The notes under the pieces: generated by a model
Seen by the model: only the letters and a program-made list of their open reading frames with translations
What the model was told of the DNA's origin: nothing
Database searches by the model: none
Position numbers and translations under genes: made by a program
In this document: positions 1-37,485 of the stretch, piece by piece
Position numbering within the stretch: position 1 is the first letter of the stretch
Layout of the letters: every line of letters begins with the position of its first letter
Source: Lachnospiraceae bacterium
GTDB lineage: Bacteria > Bacillota > Clostridia > Lachnospirales > Lachnospiraceae
Reading direction: 5' to 3'
Assembly (NCBI GenBank): GCA_017405805.1
Contig: JAFQZU010000036.1
Span: forward strand, 1-37,485
DNA length: 37,485 bases

Positions 1-63
1 CTGCCTGTTTGGGATTAGAATAAGTCTTGTTATAATTTTTCATCGCAAGTTAAATTTTAACAC

Positions 64-112
64 AAAAAGAAGGACCACAGGCTCTTTATGAACCTGCGGT
101 CCTTCTTTTTTG
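64..112. terminator. Bidirectional intrinsic terminator
   Basis: The arms AAGAAGGACCACAGG and CCTGCGGTCCTTCTT pair with a single G-U type mismatch around a short loop. T-runs flank the hairpin on both strands, so it can end the minus-strand CHR gene pair as well as any plus-strand transcript entering from the left edge. Confidence 0.85.
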
Positions 113-143
113 GGCCATTCTTTTTTCACAGCCCCTTTTATAC

Positions 144-710
144 TCAGAATTTACAAAGGATTCCAACCGCCGCGGAGATCGCGATAAAGAGAACCGGGCT
201 CCATTTGAGCTTTCTCTGCGCGATAAAAATGACCGCTCCGAGAAGGATCGCCTTCCAGATGAACAGATCGCCGATCCGGCCGCTGGCTTCAAAGGCGTTC
301 AGGTTGACCAGGGCCACTTTCGCGACATTGATCCCCGCCACGGTGATCATGGCGATGGAAGCCGGGCGCAGGCCGTAGAAAGCACCCTCCACGTACCGGT
401 TGTTCCGGAACTTGTTCAGAAACTTGGCGATGATCAGGATGATGATCACGCAGGGGGCCGCGAGGCCGAGGCTGGCGGCGATGGCGCCGGGAAGTCCGGC
501 GGTCTTAAAGCCGGCGTAGGTTGACATATTGATCCCGATGGCGCCGGGCGTAGATTCCGAGACAGCGATCATGTCCGCGATGTCGGCGTGGGTGAACCAG
601 CCGGTCTTGTCCGACATCTCATACAAAAAGGGCAGCGTCGCAAGGCCGCCTCCCACGGAGAAGAGTCCCGTCTTGAAAAACTCAAAAAAGAGCCGGAAAA
701 GGACCGTCAT
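144..710 (-). CDS. Chromate transporter, CHR half-size protein (second of pair)
   Basis: 188-aa membrane protein of the chromate ion transporter (CHR) family. The family signature FKTGLFSVGGGLATLPF sits near the N terminus, followed by SESTPGAIGINMSTYAG. Several hydrophobic segments follow. At this length it is one short-chain CHR half; such halves usually occur as adjacent gene pairs acting together, as here. Its ATG overlaps the stop of the upstream CHR gene as ATGA, which indicates translational coupling. A terminator lies just downstream. The family exports chromate in proteobacteria, but substrates of the short clostridial pairs are poorly defined, so chromate efflux is inferred from family only. 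Confidence 0.85.
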   Translation of the reverse strand: MTVLFRLFFEFFKTGLFSVGGGLATLPFLYEMSDKTGWFTHADIADMIAVSESTPGAIGINMSTYAGFKTAGLPGAIAASLGLAAPCVIIILIIAKFLNKFRNNRYVEGAFYGLRPASIAMITVAGINVAKVALVNLNAFEASGRIGDLFIWKAILLGAVIFIAQRKLKWSPVLFIAISAAVGILCKF

Positions 711-1285
711 GCCCCGTCACCCCCTTTCGTGCCGCCGGCCGCATTGTGCAGCGACATAAGGATCCCTGCTGCGCCGGCCAGGATGACCAGGATGGCGGCG
801 GGGATTTTGACCGGCAGGACGCCGCCGAAGGCGTGGAGCACAAAGACGGCGAGATAAAGAAGCAGGGAATACCGGTCCACGACGGAAGTTTTCCACAGCC
901 GCAGGACCGCCTGGATGATCAGGACGCAGACGCATACCCGGATGCCGGCGAAAGCGTGCTGCACCACGGGAAGATGGGCGAAATTCTGCAAAAAGGAAGC
1001 AATCACCAGGATGACCGCCACGGGGCCTGTCAGAAAACCCGTCGTGGCGGCCAGGGCACCGGTGACGCCGTGCCGCTTTTCGCCGATGAAGGTGGAGACG
1101 TTAAGCGCTATGATGCCGGGCGTGCACTGCCCGATGGAGAAGTAGTCGCGCAGGTCGTCCATGGTGGTCCAGCCCCTTTTGTCGACAAGCTCCCGCTCCA
1201 GGATGGGCAGCATGGCGTAGCCCCCGCCAAAAGTGACGCACCCAATTTTTACAAATGTGAGGTATAGTTCCAAAATCTCGTTCAT
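707..1285 (-). CDS. Chromate transporter, CHR half-size protein (first of pair)
   Basis: About 192 aa. It carries the CHR family signature FVKIGCVTFGGGYAMLPILE and the downstream SIGQCTPGIIALNVSTF block, then hydrophobic segments to the C terminus. It is the upstream partner of the second CHR gene and overlaps it by 4 bases (ATGA), so the two halves are probably made in equal amounts and pair in the membrane. The start is uncertain. I chose the ATG giving MNEILELYLTFVKIG, which matches the usual family N terminus; an in-frame ATG 13 codons upstream (1324) is possible. Neither has a clear purine-rich ribosome site. It is transcribed divergently from the NSS transporter. Confidence 0.82.
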   Translation of the reverse strand: MNEILELYLTFVKIGCVTFGGGYAMLPILERELVDKRGWTTMDDLRDYFSIGQCTPGIIALNVSTFIGEKRHGVTGALAATTGFLTGPVAVILVIASFLQNFAHLPVVQHAFAGIRVCVCVLIIQAVLRLWKTSVVDRYSLLLYLAVFVLHAFGGVLPVKIPAAILVILAGAAGILMSLHNAAGGTKGGDGA

Positions 1286-1377
1286 GTAAATATCATAGCG
1301 CAAAGGGGGAGGTTTTGTCAGCATTTTGTGGTAGAATAACAGGTACAGTATTTTTTACAGAAGGGAGAAACAGTAAA

Positions 1378-2733
1378 TTGGAACGAGAAAAGCTCGGAAG
1401 CCGGCTTGGCTTTATCCTGATCAGCGCGGGGTGCGCGATCGGAATAGGTAATGTTTGGAAGTTTCCGTATCTGTGCGGTCAGAACGGAGGGGGCGCTTTT
1501 GTGCTCATCTATCTGTTCTTCCTGATCGTCCTCGGCCTTCCCGTCATGACCATGGAATTTGCGGTGGGACGCGGAGGACAGAAGAGCCCGGCGAGATTTT
1601 TCCATGAACTGGAACCGAAGGGGACCAAGTGGCACATTCACGGCTACCTCTGCCTTTTTGGAAACGTCATGCTGATGATGTTCTACACCACGGTCGCAGG
1701 GTGGATGATGCAGTACTTCTTCCGCATGGCGGCCGGCGGCTTTGAAGGAATGAACGCCGATGAGGTGGGCGCCGTCTTCGGCGAACAGCTGGGAAATCCC
1801 CTCATGCAGGCGGGATTTATGCTGATCGTGGTCATCGTCGGTTTCTGGATCAATTCACAGGGCCTGCAGAGCGGCCTTGAGCGCGTCACCAAATGGATGA
1901 TGCTCGCCCTGCTTGTCATCATGATCATTCTGGCGGTCAACAGCGTTTTCCTCGACGGCGCAGAAGCCGGGCTCTCCTTCTATCTGAAGCCGAGTCTGGC
2001 CAACATGAAGGAAGTCGGCATAGTCAACGTCATTGTGTCCGCCATGAACCAGGCATTCTTCACGCTCAGCCTGGGCATCGGCTCCATGGCCATCTTCGGC
2101 AGCTACATCGGCAAGGAGAGAACCCTGATGGGCGAGTCCGTAAACGTGATCCTTCTGGACACCTTTGTGGCGATCTGCTCCGGCCTGATCATCTTCCCGG
2201 CGTGCTTCGCCTACGGCGTGCAGCCGGACAGCGGCCCCGGCCTGATCTTTATCACGCTTCCCAATATTTTCAACCACATGCCTCTGGGAAGGCTCTGGGG
2301 AGCCCTGTTCTTCGTATTTATGACCTTTGCGGCCTTTTCCACCGTGCTGGCCGTCTTTGAGAATATCATGGCCATGATCATGGATCTGACGGGATGGAGC
2401 AGAAAGAAGACCGGTCTTGTCTGCACCGTCGCAATGATCATACTCTCGCTTCCCTGCTCGCTGGGCTTTAATGTCTGGTCCTTTATCCAGCCTCTGGGAG
2501 AGGGCAGCGGCATCATGGATCTCGAGGACTACATCGTCAGCAATTTCCTGCTTCCGCTCGGCTCCCTGATCTTTGTGCTCTTCTGCACGAACCGGTACGG
2601 CTGGGGATGGGATAATTTCCTCGCGGAGGCGGACACGGGCAAGGGCCTTAAGGTACCCGGCTGGATGCGTCCCTACATGACGTACGTGCTGCCGGTCATC
2701 ATTCTGATCGTATTTTTGATCGGCGTGATCTGA
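1378..2733 (+). CDS. Sodium:neurotransmitter symporter (NSS/SNF) family transporter
   Basis: About 451-aa integral membrane protein of the LeuT-fold NSS family, which imports amino acids with sodium. The first helix has the diagnostic pattern SAGCAIGIGNVWKFPYLCG followed by NGGGAFVLIYL, the Na+/substrate site region of LeuT and MhsT. About 11 hydrophobic segments can be traced, the usual number for bacterial short members. The chosen start is TTG at 1378, with AAGGGAG about ten bases upstream; translation upstream of it has no ribosome site. The substrate is not predictable from sequence; aromatic or other neutral amino acids are typical. It sits 34 bases upstream of the ZapA-like gene, so co-transcription is possible. 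Confidence 0.92.
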   Translation: MEREKLGSRLGFILISAGCAIGIGNVWKFPYLCGQNGGGAFVLIYLFFLIVLGLPVMTMEFAVGRGGQKSPARFFHELEPKGTKWHIHGYLCLFGNVMLMMFYTTVAGWMMQYFFRMAAGGFEGMNADEVGAVFGEQLGNPLMQAGFMLIVVIVGFWINSQGLQSGLERVTKWMMLALLVIMIILAVNSVFLDGAEAGLSFYLKPSLANMKEVGIVNVIVSAMNQAFFTLSLGIGSMAIFGSYIGKERTLMGESVNVILLDTFVAICSGLIIFPACFAYGVQPDSGPGLIFITLPNIFNHMPLGRLWGALFFVFMTFAAFSTVLAVFENIMAMIMDLTGWSRKKTGLVCTVAMIILSLPCSLGFNVWSFIQPLGEGSGIMDLEDYIVSNFLLPLGSLIFVLFCTNRYGWGWDNFLAEADTGKGLKVPGWMRPYMTYVLPVIILIVFLIGVI

Positions 2734-2767
2734 GCGTTGTTCTGAGCAAGAAAAAAGAGGGTTAAAA

Positions 2768-3733
2768 ATGGCTGACAAAAATGATGTTACGATCCAGGTG
2801 GGCGGAAGAGCCTATACGCTGAGCGGCGTGGAGAGTCCTGATTATCTCAAGGAAGTGGCAGCCTATCTGAACGACAAGATGCGCGAGTTCTCCGACGACG
2901 CCTCCTTCTGGAAGCTGCCCGTCGAACAGAGAAATGTGATGCTGCAGCTCAATCTTGCGGACGAAGCCTTCAAGGAGAGGAGCAGGGCGGAATCCCTCGA
3001 GGAGCGGATCGACAAGATCCGCGTCCAGGCGAGGGAAGACGCCAAAAAAGAACTGGAGAGCCGCACTGCCGCCCTCAAAAAGCAGTTCGGGGATCTGGAA
3101 CGCGATATAAGGGGAAAGGCTTCCGCGGCAGAGGCCGCACTCAGAGAGCAGTATGAGGAGCGGATCGCTTCCCTGGAGAACCTGCTGCAGGAGAAGGCAC
3201 CCCTTGCGCAGGAACTGGAGAAGTCCAGAGCCGAGGCCGCAAGGCTCAGCGAGGAGTGCGAGGCGCTGCGGGCGCGGTGCGAAGAGGCGGAGACAGAACA
3301 GCTGCGCGTCATGGAGCAGCTGGAGGATGAGCGCGCCGCCCGTAAGAGCGACACAGAGCGCGCCGAGGGCAAAGCACTGGTGGCGGACAAGCAGATCGGA
3401 GAGCTCACGGCCAAAGCCGGTTCCCTGGCGCAGGAAGTGGAGAGCCTGCGGGCCCAGGCGGACAAGGCCAAAGACGTCCTGGACCGGCACGAGGAGGTAC
3501 TGCAGGAGAATACTGCCCGCATGCAGGCGCTGATTGACCAGTCGGAGAAGGAAAAACAGGCCGTGCAGCAGGAACTGTCCCTGGCAGAGGAAGAGATCCT
3601 GCGGCGCGCGGAGAGCGCCGTGAAGGCGAAAGAGGCCTTTGAGGAAATGCGCTCGCAGGAGAGCAGACTCGCGGCGCTCATACAGCAGCTCTCGGAGACG
3701 ATCAGTGCCCTGCAGGGCAGCACAGTGCGATGA
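2768..3733 (+). CDS. zapA: ZapA-like protein with long C-terminal coiled coil
   Basis: 321 aa. Residues 1 to about 85 resemble ZapA, the small FtsZ-ring-associated protein: an N-terminal beta segment (VTIQVGGRAYTLSG), then YLKEVAAYLNDKM and a helix with LNLADE. ZapA itself is usually 90-140 aa. Here the helix continues into more than 200 residues of Glu/Lys/Arg/Ala/Leu-rich sequence with clear heptad character and no membrane segment. The inferred role is a cytoplasmic cell-division or scaffold protein that bundles or tethers FtsZ filaments. The ATG is preceded by AAGAGGG. Its stop overlaps the start of the next gene (ATGA), so the two products are probably coupled. Confidence 0.75.
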   Translation: MADKNDVTIQVGGRAYTLSGVESPDYLKEVAAYLNDKMREFSDDASFWKLPVEQRNVMLQLNLADEAFKERSRAESLEERIDKIRVQAREDAKKELESRTAALKKQFGDLERDIRGKASAAEAALREQYEERIASLENLLQEKAPLAQELEKSRAEAARLSEECEALRARCEEAETEQLRVMEQLEDERAARKSDTERAEGKALVADKQIGELTAKAGSLAQEVESLRAQADKAKDVLDRHEEVLQENTARMQALIDQSEKEKQAVQQELSLAEEEILRRAESAVKAKEAFEEMRSQESRLAALIQQLSETISALQGSTVR

Positions 3734-4353
3734 ACGGTACGGTACAGGGATCCGGACCGACCGGCGCGGGACACGGATCCGGGCCGGTGCCGCAGGGACG
3801 GGAGGAAGCGTTTTGTACGGTGGGCCAGTTCCGCGATCTCGGCAAAGGCTATGACAAGCACTGCGGTCCCACGGCCATAACCAACCTGGTGCTGACGCTG
3901 GGCGGCGTTCCGTCAGGACGCTCATCCGATCCCAAGGTGCGCACGGCAGCCCTGCAGCAGACATTCCTGACGATCGCCGGGACGGCTTCCCGGTGGCTGG
4001 TGTACTGGAATACAGATTTCCTTGGCCGGATCGGCGGGACAAGCGATGTCCTTGTGCGCCCTGTCCTGCATGTCTGTCTTCGAAAATTCGGGATCCGGGG
4101 ATATGCCGTGCACGGGCCCTTCCCGATGACGGAGAGGAAGATGAAGGCAGAGATCCGCAAGGGCAGTATTCTCTACCTGATGCTGCACGCCAATAAAAAA
4201 TACGGGAATCACCACCTGCTCTGCTACGGCACGGAGGAACAGGAGGGAAAGAGCGTCTTTCGTGTGGCGGACGGGTGGACGGCCAGGCCGCAGCGGCTTG
4301 GTCCGGAAGAGCTCCGGTACGGTTTTTTCTATTCGGTACGGCCGCTCTCTTGA
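3730..4353 (+). CDS. C39-like papain-fold protein, putative cysteine peptidase
   Basis: 207 aa with no signal peptide or membrane segment. The motif DKHCGPTAITNLV puts a candidate nucleophile at Cys45, as in C39-type and related papain-fold peptidases. A later NHHLLCYG (His161/His162) and FRVADGW (Asp181) fit the His and Asp of such a triad. The first 25 residues are low-complexity Gly/Pro. The start overlaps the stop of the ZapA-like gene (ATGA), so it is translationally coupled to it. The protein may be a peptidase, a transglutaminase-like enzyme or an inactive homologue; the fold is better supported than the activity. Confidence 0.6.
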   Translation: MNGTVQGSGPTGAGHGSGPVPQGREEAFCTVGQFRDLGKGYDKHCGPTAITNLVLTLGGVPSGRSSDPKVRTAALQQTFLTIAGTASRWLVYWNTDFLGRIGGTSDVLVRPVLHVCLRKFGIRGYAVHGPFPMTERKMKAEIRKGSILYLMLHANKKYGNHHLLCYGTEEQEGKSVFRVADGWTARPQRLGPEELRYGFFYSVRPLS

Positions 4354-4390
4354 ACGCGTAAATGTGCAAAAACATGCGCAGTTTCGGGGA

Positions 4391-4420
4391 TTGTGCGGCC
4401 TGTACAGGGCATGATATAAT
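4391..4420 (+). promoter_or_regulatory. Promoter of Nudix gene
   Basis: TTGTGC (4391-4396) and TATAAT (4415-4420) are separated by 18 bases. The -10 ends directly before an in-frame ATG at 4421. That ATG would lie upstream of the transcript start, which supports the later start at 4460. Confidence 0.6.
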
Positions 4421-4459
4421 ATGAGCGGTCATGAAACCGCTCCGGTGAGGAATACTTCA

Positions 4460-4966
4460 ATGGTCAAAATGCGCTACTGTGTACAGTGCGGCACGAAACT
4501 GGAAGAAAAATACCTTATGGGAGAAGGAATGATCCCTTACTGTGAGACCTGCGGTGAGTTCCGGTTTCCCATCTACAATACGGCAGTCAGTATGATCGTC
4601 ATGAACAAGGCGCTTGACAGGGTCCTCCTGATCAGACAGTACGGGAGGGACGGACATATCCTTGTCGCCGGATACGTGAACAAGGGAGAGGACGCCGAGG
4701 ACGCCGTGGCAAGGGAGATCCGGGAGGAGATGGGACTGAAGGTCCTGGAGATGCACTTCAACCGCAGTCACTATTTCGCTCCGTCCAATACGCTCATGCT
4801 CAATTACATGGCGATCGTCGACGACGGTGAGCCCCGTTCCAACAGCGAGGTGGACGACTGGGCATGGTTCACGGTAGATGAGGCCAGGGAGAAGATCCGG
4901 GACGGATCGCTGGCAGAGGCTTTTTTGTGCGGTTTTTTTGACGGCTACTACAAATTTCCGGACTGA
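4460..4966 (+). CDS. Nudix hydrolase with N-terminal zinc ribbon (NudC-like)
   Basis: 168 aa. Residues 1-35 form a four-cysteine zinc ribbon (Cys7, Cys10, Cys28, Cys31), as in NADH pyrophosphatase NudC. The Nudix box follows perfectly: Gly71, five residues, Glu77, seven residues, then REIREEMGL. It therefore hydrolyses a nucleoside diphosphate linked to another group; NAD(H) or a related dinucleotide is the best guess. It is shorter than E. coli NudC (about 257 aa) because it lacks the N-terminal domain. The start at 4460 is preceded by GGTGAGGAA and agrees with the promoter; an upstream ATG at 4421 abuts the -10 box. Confidence 0.88.
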   Translation: MVKMRYCVQCGTKLEEKYLMGEGMIPYCETCGEFRFPIYNTAVSMIVMNKALDRVLLIRQYGRDGHILVAGYVNKGEDAEDAVAREIREEMGLKVLEMHFNRSHYFAPSNTLMLNYMAIVDDGEPRSNSEVDDWAWFTVDEAREKIRDGSLAEAFLCGFFDGYYKFPD

Positions 4967-5001
4967 CGAATACAGCCGGATCAAAAGGGGGAGAATTGAC
5001 A

Positions 5002-5619
5002 ATGGGGGGAAACAAAGCAAAAGTCATTAAGAGATGGATGATGAAGTTCACCAACTGGATGGAGCTGGTGCTCTCGGTCTTTATGGTCGTCGTTCTTTTG
5101 CTGATGATCATAAGGATGGTCCTTCTGGTTACGCCGGAAGCCTGGACCGGCGGGATCACGGTGCAGCACATCCTCGAGGAAGCGCTGGAAATCGCCATCG
5201 GCGTTGAGTTTATAAAGATGCTCTGCCTGCATACGCCGGGCACGATCCTGGAAGTGCTGCTGTTCGCGATCGCAAGACACATGATCGTCAAAGAGAACAC
5301 GGCAGTGGAGACGCTTCTTGGCATCGTCGCGATCGCGGGACTCTTTGCCATCCATAAATTCCTGCTTGTCTCCCACAAGGAGATGGAGCATATGTCCTTC
5401 AAGGCTTCGGCGACGGTCGGCTTTGTCAATCTGACCTCCGGCGTGGATATTCATGAGAACAACGACGTGGCGATCGGCGACTATCTGGCAGCCAAGCTCA
5501 GAGAGAAGGGCATGGAGGTCAAGGTCGGCGCCAGCGCCTATCGCAGGAATTACATGCTGCGGGTGGAAAAGATGGACGGCGAGAACATCACCCGCGTGGA
5601 ACTTGTCTACAAGGAGTGA
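5002..5619 (+). CDS. PsiE-like inner-membrane protein with C-terminal soluble domain
   Basis: 205 aa. About four hydrophobic helices occupy the first 125 residues (for example MELVLSVFMVVVLLLMIIRM and the ETLLGIVAIAGLFAIHKFLL region). They are followed by a cytoplasmic domain of about 70 residues. The membrane part resembles the phosphate-starvation-inducible PsiE family, whose biochemical role is unknown. The tail (SGVDIHENNDVAIGDYLAAKL) resembles small regulatory domains of transporters. The start is ATG 5002 behind AAGGGGGAG; an in-frame TTG two codons earlier is too close to it. The gene ends in a strong terminator. No phosphate-box-like signal was seen. Confidence 0.6.
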   Translation: MGGNKAKVIKRWMMKFTNWMELVLSVFMVVVLLLMIIRMVLLVTPEAWTGGITVQHILEEALEIAIGVEFIKMLCLHTPGTILEVLLFAIARHMIVKENTAVETLLGIVAIAGLFAIHKFLLVSHKEMEHMSFKASATVGFVNLTSGVDIHENNDVAIGDYLAAKLREKGMEVKVGASAYRRNYMLRVEKMDGENITRVELVYKE

Positions 5620-5651
5620 CCGTCCGGCTGAAAAAATGCATACGGATAATG

Positions 5652-5690
5652 AAAGGACTGCTGCCCGGCCGGGCAGCAGTCCTTTATTTT
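5652..5690. terminator. Intrinsic terminator between convergent genes
   Basis: The arms AAAGGACTGCTGCCC and GGGCAGCAGTCCTTT form a perfect stem around GGCC, followed on the plus strand by ATTTT. It lies between the PsiE-like gene and the convergent AraC regulator and can serve both. Confidence 0.9.
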
Positions 5691-5697
5691 CGAAACG

Positions 5698-6537
5698 TCA
5701 GTTGCTGACGCGCTTTCTGACGGCGCGCGGCGTATCGCCGTAAACCTCCTTGAACATGCGGCTGAACAGTTTGTAGTTGTTAAAGCCGTGCTGCTCGAGC
5801 AGTGTGAGGATCGGAACATCGGTCGCGCACAGGTCATGATAAATATGCTGCAGGCGGACCTGGTGCAGGTGCTGCGTGAAGGGAATGCCGATCTTCTTGC
5901 GGAACATGCGGCTGAAGTACTCATTGCTCAGGCCGAAGTGTCCGGCGACCTGCTCCATGGAGAGCGGTTCGCGGTAGTGCTCGTTGATATAATCGATGAT
6001 CTCCTTCATCCTCGTCTGGGCACTGCTGAGCTCCGGCAGATCTTCCTTAAGAAGCGTGATGGAGAAGCTGGAGATTAGCCGGTATAAGATCCGCAGCACG
6101 ATGGAGTGGGTCGCGATCCGGTAGCCTTTCGGCTGTGTCAGGGACAGGGGCACCAGTTCTTTGAGGTCGTCGCAGATCTCCATGTAATGCGGCAGGAGTT
6201 CCTTTGTGAGCTCGGAACGGCTGCATATAATGCGGAAGTCCCGGCGATTGTCCATAAGGCTCTGGATCAGGCGGTCGTCGATCCGAACGATGACCATCAT
6301 ATAGGAGTGTGTGCACTGCGTCTCATGGACCTGGTTCGTATCGATCACCATGAACTCTCCGGGTACGAGTTTGTGTTCCTCCCCCTCCAGGAAGACGCTG
6401 GCATTGCCGTTCAGTATGTAGATGAGTTCCAGGGAATCATGCCAGTGGGCAGACAAATAGCGCCCCGTAGTCCTGTACTCCACGGAGATGCCGTCCTGTA
6501 AAAGGTCGTATGTCTGTGCGTAAATGCTGTCGCTCAA
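5698..6537 (-). CDS. AraC-family transcriptional regulator with cupin sensor domain
   Basis: 279 aa. Residues 20 to about 100 form a cupin-like ligand pocket (SAHWHDSLELIYILNG, then LVPGEFMVIDTNQVH). The C-terminal 100 residues carry two helix-turn-helix units of the AraC/XylS type: LSMEQVAGHFGLSNEYFSRMF, then FNNYKLFSRMFKEVYG. It probably senses a sugar or other small molecule and activates a target promoter. The start codon is TTG behind GAGGTAGGA. The lipoprotein gene lies immediately upstream in the same direction, about 90 bases away. No obvious catabolic partner is adjacent, so the regulated genes are unknown. Confidence 0.9.
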   Translation of the reverse strand: MSDSIYAQTYDLLQDGISVEYRTTGRYLSAHWHDSLELIYILNGNASVFLEGEEHKLVPGEFMVIDTNQVHETQCTHSYMMVIVRIDDRLIQSLMDNRRDFRIICSRSELTKELLPHYMEICDDLKELVPLSLTQPKGYRIATHSIVLRILYRLISSFSITLLKEDLPELSSAQTRMKEIIDYINEHYREPLSMEQVAGHFGLSNEYFSRMFRKKIGIPFTQHLHQVRLQHIYHDLCATDVPILTLLEQHGFNNYKLFSRMFKEVYGDTPRAVRKRVSN

Positions 6538-6629
6538 TTTCCTACCTCATTTTCTGCCGTCAGTGCGTTTTTATGAATTTCTATAATGGACCTGCATCGG
6601 GGGTGTGTCAAGGGGCTTTACCCTGTTTT

Positions 6630-7634
6630 TTACAAAGTGACGCTGACAGTCTCCTGTGCCGCGGTATCGCTATAGTCCCTCTCATTATAAATACGGAAAG
6701 GGAGCGAGATTTCCTCAACCTGTTCGATCCCCTTCTCCCGCAGGGCCGGCAGGCTCCAGATGACGGAGGAAGCGCTTCTTTTGCCGGCGGCTACCGGCGC
6801 TGCCCATGCGGGGTCGGCCATGATCCCGTTGACGGTTACATTTTCCGCGCTGAAGATCAGGTTTTGATCAGAGAAGTTTTCCAGATACAGGCGGGCCGTA
6901 AAGCCCCACTCTCCCTCCGTCTCTATCCCCGTCAGCGTGATCCTGCAGCGGTCGTTGGAGAGCAGTACCCGGTCCTTCTCCTGCGGCTCCCGCACCTGTA
7001 TGCGGGCCGCATCCTCTCCGCGCGGAAAGACGCGGCATTCCTGCCGCAAAAGGGCCGGCGCGGTGTAATCATCGTCATTGAAAACGGTCAGGACGCATTC
7101 TGTCTGCGTGATGTCTGTCAGACCGGCCTCCTCAAGCGTGTAGGGAAGCCAGCTGATGGTGAAAGTCTCTTTCCTGCCCGGCGCCGCGGTCTGCGCCCAG
7201 TAAGGATCGCACATGACCCCGTCGTGGGAGACCTGGTCAAGAGAAAAGAGCAGGCTGTGCGCACTGCGGTTTTCGATCTCCGCGGTCCAGTGATATCCCT
7301 GATCCGGATCATACCCGCATTCCTTCAGAACAAAGAGAAGATCTTCCGTGTCCGCAAGGACCCGGGGAAAGAGGGAAGGATCCGTGCCGAAAGCATCCCG
7401 GTCCGGCGCATCCGCCGCAGCGGGGGGCTGTGCAGGGGCAGGCGCATCCCCGGGCGTATCCCCGGACGCCTCGGAAGCGCCGGGCGTCTGTGAAGGAGCA
7501 TGCTCCGGTTTCTCCTGCCTTTCCTCTGCGGGGGCGGGCTCCTTTTGTGCGCAGCTGCTGAGCGCGAATAAGCAGGGGACTGCAAAGAGAAAGAGTTTTA
7601 TGGCAACAAAAAAAGCGGTTCTTGTTCTGAACAA
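6630..7634 (-). CDS. Lipoprotein with two tandem copies of an unknown domain
   Basis: 334 aa. A signal peptide of about 25 residues ends in a lipobox (ALSSC), so the protein should be lipid-anchored outside the membrane. A Pro/Glu/Ala-rich linker follows to about residue 95. The rest holds two related units of about 110 residues. The first contains SLDQVSHDGVMCDPYWAQ and VFNDDDY; the second contains SAENVTVNGIMADPAWAA and IYNERDY. The shared pattern is an aromatic beta strand, then nG-v/I-M-x-D-P-x-W-A, an A-P-G-K-type turn, and a final N-x-x-D-Y. Start TTG has AGGAGGTA eight bases upstream and a consensus promoter further up. The function is unknown; a beta-sandwich ligand or surface-binding role is possible. 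Confidence 0.8.
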   Translation of the reverse strand: MFRTRTAFFVAIKLFLFAVPCLFALSSCAQKEPAPAEERQEKPEHAPSQTPGASEASGDTPGDAPAPAQPPAAADAPDRDAFGTDPSLFPRVLADTEDLLFVLKECGYDPDQGYHWTAEIENRSAHSLLFSLDQVSHDGVMCDPYWAQTAAPGRKETFTISWLPYTLEEAGLTDITQTECVLTVFNDDDYTAPALLRQECRVFPRGEDAARIQVREPQEKDRVLLSNDRCRITLTGIETEGEWGFTARLYLENFSDQNLIFSAENVTVNGIMADPAWAAPVAAGKRSASSVIWSLPALREKGIEQVEEISLPFRIYNERDYSDTAAQETVSVTL

Positions 7635-7718
7635 ATGAAATACCTCCTGTCAAAAATGTTATATGACCTTGGGATCCGTATTTCGCGTCAGAAGGAATAT
7701 CCGCTCCTTTTTTCCTTC

Positions 7719-7746
7719 ATTATATAGGCAGCAATAAAAATGTCAA
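7719..7746 (-). promoter_or_regulatory. Sigma-A promoter of the duplicated-domain lipoprotein
   Basis: Read on the minus strand, TTGACA (7741-7746) and TATAAT (7719-7724) are separated by 16 bases. This gives a leader of about 78 bases before the TTG start at 7634. Confidence 0.8.
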
Positions 7747-7756
7747 TCGGCACAAC

Positions 7757-7806
7757 AAATTTCCCCCGCGTACGAAGACGCGTTCTTCGTGCGCGGGGGA
7801 AATTTA
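7757..7806 (-). terminator. Long hairpin, likely terminator of the HTH regulator gene
   Basis: The arms AAATTTCCCCCGCG and CGCGGGGGAAATTT extend inward through ACGAAGA/TCTTCGT, giving about 22 paired positions with one mismatch. The downstream U-run on the minus strand is weak. It lies between the end of the regulator gene (7914) and the lipoprotein promoter. The remaining sequence at 7807-7913 shows nothing else. Confidence 0.6.
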
Positions 7807-7913
7807 AACTATGGAATCCTGACAGGATTAATTGTAGGGAATCCGGCCCTTGAACACAAGGGAATATGCGGGAAGTACCTTGATGAAAGCTGACCCCAAT
7901 TTGAAATTCGTGA

Positions 7914-9389
7914 TCAATCCCTTTTCAGGTCGATCATGCGGTTGATTAAAGTTGAATACTTGTTATAAAAGGCGCTGAGTTCCTCGTGCGTATAGCGCTT
8001 GCAGTAATGGCTGTTCTTGAGCCAGTCAAAGAAGTCTGTCATTTGTCCGATCATATCATCGCTGAGGATGGAGTAGAAAAACGGTCCGCAATCATGATGA
8101 TACCTGTTGGGGTTTTTGATAAATGCCTTACTGCGGTTGCTGAAAACGGACATGTAGAAGAGTTTGTTCTTCTCCTCAAATTTTTCATCATCGATGAGGT
8201 AGAAGGCAATGTTCGGGTTCTTGGCCGTAATATTGAGCACATGCTGAATATGGCTTTTCCTCTCCTGCGGCGTCAGGCAGTGCACGACATCGGTAAAAAT
8301 GATCTCGCCGCTTTCCATATACCGGATCAGGGACGTCTTGAGAACGAAGAAGTCTATGCTCCCATGTTCAAAGATCTCGTCCCACGTAATCTCCAGCCTG
8401 CGGACCAGCAGAGCGATCGTTTCATTGTTAAACTGCCGCATGGCAGTGTCGATCACACCCTGCCAGCAGTCCCTGGGCAGCAGATATTCAAATCCGTGCG
8501 CCAGAAGGATCTGGAAGTTGTTCTTTGCGTAAAAATCAGTTCTATAGCCTTTCCGGTGAAATTCCAGAGGGTCACTGACATGAAGAAGTATTTCGGAGTG
8601 AGTAAAGAGTGACTTTAACTTGCTGTAGATATGCCGGACAGGGATCTGGTCTGTCACAGTGCTCATGGTTATGATCTTGCCTTTGTCATCCTGTGAACAG
8701 AGAAGGCATACACGGTTTTGTACCAGTATGATATTTGCCTGCTTTAGCTTTTCATTGCTGCACAGGGAGAACGAGACACTGCTGTGCGTGCTCAGATACA
8801 TATATAGTTTGGGAAACAGCTGTTCTTTGTCCCGGAACAGTTTCTCCTTATCAACAGCGATGGAAATGTTCACTTCGCGGTCTTTCGGGAGCGGGATATT
8901 CGGAAGGACATGCTCCAGGAACAGACATACGTCCAGCGTGCAGAGTATCTCGATCGGTCCCTCCTGTGTATTCACCAGTTCGGGAAAGTCTTTCTGCAGG
9001 TAGAGCAGGATGTCGCTGTTGTGGATCAGGATCCCTCCGGATTCAGGTGCTGCGGATTCCGGCTCTTTCTCCTTTTTTCCTTTTATATCGGACTTTTCAT
9101 AACTGTCCTGCAGGAGTCCGAAGATCACGCTCTCCAGGTCCTCCGCTGCAGCCTGCACGCCAAAAGCGCCGGAGAACTGAACCGGATCCCTGTGCTCCAG
9201 GATCTCTTTGCTGAGAAAGGCTGAAAGCTTCTGATTGATCTGCGAAGACGCCTTGACGCTGGGAAGGTAATCTTTGTTGCACCATTTGCTGATATAGGAT
9301 ACGTCGTAACCGACCGTCTCTGCTGCCACATACATTTTTACGCTGGAAAAATCGATCAGTTTTTTAAGCATTTTTCCATATGCACTCAT
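7914..9389 (-). CDS. Large HTH-type regulator divergent from the CoA-transferase operon
   Basis: 491 aa. The first 60 residues look like an XRE/lambda-repressor-type helix-turn-helix (VAAETVGYDVSYISKWCNKDYLPS). The remaining roughly 400 residues are not a domain I recognise. They contain no clear membrane segment and have mixed alpha/beta composition with many Phe, Tyr and Leu residues. The ATG is preceded by AGGAGG. The gene is transcribed away from the CoA-transferase operon across a 260-base AT-rich spacer carrying phased AATTCA repeats. By position it is the best candidate regulator of that operon, but this is inference. It could also be a general regulator of the type duplicated across Lachnospiraceae genomes. 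Confidence 0.7.
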   Translation of the reverse strand: MSAYGKMLKKLIDFSSVKMYVAAETVGYDVSYISKWCNKDYLPSVKASSQINQKLSAFLSKEILEHRDPVQFSGAFGVQAAAEDLESVIFGLLQDSYEKSDIKGKKEKEPESAAPESGGILIHNSDILLYLQKDFPELVNTQEGPIEILCTLDVCLFLEHVLPNIPLPKDREVNISIAVDKEKLFRDKEQLFPKLYMYLSTHSSVSFSLCSNEKLKQANIILVQNRVCLLCSQDDKGKIITMSTVTDQIPVRHIYSKLKSLFTHSEILLHVSDPLEFHRKGYRTDFYAKNNFQILLAHGFEYLLPRDCWQGVIDTAMRQFNNETIALLVRRLEITWDEIFEHGSIDFFVLKTSLIRYMESGEIIFTDVVHCLTPQERKSHIQHVLNITAKNPNIAFYLIDDEKFEEKNKLFYMSVFSNRSKAFIKNPNRYHHDCGPFFYSILSDDMIGQMTDFFDWLKNSHYCKRYTHEELSAFYNKYSTLINRMIDLKRD

Positions 9390-9432
9390 AAAGGTCCTCC
9401 TGTAAACTGGAGTTTTTTATTTCTTTTTATCT

Positions 9433-9461
9433 ATCTATTATATTCTCTTTGCGCTTGTCAA
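9433..9461 (-). promoter_or_regulatory. Promoter of the divergent HTH regulator
   Basis: On the minus strand, consensus TTGACA (9456-9461) is followed 17-18 bases later by TAGATA at about 9433-9438. A TATAAT is also present, but only 13 bases from the -35, so the exact -10 is uncertain. Confidence 0.5.
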
Positions 9462-9474
9462 ACCAATAACAAAC

Positions 9475-9514
9475 GAAAATTCATGAAAATTCAAAGAATT
9501 CAATTAATTCAATC
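9475..9514. repeat. Phased AATTCA repeat cluster, possible operator
   Basis: Four AATTCA elements begin at 9478, 9488, 9497 and 9506, about one helical turn apart. The first two are part of the tandem decamer GAAAATTCAW. The cluster lies between the two divergent promoters, upstream of the CoA-transferase -35 box and just upstream of the regulator -35 box. It would place identical contacts on one DNA face, or bend the DNA. Confidence 0.5.
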
Positions 9515-9565
9515 AGAATAAAACGAAATATTCAACCAAATGCCATCAGTTGCATGAATATTTCA

Positions 9566-9594
9566 TTGTTTTCAATATTTGCCGTTTCTAAAAT
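9566..9594 (+). promoter_or_regulatory. Promoter of the CoA-transferase/dehydratase operon
   Basis: TTGTTT (9566-9571) and TAAAAT (9589-9594) are spaced by 17 bases. Just downstream is an inverted repeat, GAAACG-N5-CGTTTC (9604-9620), near the expected transcript start, which could be an operator. AGGAGG precedes the ATG at 9650. Confidence 0.55.
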
Positions 9595-9649
9595 GCTCTT
9601 ATGGAAACGGACATCGTTTCATTTGATGCACAGATAAAGGAGGAAATGT

Positions 9650-11206
9650 ATGGGTAAGGTTAAGGTCATTACAGCACAGGAAGCTGCTGCACTGGTCAAA
9701 GACAACGACACCGTAGTGTGCAGCGGATTCATCGCGAGCGGAATCCCGGAGGCCCTTGAGACGGCCGTGGAAGAGCGGTTCGCACAGACAGGAAGTCCCA
9801 GAGATCTCACGGTAGTTTATGTCGCGGGGACGGGCAATAAGGATGGAAGTTCCATCGATCACTTCGCGCATGAAGGACTTGTAAAGAGGGTCATCGGCGG
9901 TCACTACAACCTGATCCCGAATATGGGAAAACTTCTTAATGAGAACAAGATCGAGGGGTATAACATTCCGCAGGGTGCACTGGCATCCATGATGCGGGAC
10001 AGTGCCGCACACCGTGTGGGCACGATCACCAATGTGGGCATCGGTACCTTTGCGGATCCGCGCAACGGAGGCGGAAGACTCAGTGAGCGGACGACCGAGG
10101 ACATCTGCAGGATCATTGAACTGGAGGGAGAAGAGCAGCTCTTCTATCCCAGGCTTCCCATGGATGTCGCGCTGATCCGCGGTACTTATGCAGATGAGAA
10201 CGGCAACGTTACCAATGAGAAGGAAGTGGCGCCTCTGGATGCCACAGCACAGGCGATGGCGGTCCATAACAACGGCGGTATCGTCATTGTCCAGGTCGAG
10301 AAGCTTGTCAACAACGGACAGCTTGATCCTAAGCTCGTCAAGATCCCCGGAATCTATGTCGACTACATCGTAGTCTGCCCCGCGGAGGATCCCAAGCAGG
10401 CACAGAGTCTGTACTGCGCTTACAACCCCGCTTATGCAGGCAACAAGATGGAGCCTGTCTCCAGTCTTGAGCCGAAGCCGCTGGATGCCAAGAAGATCAT
10501 CGGAAGACGTGCAGCCATGGAGCTTCGCAAAAATGTTGCGGTCAACCTTGGTATCGGCGTACCCGAGTGGGTCTCTGCCGTCGCGGCAGAAGAGGGCGTG
10601 GCCGACGAGATGACGCTTACGGTCGAGTGCGGCCCCATCGGCGGCATTCCCGGCGGCGGACTTCGTTTTGGCGCCTCATTGAACGCACAGGCTTATGTGG
10701 ATGAAGCATATCAGTTCGATTTCTATGACGGCGGCGGACTTGACCTTTGCTATCTGGGCCTTGCGGAAGCGGATGCGGAAGGCAATGTCAACGTATCCCG
10801 CCTGGGCAGCAGGATCACGGGCAGCGGCGGATTTACGGACATCTCCAGTAATTCCAAGAAAGCTGTTTTCTGCGGCACACTCACCAACGGCGTCAAGATC
10901 AAGACGGGCGACGGCAAGCTGACCATCCTGCAGGAGGGCAAGCTCCACAAATTTGTCAAAAAGGTCAACGAGATCACTTTCTCCGGCCCGGTTGCGGCCA
11001 GAAAACACAGAAGTGTTCTGTATGTCACGGAAAGGGCTGTTTTTGAACTTCAGGAAGACGGCATGCACCTGATTGAGATCGCGCCCGGCGTGGATCTGAA
11101 GAAGGACGTCCTGGATCAGATTGATTTCGAGCCCATCGTCGGTGACGTCAAGCTTATGGACGAGAGAATCTTTAAAGACGAGCCCATGGGACTGATCGTG
11201 GAGTAA
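9650..11206 (+). CDS. pct: Propionate (lactate) CoA-transferase, class I
   Basis: 518 aa, the usual length of Clostridium propionicum-type propionate CoA-transferase. The N-terminal half contains VVCSGFIASGIPEAL and the CoA-transferase block GIGTFADPRNGGG. The C-terminal half has the active-site region TVECGPIGGIPGGG, with candidate catalytic Glu326 that forms the glutamyl-CoA thioester. The family moves CoA from acetyl- or propionyl-CoA to lactate and similar short acids in the cytoplasm. It is the first gene of an operon with lactate permease and 2-hydroxyacyl-CoA dehydratase, which fits lactate activation in the acrylate pathway. Phenyllactate-type systems instead use a class III CoA transferase, which argues against an aromatic substrate. 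Confidence 0.92.
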   Translation: MGKVKVITAQEAAALVKDNDTVVCSGFIASGIPEALETAVEERFAQTGSPRDLTVVYVAGTGNKDGSSIDHFAHEGLVKRVIGGHYNLIPNMGKLLNENKIEGYNIPQGALASMMRDSAAHRVGTITNVGIGTFADPRNGGGRLSERTTEDICRIIELEGEEQLFYPRLPMDVALIRGTYADENGNVTNEKEVAPLDATAQAMAVHNNGGIVIVQVEKLVNNGQLDPKLVKIPGIYVDYIVVCPAEDPKQAQSLYCAYNPAYAGNKMEPVSSLEPKPLDAKKIIGRRAAMELRKNVAVNLGIGVPEWVSAVAAEEGVADEMTLTVECGPIGGIPGGGLRFGASLNAQAYVDEAYQFDFYDGGGLDLCYLGLAEADAEGNVNVSRLGSRITGSGGFTDISSNSKKAVFCGTLTNGVKIKTGDGKLTILQEGKLHKFVKKVNEITFSGPVAARKHRSVLYVTERAVFELQEDGMHLIEIAPGVDLKKDVLDQIDFEPIVGDVKLMDERIFKDEPMGLIVE

Positions 11207-11279
11207 TACGTAACATAAGATTCCCCCCAAGCTTTTCCAAACAAGCTGAACGTTGTGTTTTCAAAAGGAGGAACCACAC

Positions 11280-12995
11280 ATGTATGCAATTATCGCTTTT
11301 ATTCCGATCATTGTCACAGTCATCGTCATGGCGGGCTTTAACTGGCCGGCCAAAAGGGCGCTGCCTCTGGCATGGCTGATCACGGCAGTCATCTGTCTGA
11401 CCGTCTGGAAAATGGGCTTTGTCATGGTGGCGGCGCATACCGTCAGCGGTATGCTGACTTCGCTTGATACCATTTTCGTTATTTTTGGCGCGATCCTGAT
11501 CATGAATACGATGAAACAGTCCGGTGCTATGAGCACCATCAACAAAATGTTTACGTCTATCAGCGATGACCCTCGTATTCAGATGATCATTATCGGTTTT
11601 ATGTTTGGCGCATTCATCGAGGGTGCGGCCGGATTCGGCACGCCGGCTGCGCTCGCGGCGCCGCTCCTCATCAGCGTGGGCTTCCCGCCCCTTTGCGCCG
11701 CCATGGTAGCGCTGGTGCTCAACTCCACGCCTGTCGCTTACGGCGCGGTCGGTACGCCGACTTCCACCGCAGTGGCACAGGTGCAGGATCAGGTGACCGG
11801 CATGCTTGCCGCAGGCCAGGACTTTGAGGCGTACAAGCTCGGCGTCACGAAGTGGGCTGCCATTCCCAGCGCCATCATCTGTCCCATCATCATTTTTGTG
11901 GCTATGTGCATGATGTGCAAGATGTTCGGCAAGGAGAAATCCATCAAGCCCGCATTCGAGTGCATCCCTTACATTCTGATGTCTGCGGTGGTGTTCTGCA
12001 TTCCTTTCGTCATCTGCGCCGCATTTCTGGGACCGGAATTCCCTTCCCTGATCGCGGGTCTGGTCGCCATGGTCTTCTGTATCGTGACCGCGCAGAAAGG
12101 GATCCTTGTACCCAAAACCAAGTTTGAATTCCCTGAAAAGAGCGCATGGGCCGACTACTGGAAATCCAACGCCGAAGTGCAGGACGATAAAGGCAGCTCA
12201 GGTGATACGCAGATGTCTCCTGTCCTGGCATGGATGCCTTACATCCTCATTGCGCTGATCCTCGTTGTGACCCGTATCCCTGCCATCGCGATCAAGGGCA
12301 TTCTCAACGTGACGACTGCGCCCTGGGCGATCAGCATTCCGTCTATTTTTGGCGTCGACGTCAACTATGCCTTTAAGTGGGCCTGGAACCCGGGCATCCT
12401 GCCTTTCGTCCTCGTAGCCCTGATCATCATTCCTATGCATAAGATGAGCGGTGAGAAGGTCGCGGCGGCATGGAAGGATACGCTGACCATGCTCTCGGGT
12501 GCGGCGATCGCACTGGTATTCGGTATCGCAATGGTACAGCTCTTCCGCAATTCCGGTATTCCGGCTGCAGAAGGTGCGGAACTTGCCTACTACAACAAGA
12601 CCATGCTCCGCGTCATGGCGGAAGGTATGGCGGCACTGTTCGGCCCCGCATATATCATCGTTTCGCCTCTGATCGGCGTCATCGGCGCATTTATCTCCGG
12701 CTCCGCGACGGTATCCTGCACGCTGTTCAGTTCCCTGCAGTTTGATACGGCAGTCCTGCTCAAGCTTCCCACGATGCTGATCGTGGCCATGCAGATCTGC
12801 GGCGGCGCCATGGGCAACATGGTATGCGTCAACAACATCGTTTCCGCCTGCGCGACGTGCGGTACGATCGGTGTAGAGGGCAGACTGATGCGGTCCAATG
12901 TCATTCCCATGATCATTTACGCAGCACTGACTGTCCTGATCCTCGGCGGCCTCATCATTTCGGGCTTCGACCCCTTCCCGCTCGCGGCGGGGTGA
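11280..12995 (+). CDS. lctP: L-lactate permease (LctP family)
   Basis: 571-aa polytopic membrane protein of the lactate permease family, which imports lactate (and glycolate) with protons. The family-typical loop [21 protein letters not shown] is clear, as are [15 protein letters not shown] and the C-terminal [19 protein letters not shown]. About 13 hydrophobic segments are visible. The start is ATG 11280 behind AAAGGAGG; nine in-frame codons upstream contain the ribosome site and are not coding. Its position directly after the CoA transferase ties the operon to lactate or a close 2-hydroxy acid rather than to an amino-acid-derived acid. Confidence 0.93.
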
Positions 12996-13038
12996 GCCCT
13001 TAATATAGCAACAAGCAGCAGTAGAAAGGAGAGTAACT

Positions 13039-13521
13039 ATGGAAAACTTATTTGCAAACACAGGGCTGGGCAAGCACATCATCCGCACCCATCACTGGGG
13101 AATCGTTCTGCCTACTGTAGAGAAGGCAGAGGCTTTCATGAAGACCTTCGGCCTGAAGGAAGACTACAGAGGCCACGTTAAGGCGTATGATTCGCACCTG
13201 ATCTTTACCACACACGGCAACGGCCAGGACGCCATCGAGTTCATTATCCCGCAGTCCGGCGTACTGACTGAGTTCAACAAGGGAAAAGGCGGAATCGCCC
13301 ATATCGCGTATCTGGTAGATGACATCCGCGCATGCCAGAAGGAAGCGGAAGCAATGGGCATGCAGCTGCTCGAGAGAGAGCCCGTCGAAGGAACGGAAGA
13401 TATCATCGTCAACTTCATCCGTCCCAAATTTACACAGGGCATTCTCGTAGAACTGATCGAGCAGGTCGCTGACATCAACTACGAGGCAACCTTTACGTCT
13501 CGCCACGGCAATCCGGAATAA
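13039..13521 (+). CDS. VOC-family, methylmalonyl-CoA-epimerase-like protein
   Basis: 160 aa with two beta-alpha-beta-beta-beta modules of the vicinal oxygen chelate fold. The metal-ligand positions of methylmalonyl-CoA epimerase can be matched: His19 (HHWGIVLP), Glu67 (AIEFIIP), His88 (GIAHIAYLVDD) and Glu138 (GILVELIEQ). A good AAGGAGAG precedes the ATG, and the stop overlaps the activator start. It lies inside the dehydratase operon with no methylmalonyl-CoA mutase or decarboxylase nearby. Epimerisation of methylmalonyl-CoA is therefore not the obvious job. Proton exchange at C2 of lactoyl-CoA, supplying the R isomer to the dehydratase, is my inference and untested. Confidence 0.8.
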   Translation: MENLFANTGLGKHIIRTHHWGIVLPTVEKAEAFMKTFGLKEDYRGHVKAYDSHLIFTTHGNGQDAIEFIIPQSGVLTEFNKGKGGIAHIAYLVDDIRACQKEAEAMGMQLLEREPVEGTEDIIVNFIRPKFTQGILVELIEQVADINYEATFTSRHGNPE

Positions 13522-14324
13522 TGGGGGAGAGTGTGAAAACAATTTATACGCTGGGTATCGATATCGGATCGTCCTCCAGTAAAGCGGTCATCCTCAGGGA
13601 TGGCAGTGATGTTGTCTCACAGGCAGTGATCCAGGTCGGTACCGGTACTTCCGGTCCCGCCAGGGTCCTGGAGAAGGTATTTGAAGGCCAGAAGATAGGC
13701 ATGGATGACATTGCTTATACAGTGGCTACGGGGTATGGACGGTTTTCCGTCAAAGAAGCTGACAAGCAGATCAGTGAGATCAGCTGTCACGCAAAGGGGA
13801 TCTATCATAAACATCCGCGCGCAAGAACCATCATTGACATCGGCGGGCAGGACGCAAAAGCCATTCGTCTCAACGACAACGGCAATATCGCCCAGTTCGT
13901 CATGAACGATAAGTGTGCGGCGGGTACGGGGAGATTTCTGGACGTGATGTCCAGAGTACTGGAAATACCGCTTCCTGAGATGGGTGAAGTTCATTTTCAC
14001 GCGACGGAGTGGGCATTCGTGAGCAGTACCTGCACGGTTTTCGCGGAGTCGGAAGTCATTTCCCTCCTCTCCCAGGGCGTGTCCCGGGAAAATATCGTTG
14101 CGGGCGTTCACCAGTCTGTGGCGAGCAAGGCATGCTCCCTGGTCTATCGCGTGGGCATGACCGAGGATATCGTGATGTGCGGCGGCGTCGCCCGCAATAA
14201 GGGCGCCGTGGACGCAATTGAAAAAGAACTCGGCAAGCATGTCATCGTGGTGGACAGTCCCCAGCTCACAGGAGCGCTCGGCGCTGCCATTTTCGCATAC
14301 GAAGCAACTGTAAAACCTGAGTGA
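13521..14324 (+). CDS. hgdC: 2-hydroxyacyl-CoA dehydratase activator (ATP-dependent, 4Fe-4S)
   Basis: 267 aa, ASKHA ATPase fold (BcrAD/BadFG family). The phosphate-binding segment TLGIDIGSSSSKAVIL and the second motif IIDIGGQDAKAI are clear. Cys132 (NDKCAAGTGRFLD) and Cys171 (VSSTCTVFAESEV) are 39 residues apart, as in the characterised HgdC, where each subunit of the dimer gives two ligands to one 4Fe-4S cluster. It hydrolyses ATP to inject one low-potential electron into the dehydratase, and such proteins are oxygen-sensitive. Start: the ATG at 13521 overlaps the previous stop; GTG 13533 with GGGGGAG close upstream is an alternative. Confidence 0.95.
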   Translation: MGESVKTIYTLGIDIGSSSSKAVILRDGSDVVSQAVIQVGTGTSGPARVLEKVFEGQKIGMDDIAYTVATGYGRFSVKEADKQISEISCHAKGIYHKHPRARTIIDIGGQDAKAIRLNDNGNIAQFVMNDKCAAGTGRFLDVMSRVLEIPLPEMGEVHFHATEWAFVSSTCTVFAESEVISLLSQGVSRENIVAGVHQSVASKACSLVYRVGMTEDIVMCGGVARNKGAVDAIEKELGKHVIVVDSPQLTGALGAAIFAYEATVKPE

Positions 14325-14352
14325 TTCAGGAAGATAAAGAGAGGTATAAAGC

Positions 14353-15612
14353 ATGGATAGCATTAATGTGAATGAAGCTACATCGAAAGAACTGCTTGGA
14401 TATTTCCAGGCCAAACTGGATGAGGAAGCTTGGGAAGCAAAGAGAAACGGAAAACTCGTATGCTGGTCCGCTTCCGTTGCACCGCCGGAATTCTGTGTGG
14501 CGATGGACATCGCGCTCGTATATCCCGAGACCCACGCTGCAGGCGCCGGCGCAAGAAAGGCTTCCATGGATCTTCTGGAAGTGGCCGATCAGAAGGGTTA
14601 CAACATCGACATCTGCTCCTATGCCCGCACCAACCTCGGCTACATGGAGCTGCTTAAGCAGGAAGCGATGAGCGGCGAGAAGCCAGACAAGCTCAAGAAC
14701 ACCAAGGCTGCTTACGTTCCCCTTCCGGATCTGGTAATCACCTGCAACAACATCTGCAATACGCTGCTCAAGTGGTATGAGAACCTTGCAAAGGAACTGA
14801 ATATTCCCTGCATCATCATCGACGTTCCCTTCAACCACACCATGCCGGTACAGCGCCACTGCAAGGAGTACATCGCTGATCAGTACCGCGTTGCCATCAA
14901 GCAGCTCGAGGAGATCACCGGCCGTGCATTCGATTACGACAAATTCCTGAAGGTCCAGGAGCAGACCCAGCGCACCGTTTACTGGTGGAACAAGATCGCC
15001 AGCTATGCTACGCGCAAGCCTTCTCCGCTCAACGGATTTGATCTGTTCAACTACATGGCACTGATCGTCTGCGCACGTTCCAGAGACTACGGTGAGATCA
15101 CATTCCGCAAATTCTGCGAGGAGCTGGAGGCGAAGGATCAGGCGGGACAGTACGCGTTCGGCCCCGCAGAGGCGGAAAAACACCGCGTCACGTGGGAAGG
15201 CATCGCTGTCTGGACGTACCTTGGCGCGACCTTCAAGGGTCTGAAGGCACAGGGTTCGGTCATGACCGGAAGCTGCTATCCCGGCATGTGGAGCCTTGTC
15301 TATACGCCCGGCGATCTCGAGTCCATGGCAGAGGCTTACACAAAGGTATACATCAACACCTGCGGCGCAAACCGTTACGAGGAGTTCTACAAGGTAGTTA
15401 AGAGCTCCAAGAGCGACGGCATGGTCATGCACCTCAACAGAAGCTGCAAGCTGATGGGACTTCTGAACAATGAAGGCGGCGAGTATGTCAACAAGAAGAT
15501 GGGCATTCCCTTCGTCAGCTTTGACGGCGACCAGACTGACCCCCGCGTCTTCTCCGAGGCGCAGTATGTCAACCGCGTACAGGCCCTGTCCGAGATGATG
15601 GACGCACAGTAA
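14353..15612 (+). CDS. 2-hydroxyacyl-CoA dehydratase, larger (alpha) subunit; probably lactoyl-CoA
   Basis: 419 aa of the HgdA/HgdB dehydratase family (2-hydroxyglutaryl-CoA dehydratase D-component). Its length matches the 48-kDa lactoyl-CoA dehydratase subunit. Visible family features are the N-terminal KLVCWSASVAPPEF, the cysteine-bearing ITCNNICNTLLKWYENL, and FNHTMPVQ ahead of a long helical middle. Together with the next gene it removes water from an (R)-2-hydroxyacyl-CoA by a ketyl-radical mechanism, using a 4Fe-4S cluster. AGAGGT precedes the ATG. The gene order activator-alpha-beta is the usual one. Substrate assignment rests on the neighbouring Pct and LctP genes, not on residues here. 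Confidence 0.9.
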   Translation: MDSINVNEATSKELLGYFQAKLDEEAWEAKRNGKLVCWSASVAPPEFCVAMDIALVYPETHAAGAGARKASMDLLEVADQKGYNIDICSYARTNLGYMELLKQEAMSGEKPDKLKNTKAAYVPLPDLVITCNNICNTLLKWYENLAKELNIPCIIIDVPFNHTMPVQRHCKEYIADQYRVAIKQLEEITGRAFDYDKFLKVQEQTQRTVYWWNKIASYATRKPSPLNGFDLFNYMALIVCARSRDYGEITFRKFCEELEAKDQAGQYAFGPAEAEKHRVTWEGIAVWTYLGATFKGLKAQGSVMTGSCYPGMWSLVYTPGDLESMAEAYTKVYINTCGANRYEEFYKVVKSSKSDGMVMHLNRSCKLMGLLNNEGGEYVNKKMGIPFVSFDGDQTDPRVFSEAQYVNRVQALSEMMDAQ

Positions 15613-15662
15613 TCCGGAGTCTACCGTCAAAATAATCACTGAGCAGAAAAAAGGAGAAACCT

Positions 15663-16790
15663 ATGAGTACAATAAAGGAATTGATCGCACAATTCAGAGA
15701 AGTTGCTGATAATCCGAAAAAGGCAATGGACGACTATAAAAAAGAGACCGGCAAGGGCGCAGTAGGCATCATGCCCGTATACTGCCCCGAAGAGATCGTA
15801 CATGCTGCCGGCTATCTGCCGATGGGCATGTGGGGCGCACAGAAGAAGAACATCTCCAAGGCGAGATCCTTCCTGCCTCCCTTTGCATGTTCCGTTATGC
15901 AGTCCGTTATGGAGCTGCAGCTTGACGGCGTCTATGACGAGCTCGATGCGGTGATCTTCTCCGTACCCTGCGACACCCTTAAGTGCATGAGCCAGAAGTG
16001 GAAAGGCAAAGCGCCTCAGATCGTCTTCACGCATCCCCAGAACCGCAAGATGGCGATGTCCGCCGCAAACGTGTTCGCACGTGAAGAGTATGCGATCCTG
16101 AAACAGAAGCTTGAGGATATCCTGGACGTCAGGATCTCCGTAAAGGCCCTCAAAAACAGTATTGCAGTCTACAACGAGAACCGCGCCGCATGCCGTGAAT
16201 TCAGCGACCTCGTCGCGGAGAATCCCGGTCTCATCAGCCTCAAGGACCGTCATGCGGTCATCAAGGCTCGCTGGTTCATGGAGAAATCCCGCCACACCGC
16301 TATGCTGAAAGAGCTCAATGACCTTATTCGCTCTGCCGACAAGGTTCCTTTCAGCGGCAAGCGCGTCGTAGTCAGCGGCATCCTTCTCGAGCCCGATGAA
16401 GTTCTCGATATCTTCGAGGAGTTCGGCTTTGCGATCGTAGCAGACGACCTGGCACAGGAGACCAGAAACTTCCGTCAGGACGTTCCCGAAGACGCAGACC
16501 CGCTTATGGCGCTGGCAAAAGCATGGACTGCTTTCGACGGCTGCTCGCTGGCAACGGATGCGGACAAGCCGAAGGGCGATATCCTCATCAACGCAGTGAA
16601 GAAGTACAATGCGGACGCAGTTATCGTCTGCATGATGAAGTTCTGCGATCCCGAAGAGTTCGACTATCCTATCCTTCTGCAGCAGTTCGCGGCAGCGGGC
16701 GTCAAGAACCTTCAGATCGAGATCGATCAGGAGACTACCTCCTTTGAACAGGTCAGGACCAGACTCCAGACATTCTCTGAAGTCCTGTAA
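15663..16790 (+). CDS. 2-hydroxyacyl-CoA dehydratase, smaller (beta) subunit; probably lactoyl-CoA
   Basis: 375 aa, the length of the 42-kDa subunit of lactoyl-CoA dehydratase. Cysteines likely to bind the second 4Fe-4S cluster lie in MPVYCPEEIVHAAGYLPMG, PPFACSVMQ and SVPCDTLKCMSQKW; a further one is in CMMKFCDPEEFDYP near the C terminus. It forms the heterodimer with the preceding gene product in the cytoplasm. AAGGAG precedes the ATG. It is the last gene of the operon: a terminator follows within 70 bases, so the acryloyl-CoA reductase and electron-transfer flavoprotein needed to finish the acrylate pathway are not encoded here. Confidence 0.9.
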   Translation: MSTIKELIAQFREVADNPKKAMDDYKKETGKGAVGIMPVYCPEEIVHAAGYLPMGMWGAQKKNISKARSFLPPFACSVMQSVMELQLDGVYDELDAVIFSVPCDTLKCMSQKWKGKAPQIVFTHPQNRKMAMSAANVFAREEYAILKQKLEDILDVRISVKALKNSIAVYNENRAACREFSDLVAENPGLISLKDRHAVIKARWFMEKSRHTAMLKELNDLIRSADKVPFSGKRVVVSGILLEPDEVLDIFEEFGFAIVADDLAQETRNFRQDVPEDADPLMALAKAWTAFDGCSLATDADKPKGDILINAVKKYNADAVIVCMMKFCDPEEFDYPILLQQFAAAGVKNLQIEIDQETTSFEQVRTRLQTFSEVL

Positions 16791-16819
16791 TACCATAACC
16801 CCTCTATTTAATGCTGCAC

Positions 16820-16870
16820 GGTATTCCCGGCGTTCCCTGCGGACGCCGGGAATACCGGCATTTCTACTGT
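16820..16870 (+). terminator. Terminator of the dehydratase operon
   Basis: The arms GGTATTCCCGGCGT and ACGCCGGGAATACC (16820-16833 and 16843-16856) form a perfect 14-bp stem, followed by a moderately U-rich stretch. Confidence 0.8.
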
Positions 16871-16898
16871 TTACTTTTTAAAAGTGTTCCCATATAAT
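16870..16898 (+). promoter_or_regulatory. Promoter of tRNA-Leu
   Basis: TTTACT (16870-16875) and TATAAT (16893-16898) are spaced by 17 bases and end 27 bases before the tRNA. Confidence 0.75.
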
Positions 16899-16924
16899 GG
16901 AGTAGTGCCTTGCGCACACGGTCA

Positions 16925-17007
16925 GCCGGCGTGTCGGAATGGCAGACGAGGCAGACTCAAAATCTGCTGTCCGAGAGGGCGTGTGGGTTCGAGTCCCACC
17001 GCCGGCA
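16925..17007 (+). tRNA. tRNA-Leu (anticodon CAA)
   Basis: The 83-base sequence folds as a class II tRNA. The acceptor stem GCCGGCG/CGCCGGC is complete with discriminator A. The anticodon stem GCAGA/TCTGC encloses the loop CTCAAAA, giving anticodon CAA (reads UUG). A long variable arm and the T-loop sequence GGGTTCGAGTCCC are present. CCA is not encoded and must be added after transcription. Confidence 0.97.
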
Positions 17008-17014
17008 TATAGTT

Positions 17015-17060
17015 CAAAAAGCCCATAAATGCGGGAAATCCCGTGTTTACGGGCTTTTTT
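17015..17060 (+). terminator. Terminator after tRNA-Leu
   Basis: AAAAAGCCC-N7-CGGG pairs with CCCG-N7-GGGCTTTTTT around an AAAT loop, ending in a run of six T. Confidence 0.9.
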
Positions 17061-17186
17061 GATGCTCTGGGAAGGAGATAAATAACGGGTTCGCCTTTAT
17101 GGAGTCGATTAAGATAAAACTAACTGATTATCATGAAATAAATACGTGATGAGAAACATGGAAGCAAATGGTAAAGGAGGCATCTT

Positions 17187-17507
17187 ATGTTTATACTGGA
17201 TTGTTTCAAACATTGCAACTGGAAGGCAGCCAGGCTGATCGGCTGCGGTGCACTGCTGGGTTCCTATGGAGTCAGGATCCTGTCCAGCAGGGATGCGAAG
17301 AAGGTATATACGGAAGGCACGGCAGCGGTCCTTCGCATGAAGGATGAAGTTCTTAAGGATGTCACCACGATCTGCGAGAACTGCAGCGATATCGCGGCGG
17401 ATGCCAAAGAGATCAACGAGAGGCGTCAGGCAGAGATCGATGCTCAGCAGATCGAGGACGCCAGGGCGGTGCTGGCGGCGGCAGATCACGCAGAGCGCCC
17501 CGAGTGA
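17187..17507 (+). CDS. DUF6110-type small protein, partner of the metal ATPase
   Basis: 106 aa. The N terminus carries Cys6, His10 and Cys12, then a hydrophobic Ala/Gly/Leu-rich stretch (residues 15-33) that could insert in the membrane. A charged helix follows with a CENC motif and Glu/Ala/Arg-rich coil. It resembles DUF6110 proteins, which to my knowledge are found next to heavy-metal P-type ATPases in Clostridia and have no assigned function. AAAGGAGG precedes the ATG. The ATPase begins only 7 bases after its stop, so they form one operon. A metal-chaperone or ATPase-accessory role is inferred from context. Confidence 0.75.
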   Translation: MFILDCFKHCNWKAARLIGCGALLGSYGVRILSSRDAKKVYTEGTAAVLRMKDEVLKDVTTICENCSDIAADAKEINERRQAEIDAQQIEDARAVLAAADHAERPE

Positions 17508-17514
17508 GAACGTT

Positions 17515-19602
17515 ATGAAATGCAGAATACTACATGAATCGGGAGGCCGCATACGCGTCAGAATGGGCCAGCGCCGTATGACCATGGCGCAGGCGGACCG
17601 GCTGCAGTATTATCTGTCAGCGCTCCCGGAAGTAGTCAAAGCAACCGTCAGCGACCGGACCATGGATGCGACGATTCTTTTTGACAAGGGTAACAGACAG
17701 GCGCGGGAGAATATTATTTCGGCCCTTTCGACGTTTGATTACGCGCATTCCGAGGTCGAGGTGCCGGAGCACACCGGACGTTCGCTCAGCAGGACTTACG
17801 AGGACAAGCTTTTCTTCCTTGTGATGGGGCGCGCATTTCGGGCGTTTGTCCTGCCGGATCCGGTGAATCGTGTCTACAACCTGGTCAAGGCGCTCCGTTA
17901 CATCGGCGAGGGACTGCGGTGCCTTCGCAAGGGAAAACTGGAAGTGCCGGTGCTGGATGCGACGACGATCGCCGTTTCCATTCTGCGGGACGACTATTCC
18001 ACGGCCGGATCCGTCATGTTCCTTCTGGATGCAGGCGCGCTCCTGGAGGAGTGGACCCACAAGAAATCGGTCGATGACCTGGCCCGGCGCATGTATATTA
18101 ACGCGGACAAGGCCTGGGTCTGCAGCCGGGACGGAGAGGAGGTCCTGGTCTCCGTGGCAGACGTTAAGCCCGGCGACTATGTAGTGGTCCGGACGGGCAA
18201 CGTCATCCCGCTCGACGGCATTGTCGAGACCGGAGAGGGAAGTGTCAACCAGGCCTCTATGACGGGAGAATCACTGCCGGTCCGCAAGGATGCGGGCGCT
18301 TACGTTTACGCGGGCACTGTCCTGGAAGAGGGAGAGCTGAAATTCCGCGTCGAGAAGGCCTTGGGCAGCGGCCGGTACGATAAGATCGTGTCCATGATCG
18401 AAGATTCCGAGAAGCTCAAATCCGCGACCGAGAGCCGGGCGGCGCATCTGGCAGATTCGCTGGTACCCTGGTCTCTGGGCGGCACGCTCCTGACTTACGC
18501 CATTACCCGCAATGCGACGCGCGCCCTGTCCTTCCTCATGGTGGATTTCTCCTGCGCGCTCAAGCTGGCCATGCCCATAACGGTTCTGTCAGCCATGCGC
18601 GAGTGCAGTGACCATCACATCAATGTCAAGGGAGGCAAGTTCCTGGAAGCCGTCGCGCAGGCGGACTCCATTGTATTCGACAAAACAGGGACCCTGACCA
18701 GGTCGACGCCCAGTGTCCGCAGGGTGATCACTTTTGGCGGACGGTCGGAGACCGAGATGCTGCGCCTTGCAGCCTGCCTGGAAGAGCATTTTCCGCATTC
18801 CATAGCCAATGCGGTCGTCCGTGAGGCGGAAAAGCGGGGACTGGTCCATGAGGAGCGCCACACGAAGGTAGAGTATGTAGTGGCGCACGGCATCGCAAGT
18901 TCCGTGGACGGCGTCCGCGCCCTGATCGGCAGCTATCATTTTATATTTGAAGATGAAAACTGCAGGATCCCGGATACAGAGGAAGACCGTGCCCACTTCG
19001 AGGCGCTGCCCGATGACTGCACCCTTCTTTATCTGGCGCTTGGGGAGACGCTTGCCGCAGTGATCTGTATCGAGGATCCCATCCGCCCGGAGGCTGTCCA
19101 CGTCGTAGGTGACCTGCGGGAGGCTGGCTTCTCCCGCGTCGTTATGATGACCGGAGACAGCCATAAGACAGCAGCCGCAGTCGCATCAAGCCTGGGGATG
19201 GATGATTTCTATGCCGAAGTCCTTCCGGAGGACAAGGCCGCTTTCATCCGGAGCGAGCACAAAGCGGGACGCAAGGTCATTATGATCGGCGACGGCATCA
19301 ATGATTCGCCGGCTCTGTCCGAAGCGGATGCCGGCATTGCCATTGCTTCCGGCGCAGCCATCACCCGGGAGATCGCCGATATTACCATCTCAGCGGACGA
19401 TCTGCGCGAACTTGTCGTCCTGCGCCGTATCAGCAACGCTCTGATGGACCGGATCGACAGAAACTACCGCCGTATTATGACCTTCAACGGCGCGCTGATC
19501 GTCCTGGGTCTTCTGGGGCTTATGCCATCCGCGCGCGCGGCGCTTCTGCACAACGCTTCCACCATCTATTTCAGCGTGGACAGCATGAAACCGCTGCTGT
19601 AA
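17515..19602 (+). CDS. P1B-type heavy-metal-translocating ATPase, atypical SCALK membrane motif
   Basis: 695 aa. An N-terminal HMA-like region of about 80 residues lacks the usual metal-binding CxxC. The actuator domain has SMTGESLPV, the phosphorylation site is Asp389 in FDKTGTLT, and the hinge is MIGDGINDSPALSEADAGIA. In the metal-binding transmembrane helix, where most P1B pumps have CPC or SPC, this one has Ser346-Cys347-Ala348 followed by Lys350 (FSCALKLAMP), so substrate class cannot be assigned. The N-terminal helices are short and weakly hydrophobic. The start is ATG 17515; reading further upstream would run through the DUF6110 gene in another frame. Probable role: export of a transition metal. 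Confidence 0.88.
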   Translation: MKCRILHESGGRIRVRMGQRRMTMAQADRLQYYLSALPEVVKATVSDRTMDATILFDKGNRQARENIISALSTFDYAHSEVEVPEHTGRSLSRTYEDKLFFLVMGRAFRAFVLPDPVNRVYNLVKALRYIGEGLRCLRKGKLEVPVLDATTIAVSILRDDYSTAGSVMFLLDAGALLEEWTHKKSVDDLARRMYINADKAWVCSRDGEEVLVSVADVKPGDYVVVRTGNVIPLDGIVETGEGSVNQASMTGESLPVRKDAGAYVYAGTVLEEGELKFRVEKALGSGRYDKIVSMIEDSEKLKSATESRAAHLADSLVPWSLGGTLLTYAITRNATRALSFLMVDFSCALKLAMPITVLSAMRECSDHHINVKGGKFLEAVAQADSIVFDKTGTLTRSTPSVRRVITFGGRSETEMLRLAACLEEHFPHSIANAVVREAEKRGLVHEERHTKVEYVVAHGIASSVDGVRALIGSYHFIFEDENCRIPDTEEDRAHFEALPDDCTLLYLALGETLAAVICIEDPIRPEAVHVVGDLREAGFSRVVMMTGDSHKTAAAVASSLGMDDFYAEVLPEDKAAFIRSEHKAGRKVIMIGDGINDSPALSEADAGIAIASGAAITREIADITISADDLRELVVLRRISNALMDRIDRNYRRIMTFNGALIVLGLLGLMPSARAALLHNASTIYFSVDSMKPLL

Positions 19603-19635
19603 AAAAACGAATATCAGTATTACCGTCTTTGTCAG

Positions 19636-19681
19636 GTGCCGGCGTTTTTGAACTCGTGTCATGAATGCCGGCACTTTTTTT
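19636..19681 (+). terminator. Terminator of the metal-ATPase operon
   Basis: GTGCCGGC and GCCGGCAC are separated by a loop of about 23 bases and followed by a run of seven T. Confidence 0.85.
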
Positions 19682-19756
19682 GCAGGACAAATCTGGTATG
19701 ATAGAGGAGCAAACGCAGAGTTGCCGAGGAAAGCGCAGCAGAGAGGAAAGAAAAAG

Positions 19757-20734
19757 ATGGATCCGGCCGCAATGGAATATTACTTCGCCCCGCTCGAGGG
19801 CAACACAGGATATGTCTACCGCAATGTACACTATCGCTTTTTTCCGGAGACGGACAGGTATTATACGCCCTTTGTGGCGCCCAATCACACCTTGCGTTTC
19901 CGGACAAAAGAAATGGATGACATTGACCCCGCGCACAACGCGGGCGTTCCCCTCGTGCCGCAGGTCCTGTCCAACCGCTCGCAGGAGTGCCTGTGGGCCA
20001 TCCGGGAACTTGCGCAGATGGGATATAAGGAAGTGAATTTAAACCTTGGCTGCCCGGTGCCCACGGTCGCCCGCAAGAGGCGCGGATCCGGCATGCTCAA
20101 ATACACGCAGGAGCTGGATGCCTTTCTGGAGGAGGTATTCGAGGGCGTCGAGGGAACAGGGACCGCCGTCTCCGTCAAAACAAGGCTCGGCACCGACAGC
20201 ACGGAAGAAGCCGAGGGACTGATCGGAATCTATAACCGCTATCCCATCAGCGAACTGACCGTGCATCCCCGCTCACAGAAAGATATGTACAAAGGGACGC
20301 CGGATTACGATGCCTTTGCGGCGGTTCTGTGTAAAAGCCGGATCCCGATCGTCTACAACGGGAATATATTCACCGGAGAAGACAGAGACCGTCTATTGGA
20401 ACGCTTCCCGCAGGTCCGGAAGATCATGGCCGGAAGAGGCGTGCTGGCAGACCCGGCGCTGATCAGAGTACTCAAGGGAGGACCGGCCCTGCAGAAAGCA
20501 GAACTGCGGGCTTTTCACGATGCGCTCCTGGACGCTTACAAAAAGACGCTTCCCGGGACCAATGTCGTGATCGGGAGAATGAAGGAATTCTGGCATTACA
20601 CAGGAACCCTCTTTCCGGAGGGGGAAAAGCTTCGCAAGGAGATCAGAAAAGCCCGTGACCTCGGGGCTTATGAGGCTGCAGTGAGAGTCCTTATGTCGAG
20701 CGTCCCGATGAATGGTTCATACAGCGGGCAATAG
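19757..20734 (+). CDS. tRNA-dihydrouridine synthase family protein
   Basis: 325 aa, flavin-binding TIM barrel. Visible family motifs are YYFAPLEGNTGYVYR at the N terminus, VPQVLSN, and LNLGCPVPTVARKRRGSGM with the catalytic cysteine. VSVKTRLG, LTVHPRSQKDMYKG, VYNGNIF and IMAGRGVLADP bind FMN and phosphate. It reduces uridine in the D-loop of tRNA using NADPH. The start at ATG 19757 follows GAGAGGAAAG and lies downstream of a TATGAT -10 element at 19697-19702; an in-frame ATG at 19661 lies inside the preceding terminator and is rejected. Dihydrouridine position specificity is not predictable here. Confidence 0.92.
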   Translation: MDPAAMEYYFAPLEGNTGYVYRNVHYRFFPETDRYYTPFVAPNHTLRFRTKEMDDIDPAHNAGVPLVPQVLSNRSQECLWAIRELAQMGYKEVNLNLGCPVPTVARKRRGSGMLKYTQELDAFLEEVFEGVEGTGTAVSVKTRLGTDSTEEAEGLIGIYNRYPISELTVHPRSQKDMYKGTPDYDAFAAVLCKSRIPIVYNGNIFTGEDRDRLLERFPQVRKIMAGRGVLADPALIRVLKGGPALQKAELRAFHDALLDAYKKTLPGTNVVIGRMKEFWHYTGTLFPEGEKLRKEIRKARDLGAYEAAVRVLMSSVPMNGSYSGQ

Positions 20735-20739
20735 GAGCG

Positions 20740-20755
20740 GTTAAATTTAACTAAT
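20740..20755. promoter_or_regulatory. GTTAG-N6-CTAAC family operator, site A
   Basis: GTTAAATTTAACTAAT fits the 16-bp dyad shared by six sites in this region. It lies just upstream of the -35 box of the small HTH gene. Confidence 0.5.
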
Positions 20756-20762
20756 TTTTTTC

Positions 20763-20791
20763 TTGACTTCTCCAGTTAGACGTAATAAACT
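20763..20791 (+). promoter_or_regulatory. Promoter of the small AraC-type HTH gene with overlapping operator B
   Basis: TTGACT (20763-20768) and TAAACT (20786-20791) are spaced by 17 bases. Operator B, GTTAGACGTAATAAAC (20775-20790), fills the spacer and includes most of the -10. A bound repressor would block polymerase. Confidence 0.7.
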
Positions 20792-20793
20792 CT

Positions 20794-20819
20794 AAGAAGT
20801 TAAATGATACTAACTTCTT
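20794..20819. promoter_or_regulatory. Operator C, extended dyad
   Basis: The arms AAGAAGTTA and TAACTTCTT (9 bases each, perfect) flank eight bases. The core GTTAAATGATACTAAC (20799-20814) fits the shared operator pattern and lies at or just after the expected transcript start. Confidence 0.7.
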
Positions 20820-20830
20820 GGAGATATATG

Positions 20831-21226
20831 ATGGACTTAACGGTTGCCGATGTAGGAAAGGGCGGATGCACTGCAATACAGCAGGAAGTTGCCCTGCAGA
20901 CGATGGACTATCTGGGACAGCATATCGGAGATAAGGTGACGATCCGTGAAATAGCGAAGACGCTGCATGTGTCCGAGACGCATTTAAAGACAAGCTTTCG
21001 CGCCTATTACGGATCGTCGGTGTACGCGTCCTTTAAAAGAATGAAGATGGAAAAGGCGGCCGGAATGCTCGCCTCCACGGACAGGACCGTACTGGCCATA
21101 GCTGGCGGCCTCGGATATGAAAACAGCAGCAAGTTCGCAAGTGCGTTTCGCAGTGTGTACAGTGTTTCGCCCAGTGACTACCGGGCGGACACCCGAAACA
21201 GGAGAGGGAAGAGCACAAAAGGCTGA
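20831..21226 (+). CDS. Stand-alone AraC-type DNA-binding protein
   Basis: 131 aa consisting almost entirely of an AraC/XylS-type double helix-turn-helix: VTIREIAKTLHVSETHLKTSF, then a linker, then VLAIAGGLGYENSSKFASAF. There is no sensor domain, so it either responds through abundance or needs a partner. The chosen ATG has GGAG seven bases upstream; an adjacent ATG (20828) is only four bases from it. Three copies of the shared operator cover its promoter. It therefore looks like a regulated member of the metal-type regulon that in turn activates other genes. A weak hairpin (21265-21282) follows the gene. Confidence 0.8.
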   Translation: MDLTVADVGKGGCTAIQQEVALQTMDYLGQHIGDKVTIREIAKTLHVSETHLKTSFRAYYGSSVYASFKRMKMEKAAGMLASTDRTVLAIAGGLGYENSSKFASAFRSVYSVSPSDYRADTRNRRGKSTKG

Positions 21227-21287
21227 CCGCGTGTCTTCCGGGAAGAATAATGGGGTGAAAGGGATGCGCCCGCAAGGGCGCAAATCT

Positions 21288-21316
21288 TTCGGAACATGGT
21301 TAGACAAAACTAACGA
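21288..21316 (+). promoter_or_regulatory. Operator D with overlapping promoter of DUF2325-DUF3793-flavodoxin
   Basis: GTTAGACAAAACTAAC (21299-21314) matches the consensus dyad exactly. A possible weak promoter, TTCGGA-17-TAACGA, uses the right half-site TAAC as the start of its -10, the same geometry as at sites B and E. Confidence 0.65.
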
Positions 21317-21349
21317 AGGCGATGGGGGTCTGGGAGAACGGAGGTAAAA

Positions 21350-21634
21350 ATGAGCATAGTAATTCTGGGCGGCAACGAATGTATGGAGAGGCAGTATAAG
21401 GATCTGTGCAAGGCGTACCGGTGCAGGGCGAAAATCTTTATCAAGCCCTCCGGGAGCCTGAAGAACAAGCTGGGAAATCCGGATCTTCTGATCTGTTTCA
21501 CGAGCTGCCTGTCCCACAAAGTGCTGCGCAACGCGCAGAATGAGCTGAAGGGGTGCAGCGCTGCGGTTGAGCATTCCCGCACGGCGTCCATGGCGGCACT
21601 CCGTTCCATTCTCGAGAAATATACGGCGGCATAA
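21350..21634 (+). CDS. DUF2325 family protein
   Basis: 94 aa, a single DUF2325 domain: SIVILGGNECMERQYKDLCK at the N terminus, then CRAKIFIKPSGSLKNKLG and LLICFTSCLSHKVL. The pattern suggests a small Rossmann-like fold without catalytic annotation. GGAGGT precedes the ATG. It is the first gene of a three-gene unit with DUF3793 and flavodoxin, downstream of operator D. Small DUF2325 proteins in Clostridia are, as I recall, found near ferrous-iron transport and flavodoxin genes, which fits a role in metal limitation, but the biochemical function is unknown. Confidence 0.8.
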   Translation: MSIVILGGNECMERQYKDLCKAYRCRAKIFIKPSGSLKNKLGNPDLLICFTSCLSHKVLRNAQNELKGCSAAVEHSRTASMAALRSILEKYTAA

Positions 21635-21657
21635 CAAATATATGGCGGTAAAAAGAG

Positions 21658-22209
21658 ATGGCGGACGAACTTTTGGTGCGTTTTGGCGCACCGACACTTG
21701 CCGGGATCAAGACCGGAAGTCTTTTTAGTTATGAATACGGAAGCAGGAAAAGACTGGCAGCCGAGCTCCGGGAACTGAACCGGGTCCTGGGTCCCAAGGG
21801 ACTGCGGATCCTCCCCATGCGGTTTGGAAAAGAACGGGTACTGCTCTATGTATACCGCCCGTTGGATCTGACCAGGGATCTCGGCAGGAAGGATGCACTT
21901 TCCATTCTTCACGAGACGGGATACCGTTCCGATGACGCGCAGGGGTGCGTGGCAGAGCTCATGAGCAGGCTTCGCAGCGGAAAACCGTTTCCGCACGAAA
22001 TCGGATTGTTCCTGAGTTATCCGCCGGAGGATGTGCGAGGGTTTATAGAAAATCACGCAGGCGGATATAAACTGATCGGCGCGTGGAAAGTCTACGGGGA
22101 CGTGGAAAAAGCCCGCAGGACTTTCGACAGGTATGCCCGGTGCACAGATACTTATTGCAAACAGTGGGCCAGCGGCGTTTCTATCGGGAGACTCGCTGTG
22201 GCTGTTTGA
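21658..22209 (+). CDS. DUF3793 family protein
   Basis: 183 aa. DUF3793-type features include FGAPTLAGIKTGSLFSY near the N terminus, LNRVLGPKGLRILPM, and PFPHEIGLFLSYPPEDVRGF; the C-terminal part contains GAWKVYGDVEKARRTFDRY and a cysteine pair (CTDTYC). No membrane segment or signal peptide is seen. It lies 23 bases after DUF2325 and 45 bases before flavodoxin in the same direction, so it is co-transcribed. The family recurs beside flavodoxin in Firmicutes and has no known activity; a link to iron or redox stress is inferred from context only. Confidence 0.8.
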   Translation: MADELLVRFGAPTLAGIKTGSLFSYEYGSRKRLAAELRELNRVLGPKGLRILPMRFGKERVLLYVYRPLDLTRDLGRKDALSILHETGYRSDDAQGCVAELMSRLRSGKPFPHEIGLFLSYPPEDVRGFIENHAGGYKLIGAWKVYGDVEKARRTFDRYARCTDTYCKQWASGVSIGRLAVAV

Positions 22210-22254
22210 CATACACAGTCATTACAAATCATTACAGCATGAAAGGAAAGAAAA

Positions 22255-22677
22255 ATGAGCAAAGTGGCAGTAGTTTACTGGAGCGGTACCGGAAATACAC
22301 AGATCATGGCAGACGCGGTGGAGGAAGGGATCCGCGGCAAGGGCGGCGAAGCTGTCATGATGGGACCGGAGGCTTTCAGCGCGAAGGATGTTGCTTCCTA
22401 TGACGCGATCGCTTTCGGCTGTCCTGCCATGGGCGCGGAAGTTCTGGAAGAGGCAGAGTATCAGCCCATGTGGGATGACGTGAAAGGATCTCTGTCCGGA
22501 AAGAAGATCGCTCTGTTCGGCTCTTACGGCTGGGGGGACGGCGAGTGGATGCGCACATGGGAAGACGAGGCCCGCTCCTGCGGCGCAGATCTGGTCGTGG
22601 ACTGCGTCATGGCCAACAACGAGCCTGACGACGAGGCGAAGGAAGCCTGCAGAAATCTGGGCGCTGCGCTCGTCTGA
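22255..22677 (+). CDS. Flavodoxin
   Basis: 140 aa, standard short-chain flavodoxin. The FMN phosphate loop is VVYWSGTGNTQIMADAV. The isoalloxazine-contacting regions are FGCPAMGAE (50s loop) and LFGSYGWGDGEWM (90s loop, with the aromatic residue that stacks on FMN). It carries one or two electrons at low potential in the cytoplasm and typically replaces ferredoxin when iron is scarce, which agrees with the metal-type operator at the head of its operon. AAAGGAAAG precedes the ATG. A strong terminator follows at 22705. Confidence 0.95.
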   Translation: MSKVAVVYWSGTGNTQIMADAVEEGIRGKGGEAVMMGPEAFSAKDVASYDAIAFGCPAMGAEVLEEAEYQPMWDDVKGSLSGKKIALFGSYGWGDGEWMRTWEDEARSCGADLVVDCVMANNEPDDEAKEACRNLGAALV

Positions 22678-22704
22678 GCTGTATATTTTTCTCTGGGGGT
22701 GTGT

Positions 22705-22738
22705 ACCGGATGGCTTGTGTGCCATCCGGTTTTTTTTC
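22705..22738 (+). terminator. Terminator after flavodoxin
   Basis: ACCGGATGGC and GCCATCCGGT flank a 6-base loop and are followed by a run of eight or more T. Confidence 0.95.
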
Positions 22739-22791
22739 TTGCAAGGGAAGTTAGATGGTGCTAACATAGATTGATGTTAGAAATCACTAAT
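22739..22791 (+). promoter_or_regulatory. Promoter of the ABC operon with tandem operators E and F
   Basis: TTGCAA (22739-22744) and TAACAT (22762-22767) are spaced by 17 bases. Operator E, GTTAGATGGTGCTAAC (22750-22765), fills the spacer and ends inside the -10. Operator F, GTTAGAAATCACTAAT (22776-22791), lies just downstream of the expected transcript start. Confidence 0.7.
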
Positions 22792-22820
22792 TTTGACGGA
22801 ACAGTAAGGCATAAAACAAG

Positions 22821-23531
22821 ATGAGACAGGATCCTTTTTTGGAAATCAGGCAGATCAGAAAATCCTTCGGGACGGGAGAGAACCGCGTGGAAGTGCTGCG
22901 CGGGATCGACCTCTCCCTTGATAAAGGGACTTTCTGCGTGCTTCTGGGGCCGTCCGGCTCCGGCAAGTCGACGCTCTTAAATATCGTGGGGGGAATAGAC
23001 GGGGCGGACAGCGGCGATATCGTGATCAGCGGCGAGAAGATGTCCTCCATGAGCGAGAAAAAGCTTACCCTGTACCGCAGACACCACCTGGGATATATTT
23101 TTCAGATGTACAATCTGATCCCGAATCTGACCGTGCGGGAGAATATTGAAGTCGGTGCTTATCTGAGCAAAAACCCGCTGTCCGTGGACGATCTTCTGCA
23201 CACGCTCGGACTGTGGGAGCACCGGGGCAAAGTGCCCGGCCAGCTTTCCGGCGGACAGCAGCAGAGAACGGCGATCGGACGCGCGGTCGTCAAAAATCCG
23301 GATATCCTCCTCTGCGACGAGCCGACAGGCGCGCTGGACTACAAAACCTCCAAGGATATCCTTTCACTCATTGAAAAGGTAAACCGCTTATATGGAAACA
23401 CGGTGATCATGGTCACGCATAATGACGCGATCCGGAACATGGCGGACGTGGTGGTAAAACTTCGTGACGGCAGTATCTCCAAGATCTACCGGAATGCGGT
23501 ACGGACGAGAGCGGAGGATCTGGAGTGGTGA
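22821..23531 (+). CDS. ABC transporter ATP-binding protein (MacB/LolD type)
   Basis: 236 aa. Walker A is [11 protein letters not shown], the signature is LSGGQQQR, Walker B is [12 protein letters not shown] and the switch His is in VMVTHN. It is of the class that energises FtsX-type permeases, and the permease follows immediately with overlapping stop and start. There is no strong ribosome site upstream of the ATG (only GTAAGG). The gene is first in the three-gene unit behind operators E and F, so expression should follow the same signal as flavodoxin. Such transporters export peptides, lipids or lipoproteins, or act as mechanical transducers; the substrate is unknown. Confidence 0.93.
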
Positions 23532-25867
23532 GGACTTACAGTGTGCGCAGTCCGCTCTTAAAAAGGCATCTGCGGGAGCTTCGCGGCGATCCGGGCAAAT
23601 ATCTTGTCATCTTTGTCCTTTTGGTCGTCACGATCGGGTTCATCTCGGGATTTCTCGTGGCGGACGGGAGCATGATCAAAGCCTATAACGGCAGCTTTGA
23701 AAAGTACAACGTCGAGGATGGAAATTTCCGTTCCCAGAAAAAGCTCAGCCGCGCCCAGCTCCGGGCAGCGGAGAAGCTGGGCGTGACGGTGGAAGAGAAC
23801 TTTTATGCCGACACCCCGATGGAAAATGGAAGCACCGTCAGGATCTTTAAAATCCGGGAACACGTGAATACAGTCTGCCTGATGGAAGGAAGACTCCCTG
23901 AAAGGGAGGGAGAGATCGCTATTGACAGGGCATACGCCAGAAACAATGGGATCCCGGTCGGAGAGGAGATCTGCAGCGCCGACGGGAGACTGCGGCTGAC
24001 AGTCGTGGGATACGCGGCGCTGCCCGATTACAGCACGATGTTTTCCGACAACAATGACACCATGTTCGACGCCCTCAAATTCGGCGTCAGCGTGGTGACG
24101 GCTGAGCAGTTCGCGCAGATACCGGAGAAGAACTTACAGTACTGTTACACATGGCAGTACAACGATCCGCCCGCGAACGAAGAACAGGAAAAGGACAGGG
24201 CGGAGGACCTGTCCGGGGACCTGATCAGGGAAGTAAAGCTTGAGAGCTTTATTCCGAGGTTCCAGAATCAGGCCATCAAGTTTACGGGCGAGGATATGGG
24301 CAGCGACAAGGCCATGATGGAAGTCCTGTTCTATATCATGATCGCGATCATCGCCTTTGTGTTCGCGGTCACGATCAGCAACACCATCACGCACGAGGCG
24401 GCGGTGATCGGGACGCTGCGGGCCTCCGGGTTCACGAGGGGCGAACTCATCCGCCACTACATGTTCCTGCCGGTCGTCGTGACCCTGATCAGCGCGCTCG
24501 CCGGAAATCTCCTCGGCTATACCTTTTTCAAGTATATATGCGTGCAGATGTACTACAACAGTTACAGTCTTCCGACCTACGAGACGGTCTGGAGTTCCGA
24601 GGCCTTCTGGAAGACGACGCTGATCCCCGTCGTGATGATGATCGTGATCACCTATACCGCGCTCAGGTATAAACTCGGGCTTTCGCCGCTCAAATTCCTC
24701 CGCAGGGATCTCAAAAGGCACGGGACAAAGCGGGCGCTTCCGCTGAATCCGCGGATTCCGTTTATGAGCCGCTTCCGCATGCGCGTGCTCTTTCAGAACA
24801 TTCCGAACTACCTGATCCTGGCGATGGGGATCCTTTTCGCGAACGTTCTGCTCTTGTTCGGTCTCGGACTTCCCAATGTACTTGACCGCTATGAAAAGAT
24901 CGTTGCGGAGACGCTGCTTGCAAAGTATCAGTACATCCTGCAGGTTCCCATGGAGGCGCTCGACGAAGATCATAAGCTGGAGGGGTTCCTCAATATGGCG
25001 CTCTTTGCGGACGCCGTGGAGACCGAAAATCCGACGGCGGAAAAATTCAGCTTCTACTCCCTCCGGACGCCGACGGACACGCCGTACAAAAATGAAGAGG
25101 TGATGCTCTACGGAATGAAGGCGGGGAGCCGCTACGTGACGGTTCCGGAGGACGGAACAGTGCTTGTGTCCAAATCCTACGCGCTCAAATATGACCTGGA
25201 GCCGGGCAGTGTCATCGAACTGCAGGAGCAGTACGGGACAAAACGCTATGCATTCCGGGTGAGCGGCGTCACGGATTATGAATCGGCCATCTGCGTCTTC
25301 ATGGAGCAGAAGGCGCTGAACCGGGTCTTTGAGATGGACGACGGGTATTTTGTCGGCTATATGGCCTCGGAGCCCATTACGGATATCGATCCGAAGTATA
25401 TCGGGACCGTTATCGATGCGGACAGCCTGCTCAAGGTATCGAGGCAGCTGAAAATTTCCATGGGCAGCATGATGTACCTTGTGGACGCGTTTTCGGTTGT
25501 CATCTTCATCGTGCTAATCTACCTGCTCTCCAAGGTGATCATCGAAAAAAACGCCCAGTCCATCTCCATGGTGAAGATCCTGGGATATACGGGGGGCGAG
25601 ATCGGCGGACTGTATATACGCGCGACGACGATCGCCGCTGTTTTGTGCATGGCGGGTACGCTCCCTCTTTGCTATCACTTTTTGAAATACATCATGAAGA
25701 TCATGATGCGCATGGAGATGACAGGCTGGATCAGCCTGAATATCGACGGGATCGTCTACTTGAAGGTCATAGCGCTGGGCGTGATCAGCTACGCCGTCGT
25801 GGCGGTCCTTGAGTATAAGAAAATAGCGTCCGTGCCCATGGATGAGGCACTCAAAAACGTGGAGTAA
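23525..25867 (+). CDS. FtsX-like ABC permease
   Basis: 780 aa. One transmembrane helix near residues 20-45 (YLVIFVLLVVTIGFISGFLVA) is followed by a large extracytoplasmic region of about 200 residues. An FtsX domain follows with three helices near residues 260-390. A second extracytoplasmic region and a second FtsX domain occupy the C-terminal 130 residues. This is the duplicated layout of large MacB/LolC-like permeases of Firmicutes. It starts at GTG 23525 (or the adjacent GTG 23528), overlapping the ATPase stop, with GGAGGA upstream. It probably works with the lipoprotein encoded next. Substrate unknown. Confidence 0.88.
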   Translation: MVRTYSVRSPLLKRHLRELRGDPGKYLVIFVLLVVTIGFISGFLVADGSMIKAYNGSFEKYNVEDGNFRSQKKLSRAQLRAAEKLGVTVEENFYADTPMENGSTVRIFKIREHVNTVCLMEGRLPEREGEIAIDRAYARNNGIPVGEEICSADGRLRLTVVGYAALPDYSTMFSDNNDTMFDALKFGVSVVTAEQFAQIPEKNLQYCYTWQYNDPPANEEQEKDRAEDLSGDLIREVKLESFIPRFQNQAIKFTGEDMGSDKAMMEVLFYIMIAIIAFVFAVTISNTITHEAAVIGTLRASGFTRGELIRHYMFLPVVVTLISALAGNLLGYTFFKYICVQMYYNSYSLPTYETVWSSEAFWKTTLIPVVMMIVITYTALRYKLGLSPLKFLRRDLKRHGTKRALPLNPRIPFMSRFRMRVLFQNIPNYLILAMGILFANVLLLFGLGLPNVLDRYEKIVAETLLAKYQYILQVPMEALDEDHKLEGFLNMALFADAVETENPTAEKFSFYSLRTPTDTPYKNEEVMLYGMKAGSRYVTVPEDGTVLVSKSYALKYDLEPGSVIELQEQYGTKRYAFRVSGVTDYESAICVFMEQKALNRVFEMDDGYFVGYMASEPITDIDPKYIGTVIDADSLLKVSRQLKISMGSMMYLVDAFSVVIFIVLIYLLSKVIIEKNAQSISMVKILGYTGGEIGGLYIRATTIAAVLCMAGTLPLCYHFLKYIMKIMMRMEMTGWISLNIDGIVYLKVIALGVISYAVVAVLEYKKIASVPMDEALKNVE

Positions 25868-25894
25868 GGCAGTGTTTGCCGCGGAGTGGCAGAA

Positions 25895-28168
25895 ATGATG
25901 AGCAGATTTGACAGGAAGAAAAACAAAGCGGCTGCGGGAAAACGGGCTCTGGCCGGCCCGCTTCTGCTGGCGGTGATACTGGCAGCGGGCGGCTGCGCGG
26001 GAGCCGGGACAGCGCCCGCTCCGGAAACGGAAAAGCAACAGGAGACCGGGGAGAATACAAAAAACTGGGAGGCGGCAGAAGAAAACGCCTTTCGTCCCCG
26101 GCCCGGTTCACCCACCGTGACGCCCGGCAGAAAAGAGGAGACCGTCAACGTAAAAGCCGATGCGGGCGGGACTCCTTACGAAGTTGTTGTGGAGGCGGAA
26201 TTGTCCGAAATTGCGGGGCGGGACCCGATCCTGGACCGCTCGGACCTGCGGGACATCCGCAACCGGGAGGGGGGAGAGGCCTTCTATCGTACCGATGACG
26301 GCATGCTCTACTGGGAGAACCTCGGGAATGCGGTGAAGTACGAGGGATACAGCGACAGAGAACTCCCTGTGGATGTGCGCGTCACGTATTATCTTGACGG
26401 GCAGGAACTGTCCCCCGCGGAGATCGCGGGGAAGAGCGGCGACGTCAGGATCCGCTTCGATTACGATAACCGCACCGTGGAACAGGCATTGCGCCGGGGA
26501 GAAGAGGATCCCGTCTGCGTGCCCTTTATGGCGATCTCGACCTTGATCCTTCCAAAGGATATCTTCTCGCAGGTCAGCGTTAAGAATGGGAGGACGACGG
26601 CGATGGGGGATAATACCATTGTCATCGGCGCGGCCTTCCCCGGACTGGAGGAGAGCCTGCGGCCGCAGGAGTATGAACCCACGGAGGAGATTGAGATCCC
26701 GTCCTATGTAGAGATCAGCGCCCACGCCGAGAAGTTTGCGCTGGATTTTACGGCGACCATGCTCGGCACAGGGCTGTTCAAGGAAATTGAGGAAGAGGAC
26801 CTGGATGACGCGGACGGCGTGCGCAGCGACATGGATGAGCTCAAGGACGCCTCACGGGAGATGGCGGACGGAGCGGGGGAACTGGCAGACGGCGCAGGGG
26901 AGCTCGGAGACTATCTGGACAAGTATTTTTCCGGCGTTTCGGCCCTTAAGGAAGGGGCCGGGAGCATGGAAGAAGGGCTCGGGCTCCTGAGCGAAAAGGC
27001 AGCGTCCCTGCAGGAAGGCGCGGACGCAATGCAGACGGGGCTGCAGCAGATCGACACGGCGCTCGGTGCGCTGGATCCGGAGCAGCTGGCCGGCGCGGCA
27101 GAGGATCCGCAGCTGAAAGCGGCGGCAGAGGCGGCGGCCTCCCTTGAGGAGGACGGACAAAAACTCACGGCGCTGCTTTCGGACACAAAGAGCGCCCTTG
27201 CCGGCTTATCCGAATTCTCAAAGAAGGCAGCCACGCATAATGAGAGCCTGGAGAAGGCAAAGGCGGCGCTCGCAGAGACAGAGACGCCCGGGATCGACCG
27301 CGGGAAGCTGGGCGAAGAACTGGCGGCCCAGGTTAACGGTCAAGTCGGAGAAGGCTGGGAAGCGGCACAGGAAGAAGTCCGCGCACAGGCACTGGACGCG
27401 GCCCTCCAGGTCATTGAGGAACAGGAGGGACTGGACGACGAGACGAAAGAGTCGCTTAAGAGCGGCGTAACGGAGAGGATCGCTTCCGCCTCGGCACAGT
27501 TTCCGGAGATCACACTGGATCTGTCCGAAAGCGAGAGCCTCGATGAGGCGGAGCAGTCGGCAGCGGATGCCGTTTCGGAGGCCAAAGGCGTTCTGGAAGG
27601 CGTCAATGCCCTGGAGCTGACGGATCTGGAGGCGCTTGCCTCCCTGGATACGGAGACGATGGGGACCACGGTCGAAAATATGGGCAAAAGCCTGGAGACG
27701 CTCGCGGCAGGACTGGAGGCGTCGGCCGGGTCGGCGGAGGCTGTGACGGCGCTGCAGGAGCAGCTGGGGACACTCAGAAAGGGTATTGCGCAGCTCACGA
27801 AGGGAAGCGAGGGCCTCTCGGAGGGCGTGGCTGCCTTCAGCACCGGGATCGGACAGCTGAAAGCCGGAGCGGAAGCCTTCTCGGAGGGACTGTCGCAGAT
27901 CGCGGAAGCCGGAGGAGAACTTGGAGATGCGTATTGCGGACTTGCGGAGGGGCTGCAGGCGCTCGCGGACGGAATAGAGAAATTTGACGAGGAGGCCATC
28001 GGGGAACTGGCGGATCTTGCGGGAGAAGATCTCACAGGCCTCATCGGCAGAATACGGGCAGTCCGCCGGGCGGATCTGCAGTACTCCAATTTTTCCGGGA
28101 TCCTGGAAGGCCAGGAAGGAAGCGTCCGCTTCCTGATCGAGACGGATGAGATCAGCGCGGAGAATTGA
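25895..28168 (+). CDS. Large coiled-coil lipoprotein (YhgE/Pip-like repeats)
   Basis: About 757 aa. The N terminus is a signal peptide with lipobox AAGGC near residue 30. Residues 30 to about 270 form a beta-rich region containing VRVTYYLDGQELSP and VPFMAISTLILP. A long helical region follows with repeated motifs of the type ADGAGELADGAGEL and LQEGADAMQTGLQQID, heptad-like Gly/Ala/Glu/Leu/Ser patterns also seen in YhgE/Pip and related envelope proteins. No C-terminal membrane helix is seen. GCGGAG precedes ATG 25895. It sits 27 bases after the permease and is probably the extracytoplasmic part of the same export or envelope complex. Function unknown. Confidence 0.75.
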   Translation: MMSRFDRKKNKAAAGKRALAGPLLLAVILAAGGCAGAGTAPAPETEKQQETGENTKNWEAAEENAFRPRPGSPTVTPGRKEETVNVKADAGGTPYEVVVEAELSEIAGRDPILDRSDLRDIRNREGGEAFYRTDDGMLYWENLGNAVKYEGYSDRELPVDVRVTYYLDGQELSPAEIAGKSGDVRIRFDYDNRTVEQALRRGEEDPVCVPFMAISTLILPKDIFSQVSVKNGRTTAMGDNTIVIGAAFPGLEESLRPQEYEPTEEIEIPSYVEISAHAEKFALDFTATMLGTGLFKEIEEEDLDDADGVRSDMDELKDASREMADGAGELADGAGELGDYLDKYFSGVSALKEGAGSMEEGLGLLSEKAASLQEGADAMQTGLQQIDTALGALDPEQLAGAAEDPQLKAAAEAAASLEEDGQKLTALLSDTKSALAGLSEFSKKAATHNESLEKAKAALAETETPGIDRGKLGEELAAQVNGQVGEGWEAAQEEVRAQALDAALQVIEEQEGLDDETKESLKSGVTERIASASAQFPEITLDLSESESLDEAEQSAADAVSEAKGVLEGVNALELTDLEALASLDTETMGTTVENMGKSLETLAAGLEASAGSAEAVTALQEQLGTLRKGIAQLTKGSEGLSEGVAAFSTGIGQLKAGAEAFSEGLSQIAEAGGELGDAYCGLAEGLQALADGIEKFDEEAIGELADLAGEDLTGLIGRIRAVRRADLQYSNFSGILEGQEGSVRFLIETDEISAEN

Positions 28169-28201
28169 GAAGGATATTGCAGGAGATCGTAAATACAGGT
28201 G

Positions 28202-28234
28202 TTGACAAAATAAATTGTGTGCAATATAATTTAT
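28202..28234 (+). promoter_or_regulatory. Consensus promoter of glutathione peroxidase with embedded dyad
   Basis: TTGACA (28202-28207), 17 bases, TATAAT (28225-28230). The spacer carries ATTGTGTGCAAT (28214-28225), nested in a wider dyad ATAAATT/AATTTAT (28210-28234). The pattern resembles MarR/OhrR-type operators, suggesting repression lifted by peroxide. Confidence 0.8.
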
Positions 28235-28285
28235 TAAAACCAAACACAAAACAAGTAAGATCCTAACAGGAGGGAAGGAGCTTTT

Positions 28286-28828
28286 ATGAGTATTTATGAT
28301 TTCACGCTGCAGGACGGAAAAGGGAATGAAGTTTCGATGAATGATTATCGGGGAAAAGTCCTTCTGATCGTAAACACGGCTACGGGCTGCGGATTTACGC
28401 CCCACTATGCACCCATGGAGTCGATGTACGAGAAGTTCCATGACAGAGGCTTTGAGATCATCGACGTCCCCTGCAACCAGTTCGCCGGCCAGGCGCCCGA
28501 GAGCGACGAGGAGATCCATCAGTTCTGCACGCTCCGCTACAATACTCAGTTTCCTCAGATGAAGAAGTCGGATGTCAACGGTGAGAACGCGCTTCCGCTC
28601 TTTACATACCTGAAGGAGCAGAAGGGTTTCGAGGGCTTCGGGTTCGGGCCCGCTGCGCTTGCCATGAGCGCCATGCTTAAGAAGATCGACAAGGACTATA
28701 AGAATAATCCCGACATCAAGTGGAATTTCACGAAATTCGTGGTGGACAGAGAGGGCAACGTAGTGGCGCGTTTTGAACCCACTGCCGACATGAAGAAGGT
28801 GGAAGCCTGCGTCGAGAGCCTTCTTTGA
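28286..28828 (+). CDS. Glutathione peroxidase family protein (thiol peroxidase)
   Basis: 180 aa, thioredoxin fold. The peroxidatic motif is NTATGCGFTPHY, with Cys where animal enzymes have selenocysteine. The second motif VPCNQFAGQAPES supplies the catalytic Gln and a candidate resolving Cys. The KWNFTKFVVD block contains the conserved Trp-Asn-Phe. Bacterial members usually reduce hydroperoxides with thioredoxin rather than glutathione. AGGAGGGAAGGAG precedes the ATG, predicting high expression. It is monocistronic with its own strong promoter; an inverted repeat lies just downstream. It protects an anaerobe that carries oxygen-sensitive iron-sulfur enzymes nearby. Confidence 0.95.
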   Translation: MSIYDFTLQDGKGNEVSMNDYRGKVLLIVNTATGCGFTPHYAPMESMYEKFHDRGFEIIDVPCNQFAGQAPESDEEIHQFCTLRYNTQFPQMKKSDVNGENALPLFTYLKEQKGFEGFGFGPAALAMSAMLKKIDKDYKNNPDIKWNFTKFVVDREGNVVARFEPTADMKKVEACVESLL

Positions 28829-28885
28829 CCGCTTCCGGGCACCGGTCTGCCGGCCCCTCATTTTTAACAAAGAATACACACAACT

Positions 28886-28927
28886 GCAAAGTGCCGCATG
28901 GTATAATCTTACCGTGCGGCACTTTGC
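28886..28927 (+). promoter_or_regulatory. Long hairpin with an extended -10 box in its loop region
   Basis: GCAAAGTGCCGCATGGTA pairs with TACCGTGCGGCACTTTGC with one G-U pair. It can end the peroxidase transcript, although the T-run after it is poor. The top of the hairpin contains TGGTATAAT (28899-28907), an extended -10 that could start the ATPase transcript. Confidence 0.5.
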
Positions 28928-28975
28928 CGCTCCGTAACGAGAGTAGAGCGCCTGAAACAGCGGGATTATATCAAT

Positions 28976-31411
28976 ATGAGCGAAAAAATACAGGGACTTA
29001 CATATCAGCAGGTCGAGGAGCGGCTGGCGAAGGGACAAGGAAACGTCCAGACCGACCGCACCGCCAAGACGACCCAGGACATCATCAAAGAGAATGTATT
29101 TACTTACTTCAACCTGATCTTTCTGATCCTGGCGATCCTTCTGGTCGCGGCGGGCGCCTTTACGAGCCTGACTTTCCTGCCGGTCATCGTGGCCAACACC
29201 CTGATCGGTATCTTTCAGGAATTGAACGCCAAGAAGGTGCTGGACAACCTGTCGATCCTCAACGAGCCCACCGCGACGGCCATCCGCGACGAGCGGGAGG
29301 TCAGCGTGCCCATCGACAAGCTGGTCCTGGGCGATGTGATCCTGCTCAAGGCCGGAAACCAGATCCCTGCGGACGCCGTGGTCCTGAAGGGGGAAGTGGC
29401 CGTAAACGAAGCGCTTCTTACCGGTGAAGCGGACGAGATCGTCAAGGGAAAGAACGCGGAGCTGATGTCGGGGAGTTTTGTCGCGTCCGGAGAGTGCTAT
29501 GCCAGGCTCGTGCGCGTGGGAGAGGCCTCATATATTTCCAGGCTCCTGCTCAAAGCCCGCAATCTCCCCAAGGGAGAGCAGTCGGAGATGGTGCGTTCCA
29601 TCAACCGGATCGTCATCGCGGCAGGCGTCGCCATCATTCCGATCGGCATCACGCTCTTTGTGCAGAGCTATGTCTATCAGGGCAAGCCTTTTGCCGAGAG
29701 CGTTCCCACCATGGTGGCGGCGGTCATCGGCATGATCCCGGAAGGCCTGTACCTTCTTGTGAGCGTGACGCTCGCCCTCAGCACGGTGCAGCTGGCCAGA
29801 AGAAAGGTCATGCTCCACGACATGAAGAGCATCGAGACCCTGGCCAGGGTCGACGTCCTGTGCGTCGACAAAACAGGCACCATCACGGACAACAGCATGC
29901 TGGTGGCGGACGCCGTGCCGGCGGAGCGTTTCTCCGAGGATGAGATGCGGCGCTATCACAACCTGGTCGCGGAATATGTGAATATCCTGCCCGACGACAA
30001 TATCACCATGCGCGCGCTGCGGGAGTTCTTCAGGGCGAGAGGAAACAGGCAGGCACTCTCCATGTTCCCGTTCAGCTCCAAGTATAAATACAGCAGCGTG
30101 CAGTTCCCCGATTCGACCTACGTCCTAGGCGCACCGGAGTTTGTCCTGTGCGACGACTATGAGCGCTACGCCGACAGGGTGGACGAATTTGCCCAGAAGG
30201 GCCTGCGCGTGCTGGTATTCGGGCGCTACATGGGCGAGAGGACCGATGCGGGGACGGGGACAGGCCTGCGCCGCTCGCTCCCCGTACCCAAAAACGGCCT
30301 GTTCGGCGCGGAAGTACAGCCCCTGTTCTTCATCCTTCTGCAGAACCCGCTGCGCGAGAACGCCAGGAAGACGTTCGCCTATTTCGCCAGGCAGGGCGTC
30401 AGCGTGCGCGTGATCTCGGGAGACAATGTCCTGACGGTGTCGGAGGTGGCCAGGCAGGCCGGGATCCCGGGCTCGGACAAGTATGTGGATGCCTCCTGGC
30501 TGCGGAGTGACGAGGAGCTCGAGGAGGCCGCCCGCAAATATGTGGTCTTTGGCCGCGTCACGCCGGAGCAGAAGCAGAGGCTGGTCCTCGCCATGCAGAA
30601 GGAGGGGCATACCGTGGCGATGACGGGCGACGGCGTCAACGATATCCTGGCCATGAAAAAGGCGGACTGCAGTGTCGCCATGGCGGCGGGGTCCGACGCG
30701 GCAGTGCAGGCGGCACAGGTCGTGCTGCTGGATTCCGACTTCTCCCACATGCCCCAGATCGTGGGAGAGGGACGGCGCACCATCAACAATATCGAGCGGT
30801 CGGCGACGCTGTTTCTCGTCAAAAACATCTTCTCCCTCCTGCTTTCGATCTTCTCCATCATCAATGTCCTCGTGTACCCGCTGGAGCCCTCGCAGATCTC
30901 CCTGATCAGCGCCTTCAACATCGGGATACCGGCCTTCCTCCTGTCCTTTGAGCCCAATAACCGGCGCATCAAGGGACGGTTTCTCAGGCGGGTCGTGCTG
31001 CGGGCTATGCCCGCCGCGCTGACGGACTTTTTCGCCATTGCGGCGCTGGTCGTATTCTGCAATACCTTTAACGTGTCCGGAGCGGACGTCTCGGTGGCGG
31101 CGACCTTCCTTCTGGCCATCGTCGGATTCATGATCCTGCTCAAGATCTGTCAGCCCATGAACCGCTACCGCTGGGGCGTTCTGGTCGGCTGCGGCCTAGG
31201 GCTGTGCTTCATGGCCTTTTTCTTCAACGAGCTCTTCTCGATCTACTACATTTCGAAGGAATGCATCATGCTGTTCGTACTGTTCGCAATTGCGACCGAG
31301 CCGGCCATGCGTTACCTGACGAGACTGTTTGCCATCCTGGATGAAAGGGCGCAGGCGCTCGAGCGGAGCTTTTCCCAGGGGGTGACGGATCCCGAGGAGT
31401 TTGAGGAGTAG
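28976..31411 (+). CDS. P-type cation-translocating ATPase (CtpE-like)
   Basis: 811 aa. The order is: N-terminal cytoplasmic tail, two helices, actuator domain (ALLTGEADEI), then the membrane motif Pro255-Glu256-Gly257-Leu258 (IPEGL), phosphorylation Asp298 in DKTGTIT, and the hinge MTGDGVNDILAMKKADCSVA. Six C-terminal helices follow. PEGL and the overall layout resemble CtpE-type and other calcium or magnesium pumps rather than the P1B metal pumps. The likely role is export of a divalent cation such as calcium, but uptake cannot be excluded. There is no strong ribosome site upstream of the ATG. It is unrelated to the P1B ATPase at 17515. Confidence 0.9.
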   Translation: MSEKIQGLTYQQVEERLAKGQGNVQTDRTAKTTQDIIKENVFTYFNLIFLILAILLVAAGAFTSLTFLPVIVANTLIGIFQELNAKKVLDNLSILNEPTATAIRDEREVSVPIDKLVLGDVILLKAGNQIPADAVVLKGEVAVNEALLTGEADEIVKGKNAELMSGSFVASGECYARLVRVGEASYISRLLLKARNLPKGEQSEMVRSINRIVIAAGVAIIPIGITLFVQSYVYQGKPFAESVPTMVAAVIGMIPEGLYLLVSVTLALSTVQLARRKVMLHDMKSIETLARVDVLCVDKTGTITDNSMLVADAVPAERFSEDEMRRYHNLVAEYVNILPDDNITMRALREFFRARGNRQALSMFPFSSKYKYSSVQFPDSTYVLGAPEFVLCDDYERYADRVDEFAQKGLRVLVFGRYMGERTDAGTGTGLRRSLPVPKNGLFGAEVQPLFFILLQNPLRENARKTFAYFARQGVSVRVISGDNVLTVSEVARQAGIPGSDKYVDASWLRSDEELEEAARKYVVFGRVTPEQKQRLVLAMQKEGHTVAMTGDGVNDILAMKKADCSVAMAAGSDAAVQAAQVVLLDSDFSHMPQIVGEGRRTINNIERSATLFLVKNIFSLLLSIFSIINVLVYPLEPSQISLISAFNIGIPAFLLSFEPNNRRIKGRFLRRVVLRAMPAALTDFFAIAALVVFCNTFNVSGADVSVAATFLLAIVGFMILLKICQPMNRYRWGVLVGCGLGLCFMAFFFNELFSIYYISKECIMLFVLFAIATEPAMRYLTRLFAILDERAQALERSFSQGVTDPEEFEE

Positions 31412-31522
31412 GAATCATAAAGTACACAATAATGTGCAGTAATTGTGTAGAAAATGTTACCCATAGGTTGTTAATATGTGACAAAAAGATAAAAAAGTAT
31501 AGGAAATTTTGAAGGAGAATAG

Positions 31523-31528
31523 TATAAT
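31523..31528 (+). promoter_or_regulatory. -10 element upstream of the PBP-like lipoprotein
   Basis: TATAAT 32 bases before the ATG in AT-rich sequence; the matching -35 (TAGGAA, 17 bases up) is weak. Confidence 0.45.
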
Positions 31529-31559
31529 CTAAAAAAAAATCAGAAATGAGAAGTGTTCT

Positions 31560-32786
31560 ATGAAAAATAAGATTATCAGCCTGATCCTCGTCTGTGCCGC
31601 CTCTGTTTTTCTGGTGACCGGATGCGGGGCTGCTTCCACGGCAGGTACGGAACAGGAACAGGAGACTGCAGCTGAGGAAGAAGCGCCTGAAGAAGAAGGC
31701 CCCCTTCTGCCGGCCGACATGAAGATCGGGATCTGCGTCGCACCTGACTCGGAGGACTACGAGACGGCCTTTTACAGCCGCCTTGACGGGTACCTTATAA
31801 AGGCCGGTTTCACAGAGGCAAATATTATGAGGCAGGAATCCGAATGGGGCGGGGAAGCCGCCTGCGCCAAAGCGCTTCTGGATGCGGGATGCGACGTGCT
31901 GGTGGCAGACGCCGGCGAGCCTGAAAACGTGGCGCCCATACGCCAGCTGGCCATGCAGAGCGATGTCCCGGTGATCTTTGTGATCACGGAGCCGCCCGCG
32001 GAAGAGCTGGAAAAGTGGAAAAACAGCGACTGGAATGCCGTCTACATCGGCGGTGACAGCAGTCTGATCGGAGAGCTGCGGGAGAGCATTCTGGACGGTC
32101 TGGATTACGAGACGCTGGACGCCAGCGGGGATCACGTGCTGGGATGTCTTGTCCTGAATGTGCCGGACCAGAGCGCTGAGGGCGTAATGGCCAACAAAAC
32201 GACGCTCGAAGCGCTGGACAGGGATCACTATAAGAACGAAGTCCTGACGACGGCTGTCTTCAGGGAGTACTCGGAAGAGAGCGACGAGGGCGTGCAGGAA
32301 TGGAATCTCAGTTCCGACGTGCGGCTCTGTGAATATGAGGACCGCGATGAAATGGCCTCGGAGATCGGAGATCTTCTGGACGAGTTCGGAGAGAGCGTGG
32401 AAGTGATCCTGTGCGCTGACGACGAGCTGGCCTGCGCCGCTGCCGACGCCATGCAGGAGCACAGAAAGAGCGTTGAGCACGACGTGCAGATCCTGGGGTG
32501 CGAAGCCACGCAGGAGAGTCTGGAACGCACGGCGGCAGAGGAGATCCTGGGCACGATCTTTAACGATTATCTGGCACAGGCAAAAAAGACCTCGGAGACG
32601 CTGCTCGCCTTCTGTAAGCAGGAAAAGGTGGAAGTCATCACCTACTGCGACTACGTGAAAGTGACGGTGGACAACGCCAGGGAGATCATCGACATCACGG
32701 CTTCCGGAGACGAGGAAGATTCGGATGGCAGTGAGGAAGACCCGGATGGCGGCGAGGAGAGCTCCGACGAGGAGGACGCTGAATAA
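31560..32786 (+). CDS. Substrate-binding lipoprotein, periplasmic-binding-protein type I fold
   Basis: 408 aa. A signal peptide ends in the lipobox VTGC near residue 21. An acidic linker (about 25 residues rich in Glu) is followed by a sugar-binding-protein-like domain. That domain starts with MKIGICVAPDSEDYETAFYS; LLDAGCDVLVADAGEPE, DVPVIFVITEPP and VILCADDELACAAADAMQ match the repeated beta-alpha units of galactose/ribose-binding proteins. It ends in a strongly acidic tail of about 30 residues (Asp/Glu/Ser/Gly). No ABC permease or ATPase is adjacent, so it may be a sensor or share a transporter elsewhere. The thioesterase gene begins right after its stop. Confidence 0.8.
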   Translation: MKNKIISLILVCAASVFLVTGCGAASTAGTEQEQETAAEEEAPEEEGPLLPADMKIGICVAPDSEDYETAFYSRLDGYLIKAGFTEANIMRQESEWGGEAACAKALLDAGCDVLVADAGEPENVAPIRQLAMQSDVPVIFVITEPPAEELEKWKNSDWNAVYIGGDSSLIGELRESILDGLDYETLDASGDHVLGCLVLNVPDQSAEGVMANKTTLEALDRDHYKNEVLTTAVFREYSEESDEGVQEWNLSSDVRLCEYEDRDEMASEIGDLLDEFGESVEVILCADDELACAAADAMQEHRKSVEHDVQILGCEATQESLERTAAEEILGTIFNDYLAQAKKTSETLLAFCKQEKVEVITYCDYVKVTVDNAREIIDITASGDEEDSDGSEEDPDGGEESSDEEDAE

Positions 32787-33185
32787 ATGAAAAGTCTGGA
32801 AGAGATCAGAAATATTTTCTCCGGCGATATCTATGCAACGGATACGACGGGGATCGTCATTGAGGAAGCGAGACCCGGCTACTGCCGGGTCTCGCTTAAG
32901 ATTGACCGCCGGCACGGCAATGCGGCGGGAAGAGTCATGGGAGCGGTGTATTTTACCATGGCGGATTTCGCTTTTGCCGTCGCGAACAATGCGGAGCTGA
33001 CGGAGCCGGTCGCCGTCACGCTCTCGAGCCAGATCAACTTTTTGAGCGGCGCGCGCGGCGGTACGCTCTACGCGGAGGCGAAGGCGGTGAGAAGCGGGAG
33101 ACACACCGGTTTTTACGATATCACGGTTACGGACGATCTCGGCACGCTGATCGCCACGGTCTCGTCAGTCAGCTACCGCGGCTGA
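32787..33185 (+). CDS. PaaI-type hotdog thioesterase
   Basis: 132 aa, hotdog fold of the PaaI/YbgC-like group. GYCRVSLKIDRRHGNAAGRVMGAVYFTMADFAF matches the central helix region (shown only by its key parts: HGNAAGRVMG and ADFAFAVA). AVTLSSQINFL and the final ITVTDDLGTLIATV are typical strands. It would hydrolyse an acyl-CoA thioester in the cytoplasm; the substrate is unknown. The ATG follows the preceding stop without a gap, with GAGGA upstream, so it is coupled to the lipoprotein gene. Its last 21 bases overlap the end of the convergent sortase gene. Confidence 0.85.
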   Translation: MKSLEEIRNIFSGDIYATDTTGIVIEEARPGYCRVSLKIDRRHGNAAGRVMGAVYFTMADFAFAVANNAELTEPVAVTLSSQINFLSGARGGTLYAEAKAVRSGRHTGFYDITVTDDLGTLIATVSSVSYRG

Positions 33186-33971
33186 GGCGTCTGACGTCCT
33201 GGCAGGCTCCGCCAGGATCGGCACGCCCACGACGACATAGCGGGCGTCCGAGTACTCATAGGAGCAGGTGGACAGTACGATCACGCCGCTGATCTCCGCA
33301 AGGGGAACAGTCGAGATATAGCCTTCCGGCTTAAAAGTGGAGCGGGAGGAGGCAAACTCGAGATATCTCGTGAGCTGCGGCCAGTCCGCAAAGATCTCAT
33401 ACACTTCCGCGTCCGCCTCGCCCACATAGCCGGCGAGGAGATCCAGTCTGTAGACCCGCTCCGGGGTCAGATACCACATGAGCGGATGCTCGTCGTAGAA
33501 TTCCTGCGAACCGTAATCGTGCAGTGAAGCGAACATGGAGCCGTTCTTCATATGATGCCCGTAAATGATCGTGTTGAAGCCGGACAGGTTCGGCGCACAC
33601 CGGTAATCCATAAAAATGCTGCCGGCGCTGTTTGACTGTCCGCTGACGGTCGTGTGCAGGTAGGTGTCGTTGGTGGCGCCCCGCACGACCGGATAGTTGA
33701 TGGGTGTTCCCTCGCAGTAGATCCACCCCACGATATCTTCATTCTCTTTTTTCAGCCCGTCAAAATCGACGGAGATCGGGCAGACCAGCCCGTATTTTTC
33801 CGCCTCATCCTCCTGCCCCTGCGGGGCACTCTGCATATAGCTCTCCGCAGTGGCGCTGTACTCCTCTTCGCCCTTTTTGTATTCCGAAAGACCCTTCCAG
33901 AGATTATAGCCGCTCACGGCCAGAACGATGAGAAGGATCACGATCAGTATATCTGTCAGTCTTTTCTTCAT
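33165..33971 (-). CDS. srtB: Class B sortase
   Basis: 268 aa. One N-terminal transmembrane helix (residues 6-22) anchors the enzyme, and a linker with Glu/Lys/Gln follows. The sortase barrel has VGWIYCEGTPINYPVV typical of class B. The catalytic His139 lies in IIYGHHMKNGSMF, Cys236 in LSTCSYEY and Arg244 in SDARYVVVG. It should attach a surface protein to peptidoglycan or build a pilin-like polymer. No protein with a C-terminal sorting signal is encoded in the window, so its substrate lies elsewhere. The start at 33971 follows GGAGGTG. It is convergent with, and overlaps, the thioesterase gene end. Confidence 0.93.
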   Translation of the reverse strand: MKKRLTDILIVILLIVLAVSGYNLWKGLSEYKKGEEEYSATAESYMQSAPQGQEDEAEKYGLVCPISVDFDGLKKENEDIVGWIYCEGTPINYPVVRGATNDTYLHTTVSGQSNSAGSIFMDYRCAPNLSGFNTIIYGHHMKNGSMFASLHDYGSQEFYDEHPLMWYLTPERVYRLDLLAGYVGEADAEVYEIFADWPQLTRYLEFASSRSTFKPEGYISTVPLAEISGVIVLSTCSYEYSDARYVVVGVPILAEPARTSDASAAVAD

Positions 33972-34176
33972 AACCACCTCCGTCTGTCCTATCAAGTATA
34001 GGCGAAAAGCCTCCGTTTCTCAAGGGCGCCCGCCTCAAAAGATACGCAACACATGCGCAATCATATCGTCAAGAATATCTCAAAAAAGTCATAAAAATAA
34101 GGAAAAACGTTAACGGCGTATTGATTTCAAATGAACTATATTACTGAAATTGGTCGGAAATATGCGGCATAAGTAG

Positions 34177-34362
34177 TGGTACAATATAGAAGATAAATCA
34201 GCTTTATATGCTTTATTTAAGATGCAGCATTGTTCAGTCCGAGGACCGGCGGCGCCGGTGCCGGGGGACTGCGGCCGATGGAAGGAGCGTCATCGGACCG
34301 ATGCGCAGCCGGATCTTCTTCCGGATCAGCGCGGGATTCAAACGCCCAGATGGTGAAGAACA
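34177..34362 (+). promoter_or_regulatory. Extended -10 promoter and structured leader of the cell-wall-binding protein
   Basis: TGGTACAAT (34177-34185) is an extended -10, giving a leader of about 170 bases. It holds a stem CAGTCC/GGACTG (34235-34240, 34266-34271) enclosing ACCGGC/GCCGGT, then CCGATG/CATCGG (34275-34280, 34291-34296), a second CCGATG (34298-34303) that could compete for the same partner, and CCGGA/TCCGG (34309-34324). No known riboswitch class was recognised. The rest of the gap from 33972 shows only the sortase ribosome site and AT-rich sequence. Confidence 0.5.
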
Positions 34363-35481
34363 TTGAGGAGAAACAGTAAGAACAAGACCGCGGTATTATG
34401 TGCCATACTGGCAGGAACCATGATCGCTTCGTCCGCTCCCGCCATGAGCGGCTTCGCGGCAGTCAGTGCGAGAGATGCGATCAGCGTACAGGCCGAGAAG
34501 GGGAGCGGGACGGCCACAGCCTCCAAGGGATCCTGGAAGAAGGACAAGAAGGGCTGGTGGTACCAGAACGCGGACGGTTCCTTCCCCAAGAATACCTGGA
34601 GCCAGATCGACGGCAGCTGGTACTATTTCGGAAGCGACGGATACGCCGTGACGGCCGGCTGGAAGGAGATCGACGGCAAATGGTACGCCTTCGACAAGAG
34701 CGGTAAGATGGTCACCGGCTGGAAGGAGATCGGCGGGGCCAGATACTATTTCGGCGACGACGGCGTCATGACGAAGGGCTGGAAAAAGATCGGCGGCAAG
34801 TATTACTATTTCGACGGCGACGGCGTGATGCAGACCGGCTGGAAGGAGATCGACGGTAAGACCTACGCCTTCAATTCCAAGGGCGTGATGTACTCCGGCA
34901 TCAGCAAGATCGGCAATAAGTATTACGGTTTTGACGATAGCGGCGCACTGCTTACAGGCTTCCACAAGATCGGCGGCAAGACCTATTACTTCAACAGCAA
35001 GGGCGTGATGCAGACCGGCTGGAAGGAAATTGACGGCAAGTGGTACGCGTTCACCTCCAAGGGCGTCATGTATACCGGACTTAAGAAGATCGGCGACAAG
35101 TATTACATCTTCGACAAGAACGGCGTGATGCAGACCGGCTGGAAACAGGCGGGCGGCAACTGGTACTACCTGGACAAGGACGGCGCGGCACTGACCGGCT
35201 GGGGCAAGATCGGCGGCAAGTGGTATCACATGGACAGCAAGGGCGTGATGCAGACCGGCTGGACACAGATCGACAACAAGTGGTACCTGCTGGGAAGCGA
35301 CGGCGTCATGTATACCGGCTGGTATAAGCAGGACGGGAACTGGTATTACTTCCTGAGCACATCCGGAGAGATGGCCACCGGCTGGTGGAGGATCGGAGAG
35401 AACAAGCTCTACAACTTCGACAGCAACGGCGTGATGATCGCCGAGTGGGAAGCGGTAAACGGAACCTGGCAGAAGAAGTAA
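34363..35481 (+). CDS. Secreted cell-wall-binding repeat protein (choline/glucan-binding type)
   Basis: About 372 aa. A signal peptide is visible (basic start, AVLCAILAGTMIASSAPAMS, cleavage near residue 33). After a short linker, about 16 repeats of 20 residues fill the rest. The pattern is GWKEIDGKWYAFDKSGKMVT, with conserved Trp/Tyr/Phe and Gly positions, as in choline-binding and glucan-binding proteins. There is no catalytic domain and no sorting signal, so it likely binds teichoic-acid or glycan decorations non-covalently. The start is uncertain: TTG 34363 is the only in-frame candidate before the signal peptide, with GGTGAAG upstream. The gene follows a long structured leader and ends in a strong terminator. 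Confidence 0.85.
   Translation: MRRNSKNKTAVLCAILAGTMIASSAPAMSGFAAVSARDAISVQAEKGSGTATASKGSWKKDKKGWWYQNADGSFPKNTWSQIDGSWYYFGSDGYAVTAGWKEIDGKWYAFDKSGKMVTGWKEIGGARYYFGDDGVMTKGWKKIGGKYYYFDGDGVMQTGWKEIDGKTYAFNSKGVMYSGISKIGNKYYGFDDSGALLTGFHKIGGKTYYFNSKGVMQTGWKEIDGKWYAFTSKGVMYTGLKKIGDKYYIFDKNGVMQTGWKQAGGNWYYLDKDGAALTGWGKIGGKWYHMDSKGVMQTGWTQIDNKWYLLGSDGVMYTGWYKQDGNWYYFLSTSGEMATGWWRIGENKLYNFDSNGVMIAEWEAVNGTWQKK
34580..35460 (+). repeat. 60-bp coding repeats of the cell-wall-binding gene
   Basis: The repeats are conserved at DNA level: the block GGCGTGATGCAGACCGGCTG starts at 34822, 35002, 35122 and 35242, spaced by multiples of 60. This makes the gene prone to slippage or recombination that would change repeat number. 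Confidence 0.8.
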
Positions 35482-35513
35482 GAATTAGGGAAAAGCCTTT
35501 ATTCATAGTACAC

Positions 35514-35567
35514 AGCAGCGGCTGCACTTCGCGAAGGAGCGAGGTGCAGCCGCTGCTTATTGTTTTT
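35514..35567. terminator. Strong hairpin terminator between convergent genes
   Basis: AGCAGCGGCTGCAC (35514-35527) and GTGCAGCCGCTGCT (35544-35557) form a perfect 14-bp stem, extended inward by TCGC/GCGA and followed by TATTGTTTTT. It separates the cell-wall-binding gene from the convergent symporter gene. Confidence 0.9.
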
Positions 35568-35586
35568 ATTAGGATCGCTTTGTTCT

Positions 35587-37131
35587 TTACGCTTCCTCCT
35601 CCTCGAGGGACTGGGACTTGCGAACCGTGACCATCACGTCGTAGCAGGAGAAGATGTCGTCCACGTAATCCTTGTCCATGCGGGGCGTGACCGCGCTCAC
35701 GATCGGGACCACGATCAGGCCTGCGATCATGGCTGCCGCGCCGGCGTTGATGGGAGAGGCGATGAACTTCAGGAACATGTTGGACACAGTCAGTCCGACG
35801 CCGACGATGTAGCTGGCCCACACGGCAGCGGGCGTGACCTTTTTGGAGTACAGCCCGTACATGAAGGGCGCCAGGAACGCGCCTGCCAGAGCGCCCCAGG
35901 AGATGCCCATCAGCTGTGCGATGAAGGTGGGCGGGTTCAGTGCCAGGACGACAGAAAGAATGATAAAGAAGGCGATCAGCACGCGCATGATGATCAGCTG
36001 CTTTTTGTCGTCCATATCCTTGTATACCGTCTCCTTAAGGAAGTCCAGGGTCAGCGTGGAACTGGAGGTCAGGACCAGCGAGGACAGGGTCGACATGGAG
36101 GCGGAGAGGACCAGTACGATCACGATGCCGATCAGCAGGTCGGGGAGCGTGGAGAGCATCTGCGGCACGATGGAGTCAAATGCTACGGTGCCGTCCGGCC
36201 TGTAGATGGCAGGCACGTCGAAGAGTCTGCCGAAGCCCCCGAGAAAATAGCATCCGCCCGCGATCACGATGGCGAAGAAGGTGGATACGATGGTGCCTGT
36301 CTTGACGGCCTTCTCATCCTTGATGGCGTAGAACTTGTGCACCATCTGCGGCAGTCCCCAGGTGCCCAGGGAGGTGAGGATGACGACGCCGAGAAGTCCT
36401 ATGGGATCCGGACCGAAGAAGCTGGCGAACAGACCCTGGCTTCCCTGCAGGGCCGGGACGGCCACGTCGTCTGCGGGGATCAGGGAGAGCTCATGCACGG
36501 CCTTCAGAAATCCGCCCTGCCCTTTCAGCACGGCCAGGATGACGGCGCAGATGCCGAACAGCATGATGATGCCCTGGATGAAATCATTCAGTGCGGTTGC
36601 CATGTAGCCGCCCGCGATCACGTAGACGCCGGTCAGAAGCGCCATGACGATCAGACAGATCTTGTAGTCGATGCTGAAGGCCATGCCGAAAAGGCGTGAA
36701 AGGCCGTTGTAGATGGACGATGTGTAGGGAATGAGGAACACGAAGGCAATCGCCGAGCCCGCGATCTGGAGGGCTTTGGACTGAAACCGCTTTCCGAAGT
36801 AGTCCGGCATGGTGCGGGAATCCAGCTTCTGGGTCATGATCCTGGTGCGCCGCCCCAGGACGAGCCATGCCAGAAGCGAACCGATAAAGGCATTGCCCAG
36901 CCCGATCCAGGTGGAGGCGAGACCGTATTTCCATCCGAACTGTCCTGCGTAGCCGACAAAAACGACGGACGAGAAATAGGAGGTGCCGTACGCGAAAGCG
37001 GTCAGCCAGGGACCGACGCCTCGTCCGCCCAGAATGAAGTCGTTTACATTGGTGGCGTGCCTGCGGGAATAGAATCCGACCCAGACCATGACGCCGAAGA
37101 ATACGAGAAGCAAGAGCAGTTTGATGAGCAT
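35587..37131 (-). CDS. Sodium:solute symporter (SSS family)
   Basis: 514-aa membrane protein with about 13 hydrophobic segments. Family features are the N-terminal NDFILGGRGVGPWLTAFAYG and SSVVFVGYAGQFGWKYG, the GGYMATALNDFIQGIIM block, and the later VLVLSASMSTLSSLVLTSSS, which carries the serine-rich Na2-site helix known from PutP and vSGLT. It imports an organic solute with sodium; proline, another amino acid or a carboxylate cannot be told apart here. The start at 37131 has AGGAGG upstream; in-frame sequence further up contains that ribosome site. It is a single gene with a consensus promoter and a repeat-bearing leader. Confidence 0.92.
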   Translation of the reverse strand: MLIKLLLLLVFFGVMVWVGFYSRRHATNVNDFILGGRGVGPWLTAFAYGTSYFSSVVFVGYAGQFGWKYGLASTWIGLGNAFIGSLLAWLVLGRRTRIMTQKLDSRTMPDYFGKRFQSKALQIAGSAIAFVFLIPYTSSIYNGLSRLFGMAFSIDYKICLIVMALLTGVYVIAGGYMATALNDFIQGIIMLFGICAVILAVLKGQGGFLKAVHELSLIPADDVAVPALQGSQGLFASFFGPDPIGLLGVVILTSLGTWGLPQMVHKFYAIKDEKAVKTGTIVSTFFAIVIAGGCYFLGGFGRLFDVPAIYRPDGTVAFDSIVPQMLSTLPDLLIGIVIVLVLSASMSTLSSLVLTSSSTLTLDFLKETVYKDMDDKKQLIIMRVLIAFFIILSVVLALNPPTFIAQLMGISWGALAGAFLAPFMYGLYSKKVTPAAVWASYIVGVGLTVSNMFLKFIASPINAGAAAMIAGLIVVPIVSAVTPRMDKDYVDDIFSCYDVMVTVRKSQSLEEEEA

Positions 37132-37173
37132 GTTTTTTGTTCCTCCTGAGATATATTTTGGCAAGTTTCGCGC

Positions 37174-37205
37174 GCAAACGCGTTGACGCTTAAACGCGCA
37201 AACGC
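37174..37205. repeat. Tandem octamer repeats in the symporter leader
   Basis: Four consecutive 8-base units, GCAAACGC, GTTGACGC, TTAAACGC and GCAAACGC, follow the pattern NNWRACGC. A fifth, diverged TTTAAAGC follows. They lie between the promoter and the ribosome site, so they are a candidate operator or leader element. Confidence 0.6.
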
Positions 37206-37221
37206 TTTAAAGCCATAAAGC

Positions 37222-37250
37222 ATTATATGGTGTTATTCAGGGCGTGTCAA
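37222..37250 (-). promoter_or_regulatory. Consensus promoter of the symporter
   Basis: Minus-strand TTGACA (37245-37250) and TATAAT (37222-37227), spaced by 17 bases; a perfect sigma-A promoter. The remaining sequence to the right edge (37251-37485) holds no gene I can support; it contains the short direct repeat TTTCCTAAAC twice near 37429-37450. Confidence 0.85.
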
Positions 37251-37485
37251 TACAAAACTTGACGGGAACATGGGAATAATCGGAATTAGGAACGACTTAT
37301 TTGTGAAAAAGTGCGGTGCCCCCGAAACAGACGGTGTGGTATATTCCCGTTTTTGACAGTTCAGAAGGGTAAAAATGCCGAAAAAGCTGATGTTTAAGCC
37401 AAAAATTCGACTTTCAGTTTTTTACCCCGATTTCCTAAACTTTCCTAAACCGAGGGATGTGTCAGAGGCTGCAGAATGACACAGA

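Follow-up and report, generated by a model that had tools for sequence, protein, structure and literature searches.

Candidate GTTAG-N6-CTAAC operators of a putative DtxR-type iron regulon in Lachnospiraceae

Introduction

The iron boxes recognized by IdeR and DtxR in Actinobacteria are among the closest described counterparts of the elements analyzed here. The complete box spans 19 bp (TTAGGTTAGSCTAACCTAA), and a single IdeR dimer binds the half-site TTAGGNNNNCCTAA, i.e., TTAG-N6-CTAA (PMC8464063). This core is common to the actinobacterial boxes and to the sites described below. The systems further share the ligands Cys102, Glu105, and His106, iron genes as targets, and the placement of the operator over the -10 box or the transcript start (PMC8464063; PMC10317159). 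Two other systems invite comparison, namely MntR of Bacillus and E. coli and Fur of the low-GC Gram-positives. For the low-GC Gram-positives, a recent review assigns iron to Fur and limits the DtxR family to manganese (PMC10317159).

Here we consider a 37,485-nucleotide stretch of DNA from a Lachnospiraceae bacterium, hereafter the window, in which six copies of the dyad GTTAG-N6-CTAAC had been proposed to control three adjacent transcription units. The original prediction likened the dyad to metalloregulator boxes of the DtxR type, a kinship that sequence comparison supports. It also held that the spacing was not the classic one, which is wrong, as the IdeR half-site has exactly this spacing (PMC8464063). 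A literature search, in which the motif string itself was not queried and subscription papers lay mostly outside, returned no title or abstract start describing the motif or the regulon.

Candidate operators and promoters in the window

Five of the six sites (20740, 20799, 21299, 22750, and 22776) are well supported as putative operators of a DtxR-family repressor. All six strings are present where they had been placed, and a position matrix supports these five; it was built with 267 sites (≤1 mismatch) taken from loci outside the source genome. Their scores are the top five of the whole window (15.7–21.0 bits, in the order 22776, 21299, 22750, 20799, and 20740), and none of 60 first-order Markov windows contained a score as high. 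The sixth site, at 20775, is unsupported, since about two sites of its score are expected per window (Table 1). Counting mismatches alone carries no significance: nine sites with ≤2 mismatches occur in the window against an expected 7.0 ± 2.75, and 26 of 100 shuffles reach nine.

Table 1. Candidate sites, promoter-like and hairpin elements, and genes, with positions in the window.
Feature	Position	Strand	Evidence or remark
Weak candidate site upstream of the DUF6110 and P-type ATPase genes, not claimed as real	17109..17124		Matrix 9.2; 0.27 expected per window
DUF6110 protein	17187..17507	+	PF19605, E 5.1e-28
Heavy-metal P-type ATPase	17515..19602	+	NCBIfam TIGR01525, above cut-off
Candidate operator site GTTAAATTTAACTAAT	20740..20755		Matrix 15.7; rank fifth in window
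Promoter-like TTGACT-17-TAAACT before AraC-type gene	20763..20791	+	9/12; one of four equal matches
Reported site GTTAGACGTAATAAAC, unsupported	20775..20790		Matrix 5.2; ~2 expected per window
Candidate operator site at inferred transcript start	20799..20814		Matrix 19.0
AraC-type regulator, helix-turn-helix domain only	20828..21226	+	Pfam HTH_18
GC-rich hairpin TGCGCCC-GCAA-GGGCGCA with tail AATCTTT	21265..21298	+	Fold -21.8 kcal/mol, z -5.45
Candidate operator, exact GTTAG-N6-CTAAC, DUF2325 gene 35 nt downstream	21299..21314		Matrix 20.8
DUF2325 protein gene	21350..21634	+	PF10087, E 2.8e-26
DUF3793 protein gene	21658..22209	+	PF12672, E 1.1e-52
Short-chain flavodoxin gene	22255..22677	+	PF00258; NCBIfam flav_short above cut-off
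Stem-loop resembling an intrinsic terminator, with T-run; its stem ends 19 nt upstream of site 22750	22705..22730	+	Terminator scan, folding
Candidate operator site, exact match	22750..22765		Matrix 19.3
Candidate operator site, one mismatch	22776..22791		Matrix 21.0
ABC transporter ATPase	22821..23531	+	PF00005
FtsX-type permease	23525..25867	+	PF02687

A promoter scan of 2.4 kb returned four promoter-like matches of equal score (9/12), with 1.5 expected in shuffles. The match before the AraC-type gene (TTGACT at 20763, TAAACT at 20786–20791) implies a transcript start at site 20799 rather than at 20775. The -35 box of this match begins at -36 relative to site 20799, an offset enriched in other genomes. 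The start of the AraC-type gene was chosen by eye, and an alternative start at 20804 would fall within the operator. For the second unit (site 21299), the scan gave no promoter match between the preceding hairpin and the gene; the match CTGACC/AATAAT (21223–21251; 9/12) lies upstream of that hairpin. For the third unit, the sole candidate is a weak TTGCAA/TAACAT pair (22739/22762), read by eye and under the scan threshold. This pair fits the proposed geometry, in which the right half-site opens the -10 box at all three promoters, but such a uniform overlap is not supported.

The motif across genomes

Taken by itself, the source genome does not hold more raw copies of the motif than of the control pattern, the reversed dyad CAATC-N6-GATTG (16 versus 24 at ≤1 mismatch; 12 versus 18 for TTAG-N6-CTAA), and five of its 16 sites with ≤1 mismatch are not near recognized iron genes. 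As neither mismatch counts in the window nor the single genome were informative, a comparison between genomes was needed. Across 120 genomes of the family, the exact motif occurs 682 times and the control 195 times, with more motif than control copies in 98 genomes, fewer in 13, and equal numbers in nine.

The six-nucleotide spacing is nearly exclusive. It accounts for 62 copies in 60 DUF3793 and FeoA loci, 61 in 69 DtxR loci, and 45 in 80 named loci, with at most two copies for any other spacing tested; some DtxR regions were drawn with sites in view (e.g., L157 and L164) or overlap another set (L150), and without the seven wide-drawn or overlapping regions there are 49 copies in 62 loci and at most one for other spacings. 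The closest neighboring pair in two locus sets is 14 bp apart; thus, unlike the actinobacterial systems, the loci examined hold single sites and no double-dimer boxes with a 5-bp offset. Across three sets, GTTAG-N1-CTAAC, counted as a sign of the 19-bp double-dimer box, turns up 0, 0, and 1 times. A further difference from the IdeR half-site is that the next base (the G/C of TTAGG/CCTAA) is not conserved, G following TTAG in 8% of the exact sites.

As the original prediction implied, the sites are kept in orthologous loci (≤1 mismatch in 28/30 fetched DUF3793 loci and 23/30 FeoA loci) and are not scattered through coding sequence. A gene start lies within 350 bp in 29 of 30 exact-motif loci versus 13 of 30 for the control. 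Only 2/30 sampled motif matches are coding, versus 20/30 for the control, a contrast that is inflated because the control contains no stop codons, whereas the motif closes two of the three reading frames on each strand; the argument therefore leans more on the spacing, the orthologous loci, and the genes downstream.

Judged by the genes that follow it, the dyad is the signature of a predicted iron regulon across the family. Genes found downstream include feoA, feoB, apbE, a heme-binding gene, the flavodoxin operon, and dtxR. Among 40 downstream genes, including one added by hand (the DUF2325 gene of the window), FeoA and DtxR each occur four times, FeoB three times, DUF2325 twice, and ApbE and an Shp heme-binding protein once each; no iron family occurs among 16 control downstream genes. 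Some sites precede enolase, His_biosynth, AMP-binding, or Trep_Strep genes, for which an iron role is not evident (25 of 59 families listed). The adjacent DUF6110 and heavy-metal P-type ATPase genes (17187–19602) resemble the ferrosome pair fezA/fezB, whose proteins form iron granules. Their synteny holds in 29 of 30 fetched loci, and a site with ≤1 mismatch precedes only nine of the 30; therefore, ferrosome control is at most partial.

A two-domain DtxR-type protein as the likely binder

As had been noted, neither a DtxR nor a Fur gene is found among the window proteins scanned; the source genome has one of each type, both on other contigs. The only DtxR homologue found there, a 133-aa protein on contig C22 (the C22 protein), matches the metal-binding and dimerization domain PF02742 (66.9 bits, cut-off 27; the one match in the genome) and the winged-helix DNA-binding domain PF01325 (34.2 bits, cut-off 26). 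Its phmmer matches to MntR and DtxR structures reach E 3.6e-13 and include PDB 2h09 and 6kta. The likely binder of the dyad is a predicted two-domain protein of the DtxR/MntR superfamily.

An alignment of 82 such proteins (89 matches minus five duplicates, a fragment, and a weak match) has Cys, Glu, and His at DtxR positions 102, 105, and 106 in 82/82 rows each. Position 10 is Asn in 43, Asp in 32, and Met in seven rows; the C22 protein has Asp, as in MntR, and lacks the Met10 ligand of IdeR and DtxR. The C-terminal SH3-like third domain is absent, with only 15 to 33 residues after the ACxxEH ligand motif. The proteins thus differ from IdeR and DtxR in lacking SH3 and in having mostly Asp/Asn at position 10, and their named carriers are mostly Lachnospiraceae, not Actinobacteria.

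With MntR of Bacillus and E. coli, they share the two-domain architecture, Asp/Asn10 and Glu11 in most rows, and the sequence matches to the two PDB entries. A manganese sensor of the same superfamily, controlling the iron genes through manganese, would accordingly account for the missing SH3 domain, for Asp or Asn at position 10 in 75/82 rows, and for MntR models being the best NCBIfam matches, although the C22 protein stays below the cut-offs of the MntR and DtxR models (best MntR, 86.1 bits versus 153). This alternative is nevertheless improbable: the Glu99-equivalent of MntR is absent, its place being taken in 82/82 rows by Cys, a residue associated with Fe(II) selectivity (PMC10317159), and the sampled targets point to iron rather than manganese, with feo and heme-binding genes among them and no manganese transporter in the 25 of 59 families listed.

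Gene linkage also points to the DtxR-type protein. Among 120 genomes, at least 40 carry its gene no more than 5 kb from feoA and at least 13 no more than 10 kb from DUF3793, the union being at least 48. In 29 genomes, the fetched loci hold both dtxR and feoA; a hand count places a site (≤1 mismatch) no more than 400 bp upstream of dtxR in 23 of them, always in a divergent pair, while the other six lack the site. Among named dtxR loci, a site occurs in 42/80; where FeoA is present too, the count is 28/31. Outside the family, 104 genomes with a close homologue (E < 1e-24, our own cut) hold 432 motif versus 198 control copies, and 57 with none or a weak one hold 113 versus 166 (within-family permutation, p 0.0018). 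Exceptions exist in both directions: 12/104 genomes with a close homologue lack the exact motif, four of them from genus g166, and seven with none or a weak homologue have at least five motifs, above control (G194, 9 versus 0; G289, 5 versus 0; G158, G169, G280, G299, and G149). Inside the family, the exact motif is absent from 3/6 genomes without a DtxR match versus 5/114.

The C22 gene itself is an orphan, and the surrounding 3.2 kb contain no site at ≤2 mismatches. The branch of the protein is long and neighbors two further long-branch rows. The source genome is 84% complete; therefore, another regulator could be missing. In a tree of the 82 rows, built from few columns and with many open forks, feo-, DUF3793-, or site-linked genes and orphans are intermixed, and a division into two separate paralogue groups was dropped for this reason. 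Linkage is somewhat clustered, as the hand-set labels change 21 times versus a shuffled mean of 27.3 (6/500 shuffles as low).

Binding by a Fur-family protein would be in keeping with the single Fur-family gene of the source genome and with the reported Fur repression of C. difficile FezA and FezB (PMC12574912), but it is highly improbable, as the best NCBIfam scores of the Fur-type protein are far under the cut-offs, no site with ≤1 mismatch lies in the 3.4 kb surrounding its gene, and motif abundance tracks DtxR, in a comparison made with DtxR presence only. Fur of the low-GC Gram-positives has iron-gene targets in common with the system described here, and a fezAB-like pair is present in the window (PMC12574912); both the regulator family and the operator differ. 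Still less probable is an element acting as RNA, with GUUAG-N6-CUAAC forming a small hairpin at the 5' end or in leaders. One promoter class does have the site at the transcript start, and sites also occur in leaders before Shine-Dalgarno sequences; on the other side, a large promoter class has its -35 at -16, which places the site over the -10 box, both arms are strongly conserved in sequence (fitting protein–DNA recognition without proving it), and an Rfam scan of 14 sources gave only tRNA. That the adjacent AraC-type protein binds the sites as its local operators is the least probable alternative: two supported sites lie at the promoter of its gene, but the motif is family-wide, AraC-type genes follow it in only 2/40 sampled cases, and it is a strict palindrome, unlike the direct repeats that form AraC sites. 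The Fur box, too, differs from the GTTAG-N6-CTAAC dyad.

Sites behind terminator-like hairpins

A second class of sites is associated with hairpins. Of 673 site-strands, 66 lie 11–20 nt after a terminator-like hairpin, compared with a mean of 12 at shifted positions, the distances peaking at 16–17 and 13 nt; the detector used was laxer and set after the result of a strict one, which gave 27/693 site-strands at 8–26 nt versus 32/4580 random positions and, in named loci, little signal (2/195 versus 10/1600). These sites mostly have no recognized promoter between hairpin and site, often precede a start with a Shine-Dalgarno sequence by about 30 nt, and occur, for example, before DUF2325 and between feoA and feoB. 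Of 75 class members, eight have TTGA near the site and eight have another operator as the hairpin; a promoter-like pair lies near the site in 10 of the remaining 59 (17%) versus 6.3% of control positions. Some of the hairpins are AT-rich. Six examples were folded. Stability clearly exceeded that of shuffles in three, two of them from the window (z -3.6 to -5.5), and weakly so in two more (z -1.4 and -1.9); L017 showed no such excess (z 0.95). The hairpin before site 21299 has its inner stem end 16–17 nt from the site, in agreement with the -17/-16 peak in other genomes; its tail is itself paired in the fold, and the strict terminator scan did not pick it up.

A DNA-bound repressor within a transcribed region could stall RNA polymerase, a mode known as repressor roadblock. 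The case proposed here would share such a repressor; what differs is the hairpin, which resembles an intrinsic terminator and precedes the site by a set distance, suggesting joint action. This arrangement, mostly with no promoter between, suggests roadblock-assisted termination. We tentatively propose, as a possibility that we still doubt, two locks: sites covering promoters, and sites behind terminator-like stems that would gate intrinsic termination. With an iron-loaded repressor behind the hairpin, RNA polymerase would be held up at the U-tract and terminate more often, so that the iron level would set read-through past the hairpin, i.e., repressor-gated intrinsic termination.

Discussion

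Drawing on observations made in sequences (the sites, their regulon, linkage and co-occurrence with a DtxR-type gene, and the conserved ligand residues), we consider it very probable that the operators each accommodate one dimer of a two-domain, iron-sensing repressor of the DtxR/MntR superfamily that governs iron-acquisition and iron-sparing genes. We infer the C22 protein as the binder, one dimer per site, iron as the metal, and repression upon binding. Loaded with ferrous iron, the repressor dimer would grip GTTAG-N6-CTAAC where it covers the -10 box or lies at the transcript start, thereby blocking feoAB, apbE, heme binding, flavodoxin, the AraC-type regulator, and the ABC transporter operon. 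At low iron, the repressor would release its operators.

The DtxR-type protein would thereby combine an MntR-like body with an IdeR-type cysteine and act on single-dimer operators. Should the terminator-linked sites act in the proposed way, they would give a metal sensor an unusual means of acting on elongating polymerase. Contrary to the review cited above (PMC10317159), the iron genes of a family of anaerobes seem to be under the control of a two-domain protein of the DtxR type.

The reported sites and their likeness to IdeR boxes

All six reported strings are present in the window (Table). Mismatch counting alone gave 9 matches at up to two mismatches against 7.0 expected, a number compatible with chance. 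A position matrix was trained on 267 sites from loci of other genomes, and its top five scores across the 37 kb are five of the six sites, with scores that high in 0 of 60 first-order Markov windows; because the training sites were all within one mismatch of the motif beforehand, the matrix shape is partly given. These five are supported as sites; 20775 is not (score 5.2, about two such expected per window).

According to PMC8464063, a half-site is enough for binding by a single IdeR dimer; the consensus is given there as TTAGGNNNNCCTAA, which equates to TTAG-N6-CTAA. The sites here share this core, so the spacing, originally described as not classic, matches that of the IdeR single-dimer half-site. 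They differ in gaining an outer G/C and in mostly lacking the inner G (present in 8%). By our arithmetic from repeats 1/3 and 2/4 as described there, the 19-bp IdeR box is two half-sites offset by five bases. No double-dimer boxes were seen in the loci examined, where neighbouring sites are never closer than 14 bp.

Coordinates and layout of features in the window and in other loci
Feature	Locus	Position	Details
Reported sites (16 bp each)	window	starts 20740, 20775, 20799, 21299, 22750, 22776	
AraC-type gene promoter-like pair	window		TTGACT/TAAACT, 9-of-12 match
Promoter-like match	window	21223-21251	9-of-12, upstream of hairpin
Clear terminator-like stem-loop	window	22705-22730	3' of flavodoxin gene
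tRNA gene	window	16925-17007	Rfam
DUF6110 gene, then heavy-metal P-type ATPase gene	window	17187-19602	
760-aa protein	window	25886-28168	3' of FtsX permease gene, no Pfam match
3 sites	L001		upstream of feoA and FeoB-associated gene
3 sites	L002 (contig C40)		upstream of ApbE and large surface protein (gene pair at 1172-6086)
1 site	L003		upstream of feoAB fusion
Tandem array	L143 (genome G021)	645-773	about eight copies of 16-bp unit bearing CTAAC half-sites

Layout of the window locus

The gene order is AraC-type gene, stable hairpin, site 21299, DUF2325, DUF3793 and flavodoxin; the stem-loop beyond flavodoxin is followed by sites 22750 and 22776, which precede the genes for an ABC ATPase and an FtsX permease. 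The well-scoring site 20799 lies at the inferred transcript start of the AraC-type gene, and a promoter scan of 2.4 kb returned four equal 9-of-12 matches versus 1.5 expected. The hairpin 3' of the AraC-type gene has a T-rich tail that is itself paired in the lowest-energy fold, and a strict terminator scan did not list this hairpin. No promoter was found by scanning between the hairpin and DUF2325; the nearby promoter-like match (Table) precedes the hairpin, and DUF2325 is therefore predicted to be reached by read-through. The 760-aa protein appears by eye repeat-rich and lipoprotein-like.

The motif across the family

Exact copies of the motif occur in 112 of 120 related genomes, totalling 682 versus 195 for the reversed pattern. 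A half-site spacing of 6 accounts for 62 copies across 60 DUF3793 and FeoA loci and for 61 across 69 DtxR loci, a few of which were drawn with sites in view (49 in 62 loci without seven regions); other spacings from 0 to 20 gave 0 or 1. In 80 named loci, 45 copies have spacing 6 and other spacings at most 2 (range 0-15). Exact sites were found in 24/30 DUF3793 and 20/30 FeoA loci, and sites with at most one mismatch in 28/30 and 23/30.

Scatter through coding sequence, which would have spoken against an iron regulon, was not seen: the motif was coding in 2/30 loci versus 20/30 for the control, a contrast exaggerated by stop codons within the motif. By greedy ORF calls, a gene start lay within 350 bp in 29/30 exact-motif loci versus 13/30 control loci, the single exception being the window, where a shadow frame was picked. 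Pfam was run on 40 downstream genes (39 taken automatically, plus the window DUF2325 added by hand). Among the 25 families listed of 59 were FeoA (4), DtxR (4), FeoB (3), DUF2325 (2), AraC-type (2) and, once each, ApbE, Shp heme-binding and DUF3793; no iron family appeared in Pfam among 16 control genes, in agreement with the expected enrichment before metal genes. Non-iron families such as enolase also lie downstream.

In the window's own genome (84% complete), 16 sites at up to one mismatch were counted versus 24 for the control. Eleven fall in the window locus (4) and in L001 to L003 (Table); the other five, placed by eye from an ORF list, lie inside a coding frame, in convergent-gene gaps or upstream of an amylase gene. 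In L002, the ApbE lipoprotein adjoins the surface protein (1205 aa, weak Ig-like match), with sites before both, and the pair is possibly a flavin-dependent surface iron system. The adjacency of DUF6110 and the P-type ATPase is kept in 29/30 fetched DUF6110 loci, with a site at up to one mismatch upstream in 9/30; the window pair presumably resembles ferrosome fezA/fezB.

A DtxR-type candidate binder

One DtxR-type and one Fur-type gene were found in this genome. The DtxR-type regulator carries both DtxR domains and aligns with MntR and DtxR structures. Because its named relatives are mostly Lachnospiraceae, the 120 genomes probably represent that family. A homologue occurs in 114 of them, and the exact motif is lacking in 3/6 genomes without one versus 5/114 with one (Fisher p 0.004). 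At least 40/120 genomes have the gene no more than 5 kb from feoA, at least 13/120 have it within 10 kb of DUF3793, and at least 48/120 have one or the other arrangement. A hand count among fetched loci placed a site (up to one mismatch) within 400 bp upstream of dtxR in 23 of 29 genomes with dtxR and feoA loci, all in divergent dtxR/feoA pairs; G098, G101, G115, G019, G077 and G049 had none.

In 161 further genomes of the order, drawn from other families, an excess of the motif went with a close homologue (E < 1e-24, a cut of our choosing): 432 motif versus 198 control copies where present (n=104), and no excess, 113 versus 166, where absent (n=57; within-family permutation p 0.0018). Exceptions occur on both sides; among them, four genomes of genus g166 in family f13 (G159, G188, G223, G283) have a close homologue and the exact motif in 0/4, perhaps reflecting an altered operator.

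Cys, Glu and His occupy DtxR positions 102, 105 and 106 in 82/82 aligned rows, and position 10 is Asn/Asp in 75 and Met in 7. PMC10317159 indicates that the sulphur ligands favour Fe(II) and that MntR has Asp/Asn and Glu at the equivalents of positions 10 and 102. Since Cys at 102 is DtxR-like and the usual Asn/Asp at 10 MntR-like, the group is, by sequence, an MntR/DtxR hybrid in its ligand residues.

Promoter- and terminator-linked sites

Among 51 sites in DUF3793 loci, a near-TTGACA begins at -36 in 9 and a near-TATAAT at -13 in 7. Promoter pairs were also tallied for the 598 site-strands that are not terminator-linked. Their -35 starts peak at -16, where the site covers the -10 box, and between -40 and -33, where it falls at the transcript start; a smaller peak at -11 has the geometry of site 22750.

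A hairpin with a T-rich tail ends 11-20 nt upstream of the site in 66/673 site-strands. Shifting the position gave 12.3 on average (22 shifts, range 6-33), and five shuffles each gave 5-7. The two positions reaching 33, +60 and +70, are taken to be terminators between paired sites. Stem ends number 17 at -17, 12 at -16 and 14 at -13 (background 2.2 per position). A stricter detector, used first, gave 27/693 site-strands versus 32/4580 random positions. After TTGA-near-site and operator-as-hairpin cases were dropped, 59 terminator-linked site-strands were kept. Of these, 10 have a promoter-like pair close to the site and 38 an SD plus start codon no more than 100 nt away (median 32); 20/59 carry a promoter pair between -115 and -46, versus 93/598 of the others. 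By eye, printed examples include DUF2325 starts and feoA-feoB junctions. In L143, an exact site and a terminator-like hairpin directly precede the tandem array.

The motif, its spacing, its targets, its link to the DtxR-type gene, the ligand residues and the hairpin spacing are seen in the sequences; binding by the DtxR-type protein, the identity of the metal, repression and control of termination are predictions. If the hairpins were just terminators of upstream genes that happened to lie there, so narrow a hairpin-site distance would not be expected. In the reading preferred here, a bound repressor would stall polymerase at the U-tract; alternatively, the hairpins may insulate genes from upstream transcription or serve mRNA stability.
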